Positions 1-64,000 of a stretch of DNA of 64,000 nucleotides are shown in pieces. A program made the translations under genes and the position numbers. How positions within the stretch are numbered: the first letter of the stretch is position 1; the number at the start of each line of letters is the position of its first letter. The DNA lies in contig NZ_JPOJ01000001.1 of NCBI RefSeq assembly GCF_000733855.1, forward strand, positions 3,613,001-3,677,000, written 5' to 3'. The DNA is from Methylomicrobium agile. Lineage in GTDB: Bacteria > Pseudomonadota > Gammaproteobacteria > Methylococcales > Methylomonadaceae. Below the pieces are notes generated by a model. It saw only the letters and a list, made by a program, of their open reading frames with translations, searched no databases and had not been told where the DNA came from.

Positions 1-423
1 CCGATCTCGGCACTGCACGGCAGCGGCGTAGGCAAACTGTTCGACGTGGTGCACAGTCTTTATCAAGCCGCGATGGTCGACCTGTCGACGCCGCTGTTGA
101 CCCGGCTGCTGAAAGAAGCGACCGACGCGCATCAGCCGCCGATGGTGAACAATCGGCGCATCAAGCTCAAATATGCGCACCAGGGTGGACGCAACCCGCC
201 GGTCGTGGTGATTCACGGGATTCAGACCGATGCCCTGCCGAATGCGTACAAACGCTTTTTGATGAACTATTTGCGCGAACGCCTGCAGTTGAAAGGCACG
301 CCGATCCGGCTCGAATTCAGATCGCCGGCGAACCCGTTCCAGGGCCAGAAAAACAAACTGAGCGATCGTCAACTGGAAAAACGCAAGCGCCTGGTCAGGC
401 ACCGTAAAAGCGAAAAAAAGTAG
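1..423 (+). CDS. der: GTPase Der (EngA), C-terminal part, cut by window edge
   Basis: Der is a ribosome-assembly GTPase with two tandem G domains and a C-terminal KH-like domain that acts on the 50S subunit. Frame 1 is open from the first base, and only the last 140 residues are present. They begin in the G5 region of the second G domain (ISALHGSGVGKL) and continue through the KH-like domain (VVVIHG, LPNAYKRFLMNYLRERL, GTPIRLEFRSPANPF), ending in the basic tail usual for gammaproteobacterial Der. The Walker motifs lie upstream of the window. Codon 16 is a GTG, but it is internal. Identification is from family knowledge of the C-terminal motifs. Confidence 0.93.
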   Translation, partial: PISALHGSGVGKLFDVVHSLYQAAMVDLSTPLLTRLLKEATDAHQPPMVNNRRIKLKYAHQGGRNPPVVVIHGIQTDALPNAYKRFLMNYLRERLQLKGTPIRLEFRSPANPFQGQKNKLSDRQLEKRKRLVRHRKSEKK

Positions 424-642
424 GCGAGATAGAAGATCCGCTGCCGTAAAGTGCAGGGGATTTCTCTCCCTGAAGAGGCAATGTCGTTGGGGTGAAAAAC
501 CGAAAGGCTAAGATAGGAGACGGTGTTCCGCCGCGACCGAAACCTCAAGTCGCGGAGGAGGCATCGCTCCTGCAGCCAATTTTCATGGTCGGGGCAAGGG
601 AAGCGGCTTCATGTTTGTTAAGTCGGGAAGTTTTGTTTGAAA

Positions 643-846
643 ATCCCCCCCTAACCCCCCTTTCTCAAAGGGGGGGGAATGATACGCTTCCACCCTTTGA
701 AAAAGGGAGACGATACGCTTTCCCTGTTTTCAAAGGGGAGACGATACGCTTCTCCCTTCTTCAAATAAAGGCGATACGCCTCCCCCGTTTTCAACGGGAG
801 GACGGTATACTTCCCCCTTTGAAAAAGGGGGATCGAGGGGGATTTT
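643..846. repeat. Palindromic repeat element with five 31-bp tandem units
   Basis: The left end (AAATCCCCCC with CCCCCCTTTCTCAAAGGGGG) and right end (CCCCCTTTGAAAAAGGGGG followed by ATCGAGGGGGATTT) are inverted copies of each other. Between them, five degenerate units start at 681, 712, 743, 773 and 804. Each is 30-31 bp, begins GATACGC (GGTATAC in the last), and carries a small palindrome of the type CCCTTTGAAAAAGGG. Related C/G-rich palindromes recur near 13046 and 51120. The ORFs reading through this array on both strands are repeat artefacts. It fills most of the 554-bp gap between der and tpx; I see no gene in the rest of that gap. Confidence 0.8.
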
Positions 847-977
847 ATAAAAGTTATCTTCCTTAACCTAACAGCCATGAAAACGGTTTATCGCCCTCTT
901 TCGGATAAAAAATGTATTTCATGATAACGGCATCGCTTCATTCCTAAGTCTTAACTTATCAGAAACCATCGAACATT

Positions 978-1508
978 ATGGCAACCCTCGCATTTCAAGG
1001 CAAACCTGTACATACGTGCGGCGAACTTCCCGCTGTGGGCGGCAAGGCGCCCGATTTTTCATTGGTGAACGGCAAATTGAAGGATGTCGGACTGGCGAAT
1101 TTCGCCGGCAAGCGAAAGGTTCTGTATATCGTACCGAGCCTGGATACGCCCACCTGCGCGATCTCGACCCGCAAATTCAACCAGAAAGCCTCCAACCTTC
1201 CGAATACGGTGGTGCTGGTGATTTCCGCCGATCTGCCGTTCGCGCAATGCCGATTTTGCGAAACCGAAGGGCTCAAAAATGTGATTCCTTTATCGACCTT
1301 CCGTTCGAGTTTTGCGGACGATTACGGGATCAAGCTGACCGACAGCCTTTTGGCGGGACTGACCGCCAGAGCCGTGATGATTCTCGACGAGAGCGATCGG
1401 GTGATATACAGCCAACTGGTGGACGAACTGGCCAGCGAGCCCGATTATGAGAGCGCTCTCGCCGCGCTTGCCGTTCAGAATCCAAATCAGCGGTCATTAT
1501 CAGAATAA
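978..1508 (+). CDS. tpx: Thiol peroxidase (Tpx), atypical 2-Cys peroxiredoxin
   Basis: Tpx reduces hydrogen peroxide and lipid hydroperoxides using thioredoxin. The 176-residue protein has the Tpx N-terminus ([21 protein letters not shown]), the peroxidatic cysteine C60 in SLDTPTC, and the resolving cysteine C94 in [13 protein letters not shown]. These are almost the positions of C61 and C95 in the E. coli enzyme. An extra cysteine, C91, sits three residues before the resolving one. Length and motif order are normal for the family. It stands alone, between the repeat element upstream and a convergent methyltransferase gene. It is the first of several peroxide-defence genes in the window (also oxyR, katG and a cytochrome c peroxidase). 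Confidence 0.95.
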
Positions 1509-1669
1509 CGGACAGATTGCATATCTGGCGAGTCAAGGCTTTACCGCCTTCCGGATCGGCGGCCATGCCGGGATACGGGATATGTCAAACTGATGTAGAT
1601 GGCTATGCCCTTTGAGAGGAATGTAAAACTGTTCCAGACAAATCCTCCCGGAATGACGAATTTCTTGCC

Positions 1670-2494
1670 TCAAGTCAACGGCTTGCTTGCGATCGCATAA
1701 ATCACATTCGCTTCAATTTCGCTGACCGACTTCGTTTCCAGTCCCGCCAGATTGGCTTGCTTCACCCGCCGTAACTGGTCCGGCTCCAGTTGATCGAGCG
1801 TTCCCCGGTAGCCGCTGCCCATCGCCAGAGCCCACCAGTCCTCGGGACTCGATAACGGATGCACGGCTGGTTCGGCAACGACATCGACAGTGTGCAGTCC
1901 GGCTTCGGCAAGCATTGTGCAGAGCCCTTCGGGACTGGAAATGCGGTCCCAGGGATTGAATCCCTTGCACAGTCCGGGGCGTTCCGCCTGTACGGCCTGC
2001 CAGAACAGGCCGTTCGCCGGTTCGAACAAATCCGGTCCCCAGGTGGTGATCGCAAGCCGGCCGCCGGGCCTCACGTTCCGCCATAATTCCCTGACCGCTG
2101 CCGCCATGTCGGGCACGAAGAAGATCCCGAAAATGCAGATCACCGCATCGAAGCGCCCGTCGGGATAGCCGAGCGCGAGCATGTCGCCCGCCCGGAATTC
2201 CAGGTTCTTCAGGCGCTTCGCTTCCGCTTTCGTTTTAGCCTTGGCCAGCAGTTTGTCCGCCAGGTCGACGGCGAGCACGCTGCCGCGGGGGCCAACTTGG
2301 ACTGCCGCCGGCAATGCGGAAGCGCCGGTTCCGGAGCAGACATCCAGAACCCGTTCTCCGGGCAACAGGTTGAGGCGTTCCACCGTGCGGCTTCCGAAAC
2401 GGTTCCAGAAGGTATTGGCGGAATGGTCGAACAAGTCGGCCGCCGCATTGTAAGCCTGAGCGGTTTTAGCCTTGGCTTCCTCGAATGTATGCAT
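1670..2494 (-). CDS. Class I SAM-dependent methyltransferase (UbiE/Methyltransf_11-like)
   Basis: This is a 274-residue soluble protein with a Rossmann-type methyltransferase core. Motif I is VLDVCSGTGASALP (about residues 49-62); the acidic loop VLAVDLADKLL, the GDML motif and a motif IV region (FDAVICIFGIFFVPDM) follow, then LWRNVRPGGRLAITTWG. This arrangement matches small-molecule methyltransferases such as UbiE/COQ5-like enzymes. The C-terminal third (HPLSSPEDWWALAMGSGYRGTLDQL) resembles that of many uncharacterised members. The substrate cannot be told from the sequence. It is monocistronic and convergent with tpx. The ATG with MHTFEEAKAK is the only sensible start. Confidence 0.85.
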   Translation of the reverse strand: MHTFEEAKAKTAQAYNAAADLFDHSANTFWNRFGSRTVERLNLLPGERVLDVCSGTGASALPAAVQVGPRGSVLAVDLADKLLAKAKTKAEAKRLKNLEFRAGDMLALGYPDGRFDAVICIFGIFFVPDMAAAVRELWRNVRPGGRLAITTWGPDLFEPANGLFWQAVQAERPGLCKGFNPWDRISSPEGLCTMLAEAGLHTVDVVAEPAVHPLSSPEDWWALAMGSGYRGTLDQLEPDQLRRVKQANLAGLETKSVSEIEANVIYAIASKPLT

Positions 2495-2609
2495 TGAAAC
2501 TTCCTTAAAAATGGATCGGACCGGTGCGCCCGATATAAATGGTTGAGCTTTCGCTGACGACTATATCAGGAAAATGATCCGTTTTCGCATCGAAAGCTTT
2601 GTTTCGGCT

Positions 2610-3836
2610 TCACGAGTGCCGGGTATCGGGTGCGCTGCCTTTTGGGCTTTTATGGACCCGATTCGCTTCGATGATTTGGCGGATCAGCGCCGCTGCGCCT
2701 TCCAGTTGGCGGTCGTAAACCTCGGTTTTATAGTCCGACGGTGTCGTGGTCAAAGGTTTCAGGACAGAGCGGCCAGGATGGCGGGTGTCGATGCGGACTA
2801 CGGCGGACAGGCCGGGGCGCAGCGGCTTGGCCTGTAGTTCATCGGTGCGCAGGCCGATCCTGACCGGTACCCGTTCGACGATATGGATATAGTTGCCGGT
2901 GGCGTTATTGGGCGGTAGCAGGCCGAATACGCTGCCGGTGCCGGCTCCAAGCCCCAGCACTTCGCCGTGATACACCGTGTCGGAACCGTACAGATCCACC
3001 GTGATTTCGACCGGCTGGCCGGGCCGCACGTGGGTCAGCTCGTTTTCGAGAAAGTTCGCCTCGATCCATAAATAATCCAGCGGCACGATCGCCATCAGCG
3101 GCGTTTCCGGACGTACCTGTTCGCCCGGCTGGATGCTGCGTTTGGCGACGAAGCCCGACACCGGCGCAACGATCTCCTGGCGGACTTTGGCCAGATAAGC
3201 CTGCTTGAAAGCAGCGATCGCCTGCAATACCTTCGGATTGTCCGCCGGGGTGGTGTTCCGGACCAGCGCTTCGGCGCCTTCCAGCTCGGCACGTGTTTGC
3301 CGCGCGTCGGCTTCCTCCTCGCGCACCTGAAATTCGCTGTTCTCGATCTGCTGTGCCGAAACCGCGCCGTCGGCGGCCACGCTATGGAAACGGGCCAGGT
3401 CATGTCGGCTGCGCTGGAGTCTGGCTTCCTTGGCGGCCAGTTTTTGGCGCAGGGTTTCGGCCTGACTGAATCGGGTTTCGATCTGGCGCACGCTGTCGGC
3501 CAGGTTCGCGGCAGCCTTTTCGAACGCGACCTCTGCCTCCAGGCCGTCGAGCCGGACCAGCACGGCGCCGCGCTGCACGAACTGGGTGTCATCGACCCGG
3601 ACGTCCACCACGGTGCCAGCGGTCTGGGCTTTCAGCGGTGCCAGATTTCCGGTCACATAGGCGTCGTTGGTGACCACGAAACGGCCGGCATAACCCTGCC
3701 AGTAAGCCAGATAAACCAGCCCGAGCGCCAACACGGCTACCGTGACCAGCCTGAGCCGGCGGCCGCGGCTTGGCCGGCGTTTACGGAGGCCGGCGTGGGA
3801 TTTGGGTGTGTTCGGGACGGTTTGAGTATCGTTCAT
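2610..3836 (-). CDS. EmrA/HlyD-type membrane fusion protein of an efflux pump
   Basis: The 408-residue protein has a basic N-terminus, one membrane anchor (about residues 29-47, LVTVAVLALGLVYLAYWQGY) and the EmrA-type sequence VVTNDAYVTGNLAPLKAQTAG. A biotinyl-lipoyl half-motif, a long coiled coil (about 105-210), the second half-motif (IVAPVSGFVAKRSIQPGEQV) and beta-barrel segments follow. Such adaptors link an inner-membrane exporter to an outer-membrane channel across the periplasm. It is the third gene of the minus-strand group after the MFS transporter and the NodT-type channel, separated from the latter by a repeat at 3887-3955. Substrate unknown; family precedents are drugs and aromatic acids. 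Confidence 0.88.
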   Translation of the reverse strand: MNDTQTVPNTPKSHAGLRKRRPSRGRRLRLVTVAVLALGLVYLAYWQGYAGRFVVTNDAYVTGNLAPLKAQTAGTVVDVRVDDTQFVQRGAVLVRLDGLEAEVAFEKAAANLADSVRQIETRFSQAETLRQKLAAKEARLQRSRHDLARFHSVAADGAVSAQQIENSEFQVREEEADARQTRAELEGAEALVRNTTPADNPKVLQAIAAFKQAYLAKVRQEIVAPVSGFVAKRSIQPGEQVRPETPLMAIVPLDYLWIEANFLENELTHVRPGQPVEITVDLYGSDTVYHGEVLGLGAGTGSVFGLLPPNNATGNYIHIVERVPVRIGLRTDELQAKPLRPGLSAVVRIDTRHPGRSVLKPLTTTPSDYKTEVYDRQLEGAAALIRQIIEANRVHKSPKGSAPDTRHS

Positions 3837-3886
3837 GACTGTCTGCCTCTCTGGGCGATTAAAGCATCATTGTCGTTAAAATTCGT

Positions 3887-3955
3887 GTAGGGTGGATAAG
3901 CGCAGCGCATCCACCGGGCCGGCTTTGGTGGATGCGCTTTGCTTATCCACCCTAC
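3887..3955. repeat. Dispersed palindromic repeat (GTAGGGTGGATAAGC type)
   Basis: A near-perfect inverted repeat of about 29-bp arms (GTAGGGTGGATAAGCGCAGC and onward, against its complement ending TTGCTTATCCACCCTAC) with an 11-bp centre. It lies between the NodT-type and EmrA-type genes. Its right end supplies the TAG stop codon of the NodT-type gene (3952-3954). A related half copy is at 43920-43949. Confidence 0.85.
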
Positions 3956-5412
3956 CTTATCATGCGGTTTTTCAACGCCGCGGCTTCACTGTTTTCATAA
4001 CCGCCACCCAGGGCTTCGATCAGACCTACGGCGGCCAGAAGACGGGCGTTGTGCAGTTCACTGGCAGTGAGCCGCTGCTCGATCAGCGCTGTTTCGGCAT
4101 CGATCATGCCGTCGCGATCGCTGAGTCCTGCCTGAAAACGCTTACGGGCCAGCCCGGATTCGGCTTCGGCCGCTTTCAGCGCACGTGCTTCGGAAGCTTC
4201 GTGCTCGGAACTCTGCCGCCATTCGGCCAGGCTGTCGGCGACCTGTTGTACGGCGGTCAGCAGGGTGTCGTTATAGCCTTCGACCGCGGCGTCGTAGCCG
4301 GCCTCCTGGTTCTTCAATTCCGCCTCCAGGCGCCCGCCTTCGAAAATCGGCAGGGTCAAGGTCGGTCCCATGCCGTAGGCGACGCTGGCGCCGTGCGAAA
4401 GAAACAGATCCTTCAGATTCAGACTGCGCAGGCCGGCAAAACCCACCAGATCGATGTCGGGATAAAAATGGGTTTTCGCGACTTTGACCCGTTGGGCGGC
4501 CGATTCCACCCGCCATAGCGCTGCCGCCACGTCCGGCCGGTGCGCCAGCAGGCCCAAGGCCACCGTTTCCGGCTTCGGCAGATAGCCGAGGATTTCATTG
4601 CGGGCGGCTCGAACGGATTTTCCCCAATCCGGCCCTTGCCCGGCCAGAGCTGCCAGCCGGTTCCGCAATAGCTGGGCGATGTGACGTGTGCGGGTCTCCC
4701 GCTGGCGCGCCGCTTCCAGTTGCTGCCGGCTGGCGTAAACCGGATCCTGATTGCTTAATCCGCGCTGCCAGCGCAGTTCCGCCAGTTGGTGTTTTTCTTC
4801 GATTTTCCCGCTCAATTCACGGGCCAGCTCGACATCCTCCCCGGCCGCGCATAAGCTGAAATAGCTGCGGGCGATCGCGGTACTCAGCAGCAGCCGTGAC
4901 ATCGCCAGCTCCGACGCTTGCGCTTTTTCCTGGCCGAGCGCTGCTTCCAGTGCGGCTTTATCCTTGCCCCACAGGTCGAGGTGATAGCGGAAGACTAGGG
5001 GGTCGATGTAGGCGCCGGTAAAGGTTTTGCCGCCGTTGGGGCCGTAAAAATCGGTCGCCGAAAAACGCCGGTGATGCAGTTCGACGCTGGCATGAATGCT
5101 CGGCAGCATTTCGGCAGCCTGAAAATCCGCGGCGGCTTCCGCCTGGGTAAGGCGCGCGGAAACCACGCGCAAGCCGGGATTATCCCGCAGTGCCGTTTCG
5201 ATCAGACGGGTCAGCTCGGGATTGCGGAATGCCTGCCACCATTGCGCCTGGGGCCATTCCTGTACGATCTTCTCGGCCTGCGAATCGGTTGCGAGCGTCT
5301 GGGCCAGTTTGGGCGGTGCGATCGGTTTGGCGCGTACGCCGTTTTCCGGCAGCAGGGCGCAGCCGCTCAGAGATAAAGCAGTCGCGAGCAGGGCGATTTT
5401 AACCAGTCTCAT
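3952..5412 (-). CDS. NodT/OprM-family outer membrane efflux lipoprotein
   Basis: This TolC-like channel component has 486 residues. The chosen ATG gives a lipoprotein signal (MRLVKIALLATALSLSGC, lipobox LSGC, lipidated Cys18) and follows the stop of the MFS gene by two bases. The frame stays open a further 1.1 kb upstream, but that stretch is antisense-like shadow of the MFS gene and is rejected. Typical OEP repeats are seen: NPELTRLIETALRDNPGLRV near residue 60 and LGLLAHRPDVAAALWRVESA in the second half. The C-terminus (NRMIR) ends at a TAG formed by a palindromic repeat, so the native end may have been altered by repeat insertion. Confidence 0.88.
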   Translation of the reverse strand: MRLVKIALLATALSLSGCALLPENGVRAKPIAPPKLAQTLATDSQAEKIVQEWPQAQWWQAFRNPELTRLIETALRDNPGLRVVSARLTQAEAAADFQAAEMLPSIHASVELHHRRFSATDFYGPNGGKTFTGAYIDPLVFRYHLDLWGKDKAALEAALGQEKAQASELAMSRLLLSTAIARSYFSLCAAGEDVELARELSGKIEEKHQLAELRWQRGLSNQDPVYASRQQLEAARQRETRTRHIAQLLRNRLAALAGQGPDWGKSVRAARNEILGYLPKPETVALGLLAHRPDVAAALWRVESAAQRVKVAKTHFYPDIDLVGFAGLRSLNLKDLFLSHGASVAYGMGPTLTLPIFEGGRLEAELKNQEAGYDAAVEGYNDTLLTAVQQVADSLAEWRQSSEHEASEARALKAAEAESGLARKRFQAGLSDRDGMIDAETALIEQRLTASELHNARLLAAVGLIEALGGGYENSEAAALKNRMIR

Positions 5413-5414
5413 TG

Positions 5415-7067
5415 TTACGGCTCCTCTACCAAGTCTTCCAAAGCTTCCAGGCGCCTGTCTTCCTTTGGGGATGCGGCGGGTTTCGGCCCGGCCGGGGCGG
5501 CAAACCAGACCAGTCCCGCAAGGCCTACGAAGAGCCAGGCCGACAGCCTGAACGTGTCGTTCAGCCCCAGGATTGCGGCATGCTGGCCTGCGAGAGCGGC
5601 AAGCCTTGCGGTGGCTAAGGTGCCGTGCAGGCCGGCGTCGTGCAGGCGGTCGATCGTGTGCGCGGACCAGCCGTCGTACAGTGAAAAGCTTTCGATCAGG
5701 CGGCTTTGATGGAAGGCGGTACGCCGTTCCCAGAATACGCCGAATAAGGGGGAGGCTACGCTGCCGCCCATCACCCGTAGCAGGCCGCCCAGTTCGACGG
5801 CCTGGGTTTGCCGTTTCGGCGCCAATCCGGAAAGGAACAATGTGGTCAACGGTACGAACAGGCCGCCCAGGCAAAAGCCTTCCAGTATCTGCGTCCATAA
5901 GGGCTGGGTAAACCAGCCGCCGCGGCCGAAGAAGTCGTACCGGCTGGTCCAGCCGCAAAACAGCGCGAACAGCAGCATGTTGATGCAGACCAGCAGGCGG
6001 GCGTCGAAGCGGTGCACGATCCGGTGCATGACGCTTGCGATCGGTTTGGCCAGGAACACCAAAGGCAGCAGCACGCTGCCGGCCAGAAACGAGGTGTAGC
6101 CGGCGACTGTCTGCAAACGCACCAGCAGCACCGACAGCAAGCCGTACATGATCATGAAGCCGAGGCTCAGCAGCAGGCTGCCGATTGCGAAATTGCGCTG
6201 GCCGAACAAGCGCAAGTCGAGCAGCGGCGAGCGTTCCGCCAGTTCCCAAACGATGAAATAGCCCAGCATTGCCGCGCCCGTCAGCGCGGTAGCGATCAAT
6301 CCGGGCGAGTTGAACCAGTCGGCGTCCTGTCCCTGGTTCAGTACGGTCTGCAGGCAGAACAGCAGGACGGCCAGCAAGAGAAAGCCGGTTTTGTCGAACC
6401 GCGTTCTCCGCCCAGTGGAATACCGGTCGAACAACAAGGCCCAGACCAGAGCCGAAGACAATAAGGGCAGGGGGATGTTCAAGTAGAACAGCCAGCGCCA
6501 TCCCCATTGATCCGCAATCCAGCCGCCGGCCGCCGGTCCCAGCGTAAACGGGCTCAGCGCGGCAATGCTCCATAGCGAGACTGCGAAAGACTTGGTCGAT
6601 TCCGGGTATTCGCGCATCAGCAGCGTTTGCGACAGCGGAATGGTCAGTCCGCCGAAAAAGCCCTGCAGCGCCCGCCCTGTTAAGAACCAGGACAGGTCGG
6701 ACGTCGCGGCGCAGAGCAACGAAGCCAGCGCCATCCCGGCCATCGCAGCCAGATAAAGGCGGACTTCGCCCACAGCGGCCGACAGCGAGGAACTGACCGG
6801 CAACGCCAAAGCCAGGCTGACGAAATAATAGCTTTGCATCCAGCCCGCATGGCTTGGACTGACGCCGAGGCCGCCGGTTGCGTGCAGGCTGATCGAGGCA
6901 AAAGCGCCGGTATTGAACAGCACCAGGATATTGCCGAGCAGCAGGGCGACGTTCAGGAAGACAAATTGCGTCCGGGTCAGCGCGTGCTCGCCTGTTTCCG
7001 CGCTGTTGAGGCTGTCGTGAGTCAAGGTCGCCCAGGCGGCCCGGGCGGTGTTATCGTTTTCGGTCAT
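5415..7067 (-). CDS. DHA2-family MFS exporter (EmrB-like)
   Basis: An integral membrane protein of 550 residues with about 14 predicted transmembrane segments, typical of the DHA2 (EmrB/QacA) group. Visible family motifs include GRALQGFFGGLTIPLSQTLL (motif A/B region) and SLWSIAALSPFTLGPAAGGW (motif C, the antiporter motif), followed by GWRWLFYLNIPL. The start MTENDNTARAAW is preferred; an ATG 20 codons upstream is possible but gives an unusual basic leader. It is the first gene of the efflux operon; the NodT-type gene begins two bases after its stop. Drives export by proton antiport (family knowledge); substrate unknown. No adjacent TetR or MarR regulator is seen. Confidence 0.88.
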   Translation of the reverse strand: MTENDNTARAAWATLTHDSLNSAETGEHALTRTQFVFLNVALLLGNILVLFNTGAFASISLHATGGLGVSPSHAGWMQSYYFVSLALALPVSSSLSAAVGEVRLYLAAMAGMALASLLCAATSDLSWFLTGRALQGFFGGLTIPLSQTLLMREYPESTKSFAVSLWSIAALSPFTLGPAAGGWIADQWGWRWLFYLNIPLPLLSSALVWALLFDRYSTGRRTRFDKTGFLLLAVLLFCLQTVLNQGQDADWFNSPGLIATALTGAAMLGYFIVWELAERSPLLDLRLFGQRNFAIGSLLLSLGFMIMYGLLSVLLVRLQTVAGYTSFLAGSVLLPLVFLAKPIASVMHRIVHRFDARLLVCINMLLFALFCGWTSRYDFFGRGGWFTQPLWTQILEGFCLGGLFVPLTTLFLSGLAPKRQTQAVELGGLLRVMGGSVASPLFGVFWERRTAFHQSRLIESFSLYDGWSAHTIDRLHDAGLHGTLATARLAALAGQHAAILGLNDTFRLSAWLFVGLAGLVWFAAPAGPKPAASPKEDRRLEALEDLVEEP

Positions 7068-7259
7068 GGTTGGGTATCTTCGGAAATCACCGCTAGGTGA
7101 GATTATCCGTAGTACAGCAAGAGTCATGCCGGGAGTGAAAAATTAGAATAAATATTTTTTAAATCAATTATTTAAAAAATAAAGCAGCAAAAACAAAACG
7201 ATGTAGAGAATTCGGTCTCGCTAAATATCGTAAATTTAACGAAATATCGTGACTCCATC

Positions 7260-7280
7260 GTAGGGTACGCTGTGCGTACC
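7260..7280 (+). repeat. REP palindrome, downstream of RAYT gene
   Basis: GTAGGGTACGCTGTGCGTACC, a short imperfect palindrome. The same unit occurs three more times on the other side of the transposase gene (7900-7920, 7938-7958 inverted, 7986-8006 inverted). Confidence 0.8.
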
Positions 7281-7308
7281 ATAAAACTCAAAGAGGCATA
7301 ACGTACCT

Positions 7309-7872
7309 TTATTCCATAGCGGTAATATCCAAATCATCGAACTCCATGACGCCGTGTACCTTACTGCCCCAATCCGGCGGATAAACGCCTTGCTTAACCC
7401 AGCGGTGAAAAGTCGAATAAGGCCAATCCTGCACCGATTCCACATATCCATGTCTTACCGGGTTATAGTGGATATAATCGAAATGCCGCGCATAATCGTC
7501 TTCATCCCGGATCGTGTGTTCCCAAAACCGGCGTTGGAAAACGCCATGCCGTCTTTGACGAATCCGTGAAGCGCTAAGGGCTTGTTCGCTATCGCCGGCA
7601 GCGAGATATGCTTTGGTAAATTTCTTTTTGATCCATCCCCAACGCGCCGAATAATGGGAATCACCTTCCGGCAGAGTCAAAAGGGCGTGAAGATGATCGT
7701 CGAGTAAAACCAGCGCATCGATCCGAAACGGCCAACGCCGTTGGCATTCTCGAATGGCCGTGTGCAGGAAGGTGCGGGCGGTATCGGTGCAGAGAATCGG
7801 AGCTCGCCGTTCCGTTACCACAGTAAAGAAGAATGAGCCGCCGGGAATATGAGCACGTCGAAAGTGTGACAT
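7309..7872 (-). CDS. REP-associated tyrosine transposase (RAYT, Y1_Tnp/IS200-like)
   Basis: RAYTs are single-copy HUH nucleases that cut and join single-stranded REP palindromes. The 187-residue protein has the conserved start (MSHFRRAHIPGGSFFFTVVT), the HUH pair H60 and H62 (LLDDHLHALL), the RQRRHGVFQRRFWEHTIRDE block and the tyrosine-rich YIHYNPVRHGYV (133-144), which should hold the nucleophilic tyrosine. An ATG 36 codons upstream stays in frame but its leader is encoded by a REP repeat (GTHSVPY), so the inner start is chosen. Matching palindromes flank it on both sides, as expected for a RAYT/REP module. The length is complete and no frameshift is seen, so it may be active. Confidence 0.9.
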   Translation of the reverse strand: MSHFRRAHIPGGSFFFTVVTERRAPILCTDTARTFLHTAIRECQRRWPFRIDALVLLDDHLHALLTLPEGDSHYSARWGWIKKKFTKAYLAAGDSEQALSASRIRQRRHGVFQRRFWEHTIRDEDDYARHFDYIHYNPVRHGYVESVQDWPYSTFHRWVKQGVYPPDWGSKVHGVMEFDDLDITAME

Positions 7873-7899
7873 AAGCGACACCAAGAGATGAGTTAAAAA

Positions 7900-8006
7900 G
7901 TAGGGTACGCTGTGCGTACCGATAGGTGTTAAATCACGGTACGCATAGCGCGTACTACGACTGCCCAATATCTTTGGCATTCAATGGTACGCACAGCGTA
8001 CCCTAC
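7900..8006. repeat. REP cluster upstream of RAYT gene (three palindromes)
   Basis: Three copies of the 21-bp palindrome GTAGGGTACGCTGTGCGTACC: direct at 7900-7920, a diverged inverted copy at 7938-7958, and an exact inverted copy at 7986-8006. The direct and inverted pair make a BIME-like unit. The last copy lies 2 bp from the stop codon of the sigma-54 activator gene and could act as its transcript end. Confidence 0.85.
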
Positions 8007-8007
8007 G

Positions 8008-9822
8008 TCAGCCGGTTCGGGAAATTCCGAGCTTTAGCATGCGGGAGCGCAAGGTATTCGGATTCATGCCGAGAATCGCGGCGGCTCCTTTCGGGCCGGA
8101 AATGACCCAGCCGGTTTCTTTCAATGTGTGCAGGATATGTTCCCGCTCCAGCGATTCGAGCGTTTTCGGTTTTTCCGATAGAGAAGAGGGCTTGTCTTGG
8201 TACGGCTGCAAAGGGGGGATTTCCAGCTGCGAGCCCTGCGACAGAATCACCGCCCGCTCGATCACGTTCTGCAATTCGCGGACATTGCCGGGCCAGGCGT
8301 AGTGCTTTAGCTGCTCAAGGCCCGCAGGCTCGATGTCATCGAAATGCTTGCCCAATTTTTTCGCATATTTGGTCAGGAAAAAACGCGCGAGCAGCGGAAT
8401 ATCCGCACTCCGCTGCCGTAGTGCCGGTACTTCGACCGGGAACACGTTCAGCCGGTAATAGAGGTCGGCCCGGAAGCGGCCCGCCGCGATCTCTTCGGGC
8501 AAATTGCGGTTCGTGGCTGCGATCACCCGCACGTCGACCCGGATCGTCTCGCTGCCGCCCACGCGCTCGAACTCCTGTTCCTGCAGTACCCGGAGCAGTT
8601 TGGCCTGTGCCGGCATGGACAGCTCGCCCAGTTCGTCCAGGAACAGCGTGCCGCCGTCGGCCAGTTCGAAACGGCCCTTGCGCTGCTGAATCGCGCCGGT
8701 AAAGGCGCCTTTTTCATGGCCGAACAGTTCGCTTTCGATCAGCTCGGCAGGGAGCGCCGCGCAGTTGACCTTGACCAGGATTGCCGCGTTGCGGCTACTG
8801 TACTCGTGGATCGCCCTCGCCAGGAGTTCCTTGCCGGTACCGGTTTCGCCGAGCAGCAGCACCGGGGTATCGGTGCGGGCGACCATCCGGACTTGTTCCA
8901 TCACGGTCCGCATCACCTTGGAGCCGCTGACGAAATCGCCCGGGTTGTGTTCGTCGTTGATCACTTCCTGCAGATAGCCTTTTTCCTGCTGCAGCCGTTC
9001 CAGTTTCTGTTCGGCAAGGCGGCGGTCGTTGACATCGCGCAGGATGATCGTAAAGAGTTTTTGACCGCCGGCTTCCAGCGGCGAAAAGGTCGCTTCGATC
9101 GGAAACTCCTCACCGTCCGCCCGGCGGGCGCTGAGCCCTTCCGGCACCCAGGCGGGCGTTTTAATGGCACTGTCGAAAACGACGAATTGTTTGAATAACG
9201 GGGCGCACCGCGGGGCGATAAAGCGTTCGAACGGCTGGCCGATCGCGAAGTCGGCGGCGCAGCGAAAGATACGCGCGGCCGCCGCATTGAATAAGGTGAT
9301 GTTGTGGCGTTCGTCGATCGTTACAATCGCGTCCATTGCCGAGCCGAGAATCGAAGAAATCCGCTGTTCGCTGTCGCCGAGCGCCTGCATCATCAGGCGC
9401 TGCTCGGTGCGGTCGCGCTGGGTTTCGACGACTGCCGCGACTTCGCCGTTTTCGTCATGGATCGCGCAGGCATCGATCACCAGATACAGCCGGCGGCCGT
9501 CCGGCATCGGGCACCAGTTTTCGGTATGGTAAATATCGGTCCGGGATGCGGGGGCGCCGGCCCATTCATACAGTCCCTTGACGTCGCCGAGACTGTCGTC
9601 GAGCAGCAAGTCCGCCAGGCAGGGGCGTTTTTCGGTATAGAAGCCTTGCCAATGCCGATCGCTGCCTATCATTTCTTCCGCTTTCAGGCCGGTCAGTTGC
9701 TCGCAGGCCTTGTTCCAGATCACGACCTGATGCCGGGCGTTCAGCACGAAAGCCGAGACGGGCAGGTGCTGAAGCAAGTGTTCGGCCGATAAATTTTGCG
9801 GCGATGACGGATTTTTTCTCAT
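8008..9822 (-). CDS. PAS-domain sigma-54-dependent transcriptional activator
   Basis: The 604-residue protein has two N-terminal PAS domains (about 12-135 and 150-268, [20 protein letters not shown] and [20 protein letters not shown]), a short coiled coil (270-290), a sigma-54 AAA+ domain and a Fis-type helix-turn-helix. In the AAA+ part the Walker A is GETGTGKE (325-332), the sigma-54 contact loop GAFTGA is at 372-377, and Walker B is LFLDELGEL. The C-terminal helix-turn-helix is [20 protein letters not shown]. It should open sigma-54 promoters in response to a PAS-sensed signal; no receiver domain or partner kinase is present. The target is unknown; neighbouring genes show no clear -24/-12 promoter. 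Confidence 0.92.
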
Positions 9823-10278
9823 TGCTGTTGTGGCAGGTTTGTCTGGACCGGCAGCAACTTACTGCAACTTCCGTTTCATGTCACGATATTTGGTGACGAA
9901 ATGCTATTCGAAAGGCCGAGTTGAATGAGAGCGCGGTAAATGAAGCCGGGAAATAGCCGGCTAAAAAAGACGTCATTTTTATAATCTTGAAATCGCAATC
10001 GAACTCCCACTGTAAATAACCGGCCGGAATTGTTACCGGCTGCGTTAAGTCATAGAATACAGACTGTTTTTAACGATTTACTTCATTTCAAACTGGCTCT
10101 TAAATACGATTTTTTAAGGGCCGGCTTAAGCTTAATAGGTTTAATAATATCGGCTTACGGTGCGTTGCCGGCGGGAACAGTAATTTTTCAACAGAATCGT
10201 CCCGCGCGCATTCATATTTGCCCGTGTTTTGACGTCGAAGTAAACAGATTTTTTGAAACAAAAATGAGGAAAACCGAA
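9823..10278. other. Intergenic region between sigma-54 activator and lemA
   Basis: This divergent spacer of 456 bp must hold the promoters of the activator gene (minus) and of the lemA operon (plus). It is more A/T-rich than the flanking genes. An open frame runs through it into lemA from 10030, but its sequence is not LemA-like. I found no RNA gene, repeat or well-spaced -24/-12 element. Confidence 0.5.
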
Positions 10279-10890
10279 ATGTTTAAATGGTTATTGACTT
10301 CATTCATCGCGATGATGTTGTCCGGTTGCGGCTATAACACGCTGCAGTCGGGCGATGAGAACATCAAAGCCGCCTGGGGCGAGGTATTGAACCAGTACCA
10401 GCGCCGCGCCGACTTGGTGCCTAACCTGGTCAACGTGGTTAAAGGGTATGCCTCGCATGAAAAGGGCGTGTTGACGGAGGTGACGCAGGCGCGGGCTCGA
10501 GTGGGATCGATCCAGGCTACGCCGGAACTGGTCGACGATGAGGAGGCCTTCCGAAAATTCGTTGCGGCCCAGGGAGAAATGACTAGCGCGATTTCGCGCT
10601 TACTGGGGGTGGCGGAAAACTATCCGCAATTGAAGGCCGACGGCTTGTTCCGCGATCTGCAGGCGCAACTGGAAGGCACGGAAAATCGCATTGCGGTCGC
10701 CCGCAACCGTTATATCGATGCGGTAAAAGAATACAACCTGACCGTACGGTCTTTTCCTACCAATCTGACCTCAATGCTGTTCGGTTATAAGACCAAGCCG
10801 AGCTTTACCGTAGAAAATGAACGCGCCATTTCGCAGCCGCCCAAAGTCGATTTCGGAGCCCCTGCGCCGGCAGAGTCTCCCGCTCAGTAA
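10279..10890 (+). CDS. lemA: LemA family lipoprotein-like protein
   Basis: LemA proteins are short membrane-anchored helical bundles of unclear role, often encoded beside TPM-domain proteins. The 203-residue product starts MFKWLLTSFIAMMLSGCGYN, with a lipobox-like LSGC after the membrane segment. The diagnostic segments follow: AAWGEVLNQYQRRADLVPNLV, VTQARARV, RLLGVAENYPQLKA, LEGTENRIAVARNRYIDAVKEYN, and the C-terminal FPTNL and FGYKTKPSF. The ATG at 10279 is chosen because AGGA lies 8 bases before it and it begins the signal sequence; longer in-frame extensions look non-coding. It opens a three-gene operon with two TPM-domain genes. Confidence 0.93.
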   Translation: MFKWLLTSFIAMMLSGCGYNTLQSGDENIKAAWGEVLNQYQRRADLVPNLVNVVKGYASHEKGVLTEVTQARARVGSIQATPELVDDEEAFRKFVAAQGEMTSAISRLLGVAENYPQLKADGLFRDLQAQLEGTENRIAVARNRYIDAVKEYNLTVRSFPTNLTSMLFGYKTKPSFTVENERAISQPPKVDFGAPAPAESPAQ

Positions 10891-10901
10891 GGGGATTGTC
10901 G

Positions 10902-11750
10902 ATGCTGCCGTTCATGCGTTATGGGGTTGGGTTTTTATTGCTGCTGTTTTTTTCGGGAGCAGGTGCGTTGGTGCCGATTCCCGACCTGTCGCACCGCGTC
11001 ACCGATCTGACTTCCACGCTGAGTGCAGCCCAAGCGAACGCGCTGGAAGATAAATTGGCCGCCTTCGAAGCCAAACAGGGCAGCCAGATTGCGGTTCTGA
11101 TCGTCCCCACCACGCAGCCTGAAGAGATCGCCCAATTCGGGATACGGGTGGCGGATGCCTGGAAAATCGGCCGGAAAAACGTCGATGACGGCGTGCTTTT
11201 GATCGTGGCGAAAGAGGATCGAAAAATGCGGCTGGAAGTGGGTTACGGTCTGGAAGGGGCGATTCCGGACGCGATCGCCAAACGCGTAATCGCCGAAACG
11301 ATCACCCCGTATTTCAAAGCCGGCGATTTTGCAGGCGGCATCGATGCGGGAGTGACTCAGCTGATGCGCCTGATCGAAGGCGAGCGTCTGCCGCCGCCGC
11401 AGGAAGCGCCGGCAGGGCAGCAGAACGGTGGGGCTTTTATATTCGTTCTGTTCGGCGGAATCGTCGCGGGCTGGATATTGTCCGCCATGCTGGGGCGGGT
11501 CATGGGCGGAATGCTGGCCGGCTTGGGCAGCGGCGCGGTAGGGGCACTGTTGTTCGGATTGGGTTTCGCGGCATTCCTGATCGGGCTGATGGTTTTCTTC
11601 ATTGTCGGCATTCGCCAGCGAAGTTACGGCGGCTGGTCCAGCGGCGGCGGTTTCGGAGGCGGCTATGGCGGCGGGTACGGCGGAGGAAGTTCTTGGGGAG
11701 GCGGCGGTGGCGGCCGATTCGGCGGCGGGGGCGCGTCCGGCTCATGGTAA
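10902..11750 (+). CDS. TPM-domain membrane protein (YgcG family) with Gly-rich tail
   Basis: A 282-residue protein with a signal sequence (about 1-22), a periplasmic TPM domain (about 25-150; DLTSTLSAAQANALEDKLAA, GSQIAVLIVPTT, GRKNVDDGVLLIVAKEDRK, RLEVGYGLEGAIPDA), two membrane segments (about 178-235) and a C-terminal low-complexity Gly/Ser/Tyr tail ending GASGSW. This is the usual YgcG layout. TPM domains (Psb32, MOLO-1) are linked to membrane quality control; the exact activity is not known. The ATG six bases after AGGGGA is chosen; a TTG two codons upstream is possible. It follows lemA by 11 bp and overlaps the next gene, so the three are translationally linked. Confidence 0.9.
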   Translation: MLPFMRYGVGFLLLLFFSGAGALVPIPDLSHRVTDLTSTLSAAQANALEDKLAAFEAKQGSQIAVLIVPTTQPEEIAQFGIRVADAWKIGRKNVDDGVLLIVAKEDRKMRLEVGYGLEGAIPDAIAKRVIAETITPYFKAGDFAGGIDAGVTQLMRLIEGERLPPPQEAPAGQQNGGAFIFVLFGGIVAGWILSAMLGRVMGGMLAGLGSGAVGALLFGLGFAAFLIGLMVFFIVGIRQRSYGGWSSGGGFGGGYGGGYGGGSSWGGGGGGRFGGGGASGSW

Positions 11751-12250
11751 ACGTCAAGCGTTGGCTCATTCATACTTTCATGCCGCCTTGGCGTTGGCGT
11801 TTGGCGTTTTCCGCTGCCTTACTCAACGATGTGGAAGCGGCGGTGCATCAATCCGAATGCCATCACCGCGGCGAGCTGCGTTTCGCTGTCGAAAATGCGT
11901 TGGCGCCCGCCTGGGTTTGGCGCGGCCTGTCGGCGCAGCAGCGGGCGACCGAAGTATTTGCGAATCTACGGGTATGGGATACCGAAGAAAACAGCGGTGT
12001 ATTGATTTATCTGTTACTGGCTGACCGGGAAGTGCATATCGTTGCGGATCGAGGCATCGCCAAGCGCGTGCCGCAATCCGAATGGGATAGCCTGGCTCAG
12101 GTCATGCAGGAAGCATTTCGTGGCGGCGACTTCCGGAAAGGTTCGCTGGAAGGTATCGAACGCATCTCGAAGATTCTGATAACCCATTTTCCTTCCGGGG
12201 AACGCAATCCGGACGAGCTTTCCAACAAGCCGGTTATCGTTCGGCGGTAG
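11744..12250 (+). CDS. Second TPM-domain protein of the lemA operon
   Basis: This 168-residue protein contains one TPM domain (about 40-150): HRGELRFAVENALAPAWVWR, ATEVFANLRVWDTEENSGVL, YLLLADREVHIVADRGIAK, then LAQVMQEAFRGGDFRKGSLEGI. It lacks an obvious cleavable signal; the N-terminal MVNVKRWLIHTFMPPWRWRL is basic and aromatic. The ATG overlaps the TAA of the upstream gene (ATGGTAA), a sign of coupled translation. LemA plus two TPM proteins, one long with a Gly-rich tail and one short, is a recurrent gene order in Proteobacteria. Function unknown. Confidence 0.88.
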   Translation: MVNVKRWLIHTFMPPWRWRLAFSAALLNDVEAAVHQSECHHRGELRFAVENALAPAWVWRGLSAQQRATEVFANLRVWDTEENSGVLIYLLLADREVHIVADRGIAKRVPQSEWDSLAQVMQEAFRGGDFRKGSLEGIERISKILITHFPSGERNPDELSNKPVIVRR

Positions 12251-12279
12251 AAATTCGGAGGATAAAAAAGGGCGGTTTT

Positions 12280-12306
12280 GCCTATCGGTTCCATTTACCG
12301 ACAGGC
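12280..12306 (-). terminator. Possible terminator between convergent genes
   Basis: Ten-base arms GCCTATCGGT and ACCGACAGGC with one mismatch and a 7-base loop lie just past the stop of the 2H phosphoesterase gene. On the minus strand a T-rich stretch follows about ten bases later. The T-run is not directly adjacent, so this is a weak call. Confidence 0.35.
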
Positions 12307-12310
12307 ACTT

Positions 12311-13024
12311 TCAAGGTTCCCATGGCCAGGTTTTCAGTTGCTTCCGCGCCGTCCCGAAGTTGCCGAGTTGATAGACCGATACCCCGACCGGCGAAAACGT
12401 GAACGCTTTAAAGGGTTCGGCGATTATTTTCTTCAGATAATCCGGCGAGGCCATACCGAGGGTGACATGGGGATGGTAATTGCCCCCGGCGTGCTTGGGT
12501 ATAAAGGTCTCAACGTAATCGACAGTCGTCGGGTTTATGTCGGGCTTGGCGGGGGTGACAAAGAAAGCGGCAGCCGTTCCCGTTTTCACCGTAAAAGGGG
12601 CGACCGCCTCGATCAATTGTTGCTGCAGAGCGCGGAGCGCCGGAGTCGGCTCGACGACCAGGATCTCAATCCCCTTATTTTTCCAGGGGGTGTAATCGTA
12701 CCGGGAGGCCTGCAGCTTTAAATCGATGCCTTTCTGGCGGGCGAGGACTCTGCCGACCGCGGTATAAAGGCCGTCGAGGCGTTCGGTAAGCACGTAGCGC
12801 TGCAGGAGCGTAATGTGGGGCTTGTGGGTAGCATCGAAAGCGAATCCCTCCGGGGTGTCCCGCCGTAGGCGGGCATTGGCGGCTTTTGCGTTCAGCATCA
12901 GCGCCGCATCCGGATCCAGGGCAATATTAATGGCCGTGACGGATTCGTCGGCCGTTTGGGCCCATCCGGGCTGTGAGGCGAGGAAAATACCCAGTACGGC
13001 TGACAGTTTCATGGCTTTCAACAT
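12311..13024 (-). CDS. Secreted 2H phosphoesterase (2'-5' RNA ligase-like)
   Basis: The 237-residue protein has a cleavable signal peptide (MLKAMKLSAVLGIFLASQPGWAQ). The mature part carries the two HxT motifs of the 2H superfamily, H70-I-T72 (KPHITLL) and H186-V-T188 (YHPHVTLG), which form the active site in RNA ligases/cyclic phosphodiesterases. The motif spacing of about 115 residues fits. The start is set by AAGGAGA just before the ATG at 13024. Most family members are cytoplasmic, so export is unusual; a periplasmic substrate such as a cyclic nucleotide can be guessed but not shown. Convergent with the lemA operon, with no co-transcribed partner. A dispersed repeat lies immediately upstream. 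Confidence 0.82.
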   Translation of the reverse strand: MLKAMKLSAVLGIFLASQPGWAQTADESVTAINIALDPDAALMLNAKAANARLRRDTPEGFAFDATHKPHITLLQRYVLTERLDGLYTAVGRVLARQKGIDLKLQASRYDYTPWKNKGIEILVVEPTPALRALQQQLIEAVAPFTVKTGTAAAFFVTPAKPDINPTTVDYVETFIPKHAGGNYHPHVTLGMASPDYLKKIIAEPFKAFTFSPVGVSVYQLGNFGTARKQLKTWPWEP

Positions 13025-13044
13025 ATCGGCTCTCCTTAAAAGCA

Positions 13045-13235
13045 ACTTCCCCTTTGAAAAAGGGGGATCGAGGGGGATTTATTTGATAAATCTCCCCCGG
13101 CCTCTCGGCAATCGTTTCTGCATTGTCCTACCTCCTGCACCCATGCAGTCTTCTTTTTCAAAGAGGGGGGTGAACAATCCGTTTTTCATAGCAATCAACT
13201 CCGGAAAGTTATTTCCTACCAGATCCTTAGTCCTG
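13045..13235. repeat. Dispersed palindromic repeat, copy 2
   Basis: Contains CCCCTTTGAAAAAGGGGG and ATCGAGGGGGATTTATTTGA, a central palindrome (GATAAATC), then after an internal stretch TTTTTCAAAGAGGGGGGTGA. The following bases (GTGAACAATCCG, then AATCAACTCC and AGTTATTTCCTACC) match those after the copy at 51120, so the repeated unit includes non-palindromic flank up to about 13235. The inner part (CCTCTCGGCAA to CATGCAGTC, about 13110-13150) resembles another repeat near 43992. Together these fill the gap between the 2H gene and oxyR; no gene is seen from 13025 to 13380. Confidence 0.75.
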
Positions 13236-13380
13236 CTTCAACCTTTATCGGTTCGGGCTTTGAGGTTGGAACGGCGGCATGTCTTCCTGAGCCTCGAAGC
13301 GGCGGGCGGCAAACTCCGCCGTCCGGGAGAATTCGCCGTCCGGATTGGGGTTCCGTGTTTCGGGAACGGTTTGGCGAAGC

Positions 13381-14256
13381 TCAGGGTAACGGTTTATATG
13401 CCAGTAGTGTCGCCAAGGTTTCCAGCAACGCGCTGCGAGGATGAGTGCGCAGCCAGATGAGTGCAATAGTGCGGCTAGGCCGCTGGCGGATGTTGATATA
13501 GCGAATGTCGTTATCCTCGGGCTGGACGGCGACGGAGGGCATTAGCGTAACCCCGACGCCGTTCTTGACCATGAAACGCAGGGTTTCCAGACTGGAAGCC
13601 CGGAAATCATGCTCAACGAATCGGGAAGGGTCGCACAGCTTCAGCGTCTGATCCCGCAAACAATGCCCTTCATCCAGCAATAGCAGATTCTCCTTGGCTA
13701 CCCTGTTCAGGTCTACTTCCTCCAGGTGAGCCAGAGGATGGTCGGCACATACGGCCAAGGTAAACGGATCCTCAAAAAGCGACCGGCATTCCAGCGCTTC
13801 ATGTTCCACGGGCAAGGCCAACAAGGCCGCATCCAGCTTTTTGTCGAGCAGCAATGCGATGAGCGAATCGGTCTTTTCTTCGACCAGTTGAAGCTTGAGA
13901 TCCGGATAGTATTGCTTGATGCGGAATACATATTCCGGCAGCACGTAGCTTGCCAGAGAGGGAAACGCCCCCAGCGACAGCATGTTGCGGTAACGGTCGC
14001 CGGCATGGGCGGCGATTTGCCGAATGGTCTGAACGTCGGCGAGAATTCTGCGGGCGATCGGCAGAATTTGTTCGCAAGCTTGCGTCACTTCCACACCGTT
14101 TTTCTCGCGCACGAATAAGTTGACGCCCAGATAATCTTCGAGTTTTTTGATCTGTGTGCTCAAGGTGGGCTGGCTGATCGAGCATTGGTCAGCCGCTTGA
14201 CTGAAATTTCTTAAGTCCGCTACCGCTACGAGGTAGCTCAAGTCACGCAAGTTCAT
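13381..14256 (-). CDS. oxyR: Hydrogen peroxide-sensing LysR-type regulator OxyR
   Basis: OxyR senses peroxide through an intramolecular disulfide and activates antioxidant genes. This 291-residue protein has the N-terminal winged helix (MNLRDLSYLVAVADLRNFSQ, then CSISQPTLSTQIKKLEDYLG) and the redox motif DEGHCLRDQTLKLC with Cys199 and Cys208, at the same residue numbers as in E. coli. The start at MNLRDL follows family alignment; an ATG 19 codons upstream is in frame but adds atypical sequence. It is divergent from katG, an arrangement that suggests direct control, and a candidate OxyR site lies between them. Confidence 0.95.
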   Translation of the reverse strand: MNLRDLSYLVAVADLRNFSQAADQCSISQPTLSTQIKKLEDYLGVNLFVREKNGVEVTQACEQILPIARRILADVQTIRQIAAHAGDRYRNMLSLGAFPSLASYVLPEYVFRIKQYYPDLKLQLVEEKTDSLIALLLDKKLDAALLALPVEHEALECRSLFEDPFTLAVCADHPLAHLEEVDLNRVAKENLLLLDEGHCLRDQTLKLCDPSRFVEHDFRASSLETLRFMVKNGVGVTLMPSVAVQPEDNDIRYINIRQRPSRTIALIWLRTHPRSALLETLATLLAYKPLP

Positions 14257-14345
14257 AATTTCTTGTATCGCTTTGGAGTAGAAAGCCGGTCGAGAAGCCA
14301 TTCGGCTGAACAATCGGACATAATATCACCTTACGGTTGCACTCT

Positions 14346-14381
14346 ATTGATTCCACCTATGGGTTTATCGATAAAATCGAT
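14346..14381. promoter_or_regulatory. Candidate OxyR binding site between oxyR and katG
   Basis: The pattern ATTG-N7-CTAT-N6-ATCG-N7-CGAT approximates the OxyR consensus of four ATAG-type elements (ATAG-N7-CTAT-N7-ATAG-N7-CTAT). The central spacing is one base short and two half-sites deviate. Its position, 90 bp from the oxyR start and about 260 bp from katG, fits control of either gene. The call is by pattern only. Confidence 0.4.
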
Positions 14382-14479
14382 TTCAAAATAAATGCGTTAT
14401 CGGGTTAAATATGCCTACCGAAATTATCGCTTACCGGAAATCTAATCCATAGGTTCGTCACTTATTCAGGAGAGCTTCC

Positions 14480-16865
<2,386 letters not shown>

Positions 16866-16896
16866 TTTTACTTTGCCATGCACCCAACTTGATGGA

Positions 16897-17530
16897 TCAT
16901 GTGGCGATGCTGTCCGCAGTGGCGAGTCTGGAAATAGTGAAGTCGAGCAGATCGATGTCGGTTTCCTGATCGATGACGGCCGCGGTGGCAAAAGTCGAGG
17001 GTTCGGGTCAGGATGGCGCCGGCAGTGACGGTGGCGGTGATGTCGGGCAGGTTCGAGACGGTAATGCCGTTATCGGTCAGATCCTTGATGTTGTCTCCCG
17101 TAATCGGGCCGTTCCAGTTATCGGCCGCGGCAATATTATGAGGTAGTGCCGTTTTCTTGTTCGGCAGGGCGTCGACACTGGATTTGGTCGCGCCGTTCGG
17201 GGGCGATGGAGAAACTGGCGGCGTCGGTAATTTCTACCGGCGCTGGCCAGCGTCTGCGTGCCGCCGCTCTCGCCAATAGTCAGCCGGGTCGCGTCGATGT
17301 CGTTAATTGAACCGGTTTTGGCGGACCAGATTCGTGTCGGTGATGACGATAACACCGGTGCTGGCGTCATATAGCTGGCCGAAGTAGCGGTCGGGGTCGG
17401 GTATTACTGACGGTGACGGTATGGAGGCATCGCCGGTATTACCCGCCGCGATGCTGCTATCCCAGTCATTTTGTCGGTCGGTTCCGTCATTTACAAAGCC
17501 GGCTTTGCAGCTCTTCGCAGCTAAACTTAA
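16897..17530 (-). pseudogene. Decayed gene for a repetitive surface-type protein (remnant)
   Basis: No intact frame spans this 800-bp gap, but the minus strand holds coherent Asp/Thr/Gly-rich segments in different frames: NDWDSSIAAGNTGDASI, STGVIVITDTNLVRQ, AKTGSINDIDATRLTIGESG, WNGPITGDNIKDLTDNGITV, VSNLPDITATVTAGAILTRT, and FATAAVIDQETDIDLLDFTI ending at a TGA at 16897. At least three frame changes are needed to join them. The composition resembles large secreted or surface repeat proteins. The parent family cannot be named. The rest of the gap up to 17686 shows nothing recognisable. Confidence 0.5.
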
Positions 17531-17686
17531 CGGCGTTGAGTGATCTGGTAAACCAGGCGGTCAATGTACAGGATCGTTCGAGGCACTATAGATTAAGATC
17601 TACAGTTTAAAGGGCTTGTGCCCCACGCCGCTTTTTTCCGGCTTTGTCTTGAAAGCCTGAGCGGGCGCGGGGCGGGAAGACGGTTT

Positions 17687-18400
17687 TTATTTTAAACCGG
17701 CGGCGTTTAAACCTGCGCAGTCCTGATAGGCCGGATGATCGGTGCTCATCATTACCACCCGATGCTGCTGGTTCGGCGTGTTGTCGGGGCCTTCTGCTTC
17801 GCCTACCGCTTTGACGCGCAGTTGCTCGGATTTTGCGCCGTGCTCGACGAGCAGCCTAGCGACTGTTTCGGCTCTTCTTTCCGCCAAGCCCTGGTTGCTG
17901 GCTTGATTGCCCACCGTATCGGTATAGGCGGTTACGTCGGCGAAAGCATCGGGATGCGATTGCAGGTAGCGGCCCATGATCGCGATGGCCCGATGGTCGG
18001 TTCGGTATGGGGTGGCGCTGCCGGTTTTGAAATGGGCGGCGGTATGCTTCGCCACCTCGTTTATATGATGGTTGGGACTGTGGACGGCCGTCAGCCACTG
18101 GCAGAGCGCTTTTTCCGATTCCAGACGGTGCTGCGAGGCGGCCCGGGCCGAATCGACCGCATACTGTCCTTCCTCGATATTCCAGTAATGATCGTTTTTC
18201 CAGTGATTCAATACCTTGACGGCCTCTTCCAGATTTTCCTCGGCCAGTTCCTCGTGATGGATGGACTGGCCGTAGTCTCCCAGAACGACGGCGTCCACTT
18301 CCGAGGTCAGCAGCGGAATGTCTTTGCGGGGCGGCTGTGCGCATCCGGCAAGTGCCGCGGCAATCACCGCACAGGGCAGGTAAAAAAATTGTCTATTCAT
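17687..18400 (-). CDS. OmpA-family outer membrane lipoprotein
   Basis: A 237-residue protein with a lipobox LAGC (Cys20), a helical middle rich in acidic residues (about 40-115) and a C-terminal OmpA-like peptidoglycan-binding domain (about 125-220). In that domain ADVTAYTDTVGNQASNQGLA followed by ERRAETVARLLVEHG matches the family TDxxG...N..L...RA pattern. It should sit in the outer membrane and touch peptidoglycan. The start has a standard ATG. The next gene upstream on the same strand encodes a small TIGR04073-type protein, 70 bp away, so the two may be co-transcribed. Family-specific function unknown. Confidence 0.85.
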   Translation of the reverse strand: MNRQFFYLPCAVIAAALAGCAQPPRKDIPLLTSEVDAVVLGDYGQSIHHEELAEENLEEAVKVLNHWKNDHYWNIEEGQYAVDSARAASQHRLESEKALCQWLTAVHSPNHHINEVAKHTAAHFKTGSATPYRTDHRAIAIMGRYLQSHPDAFADVTAYTDTVGNQASNQGLAERRAETVARLLVEHGAKSEQLRVKAVGEAEGPDNTPNQQHRVVMMSTDHPAYQDCAGLNAAGLK

Positions 18401-18470
18401 GGTTTTATCCTCTTAATTCCAAATCAACCGCAGTGGTGAGCAACGATGAGCTGATGGGAACCGGCGCGGC

Positions 18471-18884
18471 CTAATCGTCGTCGCCGTCGTCCAACGGACC
18501 GTAAGTCGTCCAGAAACCGGGATAATGCGCCCCGAAATAGCGCGTATCCTCGCTAAAGCGTTCCCAGACGTAAGGAGGCGTAATGTAATCGTCGGTCGGA
18601 ATCGGAGAGGTAATTAATTCCGCTGCACCGACAAGGGTGCGGCTGACCGCATGCGCCGTGCCGCGCAGCAGCCCCCAGCTAAAACCGACGAAAATATTTT
18701 GATCGTGGCTGATATTGACGATGTTTTTGGGAATTTCGATCCATCCCGTGGTCGTATTGAAAAATCCCTGATTTACTTTAGAGGTAAAACCGGAGAGATA
18801 GGTGTGCGCATCGGCATGGGTCGGTCCCGCAGACAGCAGGGCGCCGGTTAGAGCACATAGGCTAAAGAGGTGTTTTTTGTTCAT
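18471..18884 (-). CDS. TIGR04073-family exosortase system-associated protein
   Basis: The 137-residue secreted protein has a signal peptide (MNKKHLFSLCALTGALLSAG, cleaved near THA-DA). The mature part contains the pattern I associate with this family: KVNQGFFNTTTGWIEIPKNI, WGLLRGTAHAVSRTLVGAAE, ITSPIPTDDYITPPYVWERF. It ends in a run of acidic residues. The start is fixed by GGAGGA before the ATG at 18884; the longer frame to 19058 is not supported. TIGR04073 members occur in genomes with exosortase/PEP-CTERM systems; no exosortase gene is in this window. The molecular role is unknown. Confidence 0.75.
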   Translation of the reverse strand: MNKKHLFSLCALTGALLSAGPTHADAHTYLSGFTSKVNQGFFNTTTGWIEIPKNIVNISHDQNIFVGFSWGLLRGTAHAVSRTLVGAAELITSPIPTDDYITPPYVWERFSEDTRYFGAHYPGFWTTYGPLDDGDDD

Positions 18885-19377
18885 TATCGATTCCTCCCAA
18901 AAAATTAAATAGTCGGACCTTGTTTCGCCGAAAAAACACATTCCGGAGAAATTCAATCCGATGAAGCGGGCAAAAAGATCATACAACGGTAAATCTATGA
19001 AAGCGACAATTTCTGGATATTGAACACTAAGAAATGGTTCGGCTGGAGATAGCGTCAATTCCCAGACAGGCCTTGCAGGTTCCCGATACAGGATGGCGGT
19101 AAGGATTTACTCCTCAGTCGAGTCCGCGAGGCGATATTTCGTAACGGTTTATTTTGTTTGTTTTTTAAGTTCTAAAGCATATTCTAAGGGGTATTTTCCA
19201 AAAGTAAAGAGGGAGGCCCGCCCGATAACTTCCCGAAATGAACAACGGTTATCTGCATAAAATCACACCGCCCGAGTGCCGGTCGGTTTTCGCCGAATCC
19301 TGCAGCGGTGGCGTGTTTAGGCGCTTTTGTTGCAGGACCGATCCTTCGTCCAACTTTATCGAATGCCGGTCATTTGT
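18885..19377. other. Intergenic region without recognisable gene
   Basis: About 490 bp between the TIGR04073-type gene and the end of dabB. It is relatively A/T-rich around 19140-19210. Short frames on both strands show no coding character, and I see no repeat, RNA gene or clear terminator. Confidence 0.4.
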
Positions 19378-21282
19378 TCAATTCCACAGGCCGCCCCGCC
19401 CCATGCATAAGCGCAGGAAAATGCGTGCGGCCGCGATTCCGTTCACGACGAACGAGAAGGCGATCAGCGCCGCAAACCAGGGGTGCTGGCTGCTGGCGTG
19501 ATAGAGCAGCAGGTCTTCGCCAATGAAGGCCGGGGTAATCGGAAAACCGACGAGACCCAGGAAACTGATGAACAGCAACAGCGACAGCCTGGGTTTGGTC
19601 TCCGCCATTGCCCGGTAGGCGAACGGCGTTTCCTTGAAATTTTCCGCTTTCAACAGCAGGTGCAATGCTGCAATGCCGAGCAGCCAGGCCGGGATGATGC
19701 CGGTCAGGAATACGACCGCATCGTCCCAGGCCGAGTTGACGATGAACCAGACCGCGATGCAGGCGAAGAAATAACTGAGCGCAATGTCGTTCCAGGTTCT
19801 GAAAGGGCTGTGCTTCTGGCTGAAGCCGCCCAATGTCGCAAGCACCATCGATACCAGGGCCGGTACCGCCAGGTATTTGTGATGCATCAATTCCGCGTTG
19901 GCCACGAATATGAACAGGCCGAAGATGACCAGCGCGGTTGCGCCTTTGATCCAGGGGCTCACCGCGTTCACCGCCGCGCCGATTTTTTTCAGCGGATCCC
20001 AGAGCAAAGACCGCATCAACCATTCGAGATTGCATTCCTGCAACGAAAAGACATACAAGGTATTGCGCAGCACTTCCGGCAGGCTGTCGCGGACCGATAC
20101 GGGCAATCTGTCGCGCAATGAATCAGTTTTGATTGAGAATTGGGTATCCGCGGAGCCTTCGACCCGCAAGAGATGCGCGACGATCGACGGCGAAACCAGC
20201 AGTTGATAACAGCGCAAGAACGCATTGCCGAGAAAATGCACCAGCACCAGCGTTTCCAGTCCCAAAGCCAGTTCCATGAACATGAAGCCGACCTGGGTGA
20301 TCGAGGCGTAGGCGATCTGGCCCTTGATGTTCGATTGGGTCTTTTCGGACAGGCTCGCGATACACACGGTCAGCAGGCCGATCAGAAACACCACGGCGCG
20401 GCTGAGAAAATGGTAGCTCCAGATCGGCATCGTGCGCAGCAGCAGGAAGACGCCGAGGTGCACCGACAAGGCGCCGTAAAAAATCGCGCTCGACGGCGTC
20501 GGTCCTTCCATCGCGCGCGGCAGCCAGAAGCAGAACGGGAATTGCGCCGATTTTCCGGAAGCGGCCATTACGATCAATAGCGACAGCAGGAGCAGGGCAG
20601 GGTAGCCGGCCGGCGGCATCGCCGCGCTTTCGAACAGGCTGGCGATCTGGCCGAAATGGTCGCTTTCATGGAACAGCATGTGCGTCATCCAGGCGCCGAG
20701 CAACAGGCCGATGTCGCAAAAACGGTAAACCGTGTAGGCGCGCAGCGCATTGCGGACCGGTTGCGGGCGGTGGCGGTAGAACGCGATCAGCAGGAAGGAC
20801 GAGACGCCCACGATTTCCCATCCCGCGAACAGCATGTCGATCGAACCGGACAGAATGACCATGATCAGGCCGAACACGAACGCGAAAATGGTCAGGAAAA
20901 AACGTTTATAGCCGGCTTCCCGGTGCAGGTAATATTGGCAATAGCGAATGATGATCGAAAAAATGATCCAGATGCAGAACAGGTAAGCCGCCCCAACCTT
21001 GTCGAGATAAAACAGGACCGGAAACCGGTAATCGTCCTTCGAATACAGTGTGAAGGCTTCATATTCGTAGCGGGGAAAACCTGCCAGCGCCCAAACGGTC
21101 AGCAGGGCGGCGATGCTGATGCCCAGCGCCGCCCCGAACAGGGAGCTGACCGTGGAGATTCTTTTCTCGCCGGCGCTCCAGTAACTGAATTCGGAGAATT
21201 TTTTCGTATCCTTGGGCGTCAGGAAGATCGCGATGAAACCCAGCAGGGGCATTAATTGACAGGCCAGAAGCAAACTGTTCAT
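19378..21282 (-). CDS. dabB: DabB-type proton channel subunit (NuoL-like), DAB locus 1
   Basis: A 634-residue polytopic protein of the NuoL/MrpA family (PF00361). Key proton-path residues are kept: the TM5 glutamate E156 in GWEIVGVSSFLL and the TM7 lysine K244 in SGKSAQFPFCFWLPRAMEGPTP. After this the usual His-Ala-Ala of complex I is replaced by SSAIFYGALSVHLG, as in DabB proteins. In DAB systems DabB pairs with DabA to couple ion flow to CO2 hydration, giving cytoplasmic bicarbonate (family knowledge). The ATG at 21282 overlaps the dabA stop (ATGA). No other complex I gene is nearby, which rules out a respiratory NADH dehydrogenase. Confidence 0.9.
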   Translation of the reverse strand: MNSLLLACQLMPLLGFIAIFLTPKDTKKFSEFSYWSAGEKRISTVSSLFGAALGISIAALLTVWALAGFPRYEYEAFTLYSKDDYRFPVLFYLDKVGAAYLFCIWIIFSIIIRYCQYYLHREAGYKRFFLTIFAFVFGLIMVILSGSIDMLFAGWEIVGVSSFLLIAFYRHRPQPVRNALRAYTVYRFCDIGLLLGAWMTHMLFHESDHFGQIASLFESAAMPPAGYPALLLLSLLIVMAASGKSAQFPFCFWLPRAMEGPTPSSAIFYGALSVHLGVFLLLRTMPIWSYHFLSRAVVFLIGLLTVCIASLSEKTQSNIKGQIAYASITQVGFMFMELALGLETLVLVHFLGNAFLRCYQLLVSPSIVAHLLRVEGSADTQFSIKTDSLRDRLPVSVRDSLPEVLRNTLYVFSLQECNLEWLMRSLLWDPLKKIGAAVNAVSPWIKGATALVIFGLFIFVANAELMHHKYLAVPALVSMVLATLGGFSQKHSPFRTWNDIALSYFFACIAVWFIVNSAWDDAVVFLTGIIPAWLLGIAALHLLLKAENFKETPFAYRAMAETKPRLSLLLFISFLGLVGFPITPAFIGEDLLLYHASSQHPWFAALIAFSFVVNGIAAARIFLRLCMGRGGLWN

Positions 21283-23903
21283 GACGGGCTCCGCATTGTC
21301 TGCAACAGATGGACTGGGACGGTTTGGATCTTGCCGGCAAAAGCGGCTTCCGAACAGTCCGCTTCGGGCGTCGGAGGCATGCCGGCCAGATCGACGGATT
21401 GCCATTTTGGGTTAGAGTAAAAATAAACGGCGCGTCCGGACGGCTCGAAGCAGGCCAGCCTGATCCAGTCGTGGTCGAACCATTCCCGAGCCTCGCCGAT
21501 TTTCGCTAAGGATTTATCGATAATCTCTCGGGATTGCTCGATCACGATCAGCAGGCGCGCCGGTTCGTGCACTTCGATCATCTGATTCGGCAGTCCGGTG
21601 CGCAGATCGCCTTCGACGCCGTTGGCGACGCCGAGCAGTCCGATTACGTTATGAGGCAGTTTGCTGCCCGCGCCGTACACCGAATTATCGATCCGCGAGA
21701 ACAGGTATTCCAGATTGATGCCGCCGCAGACCGGCACGATGGCGCTCAGGATTCTGGCCAGGATGGCGCCTTGCGGATCGCTTTCCGGATCGTAGGAATG
21801 CAGGAAGGCGCGCCGGTCCATGTAGAGGTTGCGGGTCAGCGCCCGTTTTCCGACGATGCAATACAGGTTGTTCGAATGATTGTATTCGGGCCGGGGTTCG
21901 AAGATGGAGTCGGCGCGTCCTTTGACGTGGGCGTGCGCGGCTTCCGGGTCGCGATTCTGCGGTCCCAGTTCGAACCAGCGGCAGCGTTCGAGCGCATTCA
22001 GTTCAAGCGCGCGCCGCATCGTTTCCTTGAAGGTTTCCAGTTCCGGCGACGGCTGCGCTTCGAGCAGATGCTCGTCGAAATAGGCGATTTCGTCCCGGCT
22101 GGTATTGTGCATCGCCGCAATAAAGCGGGTCGCCTGCGGGATATCGATGCCGCGCTCCCGGAGCAGCGCGCGTACCGGCTCGAGGTTGGCCATCCGGGCG
22201 AAGGCGCGCGCATTCGGCGCGCCGGGCTTGCCGGAGCAGGCGCCGCAGTCGTAGGCGGCGAAATGCGGATTGTTCGCGCTGCTGGAGCCGTGAGCCACGA
22301 CGACGATCCAGGGTGCGAAATTGCGGGTCAGGCCGATATTGCGCAGCAGCCCCTCAATGCGGTCCGCCATTTCGGTAAAGGAAAATCCGAGCATGCGTCC
22401 GTCCTCGGTGGGCAGGTCGCTTTCACGCAGAAGATGCAGGTGCGTGTGCGCTTCGACTTCGCTCAACTTATTGATATAAGGTAATTTCCCACCCGGACGG
22501 AACACATTCCACATCAAACGGATCGCGTAGCCGATCCCGAGCGTCTGGGTGTAGATCCAGCCTCTGAACAGGGATTGCGGTTTGATATGGAGATCTTTCA
22601 ACTTTTTTCCTTTCTTGTTTTTCCCCGGTTTATGGGTCAGGCTGGATTCGCGGACGATGTGTTTCGGATGGATAACCGCCGGGCACTGGGCGACGGGAAA
22701 CGTGTCGTCCAGCCCTTGAAACAGAATGTCGATGCCGAAAAAGCCGGCCGCGCCGAAGGTTTCGACAGCGGGGTTCAACTCTTCGAGATGACGCCGCAGG
22801 GAGCCTTCGCGGTCGTCCAGGCAGAACAGGGCCTGAACTTGCGGAGTGCGGGGCTCGTTGCGGTTCCGGTCGATATCGGCGGACGCCGCGATTGCCTTGA
22901 GCAGTTCGGCATGCAGCGTCCATTCCATCGCTTCGTGCCAGACCTTCAACCGAAGCGGCACTTTCGGCTTATATCCGGGTTCCGTAAGCAACGGTGCTGT
23001 TTGGGAATCGGGTACGGCGGCGACCGTGCTGAACTGACGGCCTTTTTTCAGATTGAGAAAGGCCAACTCGCAGGCGAGCTCGCACGCGATCGTTTCTTTC
23101 AACGATAGGGTCCGCCGCGCCAGCAGCATCTGCGGATTCTGTTCCACGAGGCGCACCATGCCGGACCAGCCCGGATGCGCCAGCAGCATTTCGAGCAGAT
23201 ATTGTTCGTAGAGCCGTTCGTCGCCGACGATTTTTTCGAGGCAGGCCAGAATGACCCGGTCCGGCGTTTCGAGCAGCAGCGCGCGCACCTCCGGTTCATG
23301 GAACGGGTATAGCGGCAGCAGACTGTTATGCACCAGCCGCCAGAGACAGTCCCAAAATCGCTCGCCGTTCTGCGGCAGGCTCCAGCGGCTGATGCCCTGG
23401 TCCAAAAAATTGGCGAGCAGGCGGAATAAAACCGGATGCACCCGCGCGTCCAAGTCTATTTCAAGGCGGTTCAGCCAGGAGCGGCGGATGCCGTGGTTGG
23501 CCATCGACACGGGCGGATAGTGGCTGCGGTTGTCCTCGATGAACAAGGAGCCGCGGAATTTTTCCGCGTCCTCGATATCGGCTGCCGCTTGTCCGATAGC
23601 CCATGAAATCGCCGCGTCGGTAATGCGTCCCTGCCGATAGCGTTTCTGGTAATCGGCCAGCGGCAAATAGCTGCGTGCGCCGAAAATCCCGGCCGCGAGC
23701 GCCACGCCTTCATGAAAGGCAAGGTGCTGAACCGAGTGAAGTGTATTGTGGTGAACGAAGTCTTTGATCGGCCCCTGGGTAGGAAGCCAGTGCGAGATAT
23801 GCTCGATGGACGCATCCGGATCGAATTTCGGCGCATTCAACGGTTCGGCAGGACTCGGATTATCCGTAACGGGTCTATATGATGCTGTATTTGGGGGCGT
23901 CAT
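21279..23903 (-). CDS. dabA: DabA inorganic carbon transporter subunit (DUF2309/UPF0753), locus 1
   Basis: This 874-residue soluble or peripheral protein belongs to the DabA family, which has a beta-carbonic-anhydrase-like zinc site. The expected ligands are visible: C361 and D363 in LFCLDDREGSLRRHL, H538 in VVAHGSSSANNP and C553 in YDCGACSG. The N-terminal IKDFVHHNTLHSVQHLAFHE and the C-terminal LYCIVGKRALTRNLYMDRRA and DLRTGLPNQMIEVHEPARLL are further family blocks. It is the first gene of the dabA-dabB pair and divergent from the second, larger locus. The start codon is the first ATG of the conserved frame; its ribosome-binding site is weak. Confidence 0.93.
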   Translation of the reverse strand: MTPPNTASYRPVTDNPSPAEPLNAPKFDPDASIEHISHWLPTQGPIKDFVHHNTLHSVQHLAFHEGVALAAGIFGARSYLPLADYQKRYRQGRITDAAISWAIGQAAADIEDAEKFRGSLFIEDNRSHYPPVSMANHGIRRSWLNRLEIDLDARVHPVLFRLLANFLDQGISRWSLPQNGERFWDCLWRLVHNSLLPLYPFHEPEVRALLLETPDRVILACLEKIVGDERLYEQYLLEMLLAHPGWSGMVRLVEQNPQMLLARRTLSLKETIACELACELAFLNLKKGRQFSTVAAVPDSQTAPLLTEPGYKPKVPLRLKVWHEAMEWTLHAELLKAIAASADIDRNRNEPRTPQVQALFCLDDREGSLRRHLEELNPAVETFGAAGFFGIDILFQGLDDTFPVAQCPAVIHPKHIVRESSLTHKPGKNKKGKKLKDLHIKPQSLFRGWIYTQTLGIGYAIRLMWNVFRPGGKLPYINKLSEVEAHTHLHLLRESDLPTEDGRMLGFSFTEMADRIEGLLRNIGLTRNFAPWIVVVAHGSSSANNPHFAAYDCGACSGKPGAPNARAFARMANLEPVRALLRERGIDIPQATRFIAAMHNTSRDEIAYFDEHLLEAQPSPELETFKETMRRALELNALERCRWFELGPQNRDPEAAHAHVKGRADSIFEPRPEYNHSNNLYCIVGKRALTRNLYMDRRAFLHSYDPESDPQGAILARILSAIVPVCGGINLEYLFSRIDNSVYGAGSKLPHNVIGLLGVANGVEGDLRTGLPNQMIEVHEPARLLIVIEQSREIIDKSLAKIGEAREWFDHDWIRLACFEPSGRAVYFYSNPKWQSVDLAGMPPTPEADCSEAAFAGKIQTVPVHLLQTMRSPS

Positions 23904-24467
23904 GAGAGATTAAAACTTGGAAATAAAAGATCGTGCAATCCGTAACAAGATTCTATATCAGGCGTTTACTTGGCTGGCGGAACAGCTTTTTCAACGCGTC
24001 CGCCTGAATCGAAACGGGCGATTCCGTTTCGTGCCGGGCATGCGGCCGCACGCCTCTCTTCAAGCGCCCACTCTTGTTACAAGGAACGTTTTTTATAACT
24101 GCTGCATATTTCATGCCGTAACTCAAGCATTTGTTTTTGCTTGATAATAAATTGAGGTGGACATCCAAAGAGGGTCAAAAAAACCATCTTTAGGTGGATT
24201 TGAACTGATTTGACCCGGTTTATCGGGTAAAATGCGACCTTTTCATTTCGATTACCCGAAGTTTCAAAGGGATGCGACGAATTTCGGAAGGCTTGCTTGT
24301 TGCACGCCGTTTGCTGCAAGATCGAGTATAATGGCCGGCAATTTTTAATTTAGTATCGAATCGATATTTAAGCGGGCGCCGTTTCCGGATTTGCAGCCGA
24401 TGGTTCCGCCGGTTTTGTTTGCCGATATGACTCGGAACTTGCATTGCTTAGCATATAGAATCAGCAC
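23904..24467. promoter_or_regulatory. Divergent promoter region of the two DAB loci
   Basis: The 564-bp spacer separates two oppositely directed DAB operons and must contain both promoters. An exact inverted repeat, TCGGGTAA (24223-24230) and TTACCCGA (24252-24259), lies in its centre with 21 bases between arms, a size compatible with a dimeric or tetrameric regulator site. No regulator gene is adjacent. Small frames on either strand are not convincing. The function is inferred from position only. Confidence 0.4.
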
Positions 24468-25931
24468 ATGGGAATACTCAGTACTTTACTCTGGACGCCG
24501 GCGCTGGGGGCTTTTTTGCTCGCGGTGGCGCCGGGCGGCAATGCGTTTTTCATTCGGCTGATCGCGCAGACGTTCTCTCTGTTGACTCTGGTTTTCGCCT
24601 GCCGGTTGCTGGGGACTTTCGATCCGACTCAGGCACAACTCCAGTTCAGGGAGTTTTTCGTCGTGAATCCCGATGTCGGCAGCGCGTATTCCCTGGGAGT
24701 CGACGGTCTTTCGATGCCGATGGTATTGATGGCCGCGCTGCTGACTTTTTGCGCGCTGCTCGCTTCCCATGCGATCACCAACGGCGTCAAGGGCTATTAT
24801 TTCTGCATGTTGCTGCTCGAGTTCGGCATGCTCGGCGTTTTTCTCTCTCAGGATTGGGCATTGTTCTACGTTTTCTGGGAAGTCACCCTGATTCCGCTGT
24901 TCTTTCTGATCGGCCGCTGGGGCGGCAAGCGCCGCCATGCGGCCAGCCTGAATTTCGTGCTGTACACGATGGGCGGGTCGATTTTCATGCTGATCAGTCT
25001 GCTGGCAATCAGCCAGTACGATCTCGACTACGGCGGCTCGCTGATGGCTTCACTGAGCCAGTCCACGTATTCGATGTCCAAAACCGAGCAGATTCTGGTC
25101 CTGCTCGGCCTGATCATCGGCTTCGGCGTCAAAATGCCGATCTTCCCGCTGCACGGCTGGCTGCCCCTGGCGCATGTCGAAGCGCCGAGTCCGGTCAGTA
25201 TCCTGCTGTCCGGCATTTTATTGAAGATGGGCGCCTACGGCCTGCTCAGGTCGATCGCCATGCTGCCCCAGGCGGCGCAGTTTTTTCAGTCCGCGCTGAT
25301 GATTCTGGGGCTGATCGCAATGATCTACGGCGGTTTGCTGGCCTGGCGGCAGACCGATCTGAAGGCGATGGTCGCTTATTCCTCCATCAGCCACATGGGC
25401 ATCGTCCTGTTGGGCATCGCGACACTGAACGAGACCGGCATGACCGGCGCGATCCTGCAAATGACCGCCCACGGTTTCATCGCGGCGGCGCTATTTTTGC
25501 TGGTCGGCCTGCTGTATGAAAGAACCCATACCCGTAATGTCCGGCATTACAGTTCCCTGATTCAGGTGACGCCCCGTTTCGCGGTGTTCACGACCCTGGC
25601 CCTGTTTGCGGCGATGGGGCTGCCGGGGACGGTCGGCTTCATCGCCGAATTTCACGCGCTGGCCGGCGGCTTTCAACAGTGGGGCGGCTGGATGGTCCTG
25701 TTCAGCCTCGCCGTCTTATTGAGCGCTTCATACGCGATAAGAACCGTCGGCTTGTTGTTTACCGGGCCGGTCAAGGCCGAGATGCAGCAGGTAGGGGATC
25801 TGACGCTGTCCGAGATGTTCACGGCCGGGATGCTGGTTGGCGGCATCATCCTATTGGGCCTCATGCCGCAGCCGTTGATCGCTTTATCCGAGGCGACCGT
25901 TTCCCACCTTCATTCACTGGTGTCGCCCTAG
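24468..25931 (+). CDS. NuoM-like proton-conducting subunit, first gene of DAB locus 2
   Basis: A 487-residue membrane protein with about 14 transmembrane segments. It keeps the antiporter-module residues: E138 in VFWEVTLIPLFFLIG, K222 in GFGVKMPIFPLHGWL, and K253 in LLKMGAYGLLR, with the full EAPSPVSILLSGILLK block typical of NuoM/NdhD. It is therefore the most complex-I-like of the modules here. No NuoA-K or NADH-binding genes are nearby; the next gene, 8 bp on, is a long dabA. It probably contributes ion translocation to the expanded DAB complex. Alternative: part of a stand-alone Mrp-like antiporter. Confidence 0.88.
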   Translation: MGILSTLLWTPALGAFLLAVAPGGNAFFIRLIAQTFSLLTLVFACRLLGTFDPTQAQLQFREFFVVNPDVGSAYSLGVDGLSMPMVLMAALLTFCALLASHAITNGVKGYYFCMLLLEFGMLGVFLSQDWALFYVFWEVTLIPLFFLIGRWGGKRRHAASLNFVLYTMGGSIFMLISLLAISQYDLDYGGSLMASLSQSTYSMSKTEQILVLLGLIIGFGVKMPIFPLHGWLPLAHVEAPSPVSILLSGILLKMGAYGLLRSIAMLPQAAQFFQSALMILGLIAMIYGGLLAWRQTDLKAMVAYSSISHMGIVLLGIATLNETGMTGAILQMTAHGFIAAALFLLVGLLYERTHTRNVRHYSSLIQVTPRFAVFTTLALFAAMGLPGTVGFIAEFHALAGGFQQWGGWMVLFSLAVLLSASYAIRTVGLLFTGPVKAEMQQVGDLTLSEMFTAGMLVGGIILLGLMPQPLIALSEATVSHLHSLVSP

Positions 25932-25939
25932 GGTTTTTC

Positions 25940-28900
25940 ATGCAGGAATTATCGATATCAGCAGAAACCCGCGCGGGCTCCGGCAATGCGGTCCTGCGCG
26001 ACGAAATCGCCCGCATCCTGCTTGAACTGGATCATGTATTGCCGGGGCAGGCGCCGATTCTCGACTTCGTGCATCACAATACCCTGCACGGCTATCAGCA
26101 TCTGCCTTTCGAAGAAGCACTGGCGGAAACGGAGCGGGTGACCGGAATCGGCGGCTATCAGCCCGAGAGCGAATTCCGCGCCTGTTACCGGCAAGGCCGG
26201 ATCGGCGACGTCGATCTGGCCGCCGGACTCCGGCATTACGTCGACTTCAACCTCGACGATACCGTCTGTGCGGTACGGGGCAAAACCATCCGCCGCGAGG
26301 ATGTTTACCGGGTTGCGCTGCTGTTCGATCTGGAGCCGATTACCGAAAGCCGGTTGAACTGGAATATTACCGAGCTGGAAGCATTGGACAAGGTTCAACC
26401 GGACGTGCCGGAAACGGTGAAAACCGCACTGCTGGGCAAACGGGCGACTTCCCTCGACGAAAAGAACCGGGTCCGTTCGCTCTGGAGCGGCATATTGGAC
26501 AAGCTGGGGCTGGACCAAACCGTTCCGCATCCCGAAAATCTGTTCGACTTGTCTCCGGAACAGGCCGAGGAATGGATCAATCGGGCGGTGCAGGCGCAGC
26601 CGGACGGCAGCCTGACTCTGCACGAAATGATGCGGGCGGAAGCCGGTGCGGCATTGACCCGATTCACGACCGAAATCGGCGACAGACTGACGCTGGGCGG
26701 ATTCATTCGGGCGATCACCGGCGTCGACGCCTTCGAAACAGTCAAACCGGAACTGATCCGGATCTGCGCCTCCGCGCTGGACGAAGGCATGGCGCCCTGG
26801 CAATTGCCGGAGCGCGATACCCTGGGGTTGTATGCCGGCTGGCGCAGCATGTTCCGGTGCGATGTGAATCCGGTTTTTCTCGAACTGCCCGACTGGTCCG
26901 AGCTGGTGGACGGGCTTCCCGAAGATCCGGTGGAGGCGGTCATCGGGCAGTTGACCTATCTTGGCCTGCCGCAGGCCAAATGGGCCGGCTACTTGCGGCG
27001 ATTGGCGCTGGAGCTGCCGGGCTGGTCGGGCATGATCAACTGGCGGCGGCATCATCCCGGTTACCACACGGATCGTCCTGCGGCCGTCGACCTTGCCGAT
27101 TTTCTGGCGATCCGGCTGATCTACGATCGTCTCTGGCTCGGCCAGATTTGCCGGGACGTATGGAAAATCGAAGCGAAGCTCCCGGCGATCGAAAATTATT
27201 TTCGCAAGAATCTTTCCGAATTGATGGTGCGGGAAGCCTTATATAAAGGCGAATTACCGGAGTTCCTGGCGCAAAAAACCAAGACCTTGATTCTGCGCGC
27301 CCGCTCCGAGCGCTATTTCAAACCCGAGTGGCAGGCGCTTTCCGATCAGATCCGCACCTGGCAATTGAGCCCGCTGTGCCGCCATGAAAACCGCCATTGC
27401 CACTGGAGCAGCGGCTGGCGCTTGTTCCGGCTGTGCCAGCATTTGGGCATCGACGCCGAGGCGGTCGGCGCGATGTCGCGGAACGATCTGGAGATTCTGC
27501 TGAAGCAGCTGGATGCGTTTAAGCCGGCCCGGCGCGGCAAGGTCTGGCTGGCTGCCTACGAGCGGAATTACCGCGACAAGCTGCTGCAAGCGATAACCGT
27601 CAATCGGGGGCGCGGGCTTTCGGCCGGCCACGGGCGGCAACCAGAAGCGCAACTGGTTTTTTGCATGGACGAGCGCGAGGAAAGTTTCCGGCGGCATCTC
27701 GAAGAGCTGAACCCCGCTGTCGAAACCTTCGGGGCGGCCGGCTTTTTCGGGATTCCGATGTATTACAAAGGGCTCGATGACGCGCATACGACGCCTCTGT
27801 GCCCGGTCGCGGTCACGCCCGCCCATCTGGTCGAGGAAGTGGTAAGGCCCGGCGCCGAGCAAATCCTGGGCAGGCATCGGCGGGGGCATAAGCTGTTCGG
27901 AGGGCTCGCTTATCTGATTCACCACCGTTTGCGCAGCGACCCGTTATCGGCGTATTTCACGACCGTTCTGGCGGCGCCGTTCATCCTGCTCGGATTGCTC
28001 GGCGACACGTTGCTGCCCGGTTTCAGATTCCGGTTCAAGCAGAGATTGTCCCGTGCCCTCGATCCCGAAATGCCCACCGCGCTGCGTTTTACCGGCACCG
28101 CAGATTCTGCAACGGCGCAGCCGAAGATCGGATTCGGCGATGCCGAGCAGGCCGACCGGATCGAAAACCTGCTCAGGACGCTCGGGCTGACCCAGGGCTT
28201 CGCGCCGCTGGTCTGCATGATCGCGCACGGTTCGACCAGTTTGAACAATCCGCACGAGGCGGCCCACGATTGCGGCGCCTGCGGAGGGCGGCGGGGAGGC
28301 CCGAACGCGCGCGTCTTCGCGGCGATGGCGAACCGTCCGGAAGTGCGGAAGCTTTTGGCTGAACGCGGCATCGCGATTCCGGCGTCATGCCGGTTCGTCG
28401 GCGCGCAGCACGATACCTGCAGCGACGCGATCACTTGGTACGATCTGGACACGCTGCCTCAATCCTGGCATGGACCGTTCGCTGCTCTCCGCCAATCTCT
28501 CCATGAAGCGCAGCGTCTTTCCGCGCATGAGCGCTGTCGCCGCTTTTTGCCTGCGGAAGCATTGCCGACGCCGAAACAGGCCTTTGCCCATGTGCAGCGG
28601 CGCGCTTCGGACTTGAGCCAGGTGCGCCCCGAGTTCGGCCATGCCGGCAACGCGGCGGCGGTGATCGGCCGACGCCAGCTGACGCGCGGGCTGTTTTTGG
28701 ACCGGCGCGTCTTCCTGATTTCCTACGATCCCGCTCAGGACCCCGACGGGCGCGTCGTCGAGAACATTTTGCTGACCGCGGGGCCGGTCGGCGCCGGCAT
28801 CAATCTGGAATATTATTTCTCGACCGTCGATAACGACCGTTTCGGCTGCGGCACCAAGATTCCGCACAACCTGACAGGGCTTTTCGGGGTGATGGAAGGG

Positions 28901-29239
28901 ACCGGCAGCGATTTGCGTACCGGCCTGCCCAGGCAGATGATCGAAATTCACGAGGCGATGCGCCTGCAGGTGATCGTCGAAGCCAAAACGGCCGTGCTCG
29001 AGCGGATTTATCAGCGCCAGGAGGCGCTGCGCGAATTGATCGCCAACGGCTGGCTGCATTTGATTGCGATCGATCCGGAAAGCGGAGACGTCTTCCTGTT
29101 CGATCGCGACAGAGGATTCGTGCGCTGGCAAGGAGACGGAACGCTGCCGGCCGCCGTCGAAAATTCGCAGGCCGCTTACCGCGGCCGAACCGGACCGGTT
29201 GCGCCGGTGCTGCTCCGGCCCGTAACCACCGGAGCCTGA
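25940..29239 (+). CDS. dabA: Long DabA-type protein (DUF2309), DAB locus 2
   Basis: At 1,099 residues this is about 225 longer than the locus 1 DabA. Zinc-site motifs are intact: C575 and D577 in LVFCMDEREESFRRHL, H763 in CMIAHGSTSLNNP and C778 in HDCGACGG. The block RRHLEELNPAVETFGAAGFF is nearly identical to the locus 1 protein, whereas the rest differs widely, so the two are paralogues of different subfamilies. The extra length lies mainly in the N-terminal half, before the first zinc motif (about residues 100-560). The ATG at 25940 is used; the open frame continues upstream inside the NuoM-like gene but is a shadow. The following gene begins two bases after the stop. Confidence 0.92.
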   Translation: MQELSISAETRAGSGNAVLRDEIARILLELDHVLPGQAPILDFVHHNTLHGYQHLPFEEALAETERVTGIGGYQPESEFRACYRQGRIGDVDLAAGLRHYVDFNLDDTVCAVRGKTIRREDVYRVALLFDLEPITESRLNWNITELEALDKVQPDVPETVKTALLGKRATSLDEKNRVRSLWSGILDKLGLDQTVPHPENLFDLSPEQAEEWINRAVQAQPDGSLTLHEMMRAEAGAALTRFTTEIGDRLTLGGFIRAITGVDAFETVKPELIRICASALDEGMAPWQLPERDTLGLYAGWRSMFRCDVNPVFLELPDWSELVDGLPEDPVEAVIGQLTYLGLPQAKWAGYLRRLALELPGWSGMINWRRHHPGYHTDRPAAVDLADFLAIRLIYDRLWLGQICRDVWKIEAKLPAIENYFRKNLSELMVREALYKGELPEFLAQKTKTLILRARSERYFKPEWQALSDQIRTWQLSPLCRHENRHCHWSSGWRLFRLCQHLGIDAEAVGAMSRNDLEILLKQLDAFKPARRGKVWLAAYERNYRDKLLQAITVNRGRGLSAGHGRQPEAQLVFCMDEREESFRRHLEELNPAVETFGAAGFFGIPMYYKGLDDAHTTPLCPVAVTPAHLVEEVVRPGAEQILGRHRRGHKLFGGLAYLIHHRLRSDPLSAYFTTVLAAPFILLGLLGDTLLPGFRFRFKQRLSRALDPEMPTALRFTGTADSATAQPKIGFGDAEQADRIENLLRTLGLTQGFAPLVCMIAHGSTSLNNPHEAAHDCGACGGRRGGPNARVFAAMANRPEVRKLLAERGIAIPASCRFVGAQHDTCSDAITWYDLDTLPQSWHGPFAALRQSLHEAQRLSAHERCRRFLPAEALPTPKQAFAHVQRRASDLSQVRPEFGHAGNAAAVIGRRQLTRGLFLDRRVFLISYDPAQDPDGRVVENILLTAGPVGAGINLEYYFSTVDNDRFGCGTKIPHNLTGLFGVMEGTGSDLRTGLPRQMIEIHEAMRLQVIVEAKTAVLERIYQRQEALRELIANGWLHLIAIDPESGDVFLFDRDRGFVRWQGDGTLPAAVENSQAAYRGRTGPVAPVLLRPVTTGA

Positions 29240-29241
29240 GC

Positions 29242-30804
29242 ATGGATTCGTTAGTCATTTTGATTCCGTTACTGCCTTTCGGCGCCGCGGCGATCATGGG
29301 GCTCGGCATTCTGTTCGGTTGGCTGGCCGGCGAGGACAAGGAAGGCGTGACCTCCGGCATCGCCCTCTGGGCCGTCACCATGTCCTGCCTGTTGGCGTTG
29401 ACGCTGTGCGCCGCCGACATGCTGGGCATGAACCGCGGTACGTTCAATCTGGGAACCTGGCTGCAAAGCGATACATTGCGGATTTCGTTCAATTTTTCGA
29501 CGCACGGCATCGGCCCCCGGCTCGCTGCGCTGTTCGGGACCCTCCAGGCGATCGTGCTGCGCTTTTCGGTGAATTACCTGCACAAGGAAGCCGGCTTTCA
29601 CCGTTTCTTTTTCGTGCTGACGCTGTTTACCGGAGCGATGCACTGGCTTGTGCTGGCCGGCAACGCGGCCGCTACGTTTATGGGATGGGAAATCGCCGGC
29701 CTCTGCTCCTATCTGTTGATCGCCTACGCGCATGACCGTCCGGCCGCCGCGGCTAACGCGACGCGGGTCTTCGTGACCAGCCGGGTCGGCGATGCGGCTT
29801 TCGTGATCGGGATCGGGCTCAGCTACGCCTTCGCGGAAAGCGTCGATTGGACGAGATTGAATGCGCTGGCCGCGCAGTTGCCGTCGGGGGAGGCGGCCGG
29901 CATCGCGACTTGTTTCGCGGTCGCGGCATTCGTCAAATCCGCGCAGGTGCCGTTTACTCCCTGGCTGCTGCGCGCGCTCGAAGGGCCGACGCCGTCGAGT
30001 GCGGTCTTTTACGGCTCGGTGATGGTGCATGCCGGCATCTTTCTGGTCTGTCTGCTGGAGCCGCTCTTCGAAGCGTCGCCTTTTGCGATGGGGTTGCTGA
30101 TTGTGGCCGGGGGCGTCACCGCGGTGCACGGTTATTTGCTCGGGCTCACCCAGACCGATATCAAGACCTCGCTGGTTACCGCCGTTTCGGTGCAATTGGG
30201 GCTGATGTTTTTCGAATGCGGGCTCGGCTTGTGGCGGTTGGCGGAGTGGCATTTATGCGCGCACGCGGTCGTCCGCGCCTATCAATTGCTGAGCGCGCCG
30301 TCGCTGCTGCACAATATCCACGGCACGCCGGTCAAACCGGTCGGGCCAGTCCTGGCTAAAAAGTATTGGCTTTATACCGCCTCGCTGCAGCGTTTCTGGC
30401 TGGACTCGCTGACCGATTGCCTGTTGGTCAGGCCGATAGGCCGGCTGTCGCACGACCTTCGCTATTTCGACGATTCCATCATCGATCCGCTGCTGGGCTC
30501 GCCGGCGCCGGCGATCAACGCGATTTCTTCGCTGGCTCAGTACGAAGAGCAAAAGATCGGTGCACGCCTGGATAACGATTCCGAGCAGTTTGCGCAAGGC
30601 AGCGGCCTGGCAGGCAAACTGGCCGAATGGACGGCGGCGCTGATTCACGGCCTTGAAAGCCGCTTGATGCTGCGCGGCTACGGCAAAAGCGTGTCGGATT
30701 TCGGCAGGCGTCTGGGGCGTTCCGCCAACCGCTTCGAAGCGTATATTTTAAGGCCCCGTTATCTGGTACTGTTTGTGTTCGTCACCCTGCTGGTCGCATT
30801 CTGA
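29242..30804 (+). CDS. dabB: NuoL-like (DabB-type) proton-conducting subunit, DAB locus 2
   Basis: A 520-residue polytopic membrane protein. The TM5 glutamate E150 is in FMGWEIAGLCSYLLI and the TM7 lysine K232 in AAFVKSAQVPFTPWLLRALE. It shares the SSAVFYGSVMVHAGIF variation with the locus 1 DabB, so this is the true DabB counterpart of the operon. The C-terminal part (about 390-500) is a hydrophilic segment with DPLLGSPAPAINAISSLAQY before a last membrane helix (LVLFVFVTLLVAF). It directly follows dabA (2-bp gap) and precedes two NuoM-like genes. Probable role: ion-driven coupling to DabA. Confidence 0.9.
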   Translation: MDSLVILIPLLPFGAAAIMGLGILFGWLAGEDKEGVTSGIALWAVTMSCLLALTLCAADMLGMNRGTFNLGTWLQSDTLRISFNFSTHGIGPRLAALFGTLQAIVLRFSVNYLHKEAGFHRFFFVLTLFTGAMHWLVLAGNAAATFMGWEIAGLCSYLLIAYAHDRPAAAANATRVFVTSRVGDAAFVIGIGLSYAFAESVDWTRLNALAAQLPSGEAAGIATCFAVAAFVKSAQVPFTPWLLRALEGPTPSSAVFYGSVMVHAGIFLVCLLEPLFEASPFAMGLLIVAGGVTAVHGYLLGLTQTDIKTSLVTAVSVQLGLMFFECGLGLWRLAEWHLCAHAVVRAYQLLSAPSLLHNIHGTPVKPVGPVLAKKYWLYTASLQRFWLDSLTDCLLVRPIGRLSHDLRYFDDSIIDPLLGSPAPAINAISSLAQYEEQKIGARLDNDSEQFAQGSGLAGKLAEWTAALIHGLESRLMLRGYGKSVSDFGRRLGRSANRFEAYILRPRYLVLFVFVTLLVAF

Positions 30805-30811
30805 GGCCCCG

Positions 30812-32404
30812 ATGCATTTTCCCGTTAACCCCTGGGCCGCCGCGGCGGCTTTTCCGGTCCTGACCGCGATGACGCTGGTCCCGCTTGCCGCGATGGCCGC
30901 GGTATTCTGTACGCGCACCTTGCCGGCCGCCTTTCGCTTCGGGTTTGCCGGCGCGTGCCTGAATGTGTTATTGAGCGTTTATCTGTTGCTGGTGTTCGAT
31001 GCCGAGGAATCCGGCCTTCATCTGGTCGAACAGATGCACTTTGCCGGATTGAGCTATGCGGTGGGCGTCGACGGGGTCAATATTCTGTTTATTCCGTTGA
31101 CCGCAGTCATTGCTTTTCTGGTGATGTACTATATCTTTTCGCACTCGCAGAAGCGTTATCACGGCCGTACTTTCGTGGCCTGCGTGCTCGGTTACGAGGC
31201 GATTTTAATCGGGGCTTTCGCGTCTTTGAACGTGATGCAGTTCTGGCTATGGAGCGCGCTGGAGCTGATTCCGGTCATTTACCTGACGCTGCACTGCGGT
31301 ACCGGCCTGCATCGGCGGTGGGCGGTCGACCGCTTCCTGCAATATTGGGGCAGCGCTTTGCTGATGACTCTGGCCGGATTTCTGCTGCTCGGTTTCGGCC
31401 TGATCGATTCTGAGCATCCGTTGACTTTCGACTGGCTGACGATCAAGCGGAACAACGCCTATCTCCACGACGAGGCGCTGATATTTGTGCTGCTGTTTTA
31501 CGGCTTTGCGGTGCGCATGCCGCTGTTTCCGTTTCACGGTTGGCTGCCGATCCTGGCCGAACAGGGCACGGTCGCGAGCTGCGCGATTTTTCTGGCGGGC
31601 CTGAAGCTGGGAATTTTCGCGGTTCTCCGGTTTATTTTGCCGTTGCTGCCCGGCGTGGCCGAAGACTGGTCGGGGCTGGTGCTGACCTTGGCGCTGATCA
31701 GTATTTTTTATGGCGCGGTCATGGCTTTACTGCAGATCAACATCCGGCGCCTTCTGGCTTTTGCGGTCATCAGCCAGACCGGCATTCTGGTGATCGGGTT
31801 GTTCTGTTTCAACGATTTCGGCCTGGAAGGCAGTATCATGCTGTCCATCGCTTACGGCCTGGCGACGGCGGGGATGCTGTTCAGCGTCGGCCTGATCTAT
31901 GAACGGACCGGCACCGCGGTTATGCCGAGGCTGGGCGGTTTGTTCGATTCGAATCTGACCCTGGGCATGCTGTTCCTGATTTCGGCCTTGAGCACGCTGG
32001 TCAAACCCGGCACGCCCGGTTTCGATGCCACGCATCTGATCATCGAGGGCACCGTCGAAGAGCACGGCTGGCTGCTCGCGATCGCGATATTGACCGGCAA
32101 CCTGCTGGCGGCGGCATTTATTCTCTGGGCCTTCCAGCGCATTTTTCTGGCGACTTCCAGGCGTTTCGCGCAGCCTTATTCGAGCCTGCACCATCCGGTG
32201 CTGAAAGAGCGTCTGATCACGCTTGTGATCTGCACTTTGCTGATCGGGACGGGATTTTACATGCGGCCCTGGCTCAGGCTCGTCGACCAGGACGCCGCGC
32301 TGATCACGAAAGGCTACCCGATTCACAGCTCGATGCCGCATGATCACCCGGCGGGAATATCCGGGTCCGATAATGTTCAATTCGAGGAAGAACAGCAGCC
32401 ATGA
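30812..32404 (+). CDS. Divergent NuoM-like subunit with displaced key residues, DAB locus 2
   Basis: A 530-residue membrane protein of the NuoM fold, but altered at the proton path. In TM5 the family sequence FWEVTLIP becomes WSALELIP: the glutamate is at E151, two positions later than in the neighbouring modules. In TM7 the lysine is arginine R235 (AVRMPLFPFHGWLP), and the EAPSPVS block is replaced by EQGTVASCAIFLAG. The TM8-type lysine (GLKLGIF) remains. It may be a structural or gating module rather than a standard proton pump; this is inference. It starts 7 bp after the NuoL-like gene and its end overlaps the next gene by four bases. Confidence 0.87.
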   Translation: MHFPVNPWAAAAAFPVLTAMTLVPLAAMAAVFCTRTLPAAFRFGFAGACLNVLLSVYLLLVFDAEESGLHLVEQMHFAGLSYAVGVDGVNILFIPLTAVIAFLVMYYIFSHSQKRYHGRTFVACVLGYEAILIGAFASLNVMQFWLWSALELIPVIYLTLHCGTGLHRRWAVDRFLQYWGSALLMTLAGFLLLGFGLIDSEHPLTFDWLTIKRNNAYLHDEALIFVLLFYGFAVRMPLFPFHGWLPILAEQGTVASCAIFLAGLKLGIFAVLRFILPLLPGVAEDWSGLVLTLALISIFYGAVMALLQINIRRLLAFAVISQTGILVIGLFCFNDFGLEGSIMLSIAYGLATAGMLFSVGLIYERTGTAVMPRLGGLFDSNLTLGMLFLISALSTLVKPGTPGFDATHLIIEGTVEEHGWLLAIAILTGNLLAAAFILWAFQRIFLATSRRFAQPYSSLHHPVLKERLITLVICTLLIGTGFYMRPWLRLVDQDAALITKGYPIHSSMPHDHPAGISGSDNVQFEEEQQP

Positions 32405-33959
32405 ATATGCCGGAGTTTCCCTTGCTCAGTATTTTGATCTGGCTGCCGATGCTGGGGGCGGCGGCGGTCGGCCTGGTGCGGAACCTCCAGGCCGCCAAAT
32501 GGAGCGCTCTTTCGGTCGCCGGTCTGGAGCTGGCCGTTGCGCTCGCCGCTGCCGGCCGGTTTCAAGCGGAGAGCGGCAACGAATTGCAGTGGGTCGAGCA
32601 TCATGCCTGGATCGAACGGTTGAATATCAATTACTTTCTCGGTGCGGACGGCATATCGATTCTGCTGCTGCCCTTGTCGGCGCTGCTGACCTTGCTGACT
32701 TTGCTGGCGACCTGGAATTCGGTGCAGCGCCTGCCGCGTTTTCACCTGTCGCTGCTGCTCGCGCTCGAAGGCGTGACGATGGGCGTATTCACCGCGATGG
32801 ACATGATCCTGTTCTTTCTGTTCTGGGAGCTGACCCTGGTGCCGATTTTCTTTTTGATCGGCTTGTGGGGCATCGGTCCCGGACGGCGCGAAGCCGCCAT
32901 GAAATACACGCTGGTGATGCTGTTCGGCGGCGTTGCGCTGCTGTTCGCGATCATTCTGCTTGCGTTCAACCATGCCGACACGATCCAGGGCCATATTCCG
33001 GGCGATCTGTCGTTCAGTCTGCCGATGCTGTCGGCCACGCCGTTGTCGGGACGGACGGAAACGGCGGTGTTCATTCTGTTGATGCTCGGTTTCGCGGTGA
33101 AAGCGCCTTTGCCGCCTTTTCATACCTGGCTGCCGACGGTAGCGATGGAAGGATCGACTCAAATGACCGCTCTGTTGACCGGGCTTAAACTGGGCGTTTA
33201 CGGGATCATCCGCTTCGCGATGCCGCTGGCGCCGGCTTCGGCGGTCGAATACAACTGGGCGCTCGGCATCATCGGCGCGGTCACGCTGATCTACGGCGCG
33301 TTGGTCGCTATGCAGCAAAGCAATTTGCGCCGCTTGCTGGCCTATGGCAGCATCAGCCATATCGGGCTGGTCATCGTGGGGCTGTCTTCGCTGAATATAC
33401 AGGGAATCCAGGGCGCGTTGTTCCAACTGGTCAACTTCTCGATCGAAGGAAGCGCCTTGATGCTGATCGCCGGCTTTATTCATCACCGCCTCGGCAGTAA
33501 CGAAAAAGTGCACATGGGCGGGCTCGCCACGGCGGTGCCCGGCTGACCGGCTTTTATTTGCTGTTTATGCTGGCCAGCCTGGGAATACCCGGAACCAGCG
33601 GTTTTCCGGCCGAATTGCTGATGATCGTCAGCGCGTTGACCTCGCATCCGAGCCTGGCCATTGCCGCGCTGGCCGGAACGATTCTCGGCGCCGCTTACAT
33701 GCTGTCGTTCACGCGCCAGGCCTTCTTGGGACCGGCGACAAGCGCCGCGGTCAGGCAATTGCAGGATTTGCGCCCGCGCGAGCTGGGCGTTCTTTGCGTG
33801 CTCGGCATGCTGGTCCTCTCATTCGGCCTGTGGCCGGATACGGTTCTGGAAAATCAACGGGCTGCAGCCGAAGTCTGGCTGAATCATTTGCTCGAACCGC
33901 CGGCGATGGACGGCTCCGGTTTCGATCCGGAGGTACCGGATCCGGAAACCCGCGAATGA
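32401..33959 (+). pseudogene. Third NuoM-like subunit of DAB locus 2, single-base frameshift
   Basis: The first part (32401-33546, 381 residues) is NuoM-like, with E143 in LFWELTLVPIFFLIG and K234 in GFAVKAPLPPFHTWLP. It stops right after GGLATAVPG. The missing C-terminal 134 residues continue at once in another frame (RLTGFYLLFMLASLGIPGTS). Inserting one C in the run at 33538-33540 restores VPRLTGFY and a normal subunit of about 519 residues. So either one base was lost in sequencing, or this is a recent mutation or slippage site. It overlaps the upstream gene by 4 bp, and its restored end overlaps the next gene by ATGA, which argues that the full reading is functional. Confidence 0.85.
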
Positions 33960-34204
33960 CAAATGGAAATTTCGAGATGCATGAGAGCAGGCCGGCCGGA
34001 AAAACCGACGTTATCTGTCATTGCAGCGGGACTACCGGAGAGAAGATCAGGGCGCTGGTCGGTCGGGGGATCGGTGATCTGGAGCATATATCCCGGCTGA
34101 CCGGCGTTTGCGCGGGATGCGGAGCCTGCGAGCGCGCGGTATCGGATTTGCTGGCCGAGTTGGGCGGGCGTCCGGATTCGATATGTCCGCCCATCATCCC
34201 TTGA
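33956..34204 (+). CDS. Small BFD-like [2Fe-2S] protein, last gene of DAB locus 2
   Basis: The 82-residue protein has the bacterioferritin-associated-ferredoxin (BFD) pattern: C21-H-C23 (DVICHCSGTTGEKI), then about 28 residues, then C52-AG-C55 (LTGVCAGCGACE), plus an additional C58. BFD domains bind [2Fe-2S] and serve as electron carriers or redox sensors (family knowledge). The ATG overlaps the upstream stop (ATGA), so it belongs to the operon. No iron-storage gene is near. An electron-transfer or redox-gating role in the DAB complex is attractive but unproven. Its end is followed by a convergent gene on the minus strand. Confidence 0.75.
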   Translation: MTNGNFEMHESRPAGKTDVICHCSGTTGEKIRALVGRGIGDLEHISRLTGVCAGCGACERAVSDLLAELGGRPDSICPPIIP

Positions 34205-34217
34205 GGGCGGCTTCGGT

Positions 34218-34242
34218 CCGGGAGCCCGTTGGGAACTCCCGG
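34218..34242. terminator. Possible hairpin between convergent genes
   Basis: Seven-base arms CCGGGAG and CTCCCGG with an 11-base loop stand between the end of the DAB operon and the end of the DUF502-like gene. There is no T-run, so it would be a weak or Rho-assisted end at most. Confidence 0.3.
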
Positions 34243-34270
34243 CGTTAACGGCATTGCCCCTGTACCCCGG

Positions 34271-34861
34271 TTATTTATAGAGGGTTTTGGCTTCTTCGGA
34301 CTTCGCGAAATCGACGCCGACGCTGATGACGAAACTCGAAACCTCTTCGATGTTCATCTGTGATTGCATCACCTTGGATTTGTGCACCATCACCGTGAAA
34401 CCGGATGTCGGGTTGGGAGAGGTAGGGATGTAAAGAATATAGCAATCGCCGATGCGGTTCGTGACATAGGCGGGTACCCACATGCCATCTTTGGGGTATT
34501 CGACGTAAACCGCTTCGCGAAGTTGCGATTCCTCGGCGGTTAGAAACAAGCGCAGCAATTTGCGCGTAACCCGGTAAATGCTGCCGATGATCGGGATTCT
34601 CTGGATTAGCGATTCCAGATAATAGAGCAAATGCGCTCTGTCCTGTTTCAGCAATTTGCCGAAATAGGCCAAAAGGCCGATCGCGGCGGCGAACAGGACG
34701 ATGGTCACCAGAGAATTGTCGTATTTGCCGTGTACCAGCAACACGAAATTCTTCAACGCACGCTGAACATAGACAATGATCTGAAAGATCAGCACGATCG
34801 GAACGAAGCCGACTATGCCGATCAGAACATCATTTACCAGCGTTTTAAGTTTGCTTGCCAT
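34271..34861 (-). CDS. DUF502 family membrane protein
   Basis: A 196-residue protein with two N-terminal transmembrane helices (about 10-32 and 48-68) followed by the conserved cytosolic part SLIQRIPIIGSIYRVTRKLL, FLTAEESQLREAVYVEYPKD, and PTSPNPTSGFTVMVHKSKVM. This matches DUF502, a family found across bacteria and plants, with no established bacterial function. The start is set by AGGGGA seven bases before the ATG at 34861; a longer reading to 34912 is possible but less likely. It stands alone, convergent with the DAB operon. Confidence 0.85.
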   Translation of the reverse strand: MASKLKTLVNDVLIGIVGFVPIVLIFQIIVYVQRALKNFVLLVHGKYDNSLVTIVLFAAAIGLLAYFGKLLKQDRAHLLYYLESLIQRIPIIGSIYRVTRKLLRLFLTAEESQLREAVYVEYPKDGMWVPAYVTNRIGDCYILYIPTSPNPTSGFTVMVHKSKVMQSQMNIEEVSSFVISVGVDFAKSEEAKTLYK

Positions 34862-35183
34862 CGAGTTTTCCCCTTTGTGTGTGCTTGTATGAGACATCAA
34901 TGATGCGGCCATTTCGCTTCGTTGCAGCGCACGGAATCACGGCCGGCTCGAATTTACTTTAGCGAAGCCGTTGGCTCGACGCCAGTAGAAAATTTCATCA
35001 TTGATAGAAAATTCCGTCATCGGTCGGCTTCGTCCGGAAAAAGGCCGGTTCGTACACAAAAACGAAGGGAGGTATTGCCGTTGTCGCCTTCTTGTTTTAA
35101 CGGCATGAAGACAAGGAGACAAAATCGATTTGGCGGCCGGAGCAAAAGACCCCGGCCGGCCATGCACAACGTTTTTGAGTATC

Positions 35184-35375
35184 TAGAGCATTTTCATATC
35201 GCGTATAAGTGCACAATACCGTTAAGTCCAGCCGTCATCTCGGCAGGGATTGCCGAAATCCAGGGTACAGGGAGGTATGAGAGCCAACCCGCCTGGGTTT
35301 CTGGATGCCGGCAATCCCGGCCGGAATGACGTGTTTTCCTTACGAAGGCCTTGTTCCCAAAGCGAAAATGCTCTA
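35184..35375. repeat. 192-bp element with 12-bp terminal inverted repeats, nested palindrome
   Basis: TAGAGCATTTTC at 35184-35195 and its exact complement GAAAATGCTCTA at 35364-35375 bound the element. Inside, 35233-35331 is a second inverted repeat (CGTCATCTCGGCAGGGATTG against CAATCCCGGCCGGAATGACG), a widespread type of bacterial intergenic repeat. The right end contains the TAG stop codon of ftfL (35373-35375). It looks like a MITE-like or composite repeat; no ORF is inside. The rest of the spacer 34862-35183 shows no gene. Confidence 0.7.
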
Positions 35376-37046
35376 AAACAACCCGCTGATCCGTCCGTTT
35401 TCGTCGATGTCGATCTTCTCCGCCGCCGGCACTTTCGGCAGGCCCGGCATGGTCATGATATCGCCGGCGATCGCGACGATGAAGCCCGCGCCGTTGGCCA
35501 ATCTGACTTCTCTGATTTCGACCGTGTGTCCGGACGGGGCGCCCTTGATCGACGCGTCGGTCGAAAACGACATCTGCGTCTTCGCCATGCAGATCGGGAA
35601 ACGGCCGTAGTCGCCGTTCCAGGCCGCCAACTGGGCCTTTACTTTCGCGTTCGCGGTGACTTTGGCCGCGCCGTACAGCTTGGTCGCGATCGTTTCGATT
35701 TTTTCCCACAGGCTCAAATGGTCGTCGTAGACGAAGCGGCAGCCATCCAGGTGGCGGTCGGCCGTCTCGGCGACCGCGTGCGCGAGCCGTTCGGCGCCCT
35801 TGCCGCCTTCGGCCCAGTGTTTCGAGGCGATGCAGACTGCGCCGAGCGTCCGGCATTTGTCCTGCAGTAAGTCGAGTTCGGCCTCGGTGTCGAAGGTGAA
35901 ATGGTTGATGCAGATCACGCAGGGCAGGCCGTAATGTTCGGTGATGTTCCGGTAATGCCGTTCCAGGTTCGCGAAGCCTTGTTCGAGCGCGCCGAGGTTT
36001 TCCCGGTTCAGGTCTTCCTTCGCGACGCCGCCGTGGAATTTCAGTGCCCGGACCGTCGCGACCAGCACCACCGCCGATGGCTTCAGGCCGGCCATCCGGC
36101 ATTTGATGTCGACGAATTTCTCGGCGCCGAGATCGGCGCCGAAGCCGGCTTCGGTGATCACGTAATCGGCCAGCTTCAGCGCGGTCTTGGTCGCGGTGAC
36201 CGTGTTGCAGCCGTGCGCGATGTTCGCAAACGGGCCGCCGTGGATGATCGCGATGTTGTTTTCCAGCGTCTGCACCAGGTTCGGCTTGATCGCGTCTTTC
36301 AGCAGCGCCGCCATCGCGCCGTGCGCATTCAGGTCGCGCGCGTAGACCGGCGTTTTGTTGTCGGTCTTGTAGCCGATCACGATCCGGCCGAGCCGCTCCT
36401 TCAGATCGGTGATGTCGGTCGCGAGGCAGAGGATCGCCATCACTTCCGAGGCGACCACGATGTCGTAGCCGTCTTCGCGCAGATAGCCGTTCGCGGGGCC
36501 GCCCATGCCGAGCACGATATTCCGCAGCGCCCGGTCGTTCATGTCGACGACGCGTTTCCATTGAATCCGGCGCAGGTCGATGCCTAGCGCATTGCCGTGG
36601 TTGATATGGTTGTCGATCAGGGCCGAGAGCAGGTTGTGCGCGACGCCGATCGCATGGAAATCGCCGGTGAAGTGCAGGTTGATGTCTTCCATCGGCACGA
36701 CCTGCGCATGGCCGCCGCCGGCGGCTCCCCCTTTGACGCCGAAGCAGGGGCCGAGCGAGGGCTCGCGCAGGCACATGATCGTCTTTTTGCCGATCCGGTT
36801 CATCGCATCGCCGAGGCCGACGGTGGTGGTGGTTTTGCCTTCGCCGGCCGGCGTCGGGCTGATCGCGGTGACCAGAATCAGTTTGCCGTCCGGCTTGCCG
36901 CCGAGGCTGTTCACATAATCCAGCGACAATTTGGCTTTGTAGTGGCCGTACGGGTCGAGATGTTCGGCGTCGATGCCGAAATGCTCTTTTGCGAGGCCGA
37001 TGATCGGCTTCATCTTCGCCTGTTGGGCGATTTCTATGTCGGACAT
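35373..37046 (-). CDS. ftfL: Formate-tetrahydrofolate ligase
   Basis: This enzyme makes 10-formyl-THF from formate, THF and ATP, and is the entry step from formate into the serine cycle and C1 biosynthesis. The 557-residue protein has the ATP loop [15 protein letters not shown] (from residue 65), the family blocks [40 protein letters not shown] and [20 protein letters not shown], and the THF-site FAVNHF-like motif here read [13 protein letters not shown]. Length is normal. It is in the minus-strand half of the serine-cycle region, downstream of a toxin-antitoxin pair, and its stop codon sits in a repeat. Confidence 0.97.
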
Positions 37047-37156
37047 GAATTTTTTCCTGTTGCAGACCCGGCCAGGGTTGGAATAAATAGCCGGAAAGTC
37101 TAATTTAAGGTTGAAAATTGATTTTTATGGCACCGAGCGTATCCCTGGATAGAGAG

Positions 37157-37549
37157 TTAACTAGCTCCGGGTAACATTGAAACTGAATACTGCGCAAATT
37201 GAGAATCATGAGTGACAACGGACAACTGCTCCACTTGGGCTTGAGCAATAATCAAGCGATCGAAAGGATCGCGATGGTGAAAAGGCAAATTCAGTAATTG
37301 CAGTAAGTGCGATGTTTTAATCGGTAAAAGGGTTATTCCTTGTTGATGCAGAACGCTTTCAACGGTAGATAAATCGTCCAGAAGCTCTAATTTTCCGAGC
37401 GAAATCTTGATAGCGATCTCCCATAGGCTGGCAATACTGACGGCAATGCTGTTATGCCGGTCTTCGATGTATCGTTTCCAGGTATCAGGTAATTTCGGGT
37501 CGTTCTCCAAATACCAGAGCAGAATGTGCGTATCGAGCAGCAACTTCAT
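37157..37549 (-). CDS. PIN-domain toxin (VapC-like)
   Basis: A 130-residue PIN-domain protein: MKLLLDTHILLWYLENDPKL with the first acidic residue D6, SIASLWEIAIKISLGKL with the middle glutamate, and the C-terminal pair HHRDPFDRLIIAQAQVE followed by VTHDSQFAQY. This four-acid pattern is the Mg-dependent RNase site of the VapC type. The start overlaps the end of the upstream small gene by four bases (ATGA), the usual antitoxin-toxin coupling. It lies between ftfL and glyA, an insertion into the serine-cycle set. Confidence 0.92.
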   Translation of the reverse strand: MKLLLDTHILLWYLENDPKLPDTWKRYIEDRHNSIAVSIASLWEIAIKISLGKLELLDDLSTVESVLHQQGITLLPIKTSHLLQLLNLPFHHRDPFDRLIIAQAQVEQLSVVTHDSQFAQYSVSMLPGAS

Positions 37550-37776
37550 GACTGATATTCGTCGAAGTCCGGTAATGGCGCATCGAAGTCGTCGCCGATC
37601 TTGATGCGCCCGGCCAAAGCGCCCGCTTTACGCAGCATTAACGGTGCATTTTCTCCTTGTTGCGCTACCGCATCGGAAACCGCTATTTCGATCGTTTTGT
37701 CATGAAACAGGGCTTTCAAGGAGTTGATGAAATCTTCATTCAGCTCATTGGCTTGCAGTCTGTATGTGGTATGCAT
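37546..37776 (-). CDS. Antitoxin partner of PIN toxin
   Basis: The 76-residue protein (MHTTYRLQANELNEDFINSL, FHDKTIEIAVSDAVAQQGEN) resembles small antitoxins found beside PIN toxins of this length; the acidic C-terminus (DFDAPLPDFDEYQS) would be the toxin-neutralising part. Gene order antitoxin-toxin with ATGA overlap supports the call. I could not assign a DNA-binding fold with confidence. A short inverted repeat upstream (37811-37837) is a possible operator. Confidence 0.8.
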   Translation of the reverse strand: MHTTYRLQANELNEDFINSLKALFHDKTIEIAVSDAVAQQGENAPLMLRKAGALAGRIKIGDDFDAPLPDFDEYQS

Positions 37777-37810
37777 AATGATTCAATTGAGCATGGTGAA
37801 AATATGATAA

Positions 37811-37837
37811 TGGACAACAACTACTGGTCGTTGTCCA
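37811..37837. promoter_or_regulatory. Inverted repeat upstream of antitoxin, downstream of glyA
   Basis: TGGACAAC and GTTGTCCA, exact 8-base arms with 11 bases between. On the minus strand it lies 35 bp upstream of the antitoxin start, where an autoregulatory operator is expected, and 56 bp after the glyA stop, where a terminator could be. The two readings cannot be separated from sequence alone. Confidence 0.4.
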
Positions 37838-37892
37838 AAATGCGAGGGAAGCGATAAAACTGTCCCAAATTGAGGTGTGCCTAGCTGTATGC

Positions 37893-39146
37893 CTAGCCGT
37901 ACACTGGAAAACGCGTGCATAGGGCCGCGACCTTCTCGCGCACCGCCGCAATCACGTTTTCATCTTCAATGTTTTCCATTACATCGCACATCCAGTGCGC
38001 GACCTCGATTACCTGTTCTTCCTTGAAGCCGCGCGTAGTGGGGGCAGGCGTGCCGACCCGGATGCCGCTGGTTACGAACGGCGACTGCGGGTCGTTCGGC
38101 ACCGCATTCTTATTGACCGTGATGTGGGCCTTGCCGAGCGCGGCGTCGGCGGCCTTGCCGGTAATGCCTTTCGGAATTAGCGAGACCAGCATCAGATGGT
38201 TGTCGGTGCCGCTCGAAACCACGTCGAAACCCCGTTCGATGAAGACTTTCGCCATCGCTTGTGCATTCTTGATCACCTGTTGCTGATAGGTTTTGAATTC
38301 CGGCTCCATCGCTTCCTTGAATGCGACCGCTTTCGCTGCGATCACGTGCATCAAGGGGCCACCCTGGATGCCGGGGAAGATCATCGAGTTGATTTTCTTT
38401 TCGAGCTCGGGATTGGCTTTACCCAGGATGATGCCGCCGCGCGGACCACGCAGGCTTTTGTGCGTGGTGGTGGTGACGATGTCGGCGTAAGGCACCGGGT
38501 TCGGGTACAAGCCCGCGGCGACCAGGCCCGCGACGTGCGCCATGTCGACCAGCAGGTAAGCGCCGACCGCGTTGGCGATTGCGCGGAAACGCCTCCAGTC
38601 CATGATCCGCGAATATGCCGAGAAACCGGCGACGATCACTTTCGGCTGGTGTTCGCGCGCCAGGGCCTCGATCCGGTCGTAGTCGAGCAGGCCGGTGGCC
38701 GGATCCAGATGGTATTGCACCGCGTTGTAAATTTGACCGGAGAAATTCGGTTTGGCGCCGTGCGTCAGGTGGCCGCCGTCGGATAGCGCCAGGCCTAAAA
38801 TGGTGTCGCCCGGCTTGATCAGCGCCATATAGGCGGCGGCGTTGGCCTGCGAGCCGGAGTGCGCCTGCACGTTCGCCCAGTCGGCGCCGAATAGCTGCTT
38901 GGCGCGGTCGATGGCCAGTTGTTCGACGGTATCGACGTATTCGCAGCCGCCGTAGTAGCGTTTGCCCGGATAGCCTTCGGCGTATTTGTTGGTCAGTACG
39001 GTGCCCTGCGCTTCCTGAACGCGCGGGCTGGAATAGTTCTCCGAAGCGATCAGCTCGATATGGTCTTCCTGGCGGCGGCGTTCTTCTTTGAGCGCCTGGA
39101 ATAATTCATCGTCGAAGCCTTCGATGGTCATCGATTTATCAAACAT
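37893..39146 (-). CDS. glyA: Serine hydroxymethyltransferase
   Basis: Adds methylene-THF carbon to glycine to make serine, the carbon-entry step of the serine cycle. The 417-residue protein has the family N-terminal segment [46 protein letters not shown], and the PLP lysine K230 in [14 protein letters not shown]. Length is typical. AAGGAGA precedes the ATG. It follows glycerate kinase (76-bp gap) and mtdA on the same strand, so these three are probably one transcript. Whether a second, housekeeping glyA exists cannot be seen here. Confidence 0.97.
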
Positions 39147-39222
39147 GCAAATCTCCTTGAATTAATTGTGGAATATTGTAGGGCTTAAGGGTGGCCGTGC
39201 AAAGCGTTATCCGCGGCCGGCG

Positions 39223-40587
39223 TTAGGTTTTCGGGCGGATCAGCAGGATCTGCAGGTCGGCGACATTGGTGCCGGTCGCGCCGGTGAACAATAAATCGCC
39301 GGAAGTTTGCAGCGCGTGATAAGAATCGTTATTGTCGAGCAAGGCTTCCGGCTCGATGCCTTGCGCGCGCATCCGCGCCGGCGAACCGGCATCAACCCGC
39401 CCGCCGGCCGCATCGGTCGGACCGTCGCGGCCGTCGGTGCCGCCGCTCAGAAAAACCCAGTCGGCATCGAGCCCGTGTTTTTCGGCGGCCAGGGCGAACG
39501 CCAGCGCCATTTCCTGATTGCGGCCGCCGCGCCCGTTGCCGGTCAAGCGGACCGTGGTTTCGCCGCCGGCAAGGTAGGCGGTCGGCTGGCGGATTTGTCC
39601 ATTAGCGGCGATCGTTTTGACCCATTGTTCGGCGGCATTCCGCGCGATACCGCACAAATGATCGCTGTAAATGACGGTTCGGTAGCCGAGCTGCTCCGCG
39701 GTTTGGGCGGCGGCTTTCAGGCTGATCGCATTGCTGCCGATCAGCGTGTGGCCGGTTTTCTCAAAAACGGGATCGTCAGGTTTTGGCGTTTCAGGTGCTT
39801 GCCCGCGTGCGCCGTTCTGCAAATAGGCGCGGACCGTGCCGGGAAGCCGTTCCCAGATGTGTCTCGCTCGTAAAATACGAATTGCCTCTTCAAACGTGCT
39901 CGGATCGGGCACGGTCGGGCCGCTCGCGATCGCGCTCGGATCGTCGCCGAGTACATCGGATAGGATCAACGCATGCAGGTCGGCCGGCGCGGCGAGCTTG
40001 GCGAGTCCGCCGCCTTTCAACTGCGACAGATGTTTGCGCACGCAGTTGACTTCGTCGATCGTGGCACCGCTGGCCAGCAAGAAACCGGTTACCTCGCATT
40101 TATCAGTTAAGGAAACGGATTCGACCGGGCAGGGGATCAACGCCGAACCGCCACCGCTGACCAGCGTCAACACCAGCTCGCCCGCCTTGGTGCGGCCGGC
40201 TTTTTCGGCAATCCGGCGGGCGGCGTCAAGGCCCGCCGCGTCCGGCAGCGGATGGCCCGCGCCGAAGACATCGCTGCGGTTCAGGACGGCGACGTTTTCG
40301 TAGTTTGTGACCGCGATGCCCCTGCCGGCCCATAACGGCTCGGGAAGGATTTCTTCAGCGGCCCGTGCCATTGCACAGGCGGCCTTCCCGAAAGCGATCA
40401 GGTGAATCTTCGGCCATTTGCCCAGGCGCTGCCTGCCGGGATCATTAATGTCAAGACGGATCGCCAAACGATCCCGGTCGGCCGACAGGCAGTCTTTGAC
40501 CGCCAGGTAGGGGTCGGCCGCCGCCACGCCTGCCCGAAAGAGGGCGAGAGCATCATCGCGCGCTGCCAAAATCGCTTCGCTTTCCAC
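39223..40587 (-). CDS. gckA: Glycerate 2-kinase (MOFRL family)
   Basis: Phosphorylates glycerate to 2-phosphoglycerate in the serine cycle. This 454-residue protein shows the GckA N-terminal domain with LIAFGKAACAMARAAEEILP, AGHPLPDAAGLDAARRI, LTLVSGGGSALIPCP, the KHLSQLKGGGLAKLAAPADL block, and the C-terminal MOFRL domain (AGGETTVRLTGNGRGGRNQE, FLSGGTDGRDGPTDAAGG). It starts with GTG. It lies 24 bp downstream of mtdA and 76 bp upstream of glyA. The two-domain form matches the methylotroph and archaeal enzyme rather than the GlxK family. Confidence 0.94.
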   Translation of the reverse strand: MESEAILAARDDALALFRAGVAAADPYLAVKDCLSADRDRLAIRLDINDPGRQRLGKWPKIHLIAFGKAACAMARAAEEILPEPLWAGRGIAVTNYENVAVLNRSDVFGAGHPLPDAAGLDAARRIAEKAGRTKAGELVLTLVSGGGSALIPCPVESVSLTDKCEVTGFLLASGATIDEVNCVRKHLSQLKGGGLAKLAAPADLHALILSDVLGDDPSAIASGPTVPDPSTFEEAIRILRARHIWERLPGTVRAYLQNGARGQAPETPKPDDPVFEKTGHTLIGSNAISLKAAAQTAEQLGYRTVIYSDHLCGIARNAAEQWVKTIAANGQIRQPTAYLAGGETTVRLTGNGRGGRNQEMALAFALAAEKHGLDADWVFLSGGTDGRDGPTDAAGGRVDAGSPARMRAQGIEPEALLDNNDSYHALQTSGDLLFTGATGTNVADLQILLIRPKT

Positions 40588-40611
40588 GGATAAATCGAGA
40601 AAGAGCGGTCG

Positions 40612-41469
40612 TTAAGCCATTTGTTTGGCGAGTTCGAAGATGTTTTCCGCGTCGAAAACCAGCTTGTTGTCGGTAAACAGTTTCGCGATGCAGGCACGAT
40701 GCAGCTCCAGTTTCAGCGGCCCGAAGCCGAGCGCGCCCCAGACGATCTTGCCGTGGCGCTCCACCCCTTTGTCGAACACGTCGATGCCGCCGATGCCGAT
40801 CGGCTGGGTGGCGTTCGCGTCGGCGATCAGTTCGATGTGGGGATTGTCCTGCCAATGTTCGGCGCCAATCAACTCGATGCCGGCCGCGCCGGCCGCAAAC
40901 ACGATGTTGGCTTTTTCGATCGCGCGGCCGCGCGCTTCGGTATCGGCCGCTTCGACCGGGACGATGTCGACGCCGAAACGGGCTTTCATCGAGCGGCAGG
41001 CGGCGGCGGCTTTGTCCATCTTGCGTCCGGTCAGGGAGACTTCGGCGCCTTCGAGGCTCAGCATCACCGCGGCGCGCTGCCCGACGGGGCCGGTACCGGC
41101 CAGTACGACCGCTTTCTTACCGGCCAACGGGCTGCCAGCCGCCAGTTTGGCGACCGCAGCGGCTGAGGTCGTGTTGCAACCGTTGCTGTCGAGCATCACC
41201 GAGACCTGGAATCCCGGGAAGAATTTGCTTTGCACCGCTTTCAGCAGATCCTGGCCGGCGATCATGTCGCTGCCGCCGATGAAAATTGCGGTATTTTTCT
41301 TGTCTTTGGGAGGGCGCGTAAAAATCGCGCCTTCGACCAGGCCGGAAATCGTGTCGGGCGTCAGGCCGCCGAAACCGGTTACATGATCGGCTCCTCCGTC
41401 ATAGGCGACGACCGTGTCGAAGACTGAGGGGTGCGGGTCGGTATCGAATTGGAAAAGCAGTTTTTTCAT
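40612..41469 (-). CDS. mtdA: NADP-dependent methylene-THF (and methylene-H4MPT) dehydrogenase MtdA
   Basis: MtdA interconverts methylene- and methenyl-THF (and the methanopterin forms) with NADP, controlling whether C1 units go to assimilation. The 285-residue sequence has the N-terminal MKKLLFQFDTDPHPSVFDTV, the substrate region VTGFGGLTPDTISGLVEG, and the Rossmann segment VVLAGTGPVGQRAAVMLSLE with SLTGRKMDKA (NADP-type). The C-terminal IGIGGIDVFDKGVERHGKIV is also as in MtdA. It is the first gene of the mtdA-glycerate kinase-glyA group and divergent from mdh. Confidence 0.96.
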   Translation of the reverse strand: MKKLLFQFDTDPHPSVFDTVVAYDGGADHVTGFGGLTPDTISGLVEGAIFTRPPKDKKNTAIFIGGSDMIAGQDLLKAVQSKFFPGFQVSVMLDSNGCNTTSAAAVAKLAAGSPLAGKKAVVLAGTGPVGQRAAVMLSLEGAEVSLTGRKMDKAAAACRSMKARFGVDIVPVEAADTEARGRAIEKANIVFAAGAAGIELIGAEHWQDNPHIELIADANATQPIGIGGIDVFDKGVERHGKIVWGALGFGPLKLELHRACIAKLFTDNKLVFDAENIFELAKQMA

Positions 41470-41571
41470 GGAACTCGGGAGATGAGGCCGAAGGCGACCG
41501 GATTCAAATGTTAAAAAAGACTGTCTATTATACCCGAGAAGCTTTTCCTTGTTGAGCGGCCTGAGGCCGCA

Positions 41572-41701
41572 GGGTGCGATTCAAAAGCCAGCTTTGGACT
41601 CCTGCTGTCCCGCTTTTCTGAAGTTGCGCGCGAGATACCCTGTTTCGCCCCTTTGTGCGGCAAGGACAGTGTCTTTCTATACATCAGTTTGAATCGCACC
41701 C
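41572..41701. repeat. 130-bp element with 14-bp terminal inverted repeats
   Basis: GGGTGCGATTCAAA (41572-41585) and the exact complement TTTGAATCGCACCC (41688-41701) bound this piece of the mtdA-mdh spacer. No ORF is inside. It may be a non-autonomous mobile repeat. The remainder of the 386-bp divergent spacer, which must hold both promoters, shows no other clear signal. Confidence 0.6.
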
Positions 41702-41855
41702 GAGGCTGTACTTGATCGGCTGAGTCATCAATTGGCTTGCGGGCGTGAGGCCTTGACGTTATCATAAAACTCAAACTGACAGGGCTCGACAACAATGAGA
41801 ATGGCGCGAACGATCAGACTTTCCGCATCTAAATTTTAATTATTAGGGATAACCC

Positions 41856-42833
41856 ATGAAAACACCCGTTCATATCGCGGTTTCAGGTGCTGCAGGCCAA
41901 ATCAGCTATTCTCTGCTTTTTCGCTTGGTGGCAGGCGACCTGTTCGGTCCCGAGCAGCCGATCATATTGCATCTGCTTGAAGTTTCGCAGGCGATGCACG
42001 TCCTGGACGGCGTGGTGATGGAATTGCAGGATTGCGCGAGCCCTTTACTGTACCGGATCGAAACCACCGACGATCCGCGTACGGCGTTCAAGAATGCCGA
42101 TTATGTGTTTCTGGTCGGCGCCCGCCCGCGTGGTCCCGGCATGGAACGCAAGGACCTTCTGGAAGTGAACGCGGAAATATTTTCGGTGCAGGGAAAGGCC
42201 CTGAACGAGGTGGCCAGCCGCAAGGTGAAAGTCCTGGTGACCGGCAATCCGGCCAATACGAATGCCCTGATCGCGTTGAAGAACGCGCCCGAACTGGGGC
42301 CCGAGAATTTTTCCTCGATGAGCCGCCTCGACCATAACCGCGCGGTCAGCCTGCTGGCGGAGAAATGCGGTGTCCTCACTACCGATGTCAAGAACATGAC
42401 GGTGTGGGGCAATCATTCGACGACGCAATACCCCGATCTGCATCATGCGAAGGTAAAAGGGCAGGATGCGCTGTCCCTAGTCGAACGCGACTGGTTTGTC
42501 GATGAATTCATTTCGACCGTGCAGCAGCGCGGCGCGACGGTGATCAAGGCGCGCGGCCTGTCGAGCGCCGCCTCCGCGGCCAATGCCGCGATCGACCAGA
42601 TGCGTACCTGGGCCTTGGATACGCCGGAAGGCGACTGGGTTAGCATGGGCGTACTGTCGGACGGCAGCTACGCGATCGAAAGGGATCTGATGTATTCGTT
42701 TCCGGTAACGGTAATCAACGGCGAGGTCAGCATCGTGAAGGGGCTCGATATCAGCGAGTTCAGCATGCAAAGGATGAAGCTGAGCGAGGCCGAGCTGAAG
42801 GACGAGCGGGACGCGATCCGGCATTTGCTGTAA
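41856..42833 (+). CDS. mdh: Malate dehydrogenase (NAD)
   Basis: Reduces oxaloacetate to malate in the serine cycle and TCA cycle. The 325-residue protein has the NAD loop [20 protein letters not shown], substrate loop [14 protein letters not shown] (arginines for malate), [15 protein letters not shown] with the catalytic aspartate, and the catalytic histidine in [12 protein letters not shown]. It is of the cytosolic-type/Thermus-like MDH group. AGGGAT lies before the ATG. It is the only plus-strand gene of this block and is divergent from mtdA. Confidence 0.96.
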
Positions 42834-42845
42834 ATTCCCCGAATC

Positions 42846-42890
42846 GGTTGGGTTAGCCTGGAGCGATAGCGGAAGGCGTAACCCAACCCA
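42846..42890. repeat. Palindromic intergenic repeat after mdh
   Basis: GGTTGGGTTAGCC and GCGTAACCCAACC form inverted arms around GGAGCGATAGCGGAAG. It lies between the convergent mdh and hpr genes and could act as a transcript end for either, but there is no T-run. The form is common among bacterial intergenic repeats. Confidence 0.55.
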
Positions 42891-42924
42891 ACGTTTTAAG
42901 TAACTGGCACTCGTCGATTGTCGG

Positions 42925-43899
42925 TTACGCCACCCTGTCCCGCGGCTCCTGTCCCGCGAAAAACATTTCGATATTTTCCAACACCCGCTTGCCCATCGCG
43001 GCCCGGGTTTCCTCGGAAGCGCTGCCGAGATGCGGCAGCAGCGCGACATTGTCGAGTTCCAAAAATCCCGGATAAACGTTCGGTTCGCCTTCATAGACAT
43101 CGAGTCCGGCTCCTGCGATCCAGCGTTCTTTCAATGCCTTGCACAATGCCTGATTGTCGACCACATCGCCGCGCGCGGTATTGATCAGATGTGCGTTCGG
43201 GTGCATCCGTTTCAAGCGTGCCTCGTCGATCAGATGCCGGTTTTCGGCGCTGCCCGGGCAGTGCAGGGAGACGAAATCGGCTTCGCCCAGGAGTTCTTCG
43301 ATCGTCGCACAGCGGATTGCCTTTACGTCGTCGAGAATTTCCTGTGAGGGTACATTGCGCGGCGTATAAAACAGAATCCTCATCCCGAAGCCGTGGTGGG
43401 CTCGTTTGGCCGTTGCTTGGGCGATCCTCCCGAAGCCGATCAGGCCGAGCGTCTTGCCGGTGACTTTCTGTCCGAGCAGATGGGTGGGCCCCCAGCCGGT
43501 CCATTGGCCGCTGCGTACCAGGCGATCGCCTTCGGATGCGCGCCGGGCCGACATGAGCAGCAACAGCATCGCGATGTCGGCCGTGCAGTCGGTCAGGACG
43601 CCGGGGGTGTTGGTTACGACCAGGCCTTGCTCTTTGGCGGCGGCGATGTCGATGTTGTTATAGCCAACCCCGAAATTGCCGATGATCCGGGCTTTCCTGT
43701 CCGGGACCCGCAGGATGTCGGCAGTGATCGGATCGGTCACGGTCGGCAGCAGCGCATCCGCGGTTTGCAGCGCCCGTTTCAGTTCCTCGGCGGTCAGCGG
43801 AACGTCGGATTCGTTCAGGGTAACGTCGTACAGTTCTTTTAATTTCGCTTCGACTGCCGAAGGCCATCTGCGGGTAACAACGACTTTGGGTTTGCTCAT
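42925..43899 (-). CDS. hprA: Hydroxypyruvate reductase (D-2-hydroxyacid dehydrogenase)
   Basis: Reduces hydroxypyruvate to glycerate, the step after serine-glyoxylate transamination. The 324-residue protein has the substrate loop NFGVGYNNIDIAAAKEQGLV, the signature NTPGVLTDCTADIAMLLLL, the Rossmann loop LGLIGFGRIAQATAKR, and the catalytic HLGSAS histidine near the C-terminus with the conserved Arg in LINTARGDVVD. Activity assignment rests on neighbourhood with sga and gckA, as glyoxylate reductase members look the same. Downstream of sga on the same strand, but 400 bp apart. Confidence 0.92.
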   Translation of the reverse strand: MSKPKVVVTRRWPSAVEAKLKELYDVTLNESDVPLTAEELKRALQTADALLPTVTDPITADILRVPDRKARIIGNFGVGYNNIDIAAAKEQGLVVTNTPGVLTDCTADIAMLLLLMSARRASEGDRLVRSGQWTGWGPTHLLGQKVTGKTLGLIGFGRIAQATAKRAHHGFGMRILFYTPRNVPSQEILDDVKAIRCATIEELLGEADFVSLHCPGSAENRHLIDEARLKRMHPNAHLINTARGDVVDNQALCKALKERWIAGAGLDVYEGEPNVYPGFLELDNVALLPHLGSASEETRAAMGKRVLENIEMFFAGQEPRDRVA

Positions 43900-43919
43900 C
43901 GATGAACTTAATGCTTAGA

Positions 43920-44265
43920 GTAGGGCGGATAAGCGAAGCGCATCCGCCACATGGGTTATTGATGGGTTTTGAACGTGGGTTTCGGCTGGCGCCTCTCGGC
44001 AACTGCTCCATGCGTCGCTCTAACTCCCGCATCCGTGCAGTCGTCGGCAACTGTTCCCTGCGTTGCCCTCGATCGCGTGTTCCCGACGCGATCTACCTCG
44101 CCCTTCCTTGGGCTCGTACCTCCTGCATGAACGCCAGGGATGGCGTGAATGCAGAGATTGCACGACTGTAGGGATACAGGAGGTAGGACAACGCAGGGAG
44201 CGGTTGTCGAGGAGCAAATCTCTGCCCATGCAGTCGTACCCATCCTACGCTCGGCAATAGCGCCC
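43920..44265. repeat. Repeat-rich spacer between sga and hpr
   Basis: Begins with a half copy (43920-43949) of the GTAGGGTGGATAAGC-type repeat. Then two direct near-copies of CGGCAACTGCTCCATGCGTC (43998 and 44045), and further on an inverted stretch (GACAACGCAGGGAGCGGTTG, about 44187-44206) that pairs with the CAACTGTTCCCTGCGTTG region. The whole can fold into a long imperfect hairpin. CCTCTCGGCAA with CGTGCAGTCG resembles the inner part of the repeat at 13110-13150. The short frames in this region are not genes. Confidence 0.6.
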
Positions 44266-44306
44266 TCCGTGGGGCGTAACTCCTAACGATATACCGTCAA
44301 TGCGTT

Positions 44307-45473
44307 TTATTTTTCGGTCGAACGGTAATATTCGACTGCCGCCGCGACGCCGCTGCCCGGTTTGATGTCGAAGCCGCAATCCAGCATCGCCATTTCGACG
44401 CCGGCAAATGCGCCGAGCATCGACACGTCGTTCATGTCGCCGACGTGGCCGATGCGGAACACCTTGCCGGACAGTTCGGACAGTCCCGCGCCGAGCGACA
44501 GGTTGTATTTATTGAATGCGGTGCTGATCACTTCGCGGGCGTCCTTGTCTTCCGGCACGACGACTGCGGAAACGGTGTTCGACTCGAAACCCGGATGCGC
44601 GCACAGCTTCATACCCCAGGCCGCGATCGCGCGGCGAGTGCCTTCGGCGAGGCGATGGTGGCGCGCATAGACATTGTCCATGCCTTCTTCGAGCAGCAGG
44701 TCCAGCGCCTTGCGCAGGCCGTACAGGATCGGCAGCGCCGGCGTGTAAGGGGTATAGCCGTCCTTGTTCTGGTTCATCTGGTCGCGCAGATCCAGGAAGC
44801 AGCGCGGATATTGGCTGGTTTCGGTCGCTTTCAAGGCCTTTTGGCTGAAGCAGAGGAACGCGCCGCCGGCCGGCAGCATGAAGCCTTTTTGCGAACCGCT
44901 GATCGCGCCGTCGACACCCCATTCGTCCATCCGGAAATCCAGGCTGGCGATCGAGCTGACGCCGTCCACGAACAGCAGCGCAGGGTGGCCTGCTGCATCC
45001 AGCGCCTTGCGGACTCCGGCGATGTCGCTGGTGACGCCGGTCGCGGTCTCGTTATGGGTCGCGAGTACGGCCTTGATTTCGTGATTCTTGTCTTCTTTCA
45101 GGCGCGCTTCCAGCTTGTCCAGAGGAATGCCCTTGCCCCAGGTTTCCTGGTGGATTTCGACGTCGAAGCCGAGGCGCTTCGCCATTTCCGCCCACAAATG
45201 GCTGAACTGGCCGAAACGGTAGATGATCACTTTGTCGCCCGGATTCAGCGTGTTGGTCAGCGCGATTTCCCAGCCCGCGGTGCCGGTCGCGGGGAAAATG
45301 AAACATTGCCCTTTTTCGGTCCGGAAGACTTTTTTCATGTCTTCGAGCAAAGGTTTGAAGATCGCCGGAAATTTAGGTGAGCGATGGTCTTCCATCGGCG
45401 CGTGCATCGCGCTCAGGACTTCGTGAGGGACGTTGGTAGGGCCAGGAATATAAAGGTGGTTGCGACCAGCCAT
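44307..45473 (-). CDS. sga: Serine-glyoxylate aminotransferase
   Basis: Moves the amino group of serine to glyoxylate, giving hydroxypyruvate and glycine, so it closes the amino part of the serine cycle. The 388-residue class V aminotransferase has the N-terminal HLYIPGPTNVPHEVLSAM, ATGTAGWEIALTNTL, the SHLWAEMAKRLG block, the PLP contact LFVDGVSSIAS and the PLP lysine K196 in GSQKGFMLPAGG. Length and motifs fit Sga of methylotrophs. It is the upstream gene of the sga-hpr pair; the long repeat-filled spacer between them may hold a separate hpr promoter. Confidence 0.95.
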   Translation of the reverse strand: MAGRNHLYIPGPTNVPHEVLSAMHAPMEDHRSPKFPAIFKPLLEDMKKVFRTEKGQCFIFPATGTAGWEIALTNTLNPGDKVIIYRFGQFSHLWAEMAKRLGFDVEIHQETWGKGIPLDKLEARLKEDKNHEIKAVLATHNETATGVTSDIAGVRKALDAAGHPALLFVDGVSSIASLDFRMDEWGVDGAISGSQKGFMLPAGGAFLCFSQKALKATETSQYPRCFLDLRDQMNQNKDGYTPYTPALPILYGLRKALDLLLEEGMDNVYARHHRLAEGTRRAIAAWGMKLCAHPGFESNTVSAVVVPEDKDAREVISTAFNKYNLSLGAGLSELSGKVFRIGHVGDMNDVSMLGAFAGVEMAMLDCGFDIKPGSGVAAAVEYYRSTEK

Positions 45474-45585
45474 GGATTTGCCTCGTCAGGGTAGTTAAAT
45501 GTTGTTAAGAGCGGAGTTGGGCAAAATGCGCCAAAATTCAAAACCGCTAATCATGACATACTGGATTGCAATCATCAATAGTACC

Positions 45586-45720
45586 GTAGGTCGGGCACGC
45601 TTTTTGTGCCCGACATTTTGGATGTTTCGATCTGTCTGTGGATTTCGATAATCGTAATATCGCCAAAGGATCGCCGCCCAAAGTCGGGCAACGATGAAGC
45701 GGTTGCCCGCCCTACGCGGC
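45586..45720. repeat. Two related palindromes in the sga/VWA spacer
   Basis: GTCGGGCACGC with TTTTT and GTGCCCGAC (45592-45616) is a strong hairpin; a related form GTCGGGCAAC with GGTTGCCCGCC lies at about 45681-45713, ending with CCTAC. Both carry the TAGG/CCTA edge seen in the other dispersed repeats. No gene is in the 45474-45732 gap. Confidence 0.5.
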
Positions 45721-45732
45721 TTAATACTTGTA

Positions 45733-46959
45733 TTAATACTTGGCGCTGTCGTCTCGGTAAACCAAGCCCTTGTCTTTGGTCTGCTGCCTGATCGCGCCGT
45801 ACAATTGGGCGTCCAGCGACTCCTTTTTGCCACCTTCGGCAGCCACTTTTCCCCGCAGGTAATCATTGCGCCGCTCGGCGAGCTTTTTGATTTCGCTTTC
45901 CAGTTCGCTCCGTTCCTTTTTCGTCTTGCCCACCAATTCTTCCTGAGCTGCCGGCGACATCGCTTGCAGGCTTGCGGGCAGGGCTTCTTTCGGCAGGTCG
46001 GACAGTTTTACCCGGCCGCTGCCGACCGCATCGACCAGTTCGTTTTCGCCGAGAAAATTGCGTTTACCGCTGGAGGAAGCGTTGAAGGCCGCCCGGCGCG
46101 CTTGCGATTCGGTGCTGGCTTCCTTGTGCACTTTTTCGGCAGCGGCCAATTTGCCCGCCTGTTTCGCTTTTTCTTCTTTGTTGCCGTAGAAGAGGCGGGT
46201 TTTGTCCAATTTGCCGGATAATTCCGCCAGTTTTTTGTCGTACGGCGTCGCGATCGCAATCGCGTTGCCGGACTGCTCGACCTGAAAATAACTGCCTTGG
46301 CCGAGGCTGGCGACTTGCCGCCATTCGGCGGTCGTGCCGCTGTCCTGTCCGCACTGGATCGCGTTTACGATGATGCCTTTTTGTTTGGCCTGCGCCAAGG
46401 TGACCGGGTATTTGACGTCGTTCGGGTAATCCATGTGCGGCGGCGCGTCGCCGACCAGAAAGATCACTTTGTAGGTCGAAGGGTTCTGGCTCCAGGCGAT
46501 CTTGTTCACCGCATCGTGCAGGGCCTGATTGACGCTTTCCGGCCCGTCGCCGCCGCCGTCGGCCTGAAAATCCATCAGTTTGGCGTACATCGAATCCAGA
46601 TCGGCGGAAAGCGGGACGGTTTGGGTAACGTAAGCGTCGCCGCGGTCGCGGTAGGCGATCAGCCCCATTTTGATGTCCGGCGCGGTTTGCGCGGACGCCA
46701 TCGTGCTGGCGATCGACCAGATTTTTTCCTTCGCCGCGGCAATCAGGCCGCTCATGCTGCCGGTGGTGTCGAGCACGAACACCACTTCGATCGCGGGTTT
46801 TTGATGGGCTGAAATTGGCTGCGCGACCGGATCGGCCGCTGCCGGAGAGGATTCGAATCCTTTCGCGGTCGTGGCGACGGCTTGCCTGACCGCCGGAAAA
46901 AAGGCGACCGTCGCCGCGGTCGCAGTAAAAAGTCCGATGGCGAAGAGTTGGGTTTTCAT
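45733..46959 (-). CDS. Secreted von Willebrand factor type A domain protein
   Basis: The 408-residue protein starts with a signal sequence or anchor (about 1-25) and then a VWA domain (about 57-235). The metal-ion site DTTGSMS is at 64-70; IAYRDRGDAYVTQTVPLSAD and FLVGDAPPHMDYP follow. The C-terminal half (about 240-400) is highly charged and helical, rich in Lys, Glu and Ala. It is probably periplasmic, with Mg-dependent protein binding. It is the third gene after a PspA-like protein and a membrane protein (11-bp gap), an operon divergent from a two-component system. Partner unknown. Confidence 0.85.
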   Translation of the reverse strand: MKTQLFAIGLFTATAATVAFFPAVRQAVATTAKGFESSPAAADPVAQPISAHQKPAIEVVFVLDTTGSMSGLIAAAKEKIWSIASTMASAQTAPDIKMGLIAYRDRGDAYVTQTVPLSADLDSMYAKLMDFQADGGGDGPESVNQALHDAVNKIAWSQNPSTYKVIFLVGDAPPHMDYPNDVKYPVTLAQAKQKGIIVNAIQCGQDSGTTAEWRQVASLGQGSYFQVEQSGNAIAIATPYDKKLAELSGKLDKTRLFYGNKEEKAKQAGKLAAAEKVHKEASTESQARRAAFNASSSGKRNFLGENELVDAVGSGRVKLSDLPKEALPASLQAMSPAAQEELVGKTKKERSELESEIKKLAERRNDYLRGKVAAEGGKKESLDAQLYGAIRQQTKDKGLVYRDDSAKY

Positions 46960-46970
46960 CGTCGTGTCTC

Positions 46971-47537
46971 CTAATTGCTGTTTGAAAGTTTGCGCACGGT
47001 GGCTTCCGCAGCCCGGTACGCGCGGTTAAAGTCGGCTTCGCCGTCGGCGGGGAATGCTGCATCGGCGGCCTGTGGATTTCCGCCCGACAAGACCCCGAAC
47101 AAGGCCTGTATCAGAAAGAAACACCAAACCGTCATGAACAGGCTGCCGGTTCGATCGAATGCCCAGAAGGCCGACGCGATGCCGAACAGGCATAAACCGA
47201 GGTCGGCCAGGGACGAAAACAGGCGGCTATGAAAATACAGCGCACGAATCAGCCAGATATAAAGCGCGTGCGCGAGTAAAAACAGGAATAGCGGCGGATA
47301 GAACAGCCATACCGCCGCCGACAGGAGGCCGCCTGCGAGCAGGGCCGTGGCCCGGCCGACGCGCTCAGGGCTGCGGCCAAGTAAATAAAGGGTGTAGACG
47401 AAGGTCAGGCCGCCGATCACGATACGAATCGCGACTGCTCCGGAACAAAGTGCAGCGAAGGCATAAAAGCCGCCAGCGCCCGCGATGCCTGCGAACAGGG
47501 CAACTACGACACCTTCCCAAAACGTAGGCTTGTTCAT
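46971..47537 (-). CDS. Polytopic membrane protein of the PspA/VWA operon
   Basis: This 188-residue protein has about five hydrophobic segments (beginning FWEGVVVALFAGIAGAGGFY) and a soluble C-terminal tail of about 35 residues. I do not recognise a family. Its ATG overlaps the stop of the PspA-like gene (ATGA) and its stop is 11 bp before the VWA gene, so the three are translated together. The frame stays open upstream inside the PspA-like gene but that is a shadow. A role as membrane partner of the VWA or PspA-like protein is inferred from operon structure only. Confidence 0.78.
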   Translation of the reverse strand: MNKPTFWEGVVVALFAGIAGAGGFYAFAALCSGAVAIRIVIGGLTFVYTLYLLGRSPERVGRATALLAGGLLSAAVWLFYPPLFLFLLAHALYIWLIRALYFHSRLFSSLADLGLCLFGIASAFWAFDRTGSLFMTVWCFFLIQALFGVLSGGNPQAADAAFPADGEADFNRAYRAAEATVRKLSNSN

Positions 47538-48064
47538 GGCGCGCTCCATTTTTGTTTTTCCTGCAGGAAAGCGACTTCGACGTCTTCGTCCCGGACCACG
47601 ACCGACGGGTTTTCCCAGGGATGCGAGGAAACCGCGCCGTTTTCCAGAAAGACCTCGGCTTTCTGTTTCATCGCCGCCAGTTGCGCCTGATGCTCCGCGA
47701 GCCGCTTGGTCAAACGGCGCGTTTGTTCGTTCAGGACCACGATCTTTTCGGCCAGCCATTTCTGCGTTTGCAGCGTTTCGAGTTTGCGTTTGACGAAAGC
47801 CCGCGCCAGCTCGTCCTTGCCGGATTGAAAACAGAGCGCGCACTTCTCCTCCAACTCGGCCAAGGTTTCCGCGAGTTGATCGCGTTTGCCTTCGAGTTGC
47901 TGCCGTTTGTGTTCCGACATGCGCACGTGCCGCTCGTCGGCCAGGACGGATTCCTCCATTTCCCGGATGCTTTGCTTCAGCAGCGCCGCGGGTTCTTCGA
48001 TTTTGTCCAAAACCGCGTGCATGTCGGCCTGGAACAGTCTTGACAGTCGTGTAATCAGCGCCAT
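47534..48064 (-). CDS. PspA/IM30-like coiled-coil protein
   Basis: A 176-residue, almost wholly helical protein. The N-terminal MALITRLSRLFQADMHAVLD resembles the amphipathic helix of PspA/IM30, followed by IEEPAALLKQSIREMEESVL and long coiled coils to about residue 140. It is shorter than PspA (about 220) and lacks its last helix. PspA-type proteins form membrane-binding polymers that protect the inner membrane (family knowledge). GGGAGG lies five bases before the chosen ATG; a start 12 codons upstream is possible. First gene of the PspA-like/membrane/VWA operon. Confidence 0.8.
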   Translation of the reverse strand: MALITRLSRLFQADMHAVLDKIEEPAALLKQSIREMEESVLADERHVRMSEHKRQQLEGKRDQLAETLAELEEKCALCFQSGKDELARAFVKRKLETLQTQKWLAEKIVVLNEQTRRLTKRLAEHQAQLAAMKQKAEVFLENGAVSSHPWENPSVVVRDEDVEVAFLQEKQKWSAP

Positions 48065-48160
48065 GAGGCACCTCCCGTGTTGATAATGTTCGACGGGCAC
48101 AGTCTAGGCGCGAAGGGCGGCGGTAAACAGACACGCTTCGGTAAAACGTTCGGCGCGGAA

Positions 48161-48177
48161 TTTACAAAATATTTACA
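48161..48177. promoter_or_regulatory. Direct repeat TTTACA, candidate response-regulator site
   Basis: TTTACAAAATATTTACA: two TTTACA hexamers 11 bp apart start-to-start, a spacing usual for OmpR-family regulators binding one helical face. It lies in the spacer between the PspA-like operon (minus) and the response regulator gene (plus), 66 bp from the regulator start. Inferred from pattern and position. Confidence 0.45.
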
Positions 48178-48242
48178 GTTCGGTTGCCGATAGCGGGCCC
48201 AGGCTTGCTAAACTGTCGACATTTTCCGGCAAGGCCGCTGCC

Positions 48243-48947
48243 ATGACCCGCAAACCGCGCATTCTGATCATCGAAGACGAAACCGCCATCCGCACCGGCC
48301 TGATCGACGTGTTCGTCTACCACGGCTACGACGTCGATTTTTCCGCCCATGGCACCGAAGGCTTGGCTAAGGCGCTCGGCGGCAAATTCGATCTGGTCCT
48401 GCTCGACGTGATGCTGCCGGGCCTGAACGGCTTCGAGATTTGCAATCGGATTTGGGAACACAGCCGCGATCAAGCCATCATCATGCTGACCGCCAAAAGC
48501 AACGACGAAGACATCATCGAAGGCTTGTCGCTGGGCGCGGACGATTATGTCGCGAAGCCGTTTTCGGTCGCGCAACTGGTGCTCCGGGTGCAGGCGGTCT
48601 TGCGCCGAACCGGTCAGGGCTTGGCGCAAGAAACGTCGATACGGCTCGGCGACGAATTGACGATCGATTGCCGAAACTTGTCCGGCAGGCGCGGGGCGCA
48701 AGCGCTTTCGTTCACCCGGCGCGAAATCGAGATTCTGCAATACCTGCAACGCCATGCCGACCGGCCGGTTGCGCGCGAAGAACTGTTGCAGAAAGTGTGG
48801 GGTTATGCGAATCATCTGGCGATCGAAACCCGTACCGTGGACATTCATATTGCCAAACTGCGCCGCAAGATCGAAACCGACCCCGCCGAACCGCGCTTTC
48901 TGATCACCGTGCGCGGCGCCGGTTACCGGCTGATCGGGCCGCCGTGA
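48243..48947 (+). CDS. OmpR-family response regulator
   Basis: A 234-residue DNA-binding response regulator. The receiver domain (about 5-120) has the acidic pocket EDE (11-13), the phospho-acceptor D55 (LVLLDVMLPG), and the conserved Thr/Lys pair in IIMLTAKSND and DDYVAKPFS. The C-terminal winged helix (about 140-232) shows SFTRREIEILQYLQRH, REELLQKVWGY, and TRTVDIHIAKLRRKIE. Its stop overlaps the start of the kinase gene (TGATG). The likely targets include the divergent PspA-like/VWA operon; inference from gene position and the TTTACA repeat. Confidence 0.94.
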   Translation: MTRKPRILIIEDETAIRTGLIDVFVYHGYDVDFSAHGTEGLAKALGGKFDLVLLDVMLPGLNGFEICNRIWEHSRDQAIIMLTAKSNDEDIIEGLSLGADDYVAKPFSVAQLVLRVQAVLRRTGQGLAQETSIRLGDELTIDCRNLSGRRGAQALSFTRREIEILQYLQRHADRPVAREELLQKVWGYANHLAIETRTVDIHIAKLRRKIETDPAEPRFLITVRGAGYRLIGPP

Positions 48948-51103
48948 TGAAGCGGAACCGATTGAAAAGACTGGATAAAAAAAGGCTCCGCCGCTGGCTG
49001 CTGCTTTTTTTCCTGAGCCTTGCGATCCCAACCGCGGTGCTCGTCCAGCAATCCTACAGCCGCTTGAAATGGGAGACTTTTCACCGGCATCGGCTGATGG
49101 CCGAAGAATTGACCCGCCGGATCGACAACCAACTGATCCGGCTGATCGACGGCGAAGCGGAAAGGCCGTTCACCGACTATGCCTTTCTGAACGTGGCCGG
49201 AGCGCCGGCGGCCAATTTTTTACAGCGCTCGCCGCTTTCCCGATACCCGGTGCAAGCGGAAATCCCGGGCTCGATCGGTTATTTCCAGGTGGATGCGGCC
49301 GGCCGCTTATCGACACCTTTGCTGCCCGAAGATATCGATAAAGCTGGGCGCTATGGACTTGCCGAACGGGAATTGTCCGAACGGGCCGCCCTCGAGAACC
49401 GGATTCGGCAGATATTGAGCGAGAACCGGCTGGTCAAAAACCACACGGGCGTCGGCGCAAAAAAAGATCGTGGTAAACGCGCTGAATTGGCCGCGCGGCA
49501 AGACAAGGAGATGCGTGAAAATGAACGAGATGCCGTTTCTTTTGACCGATCCGTTGCCGGCAAACTCCAACAACCTGCAGCAGCAGCCCCGCCTGCTGCC
49601 GGCACGGGGCAGGCGATCTTTGACGAGCTTAAAAAAATAGCGCCAGCCAAAGGCAAGCAGGAAAACGCCCTGGGCCGCCTGGAAGACATCAAACTCAAGC
49701 AAACCTTTCAGAAAGAAGCCGTGCCGATACGGCCCGAAGAGAGCGTCCGCAAGGCGTTGAAAGCGACGCCCAAAAAGGCGCGCACCGAACAGAACGTCCT
49801 GCCCGAGCCGGTGCGGAGCACCGAAGCACCCGCCGTCGCCGCGTCGGAAGCATCCGGTCGCCCGGCGGCTCCAGCCGCGTCAGCGGAGGCGAAAACCTTG
49901 CGCATCCGCACGTTCGAAAGCGCCGTCGATCCTTTCGAGTTCAGCCAACTGGACAGCGGCCAGTTCGTGCTGTTCCGCAAAGTCTGGTTGAACGGCCAGC
50001 GCTACATCCAGGGTCTGCTGATCGAAAAAGATGCCTTCCTGCAAGGGACGATCAACGCGGCGTTTCAGGAAACCGCGTTGTCGCGGATGAGCGATCTGCT
50101 GACCGTTTTTCAAGGCAATGTGCTCTCCGCCTTTGCCGGTCGCGCGCCGCGCGGTTATCTGTCGAGTGCCGCCGAACTGGAAGGGGAGCTGCTTTACCAA
50201 GACCGCTTGCCCGACCCGTTCGGCGACTTGCAGCTCGTGTTCAGCATCACCCAGCTTCCGGTCGGGCCGGGCGGCTGGGTGATCATCTGGCTGAGCGCGG
50301 TGCTGAGCGCCGTCTTTTTAGCCGGTTTTTATGGGATGTACCGGCTCGGCGTCGGCCAGATCGATCTGCTCAACCAGCAGCAGAACTTCGTTTCGGCGGT
50401 CAGCCACGAATTGAAAACGCCGCTGACCTCGATTCGGATGTACGGCGAAATGCTGCAGGCCGGCTGGGTGGACGACGGCAAGAAAAAGGCCTATTACGAC
50501 TTCATTCTGGATGAGAGCGAGCGCCTGACCCGCCTGATCAACAACGTGCTGCAACTGGCCAAAATGACCCGGAACGAAAACAAGCCGTCGCTGCAAAGCC
50601 TGACGGTGGCCGAACTGATCGACGGCATCCAATCGAAAATCTCGACCCAAATCGAACGGAGCGGCTTTCGTTTAACGCTGTCGGTCGATCAAGACGCGGC
50701 GCAGGCCAAACTGAAGGTGAATCCCGACTGGTTCGTCCAAATCATGATCAACCTGGTCGACAATGCGATCAAATTTTCCGCGAAGGCGGACATTAAAGCG
50801 GTCGACGTGTCCTGCCAGCGCTTGAGCGGCGGGCGCATCCGCTTCGCGGTGCGCGATTACGGTCCCGGCATCGCCAAAGACCAACTGAAAAAAATATTCC
50901 GACTCTTCTACCGCGCCGAAAACGAACTGACCCGCGAGACGGTCGGGACCGGGATCGGGCTCGCTTTGGCGCATCAAATGACGGTCGGCATGAACGGACG
51001 AATCGACGTTATTAATCGCGATCCGGGGGCAGAATTCAGGATCGATTTTCCGGTTGATAAAACTTCCGAAAACGGCGGGGAGATACGCCGATGCCGCCGT
51101 TAA
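48947..51103 (+). CDS. Sensor histidine kinase with large low-complexity periplasmic insert
   Basis: At 718 residues this is long for a HisKA kinase. TM1 is at about 17-34 and TM2 at about 443-465, so some 410 residues face the periplasm. That part has a globular start (40-150), a Lys/Glu/Ala/Pro-rich stretch of low complexity (about 165-315, including QQPAAAAPPAAGTG), and a second folded part (320-435). The catalytic half has the H-box FVSAVSHELKTPLTSIRMYG with H487, the N-box NLVDNAIKF, and the G-boxes DYGPGIA and GTGIGLALA. The ATG at 48947 overlaps the regulator stop. The signal is unknown. Confidence 0.92.
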   Translation: MKRNRLKRLDKKRLRRWLLLFFLSLAIPTAVLVQQSYSRLKWETFHRHRLMAEELTRRIDNQLIRLIDGEAERPFTDYAFLNVAGAPAANFLQRSPLSRYPVQAEIPGSIGYFQVDAAGRLSTPLLPEDIDKAGRYGLAERELSERAALENRIRQILSENRLVKNHTGVGAKKDRGKRAELAARQDKEMRENERDAVSFDRSVAGKLQQPAAAAPPAAGTGQAIFDELKKIAPAKGKQENALGRLEDIKLKQTFQKEAVPIRPEESVRKALKATPKKARTEQNVLPEPVRSTEAPAVAASEASGRPAAPAASAEAKTLRIRTFESAVDPFEFSQLDSGQFVLFRKVWLNGQRYIQGLLIEKDAFLQGTINAAFQETALSRMSDLLTVFQGNVLSAFAGRAPRGYLSSAAELEGELLYQDRLPDPFGDLQLVFSITQLPVGPGGWVIIWLSAVLSAVFLAGFYGMYRLGVGQIDLLNQQQNFVSAVSHELKTPLTSIRMYGEMLQAGWVDDGKKKAYYDFILDESERLTRLINNVLQLAKMTRNENKPSLQSLTVAELIDGIQSKISTQIERSGFRLTLSVDQDAAQAKLKVNPDWFVQIMINLVDNAIKFSAKADIKAVDVSCQRLSGGRIRFAVRDYGPGIAKDQLKKIFRLFYRAENELTRETVGTGIGLALAHQMTVGMNGRIDVINRDPGAEFRIDFPVDKTSENGGEIRRCRR

Positions 51104-51112
51104 GTGCTTCGT

Positions 51113-51300
51113 CAAAAACAACTTCCCCTTTGAAAAAGGAGAACTTCGTCAAATACACCTCCCCCTTTGAAAAAGGGGGATCGAGGGGGATTTATTTAAT
51201 AAATCTCCCCCGACTCCTCTTTTCCAAAGAGGGGAGTGAACAATCCGCTTTCTCATAACAATCAATTTCAAAAAGTTATTTCCTACCCGATCCTAAGTCG
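51113..51300. repeat. Dispersed palindromic repeat, copy 3
   Basis: Has AACTTCCCCTTTGAAAAAGG twice in tandem form (51120 and about 51161), then GGGGGATCGAGGGGGATTTA, the palindrome ATTTAATAAAT, then TTTTCCAAAGAGGGGAGTGA. The following bases (GTGAACAATCCG, AATCAATTTC, AGTTATTTCCTACC, GATCCTAAGTCGTG) match those after the copy at 13045, so the shared unit is about 190 bp. It lies between the kinase gene and mcl. The rest of this spacer (51301-51499) holds no convincing gene, although an 85-codon frame starting in the repeat runs through it. Confidence 0.75.
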
Positions 51301-51499
51301 TGAATACGTACAAATCGAGTTGAAAAATGCATGCCGACTTTTCTCTCCGGAAACGGAAAAACAAATCCGGCAGTCGTTGACTTTGAGTCCGCACGAAGTA
51401 AAATGGTGGATTTATTTATTTGCGGCCGAACAAGCGGATGCAATTGACCATTCGGCCGGATCATTTTATTTAGAAGCACGTACAGGCAGGTAGTCAATA

Positions 51500-52449
51500 A
51501 TGAGTCACACTTTATATACGGCATCGGTGCAGCGTATTCAACGTTGCGAACTGGCGGTTCCCGGTTCCAATCCCGGCATGTTCGAAAAAGCCTTGAAAAG
51601 CGGTGTGGACTACATTTTTCTCGACCTCGAAGACGCGGTTGCGCCCGACGACAAGCTGCAGGCGCGCAAGAATGTGATCGAGGCAATCAATGACCTGGAC
51701 TGGAAAGGCCACGGTATTACCTTGTCCGTACGGATTAACGGACTGGATACCCAGTATATGGTGCGCGACGTGGTCGACCTGGTCGAACAGGCCGGCGCCA
51801 GAATCGATACGATTCTGATTCCGAAGGTCGGCGTTTACGGTGACGTCTATATGGTCGAGGCGATGCTGAACCAGTTGGAGATGCAACAGAGCCTGAAAAA
51901 CAAGATCGGTATTGAAGCATTGATCGAAACCGCGCTCGGCATGGCCAATGTCGAGGACATTGCGAGACAGGGTACCTGCGGCCGTCTCGAAGCGCTGCAT
52001 TTCGGCGTCGCCGATTATGCGGCCAGCAACCGCGCGCGCACGGTCAACATCGGCGGGTTGAATCCCGACTATCCGGGCGACCAGTGGCATGCGGCGATCA
52101 GCCGGATGACCGTGGCTTGCCGTGCTTACGGCCTGCGTCCGATCGACGGACCGTTCGGCGATCTGAAAGATCCGGAAGGTTACCAGCAGGCCGCACGCCG
52201 CGCCGCCGCACTCGGCTGCGAAGGCAAATGGGCGATCCATCCGTCGCAAATCGAACTGGCCAACGACGTTTTCACCCCGCCCGCGGCCGAAGTCGAAAAG
52301 CCAAACGCATTCTGGCCGCCTTGCAGGAAGCGGCCGCGCAAGGCAAGGGCGCGGCCTCGCTGGACGGGCGCCTGATCGATGCGGCTTCCGAACGGATGGC
52401 GAACAATGTCGTCAGAGCGGCCGAAGCGATCGCCGCGAAAACCCAATAA
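51500..52449 (+). CDS. mclA: Malyl-CoA lyase (serine cycle), frameshifted near C-terminus
   Basis: Cleaves malyl-CoA to acetyl-CoA and glyoxylate, the last step of the serine cycle. The product has the CitE/Mcl core: QRCELAVPGSNPGMFEKALK, DYIFLDLEDAVAPDDK, TLSVRINGLDT, ILIPKVGVYGDVYMVEAMLN, EALIETALGM and KWAIHPSQIELANDVF. As given, the frame stops at 52375 after an unlikely tail (CRKRPRKARARPRWTGA). Adding one G after 52300 (AAAAGCCAAAC to AAAAGGCCAAAC) restores EKAKRILAALQEAAAQGKGA and a normal end at 52449, about 316 residues. Probably intact in the living cell; mtkA starts 25 bp later. Confidence 0.93.
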
Positions 52450-52474
52450 TCACTGAAAGCAAGAGGCAAGAGTC

Positions 52475-53674
52475 GTGGATATTCATGAGTATCAGGCGAA
52501 AGACATATTACAGGGCTACGGCGTAAAGATTGCCGAGGGCGGTCTGGCCTACAGTCCGGAAGACGCGGTCCAGCGCGCCCGCGAAATCGGCGGCCATCTG
52601 TGGGTGGTCAAGGCGCAGATCCATTCCGGCGCGCGCGGCAAGGCCGGCGGCATCAAGATCTGCAAAACCCATGACGAAGTCGCGGCCGCGGCGGAAGAAC
52701 TGCTGGGCAAAAGACTGCGCACGCACCAGACCGGCCCGGCCGGCAAGGTGTGCAACCGCCTCTATGTCGAAGCGGGCACCGAGATTGTGAAAGAACTGTA
52801 TTTCTGCCTGCTGGTCGACCGCAGCGCCGAACGGATCGTGATGATCGGATCGGCCGAAGGCGGCATGGAAATCGAGGAACTGGCGAAAACCCGCCCCGAG
52901 GCGATCACCAAGATTCATATCGAACCGGCGGTCGGCCTTCTGGATTATCAGGCGCGCGAGATGGCCTTCGCGCTTGGCCTGGATGCCGAAATCATGAGCC
53001 ATGCGGTCAAGACGATCCGAGGCTGCTACAAGGCCTTGCGGGCGCTCGACTGCAGCATGCTCGAAATCAACCCGCTGGTCGTTACCCGCAGCAACGAGCT
53101 GATCGCGCTGGACGCGAAGATGGGATTCGACGATAACGCCTTGTTCCGCCAGCCGAAAATTTCCGAACTACGCGACAAAACCCAGGAAGACCCGCGCGAA
53201 ATGGCCGCCGCGGACCGTGGCCTCAGCTATGTCGGCCTCGACGGCGACATTGGCTGCATGATCAACGGCGCCGGCCTGGCGATGGCGACGATGGACATGA
53301 TCAAGTTGGCCGGCGGCGAACCCGCAAACTTTCTCGACGTCGGCGGCGGCGCTTCGGCCGAGCGCACCGAAAAAGCGTTCCGTCTGGTGCTGGCCGACAA
53401 AAACGTGAAGGCGATGCTGGTCAATATTTTTGCCGGCATCAACCGCTGCGACTGGATCGCCGAGGGCGTCGTGCACGCGGTCAGAAAAATCGACATGCAG
53501 GTACCGTTGATCGTGCGTTTGTCCGGTACGAATGTCGAGGAAGGGCAACGGATCATCCGGGAAAGTGGCCTGCCGATCATCACCGCCGAAACCCTGGCCG
53601 AAGCGGCCGAGAAAGCGGTGCAGGCGCGTAATCAGGTCGTCGCAAAAGAGGCGGTCGCTACAGAAGGTTGTTAA
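52475..53674 (+). CDS. mtkA: Malate-CoA ligase beta subunit
   Basis: MtkAB activates malate to malyl-CoA with ATP, supplying malyl-CoA lyase. The 399-residue protein is a SucC-type ATP-grasp subunit: [60 protein letters not shown], and the CoA-binding flavodoxin-like domain [17 protein letters not shown] with [17 protein letters not shown]. The start is GTG, after AGAGGCAAGAG. The assignment as malate rather than succinate ligase rests on position directly between mcl and mtkB; by sequence alone it could be called sucC. Confidence 0.93.
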
Positions 53675-53683
53675 GGAATCAAG

Positions 53684-54571
53684 ATGGCAATTTTTATCGA
53701 CGAAAACACACGCATCATCGTTCAGGGCTTTACCGGCAAGATCGGTTCGTTCCATGCCGAGGATATGATCAAATACGGCTCCAAGGTCGTCGGCGGCGTG
53801 ACGCCGGGCAAGGGCGGCCAGACCCATCTGGGCCTGCCGGTATTCAATACGGTCAAAGAAGCGGTGCAGAAGGCCGGCGCGGAAGCCAGCATCGTGTTCG
53901 TGCCGCCGGCGTTTGCGGCCGATTCGATCATGGAAGCGGCCGACGCAGGCATCAAATACTGCGTCTCGATCACCGACGGTATTCCGACCCAGGACATGAT
54001 GAAGGTCAAAAACTTTCTACGCCGCTTCCCGGAAGAAAAGCGCATGGTCCTGACCGGCCCGAACTGCGCCGGCACGATCAGTCCCGGCCGTTCGATGCTC
54101 GGCATCATGCCGGGCCATATCTATATGCAGGGCAACGTCGGCATCGTGGGCCGTTCGGGCACCTTGGGCTACGAAGCGGCCGATCAGATGAAGCGTCTCG
54201 GTATCGGCGTTTCGACCTCGGTCGGCATCGGCGGCGATCCGATCAACGGTTCTTCCCACCGCGACATCCTCGAAAAGTTCGAGCAGGACCCTGAAACCAA
54301 AGTCGTACTGATGATCGGCGAGATCGGCGGTCCTCAGGAAGTCGAAGCGGGATTGTTCGCGAAGGAGTACATGACCAAGCCGGTCGTCGCCTATATCGCG
54401 GGACTCACCGCGCCCGAAGGGCGCCGGATGGGGCATGCCGGGGCGATCATTTCCTCGGCCGGCGAAGGCGCGGCCGAAAAAGTCGTGATGCTGAAGGAGC
54501 TCGGCGTTACGATCTGCCCGACCCCGGCGGCGATGGGCGCGACCGTAGCCGAAGTATTGGCGAAGCTATAG
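53684..54571 (+). CDS. mtkB: Malate-CoA ligase alpha subunit
   Basis: The 295-residue SucD-type subunit of the malate-CoA ligase. It has the CoA-binding fold (TRIIVQGFTGKIGSFHAEDM, GGVTPGKGGQTHLGLPVFNT), the second-domain GPNCAGTISPGRSMLGIMPG, GIVGRSGTLGYEAADQMK, and the active-site phosphohistidine H251 in MGHAGAIISS. It is 9 bp after mtkA. The mclA-mtkA-mtkB order places the last serine-cycle reactions in one transcript. A terminator is not obvious after it; the next 236 bp contain no gene. Confidence 0.94.
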   Translation: MAIFIDENTRIIVQGFTGKIGSFHAEDMIKYGSKVVGGVTPGKGGQTHLGLPVFNTVKEAVQKAGAEASIVFVPPAFAADSIMEAADAGIKYCVSITDGIPTQDMMKVKNFLRRFPEEKRMVLTGPNCAGTISPGRSMLGIMPGHIYMQGNVGIVGRSGTLGYEAADQMKRLGIGVSTSVGIGGDPINGSSHRDILEKFEQDPETKVVLMIGEIGGPQEVEAGLFAKEYMTKPVVAYIAGLTAPEGRRMGHAGAIISSAGEGAAEKVVMLKELGVTICPTPAAMGATVAEVLAKL

Positions 54572-54807
54572 ACGCACGGTCTATGGCAATGGGGCGGACT
54601 TGTTGCTGGGTTCGCCTGAACTTTGAGGGTGAGTGCTTCTTTCGGTTGAATGTATTTTTGATCAGGCAAACGGCGGGAATGGGCTTAATCCTTAAAGATT
54701 CTAGTAAAGCCGTTAGGTATTTGATATGTTATTGCCTGCTACGATCCTGTAATAAGGGGTAGCGCTGATAACATAACAATACGAATATAACCTCTAGGAC
54801 AGTCTAT

Positions 54808-55041
54808 ATGAAAATTTTGAATATCTTTGCAGCAGGTATCGTCAGCTTGGCCTTATTGGCAGGCTGTCAAAAGTCTGAAGAAAAGGCCAAGGAAGGCGCA
54901 GCTCCGGCGGCTGCTCCGAGCGCTCCTGCACAGACTCCCGCACCGACAGCCGAGCCCGCCCGGCTCCCGCTCCGGAAGCGGCTCCCGCTCCCGCTCCGGA
55001 AGCAGCGCCTGAGTCTGCCAAATAATAACGATTGCCTCTGA
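54808..55041 (+). CDS. Small Ala/Pro-rich lipoprotein, probable frameshift in tail
   Basis: A short lipoprotein: signal MKILNIFAAGIVSLALLAGC with lipobox LAGC (Cys20), then KSEEKAKEG and an Ala/Pro-rich tail. As read, the tail switches at residue 52 to ARLPLRKRLPLPLRKQ, an unlikely composition. With one more C in the run at 54959-54961 the tail reads PAPAPEAAPAPAPEAAPESA-K and stops at 55025, which fits the Ala/Pro-rich style. So the true product is probably about 72 residues. No family function; likely outer-membrane or periplasmic. It is followed at once by a good terminator. Confidence 0.72.
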   Translation: MKILNIFAAGIVSLALLAGCQKSEEKAKEGAAPAAAPSAPAQTPAPTAEPARLPLRKRLPLPLRKQRLSLPNNNDCL

Positions 55042-55050
55042 TTTCGGAGA

Positions 55051-55090
55051 AATGCCGGGCCAGATTTTCCGTTGGCGCGGCATTTTTTTT
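55051..55090 (+). terminator. Rho-independent terminator of the small lipoprotein gene
   Basis: AATGCCG (55051-55057) pairs with CGGCATT (55078-55084), and the stem runs directly into eight T residues (55083-55090). Confidence 0.8.
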
Positions 55091-55643
55091 GCCTTATTGC
55101 TTTCCGCTCCCGTCAATGTGACCGGCAGTTCCTCATGACATCTAAATATGGCGATCCGCTTCCTTCAGGCGCAGGTCGCCTTGGAAACGTTTTTTTGCGG
55201 GCAATGAGGCTCGGTGAAAACTGATTTACGGTGCCGTCAGTCGACCAAGTGCTTCTCCCGTTCCGAAGGCCTTAAAAAAACGGTAATCGTTGCGAAGAAC
55301 GAGTGTGGCTTCGTCGAAAAATGAATGCCATACGAGTGAATGAAGCGTTGCTTACAAATAAGTATAGGTTTATATTTACGGAGCTGACTGACTTCGTTCA
55401 AGGATTCGCACTTAAAATGAGAGGGCGTTTCGGCATAATCCGCATGTTTTTAACGAGATAAGAGGATCAAGCTGTAGCGAGCGAATCCATTGATAGCCAT
55501 TGTCCGGGGCTTTTCGTCCGTTATAAATGAATCCTCATGAGGATTTTTGTAAACTGGGCGGAAGGGGCCCGACAACCGGCAAATTCCGTCGGAATGAGGT
55601 TTTACCCTGACAAAAATGATTAGAATAAAATTAGGAGGAACAT
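55091..55643. other. Intergenic region upstream of cytochrome c peroxidase
   Basis: This spacer of about 550 bp is A/T-richer than its flanks and has no plausible coding frame. It must contain the promoter of the peroxidase gene. No repeat or RNA gene was recognised. GGAGGA stands just before the peroxidase ATG. Confidence 0.45.
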
Positions 55644-56654
55644 ATGTTTAAATTTCGTGTGCTGGCGACGGCGTTGGCATTGGCGAGTTCTGTTTCGGCG
55701 GCATGGGCGTTCGAAGCATTGCCCACCGAAGCTCCCGCGCCTGCCGACAATCCGACCACGGAAGCTAAGGTCGAGCTGGGCAAGATGCTCTATCATGACC
55801 CGCGTTTGTCATCGACCGGTACCGTGGCTTGCGCTTCCTGCCATAACACGATGCTGGGCGGCGAAGACAATCGCCCCAATTCGATGGGCGTGAATGGGCA
55901 AACCGGCGGACGTAGCGCGCCGACGGTCTGGAATGCCGCCTTCAACAAAGTGCAATTCTGGGACGGACGGGCGGAAAGTCTGGAAGCGCAGGCGGCAGGT
56001 CCGGTCACCAACCCGATCGAAATGGGCATGAAGAGCTGGGATGACGTGGTAGCCCGATTGAAAACGATCGACGGTTACCAGGAAGCGTTTGCGGCTGCGT
56101 TCCCCGGCGGCGAAATTTCCAAGGACACTGCGACCAAAGCGATTGCCGCTTACGAAAGAACGCTGATCACCCCGAACAGCGCTTATGACAAATATGCCAA
56201 CGGCGATCAATCGGCGTTGACCGAACAGCAGGTACGCGGTCTGAACAAAGCGGCCGAACTCGGTTGTACCAGTTGCCACAGCGGACCGGCCTTCAATGGC
56301 GGCGGCTCGTTCCAGAAGTTCCCCCTGCATGAAAACGGCTATTTCGAGGCGCAGTATCACTTCATGAAGGACAAGGGCGTCGCCGAAGTGTCGAAAAATC
56401 CGGCCGACGAACATTTGTTCAAAGTGCCCACCTTGCGCAACGTAGCCTTGACCGCGCCTTATTTCCACAACGGTTCGGTCAAAACGCTGGACCAGGCAGT
56501 CAAGCTGATGGCCAAACTGCAATTGGACAAGGATCTGCCGAAGCAAGACGTCGACGACATCGTGGCTTTCCTGAACGCGCTGACCGGCGAGTTCCCGAAA
56601 CAAACGATGCCGCGTCTGCCGGGCACTCCCGACAAGACGTTCAATTACGATTAA
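55644..56654 (+). CDS. Dihaem cytochrome c peroxidase (CcpA/MauG family)
   Basis: Reduces hydrogen peroxide to water in the periplasm using electrons from cytochrome c. The 336-residue protein has a signal peptide (about 1-22, ending AWA) and two haem sites: CASCH at 63-67 and CTSCH at 208-212. The family blocks GKMLYHDPRLSSTGTVACAS, TGGRSAPTVWNAAF and FWDGRAESLEAQAAGP are present, as are VPTLRNVALTAPYFHNGSV and an axial-ligand region near HENGYFEAQYHFM. Members of this family also include MauG-like enzymes that modify proteins; without mau genes nearby, peroxidase is preferred. It is monocistronic with its own terminator. Confidence 0.93.
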   Translation: MFKFRVLATALALASSVSAAWAFEALPTEAPAPADNPTTEAKVELGKMLYHDPRLSSTGTVACASCHNTMLGGEDNRPNSMGVNGQTGGRSAPTVWNAAFNKVQFWDGRAESLEAQAAGPVTNPIEMGMKSWDDVVARLKTIDGYQEAFAAAFPGGEISKDTATKAIAAYERTLITPNSAYDKYANGDQSALTEQQVRGLNKAAELGCTSCHSGPAFNGGGSFQKFPLHENGYFEAQYHFMKDKGVAEVSKNPADEHLFKVPTLRNVALTAPYFHNGSVKTLDQAVKLMAKLQLDKDLPKQDVDDIVAFLNALTGEFPKQTMPRLPGTPDKTFNYD

Positions 56655-56670
56655 TCTTCTATGTTGAAGA

Positions 56671-56706
56671 CGGGACGGGGTGCCCATGCTCCTCGTCCCG
56701 ATTTTT
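56671..56706 (+). terminator. Rho-independent terminator of cytochrome c peroxidase gene
   Basis: CGGGACG (56671-56677) and CGTCCCG (56694-56700) form the stem, followed at once by ATTTTT. It lies 16 bp past the stop codon. Confidence 0.8.
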
Positions 56707-56823
56707 CCTTGGGGTCGGTCTTGATCGTTCTCTCTAAATTGTTCTCCCTCTCCCCGCAACTCTCGAACGAAACGCAAGATTAGGCGTAATAACGGAGGTT
56801 AAGCCTTGCCGTTCCGAAGGATT

Positions 56824-58104
56824 TTATTGGTTGGGCTGAATCTGATAGATCGACAGGGCGGCAATGCGGGCGTCGATTTCTTTCGAAATCTTTTGATATT
56901 CCGGGCTGTCGATCGCTCCGAAACGTTTCCTGAATTCTTCCGCGCTCATTTTTTCCGGTAGGTCTCGCGGATCCGGCATGAATTCGCTGTAGCTTCGGAT
57001 CGCGGACATCGCTTTTTGAATTTTTCGGGCATTTTCGGGCGTCGAGGTCGCGATTTCACCGAAGCGGGTGCCGGCCTTGTCGGCGGCCAGATCGATGAAG
57101 CTGAAACCGCTGCCGCCGTCCGCGTCGCTCAATTCCTTCTGTTCGCCCATGACTTTCGCGAGCTTGCCGTTGACCGAGGCGGTCAAGGCGGCGGCGCCGA
57201 TGAAATGTTGGGCCAGATCGATACGCTTGTACATAAACGCGGAGTATTGAGGTTTTTCGGCCGTTTTGATGTCCGTGACGTCGAGCAGCTTGGGAAGCTG
57301 GTATTTGTTCACATAATCGTTTACGGTAAAAATCACCAGACGGTTTTCCTCGATCGCACTTTCGGGCGTCGAGCGATTGAAAGCCAGTTGGAACATCGGC
57401 TGCAGCAGTTCGGCAAGCGACAGCCGCCATTCGGGGTCGTGATTTGCGACGATTTCGGCCAGTTTGGTTTTATAGACGGCCTGTGCCGGGTTAGCGCTGC
57501 TGTCGGCGAGAAAATTTCTTGCCTGCCGCAGCGTCTCGGCGCTCGAAAAATAAGTGATCGAAACCTTTTCATCGTCGATCTCGACAGCTTCGATCGGGTG
57601 AGTCGCCAACAAATAATATTCGCGCAGCGAAGTGTTCTGGATAATCCGTTCGATCACCCAGGCGGCGAATCGGGCGGGAAGCAGTAATTTTCCGATCTTG
57701 AATTTGGTGATGCCGGGCAATTCGCCGATCGAATCGTTGCCGAGCCGGAAGCTGACATTCAGGAACTTGCCGAGGAGATTGTCCGGCAGGGTGGCCGTCA
57801 CGTTGCAGCGCAGCTTGTGGTCTTTCAGTTGAATATGGACCGCACTTTTCCAATATCGGTTCAGCAGGTAATTGGCGGCCAGATTCAGATCGCTTTCGGT
57901 CAGTTCGATGGTGTCGAGCTCGTCCGGTTTGACTTGCGCGCCTTCGTGCAGAATCTTTTTCGCACGCGCGATGTCTTCATGGGTCAGTTCCCAGCCGAGC
58001 CCGATCACGTCGGGTTTGTTGCCGACGCCGAACAGCACGATCGCCACGCACAACGCCAGGATCGTGAAGACGCTATAAACGATCAAGCGGAGTATGAGCT
58101 TCAT
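56824..58104 (-). CDS. Membrane-anchored protein of unknown function, ppx partner
   Basis: A 426-residue protein with one N-terminal membrane segment (about 5-27) and a large hydrophilic, probably periplasmic remainder. Visible stretches include DTIELTESDLNLAANYLLNR near 65-85, which recalls LysM-free lipid- or sterol-transfer-like proteins only vaguely. I do not recognise a family. The mid part (about 200-330) includes LTASVNGKLAKVMGEQKELS. It starts 10 bp after the ppx stop on the same strand, so the two are almost certainly co-transcribed, which may hint at a link to polyphosphate or stringent-response metabolism. Confidence 0.8.
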   Translation of the reverse strand: MKLILRLIVYSVFTILALCVAIVLFGVGNKPDVIGLGWELTHEDIARAKKILHEGAQVKPDELDTIELTESDLNLAANYLLNRYWKSAVHIQLKDHKLRCNVTATLPDNLLGKFLNVSFRLGNDSIGELPGITKFKIGKLLLPARFAAWVIERIIQNTSLREYYLLATHPIEAVEIDDEKVSITYFSSAETLRQARNFLADSSANPAQAVYKTKLAEIVANHDPEWRLSLAELLQPMFQLAFNRSTPESAIEENRLVIFTVNDYVNKYQLPKLLDVTDIKTAEKPQYSAFMYKRIDLAQHFIGAAALTASVNGKLAKVMGEQKELSDADGGSGFSFIDLAADKAGTRFGEIATSTPENARKIQKAMSAIRSYSEFMPDPRDLPEKMSAEEFRKRFGAIDSPEYQKISKEIDARIAALSIYQIQPNQ

Positions 58105-58114
58105 GCGGGAGGCT

Positions 58115-59614
58115 TCAGGAAAAATCCAGTTTGAAACCGCTCTGTTTCAGGTAATCGGCTTCCTGCATCAGATCGGCATGTGTTAAAGGGGATTCGTTCA
58201 GCCAGTTTTTCGGAAAGGTCAGCCGGATTTTGGTCTTTTCGATCGCAATCTTGAACTCCGGCAGGTCTGCATCGAAGCGGTTGCGGCGCAGCAGTACCGC
58301 GAGCCGCAAAATGATGCTCAGGTAAGGCGCCAGATCTTTCCAGGGGGGCGGCAGGGCGGCGAACAAGGAGCGGACGAATTTGCGCCGGTGCGTCCTGACC
58401 AGGGTGGCCAACAGGATTTGATCCTGTCTCGAGAACCCGGCCAGATCGCCGTTCTCGATGATGTAAGCGCTGTGTTTGTGATAGCCGCTGTGTGCGATGT
58501 CGCGGCCGATTTCGTGCAAATCGGCCGCCCAGTTCAAGTATTGGGTAATCGTATCGTTGTCGATCGGATTCTTTTCGTTGCTCAATTGCGGCAGCATATA
58601 AGCGATCGTTTGCTTGATGCGTGCCGCATGCGGCTTGTCGGTGTGGAAGCGTTTGGCCCAACTCTCCACGGTGGCGGAACGGATATCCCGATCGAATATC
58701 CGTCCCATCAGGTCCTGGATCAGTCCTTCCCGCAAGGCACCCTCGGAGACCACCATTCGATCGATGCCGAGGCTTTTGAAAGTCGCATACACGATGGCGA
58801 CGCCGCCCGGAAAAACCGGCAGGCGGTTGGGGTTCAGGTCGGGCAGCTTCAAATCGTTGATGTGGTTGCAGTGCCCGATATGCGCGGCCAGTTGCTCCAA
58901 TCCTTCCAGGGTAATGCCGTCATGGCTCCAGTTTTTCAGTTTCAGCACTTTGTCGATCGCACGCAATGTTCCCGAGGCGCCGATCGCCTTGTCCCATTTA
59001 TTCCGGCGGAATGTTTGCTGGAACGGTTCCAGTTGCTGTTCGGCGAACAACACTGCTTGGCCAAAGGCGTTTTTGGAGAGTTTGCCGCCTTTGAAGAATT
59101 GATTGCTGAGCGTTACGCAACCCATGTGCAGGCTTTCTTTTTCGCAGGGAGAATCGCCGGTTCCAAGGATATATTCGGTGCTGCCGCCGCCGATATCCAT
59201 CACCAGCCGGGTGTTGTCGTCGCTTCCCAGGCTGTAGGAAACCCCCAAATAGATCAGGCGGGCTTCTTCGATTCCGGAAATGATGTCGATCGGGTGGTTG
59301 AGCGCCTTTTCGGCTTTGCTCAGGAACTCCTGCGCATTATTCGCAATCCGCAACGTATTCGTGCCGACCGCGCGCACGCTGCCGGGCGGAAAATGACGTA
59401 CCCGTTGGCCGAACCGTTCGAGGCAGGCGAGGGCTCGGGCCTGGGTTTCGGCATCGATCTCATCGTTTTTGTCCAAGCCGGAGGCCAGTCTGACCATTTC
59501 GCGTATCCGGTCCTGGATTTGCAGTTTGCCGTCCCTGAGGGTGCAGACGATCATATGAAAGCTGTTGGAGCCGAGATCGACGGCGGCAACGATTTCGGGT
59601 AGTTTTTTTGGCAC
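58115..59614 (-). CDS. ppx: Exopolyphosphatase / pppGpp phosphohydrolase (Ppx/GppA)
   Basis: Removes terminal phosphate from polyphosphate and may hydrolyse pppGpp. The 499-residue protein has the actin-like phosphate loops AAVDLGSNSFHMIVCTLRDG (about 11-30) and MDIGGGSTEYILG (about 137-150), the IDIISGIEEARLIYLGV block, and GGVAIVYATFKSLGIDRMVV. The C-terminal helical domain has an HD-like part (WAADLHEIGRDIAHSGYHKH). This is the long form, like E. coli Ppx (513). First gene of the ppx plus unknown-gene operon; divergent from the ABC exporter genes. Confidence 0.94.
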   Translation of the reverse strand: MPKKLPEIVAAVDLGSNSFHMIVCTLRDGKLQIQDRIREMVRLASGLDKNDEIDAETQARALACLERFGQRVRHFPPGSVRAVGTNTLRIANNAQEFLSKAEKALNHPIDIISGIEEARLIYLGVSYSLGSDDNTRLVMDIGGGSTEYILGTGDSPCEKESLHMGCVTLSNQFFKGGKLSKNAFGQAVLFAEQQLEPFQQTFRRNKWDKAIGASGTLRAIDKVLKLKNWSHDGITLEGLEQLAAHIGHCNHINDLKLPDLNPNRLPVFPGGVAIVYATFKSLGIDRMVVSEGALREGLIQDLMGRIFDRDIRSATVESWAKRFHTDKPHAARIKQTIAYMLPQLSNEKNPIDNDTITQYLNWAADLHEIGRDIAHSGYHKHSAYIIENGDLAGFSRQDQILLATLVRTHRRKFVRSLFAALPPPWKDLAPYLSIILRLAVLLRRNRFDADLPEFKIAIEKTKIRLTFPKNWLNESPLTHADLMQEADYLKQSGFKLDFS

Positions 59615-59754
59615 GGTTGATCCGGTTAAAGCAACAGAATGGTTTTAATTCTGATAAAATTGGATGGTTTTTTGCTTGTGGTTTTGTTTGGCCGAAATTG
59701 TTTCGCCGCTTAATTTAACTGATTTGAAGGATTTCGTTAAGCAAATAGTTTTTT

Positions 59755-60684
59755 ATGAATGCATTATCTCTACGTAATCTCCGGAAAACCTACAGCAACG
59801 GGTTCGAGGCCCTGAAGGGTATTGATCTGGATGTCGAAGCGGGCGACTTTTTTGCGCTGCTGGGGCCGAACGGCGCAGGCAAGTCCACCGTAATCGGGAT
59901 TATCTGTTCGCTGGTCAATGCAAGCAGCGGAACGATGACGGTCTTCGGACACGATGTGCGGAGGGAAAGGAACAAGGCGAAAAACTGCATCGGCGTGGTG
60001 CCGCAGGAAATCAACTTCAACCAGTTCGAAACGGTCGGGAGCATTCTGCTCAATCAGGCCGGTTATTATGGGGTGCCGCGCAAACTGGCGCTGCAGCGAT
60101 CGGAAAAATGCCTGAAGCAGATGGAGCTTTGGGACATGCGCGATACCGTCTCGCGGCGTCTGTCCGGCGGCATGAAGCGCCGGGTGATGATCGCGCGGGC
60201 GATGATGCATGAGCCGAAACTGCTGATTCTGGACGAGCCGACGGCCGGCGTCGATATCGAGATTCGCCGCTCGATGTGGAATCTGATGCGCGAGGTCAAC
60301 GGGCAGGGCACGACGATCATCTTGACCACCCACTATCTGGAAGAAGCGGAAAGCCTGTGCCGGAACATCGCCATCATCGATCAGGGCCGAATTGTCGAAC
60401 ATTCCGATATGAAGAGTCTTTTAGCGCGTCTGAACATCGATCATTTTCTGCTCGACCTGGCCGATCCGGTCGCAGCGGCGCCCGTGATCGAGGGGGTGCA
60501 CATCGAACGGGCGTCCGATCGGGTCCTGGATGTCAGCGTGCCAAAAACGTTCGGGCTTAACCAGTTGTTCAGCCGGTTGAGCGAGCAGGGGATCAAGGTG
60601 ATCAGTCTGAGGAACAAGTCCAACCGGCTGGAACAGCTATTTCTGGACCTGATCGACGCAAAAGCGTCGGGAGCCGCCCGATGA
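59755..60684 (+). CDS. ABC transporter ATP-binding protein (YadG-like)
   Basis: A 309-residue nucleotide-binding subunit. Walker A is GPNGAGKST (37-45); the Q-loop, the signature LSGGMKRRVMIARAMMHEPK, Walker B LLILDEPTAGVD and the H-loop LTTHYLEEAESL follow in order. The C-terminal 90 residues form the extra domain seen in DrrA/YadG-type exporters. Its stop overlaps the permease start (ATGA). Substrate unknown; homologues of this pair (yadGH) are common in Gammaproteobacteria. Confidence 0.94.
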   Translation: MNALSLRNLRKTYSNGFEALKGIDLDVEAGDFFALLGPNGAGKSTVIGIICSLVNASSGTMTVFGHDVRRERNKAKNCIGVVPQEINFNQFETVGSILLNQAGYYGVPRKLALQRSEKCLKQMELWDMRDTVSRRLSGGMKRRVMIARAMMHEPKLLILDEPTAGVDIEIRRSMWNLMREVNGQGTTIILTTHYLEEAESLCRNIAIIDQGRIVEHSDMKSLLARLNIDHFLLDLADPVAAAPVIEGVHIERASDRVLDVSVPKTFGLNQLFSRLSEQGIKVISLRNKSNRLEQLFLDLIDAKASGAAR

Positions 60685-61445
60685 ATTCCGGCGTTGCTTT
60701 TCGCACGATTGCCGTTAAGGAAATCCACCGGTTTTTCCGGATCTGGCCGCAGACGCTGTTGCCGCCGGCAATCACCACCGCCCTGTATTTCCTGATTTTC
60801 GGCAAGTTGATCGGTGCCAGGATCGGCACGGTGGGCGGAGCGAACTATCTCGACTATATCGTGCCGGGCATTATCCTGATGTCGGTGATCAGCCATTCGT
60901 ATTCGAACGTGGTATCGTCCTTTTATTCGACCAAATTTCAGCGCCATATCGAGGAACTTCTGGTCGCGCCGGTGCCGAACTGGGTGATTCTGGGCGGTTA
61001 TGTGACCGGAGGGATCGTGCGCGGACTGGCGGTCGGCGGCGTGGTCGCGCTGATTTCGCTGATATTTGCGCCGGTCAGTGTCCATCATGCGGGAATCTGC
61101 CTGTCGATCGCGCTGTTGACCGCGACGCTGTTTTCGCTGGCCGGATTTATCAATGCGGTGTTTGCGGAAAGCTTCGACGATATTTCGATCATCCCGAATT
61201 TTCTCCTGACGCCGCTCAGTTATCTCGGAGGCGTGTTTTTCTCTGTCGACATGCTGTCCGGCCACTGGCAAACGATCGCGATGGGGAATCCGATTCTTTA
61301 CATGGTCAACGCCTTTCGTTACGGCATGATCGGAACGACCGACATCGATATCGGCCTGGCATTCGGAATGACCGGAGGGTTTGTCATCCTGCTGACTTTA
61401 TTCAGCCTTTATCTGCTGCACAAAGGGGTGGGCATCAAAAATTGA
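60681..61445 (+). CDS. ABC-2 type permease (YadH-like)
   Basis: A 254-residue membrane protein with about six transmembrane segments. The family blocks are RIWPQTLLPPAITTALYFLI, YLDYIVPGIILMSVISHSYS, FSTKFQRHIEELLVAP-type here read YSTKFQRHIEELLVAPVPNW, and ILTPLSYLGGVFFSVD-type here FLLTPLSYLGGVFFSVDMLS. This is the partner of the preceding ATPase. The pair forms a homodimeric ABC-2 exporter; the cargo is unknown. Confidence 0.92.
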   Translation: MNSGVAFRTIAVKEIHRFFRIWPQTLLPPAITTALYFLIFGKLIGARIGTVGGANYLDYIVPGIILMSVISHSYSNVVSSFYSTKFQRHIEELLVAPVPNWVILGGYVTGGIVRGLAVGGVVALISLIFAPVSVHHAGICLSIALLTATLFSLAGFINAVFAESFDDISIIPNFLLTPLSYLGGVFFSVDMLSGHWQTIAMGNPILYMVNAFRYGMIGTTDIDIGLAFGMTGGFVILLTLFSLYLLHKGVGIKN

Positions 61446-61604
61446 CGGCCGGGCGTTGGATGAAATCGCAGAGATGAACGGTTCCCTGTTTTGCGCGCAA
61501 CTGCGGTTAATTTAGGGATTTGCTCATCTTTAATTTGTTTAGATGCAGGGTTTTAGGGATAATGCAGCCCAAATGACTACAGTTTTTGAGATGGGTAAGG
61601 CTTT

Positions 61605-61832
61605 ATGGCGGAACTGATGAGAAGCGGTGTCGAGTTGATGATTGTCGGCATGGGCATCGTCTTTTTATTTTTAGCATTATTGGTCGTCGCGATCAATACG
61701 ATGTCTTCGCTGATCCAGCGTTTTTTTCCAGAACCGCCTAAAGCCGCCAAAGCTGTCAACATCGAAACGGATAAAGCGACCGTCGCGGCCATTACGGCAG
61801 CCGTGCACCAATACCGAAGCAAAAACAGGTAA
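61605..61832 (+). CDS. oadG: Oxaloacetate decarboxylase gamma subunit
   Basis: The 75-residue protein has one N-terminal transmembrane helix (VELMIVGMGIVFLFLALLVV) with the OadG pattern GMGIVFLFL and a soluble tail (FFPEPPKAAKAVN, AITAAVHQYRSKNR). In the sodium-pump complex OadG links the alpha and beta subunits and helps assembly. It is the first gene of the oadGAB order found in Gammaproteobacteria, 82 bp before oadA. Confidence 0.92.
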   Translation: MAELMRSGVELMIVGMGIVFLFLALLVVAINTMSSLIQRFFPEPPKAAKAVNIETDKATVAAITAAVHQYRSKNR

Positions 61833-61914
61833 AAACCTGTTTGCTCAATCACTTGCTGATGGCCCGTCGAGGCTATGAAACCAACTTTTTAAGGATTCTG
61901 GAGAAGATTTAAGA

Positions 61915-63696
61915 ATGGCGAAAGAGAAGATCAAGCCTTTGGCGATCACCGAAGTCGCGTTGCGTGATGCGCACCAGTCGATTTTTGCGACTCGGATGCG
62001 TATCGAGGACATGCTGCCGATTTGCGAAAAACTTGATCAGGTGGGCTATTGGTCGATCGAGTCCTGGGGCGGGGCGACTTTCGACGCCTGCATCCGGTAT
62101 CTCGGCGAAGACCCGTGGGAAAGATTGCGCCTGTTGAAGGCCGCGATGCCGAAAACCCGCCAGCAAATGCTGTTGCGCGGGCAGAATTTGCTCGGTTACC
62201 GGCATTTCGCCGATGACGTGGTCGACAAGTTCATCGAACGCAGCGCGGTCAACGGGATCGACGTGTTCCGGATTTTCGACGCCATGAACGACATGCGCAA
62301 TATCGAACACGCGGTCAGGGCGGTACTCAGAACCGACGCACACGCCCAGGGTACCATCTCTTACACGACCAGTCCCGTGCATACCCTGGATTCGTGGGTC
62401 GATCTCGGCAAGCAGATCGAAGACATGGGCGCCCACTCGATCTGCATCAAGGATATGGCCGGCCTCTTGAAACCTTACGAGGCGTTCGAACTGGTTTCAC
62501 GCCTGAAAAAGAGCACTTCGCTGCCGGTCCACCTGCATTGCCATGCGACGACCGGTTTGAGCGTCCCGAGCCTGATCAAGGCGGCCGAAGCTGGCGTCGA
62601 TATGGTCGATACGGCCATTTCTCCGCTCAGCATGACCTACAGCCACAGCCCGACCGAAACGATTGTGGCGAGCCTCGAAGGGACCGATCGGGAAACCGGT
62701 TTGGAGTTGGCCAGGCTCGAAGAAATCGCCGAGTACTTTCGGGATATCCGCAAAAAATACGTGCAGTTTGAAGGCAGTTTGAAAGGCGTCGATAGCCGCA
62801 TTCTGATTGCCCAAGTACCGGGCGGCATGCTGACCAACATGGAAAGCCAGTTGAAAGAGCAGGGCGCCGCCGATAAATTCGATGAAGTGATGCACGAAAT
62901 TCCGCGCGTGCGCGAAGACCTGGGCTTCATTCCGCTGGTCACCCCGACTTCGCAGATTGTCGGTACCCAGGCGGTACTCAACGTCATCAGCGGCGAACGC
63001 TATAAAACGATTACCAAGGAAACGGCCGGCCTTCTGAAAGGCGAATACGGAGAGACTCCGGCGCCGGTCAACAAACAACTACAGGAACGCGTGCTCGAGG
63101 GCGGGGCGCCGATCACCTGCCGGCCGGCCGATCTGATAGCCCCGGAAATGGGCAAGCTGGTCGCCGACTTAAAGGAAAAGGCCGGGAAAGAAGGCGTCAA
63201 GCTGGCCCAGAATGTCGAAGAGGACGTGTTGATCAATGCGATGTTCAACCAAGTCGGCTGGAAGTTTTTGGTCAACCGCGGCAATCCTTCCGCATTTGAA
63301 GCTCCGCCGACCGGTGAAACGGGCGGAGTGTCCGTAAAAGCCCAGGGGCAGGCCGCGCAGGCGATCGAGTCTTATGTAGTCAATGTCGATGGCCGAAACT
63401 TTAATGTGGTCGTGGGGCCGAGTGGTGCAGGCCTGACGATCGAGCCTGCCGCCCAGCCGATCGTGGTTCCGCAGCCGGGCACCGGCGGCGTGGTCATCGA
63501 AGCGCCGATGGCCGGCAACATCCTGAAGATTCTGGTCGGGCCAGGCAGTGTGGTAGCAGCCGGCGAGGTGGTCGTGATCATGGAAGCGATGAAGATGGAG
63601 ACCGAAGTGCGCTCCAAATTCGCGGGCGTCGTCAGTGCCGTCCATGTCAAGGAAGGCGGAGGCGTAGCAGGCGGCGATGCCCTGATTACTTTATAA
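61915..63696 (+). CDS. oadA: Oxaloacetate decarboxylase alpha subunit (biotin-dependent)
   Basis: Carries the carboxyltransferase reaction from oxaloacetate to biotin, making pyruvate. The 593-residue protein has the carboxyltransferase barrel ([40 protein letters not shown], the metal-site HLHCHATTG), the PYC_OADA domain (LPQVPGG-type, here [20 protein letters not shown]), and a C-terminal biotinyl domain with biotin lysine K560 in EAMKMETEV. The linker is short for an OadA (about 20 Pro/Gly residues). The complex releases CO2 and expels Na+ (family knowledge). Confidence 0.95.
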
Positions 63697-63780
63697 GCGT
63701 ATTGGCTACCGCACAAGGGGAGTATTTTGCCGCGGGCAAACGGACAGTTGCTGTAACATCATTTCATTTCACGATCATCC

Positions 63781-64000
63781 ATGGAAAACGTAATTTCACT
63801 TTGGCAGAGCACCGGCCTTTACAACATGAGCAGCGGCCAGGCTTTCATGATACTGGTCGGCTTCGTGCTGTTGTATCTGGCGATCAAAAAAGGATTCGAA
63901 CCTTTGCTGCTCTTGCCGATCGGCTTCGGCGCGGTGCTTAGCAATATTCCGGTTGCCGGTATTTCGGAGGAGGGAGGGCTGCTTTACTATCTCTACTTCG
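63781..64000 (+). CDS. oadB: Oxaloacetate decarboxylase beta subunit, N-terminal part, cut by window edge
   Basis: The first 73 codons of OadB: MENVISLWQSTGLYNMSSGQ, then FMILVGFVLLYLAIKKGFEP, LLLLPIGFGAVLSNIP and the GGLLYYLY segment. This is the sodium-pumping membrane subunit that decarboxylates carboxybiotin. It starts 84 bp after oadA and runs past the end of the window. The overlapping frame from 63702 is a shadow. Confidence 0.92.
   Translation, partial: MENVISLWQSTGLYNMSSGQAFMILVGFVLLYLAIKKGFEPLLLLPIGFGAVLSNIPVAGISEEGGLLYYLYF

What the first reader, a model, noticed from the sequence alone, without database searches (positions are those of the whole stretch)
19378..34204. Two divergent DAB inorganic-carbon loci, one expanded to six genes
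The sequence shows dabA-dabB on one strand and, back to back, an operon of NuoM-like, long dabA, NuoL-like, NuoM-like, NuoM-like and a [2Fe-2S] protein on the other. Known DAB systems need only DabA plus one DabB (established knowledge). Four ion-conducting modules with one DabA and no other complex I subunit suggests a larger multi-antiporter complex, perhaps with greater energy coupling or ion choice. The two DabA proteins share zinc-site blocks but belong to different subfamilies. The serine cycle next door uses bicarbonate, a plausible need.
Basis: partly seen in the sequence, partly recalled or inferred. Interest (0 to 1): 0.8.

Follow-up and report, generated by a model that had tools for sequence, protein, structure and literature searches.

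The report
Five-subunit CO2-capture complex in methanotrophs
A methane-eating bacterium carries, besides an ordinary two-gene CO2-trapping machine, a larger five-gene version that wraps one carbonic-anhydrase-like subunit with four proton-channel-like subunits; the same five genes recur in the same order in dozens of bacteria and stay together as a set even when the cluster is broken up, which suggests a distinct and so far unstudied kind of CO2 pump.

Summary
The window has dabA1-dabB1 on the minus strand and, divergently, M1-dabA2-L-M2-M3 plus a small BFD-type [2Fe-2S] gene. The conserved unit is five genes, not six: the order M1-DabA-L-M2-M3 on one strand recurs in 63/63 loci with all five genes and in 12/12 loci of another proteobacterial class, while the [2Fe-2S] gene is found only here and in the nearest relative. 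In eight genomes where the cluster is split over 2-4 places, or L and M2 are fused, all five genes are recognisable (M2 frameshifted in one). This is a genetic unit; physical assembly is unproven. L is the DabB; M1, M2 and M3 are extra NuoM-like subunits. L lacks the helices (TM12-15) that help form the exit half-channel in DAB2, and DabA2 lacks the finger glutamate essential there, while M1 and M3 keep every pump residue: proton flow was probably moved from DabB into NuoM modules. Both window DabAs belong to one deep clade with invariant active-site differences from DAB2 (Leu658 to His, Ser356 to Glu). NuoM genes near dabA were noted in 2017 (COGNAT). In this assembly M3 carries a frameshift. 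Verdict: new variant of a known kind, mechanism untested.

The parts
19378..21282 (-). dabB1, DabB/NuoL-like partner of dabA1; 634 aa, with TM12-15-type C-terminal helices
   Evidence: PF00361 138 bits; DabB clade; 6 hydrophobic segments after TM11
21279..23903 (-). dabA1, 874 aa, two-gene DAB; overlaps dabB1 by 4 nt
   Evidence: PF10070 778 bits; Zn/dyad residues C361 D363 R365 H538 C553; E366, H676, Q453 in place of finger Glu
23904..24467 (.). 564-bp divergent intergenic region with a block (about 24175-24235) shared with L003
   Evidence: no consensus sigma-70 site
24468..25931 (+). M1, NuoM-like, 487 aa, all four pump residues kept
   Evidence: NDH_I_M 487 bits; own clade 100*; residues 63/63
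25940..29239 (+). dabA2, long DabA, 1099 aa, beta-carbonic-anhydrase fold with a predicted membrane finger (640-691) lacking the DAB2 glutamate (V676)
   Evidence: PF10070 852 bits; model pLDDT 82; CsoSCA Z 10.7, 320 residues; residues
29242..30804 (+). L, the DabB of this system, 520 aa, NuoL fold TM1-11 with TM12-15 missing and one C-terminal helix
   Evidence: DabB clade 100*; one hydrophobic segment after TM11 in 61/62; model and NuoL superposition
30812..32404 (+). M2, NuoM-like, 530 aa, degenerate pump residues; sister of M3; fused to L in L139/L140
   Evidence: NDH_I_M 268 bits
32401..33959 (+). M3, NuoM-like, pump residues kept, interrupted by a one-base loss (TGA 33544-33546)
33956..34204 (+). 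BFD-like [2Fe-2S] protein, 82 aa, start overlaps the M3 stop; lineage-specific
   Evidence: PF04324 E=4e-10; only here and L003 of 63

Best explanation
The plus-strand locus encodes an obligate five-subunit relative of the DAB (dissolved-inorganic-carbon accumulating) complexes. DabA2 is a zinc beta-carbonic-anhydrase-like subunit that hydrates CO2 to bicarbonate on the cytoplasmic side. L is its DabB, reduced to TM1-11, so it cannot by itself form the through-membrane proton path described for DAB2. M1 and M3 are complete NuoM-like proton channels and probably carry the inward proton flow; M2 is a degenerate spacer or relay bound to L. Flow through the chain would drive or gate DabA2 through L and the DabA2 finger, giving one-way CO2 trapping. 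The adjacent dabA1-dabB1 is an ordinary two-subunit DAB of the sister clade. Shown: gene content, co-inheritance, homology, residue patterns, TM loss. Inferred: physical assembly, direction, stoichiometry, protons rather than sodium, and CO2 as substrate.
For: Order M1-DabA2-L-M2-M3, one strand, 63/63 loci and 12/12 loci of another class. Eight genomes with split clusters hold all five genes in 2-4 places, M2 frameshifted in one. Natural L-M2 fusion. Each of DabA2, M1, L, M2, M3 is one clade; pairwise distances correlate 0.85-0.94 (no outside control). Zn ligands and Asp-Arg dyad invariant in all 162 aligned DabAs; DabA2 model matches beta-CAs, Z 10.9. M1 and M3 keep Glu/Lys/Lys/Glu; M2 does not. 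L lacks TM12-15. Finger Glu444, essential in DAB2 (PMC13144422), is not conserved.
Against: No biochemistry or expression data. The window's own M3 is frameshifted, and M2 is broken in G373, so some copies may be decaying or misassembled. A single DabB suffices for DAB2 and, by gene content, for long DabAs elsewhere, so extra subunits are not needed for DAB chemistry as such. L's C-terminal 100 residues are modelled with low confidence, and a profile comparison with the NuoL tail gave no support. The finger alignment is less certain than the active-site alignment.
Confidence: 0.6

Rival explanations
1. DabA2 and L form an ordinary two-subunit DAB; M1, M2 and M3 form a separate Mrp-like antiporter that is only co-transcribed, for example for pH balance.
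For: Two-gene DABs with long DabA are common; M1 and M3 look like complete antiporter modules.
Against: L lacks TM12-15; L and M2 are fused in two genomes; M1 stays with DabA2 while L stays with M2-M3 in several splits, and none of the eight rearranged genomes lacks any of the five; no Mrp B, C, E, F or G genes were seen in the window locus.
Confidence: 0.15
2. The complex works outward: DabA2 catalyses an energy-releasing reaction and the antiporter modules pump ions out, as proposed for this family in the COGNAT paper (PMC5700660).
For: Several complete pump modules, as in complex I; the active-site second shell differs from DAB2.
Against: CO2 hydration near neutral pH releases too little energy to pump several protons (established thermodynamics); zinc site unchanged; DAB2 is driven by the protonmotive force (PMC13144422).
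Confidence: 0.08
3. It is a sodium-linked bicarbonate importer like MpsAB rather than a proton-driven CO2 hydratase.
For: The relatives MpsAB are proposed Na+/HCO3- symporters (PMC13144422 introduction); sequence does not settle the ion.
Against: M1/M3 residues are those of NuoM; carbonic-anhydrase zinc site and dyad invariant.
Confidence: 0.1
4. In this particular genome the five-gene system is a decaying copy and only dabA1-dabB1 works.
For: Frameshift in M3 removes the C-terminal part including the TM12 Glu.
Against: Both M3 pieces together match NuoM nearly end to end and all other genes are intact; one base only, which a sequencing error would also explain.
Confidence: 0.15

Closest known systems
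DAB2 / DIC-accumulating complex of Halothiobacillus neapolitanus (PDB 9rd0; PMC13144422)
   Same: DabA with the same zinc ligands and Asp-Arg dyad, beta-CA fold and membrane finger; a NuoL-like DabB
   Different: Five subunits instead of two; DabA before DabB; His for Leu658 and Glu for Ser356; no conserved finger Glu444; L keeps the TM5 Glu that DAB2 lost but lacks TM12-15
COGNAT clade C (ybcC upstream of nuoL, with COG1008 NuoM nearby; PMC5700660)
   Same: Very likely contains this gene cluster (its figure was not available); same suggestion that more membrane subunits move more ions
   Different: The main text lists the neighbourhood only: no fixed composition, no split or fusion test, no residue or TM analysis, and an opposite direction proposed
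Cyanobacterial NDH-1MS (CupA with NdhF3/NdhD3)
   Same: Works alike in outline: a CO2-hydrating subunit on a NuoL/NuoM-type membrane arm (established knowledge)
   Different: Different CO2-hydrating protein, ferredoxin-driven, and built on a full NDH-1 core that is absent here
Complex I membrane arm (NuoL-M-N)
   Same: L and M subunits are homologues; L superposes on NuoL
   Different: None of the other complex I subunits in the locus; the genome has its own complex I elsewhere

Membership tests
DabA/DabB (DAB, DAC) family | DabA (PF10070) with Cys2His zinc site and Asp-Arg dyad | tested here: met
   C575 D577 R579 H763 C778 in DabA2; invariant in 162 sequences
DabA/DabB (DAB, DAC) family | Adjacent NuoL-like PF00361 subunit of the DabB clade | tested here: met
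   L groups with DabB, 100* and 97*
DabA/DabB (DAB, DAC) family | Beta-carbonic-anhydrase fold | tested here: met
   Model mc8089acd566b vs 8thm_B Z 10.9, rmsd 4.7, 305 residues; 2fgy_A Z 10.7, 320 residues
DabA/DabB (DAB, DAC) family | Energy-linked DIC accumulation | not testable with these tools
   needs uptake or complementation assay
DAB2-type mechanism | Finger glutamate (Glu444) | tested here: not met
   V676 in window DabA2, Q453 in DabA1; D/N/A/L/Y in relatives; E in 31 of 34 long and 30 of 33 short comparison DabAs
DAB2-type mechanism | DabB with TM12-15 forming the periplasmic half-channel with the finger | tested here: not met
   One hydrophobic segment after TM11 in 61/62 L proteins, against 4 in DabB2
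DAB2-type mechanism | Leu658 in place of the carbonic-anhydrase Gln | tested here: not met
   His in all 93 five-gene DabAs and in DabA1-like ones
Complex I (NDH-1) | Redox arm and NuoA/H/J/K/N subunits | tested here: not met
   Only L/M-type genes in the locus; complex I is elsewhere
Mrp Na+/H+ antiporter | MrpA and MrpD with small MrpB, C, E, F, G subunits | tested here: inconclusive
   No such genes seen between 19378 and 34912 and no room in the tight operon, but small ORFs were not scanned one by one
Cyanobacterial NDH-1MS | CupA-type CO2-hydrating subunit on an NDH-1 core | tested here: not met
   The CO2-hydrating subunit here is PF10070 and no NDH-1 core is present in the locus

The most novel reading that the evidence does not exclude
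A third architecture for biological CO2 pumping: a complex-I-like membrane arm (L-M2-M3 plus M1) assembled around a carbonic anhydrase, in which DabB has lost its own exit channel and two intact NuoM modules power vectorial CO2 hydration, perhaps with more than one proton per CO2 and so able to trap CO2 at lower levels than two-subunit DABs.
Probability: 0.4. Interest if true: 0.8.

Novelty: new variant of a known kind. Interest (0 to 1): 0.6.

Why it matters
DABs are candidates for engineering CO2 uptake into crops and microbes, and how they couple proton flow to CO2 hydration was only just proposed from one two-subunit structure. This variant lacks two parts of that proposed coupling (the finger glutamate and the DabB exit half-channel) yet is strictly conserved with three extra NuoM-type subunits across methanotrophs, ammonia and nitrite oxidisers and sulfur symbionts. 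It gives a natural test of whether coupling can be moved to other subunits and whether stoichiometry scales with the number of modules.

Tried and rejected
Six-gene unit: rejected, the [2Fe-2S] gene is lineage-specific. 'Long DabA means expanded complex': rejected. Programmed frameshift in M3: no slippery heptamer seen at 33530-33550 and the nearest relative is intact there; not tested further. L tail homologous to the NuoL lateral helix: profile comparison gave probability 0.4%, so not claimed; only a low-confidence stretch of the model superposes. Structure prediction of the L-M2 fusion: dropped because M2 rows appeared to align to the L half. PDB fold matches to 9rd0 did not appear in the fold searches; that library ends in April 2026, so this says nothing; the sequence search does find 9rd0. 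Consensus promoter and Rfam scans of the region found nothing useful. Literature search found no description of the fixed five-gene unit beyond the COGNAT neighbourhood note; the original DAB paper (Desmarais 2019) was not held, so its supplementary trees could not be checked.

Full report
OBSERVATION. The genes are as described at 19378-34204: dabB1-dabA1 on the minus strand and M1-dabA2-L-M2-M3-BFD on the plus strand, with a 564-bp divergent region between. Junctions are -4 to +8 nt. M3 is interrupted by a one-base loss (TGA at 33544-33546); the two pieces match NuoM positions 1-368 and 375-481. Nearly all relatives have intact M3, and the nearest reads through at that site. The genome has its own complex I with L, M and N about 470 kb away; together with the locus genes these account for every PF00361 match.

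CONSERVATION. A scan of one genome for each of 84,980 species with DabA2 gave 80 loci: Methylococcales, Nitrosomonas, Nitrosospira, Nitrotoga, tubeworm symbionts and others. With loci from a class-wide survey (83 of 369 genomes have DabA; neighbourhoods), 63 loci hold all five genes, and in all 63 the order is M1-DabA2-L-M2-M3 on one strand. A phylum-wide search with L found 36 of 398 genomes, most in another class; 12 of 12 of the loci fetched (11 from outside the class, L231 from within it) have the same order. Among the 63, only L003 has a BFD gene like the window's. So the conserved unit is five genes.

SPLITS AND FUSIONS. Some genomes break the cluster: M1-DabA2 apart from L-M2-M3 (G370, G371), DabA2, M1 and L-M2-M3 on separate contigs (G372, G373), M1-DabA2 | L | M2-M3 (G330), DabA2 | M1-L-M2-M3 (G074), and DabA2-[L-M2 fusion] | M1 | M3 (G068, G199). 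All eight carry all five genes, though M2 of G373 is frameshifted. The L-M2 fusion (1048 aa, two PF00361 stretches) implies that these two touch. This is the strongest evidence that the five act together: operon hitch-hiking does not explain retention after dispersal. It does not prove one physical complex.

PHYLOGENY. DabA tree (quick ML, SH-aLRT only): five-gene DabAs form one clade (100*), sister to a clade of two-gene DabAs (99*) that holds window DabA1; together they stand apart (100*) from the DAB2-type DabAs. PF00361 tree: L lies in the DabB clade next to DabB1-like proteins; M1, M2 and M3 are each one clade inside the NuoM side, with M2 and M3 sisters (97*). So the system is DabA-DabB plus three recruited NuoM-like subunits.

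ACTIVE SITE. The five zinc and dyad residues are invariant in all 162 aligned DabAs. Two neighbours split cleanly: Ser356/Leu658 in 62 sequences, Glu/His in 100, the latter being the clade of both window DabAs. In DAB2, Leu658 replaces the transition-state Gln of carbonic anhydrases and Ser356 holds a proton-relay water (PMC13144422). A polar His and an acid there suggest altered catalysis or proton relay; this is inference. The DabA2 model (mean pLDDT 82) has the carbonic-anhydrase fold and a helical hairpin at 640-691 matching the finger, but position 676 (Glu444) is Val, and mostly D, N, A, L or Y in relatives.

CHANNEL SUBUNITS. Over 63 loci M1 keeps TM5 Glu, TM7 Lys, TM8 Lys and TM12 Glu in all; M3 keeps them wherever readable; M2 has lost both acids and has Arg for the TM7 Lys in all 63. 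L keeps TM5 Glu and TM7 Lys, with His at the TM8 position as in DabB1, but has one hydrophobic segment after TM11 in 61 of 62, against 4 in DabB2, 6 in DabB1 and 5 in NuoL. The L model superposes on NuoL over TM1-11, then skips about 150 NuoL residues. In DAB2 the periplasmic half-channel is built from DabB TM12-13 and the finger with Glu444 (PMC13144422); the five-gene system lacks both conserved elements. The simplest reading is that proton flow goes through M1 and M3.

FUNCTION. Many carriers are autotrophs or C1 users by genus, but this genome has no RuBisCO or PF00311 PEP carboxylase. It has three PF00484 carbonic anhydrase matches and two pyruvate-carboxylase/oxaloacetate-decarboxylase-type genes, one at 61915-63696 of the window. 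Bicarbonate supply for anaplerosis is plausible, not shown. Serine-cycle genes (formate-THF ligase, glyA, glycerate kinase, mdh, hpr, an aminotransferase) lie at 35373-45473.

PRIOR ART. COGNAT (PMC5700660) noted in 2017 that ybcC upstream of nuoL is often near COG1008 and suggested that more membrane subunits move more ions. The DAB2 structure paper deals with two- and three-subunit complexes. No held paper that came up describes the fixed five-gene unit.

VERDICT. A real, widespread, co-inherited five-gene DAB variant with a reduced DabB and recruited NuoM modules. The composition is firm; the complex and its mechanism are predictions.

Noticed in passing
window 33541-33560: One-base loss in M3 creates a premature TGA; nearly all relatives have intact M3. 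Could be a sequencing error or a real loss.
   Followed up: partly
window 24175-24235: Block in the divergent dabA1/M1 intergenic region shared with L003 (AAAAAAACC ... GATTTGAACTGA ... TATCGGGTAAAATGC), possibly a shared control element.
   Followed up: partly
L114 877-11189: DabA of the DAB2 side of the tree (basal) followed by NuoN/M-, NuoL- and NuoM-like genes: perhaps a second, independent multi-antiporter DAB.
   Followed up: partly
L179 2750-8759: DabA-DabB followed by a distant NuoM-like gene (26% to M3) in the two-gene sister clade; possible intermediate.
   Followed up: no
L003, L045 and L049: The two-gene and five-gene DAB loci are also neighbours here: divergent in L003, same strand with the pair upstream (L049) or downstream (L045).
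   Followed up: partly
L205 7321-8877: M2 broken by several frameshifts or stops while L and M3 stay open.
   Followed up: no
window 35373-45473 and 61915-63696: Serine-cycle genes beside the locus and a pyruvate carboxylase/oxaloacetate decarboxylase-type subunit further on; no PF00311 PEP carboxylase in the genome.
   Followed up: partly
L055, L038 and L208: One Methylovulum MAG carries a full five-gene cluster, a second M1-DabA2 pair and a second L-M2-M3: two complete sets, or mixed binning.
   Followed up: no
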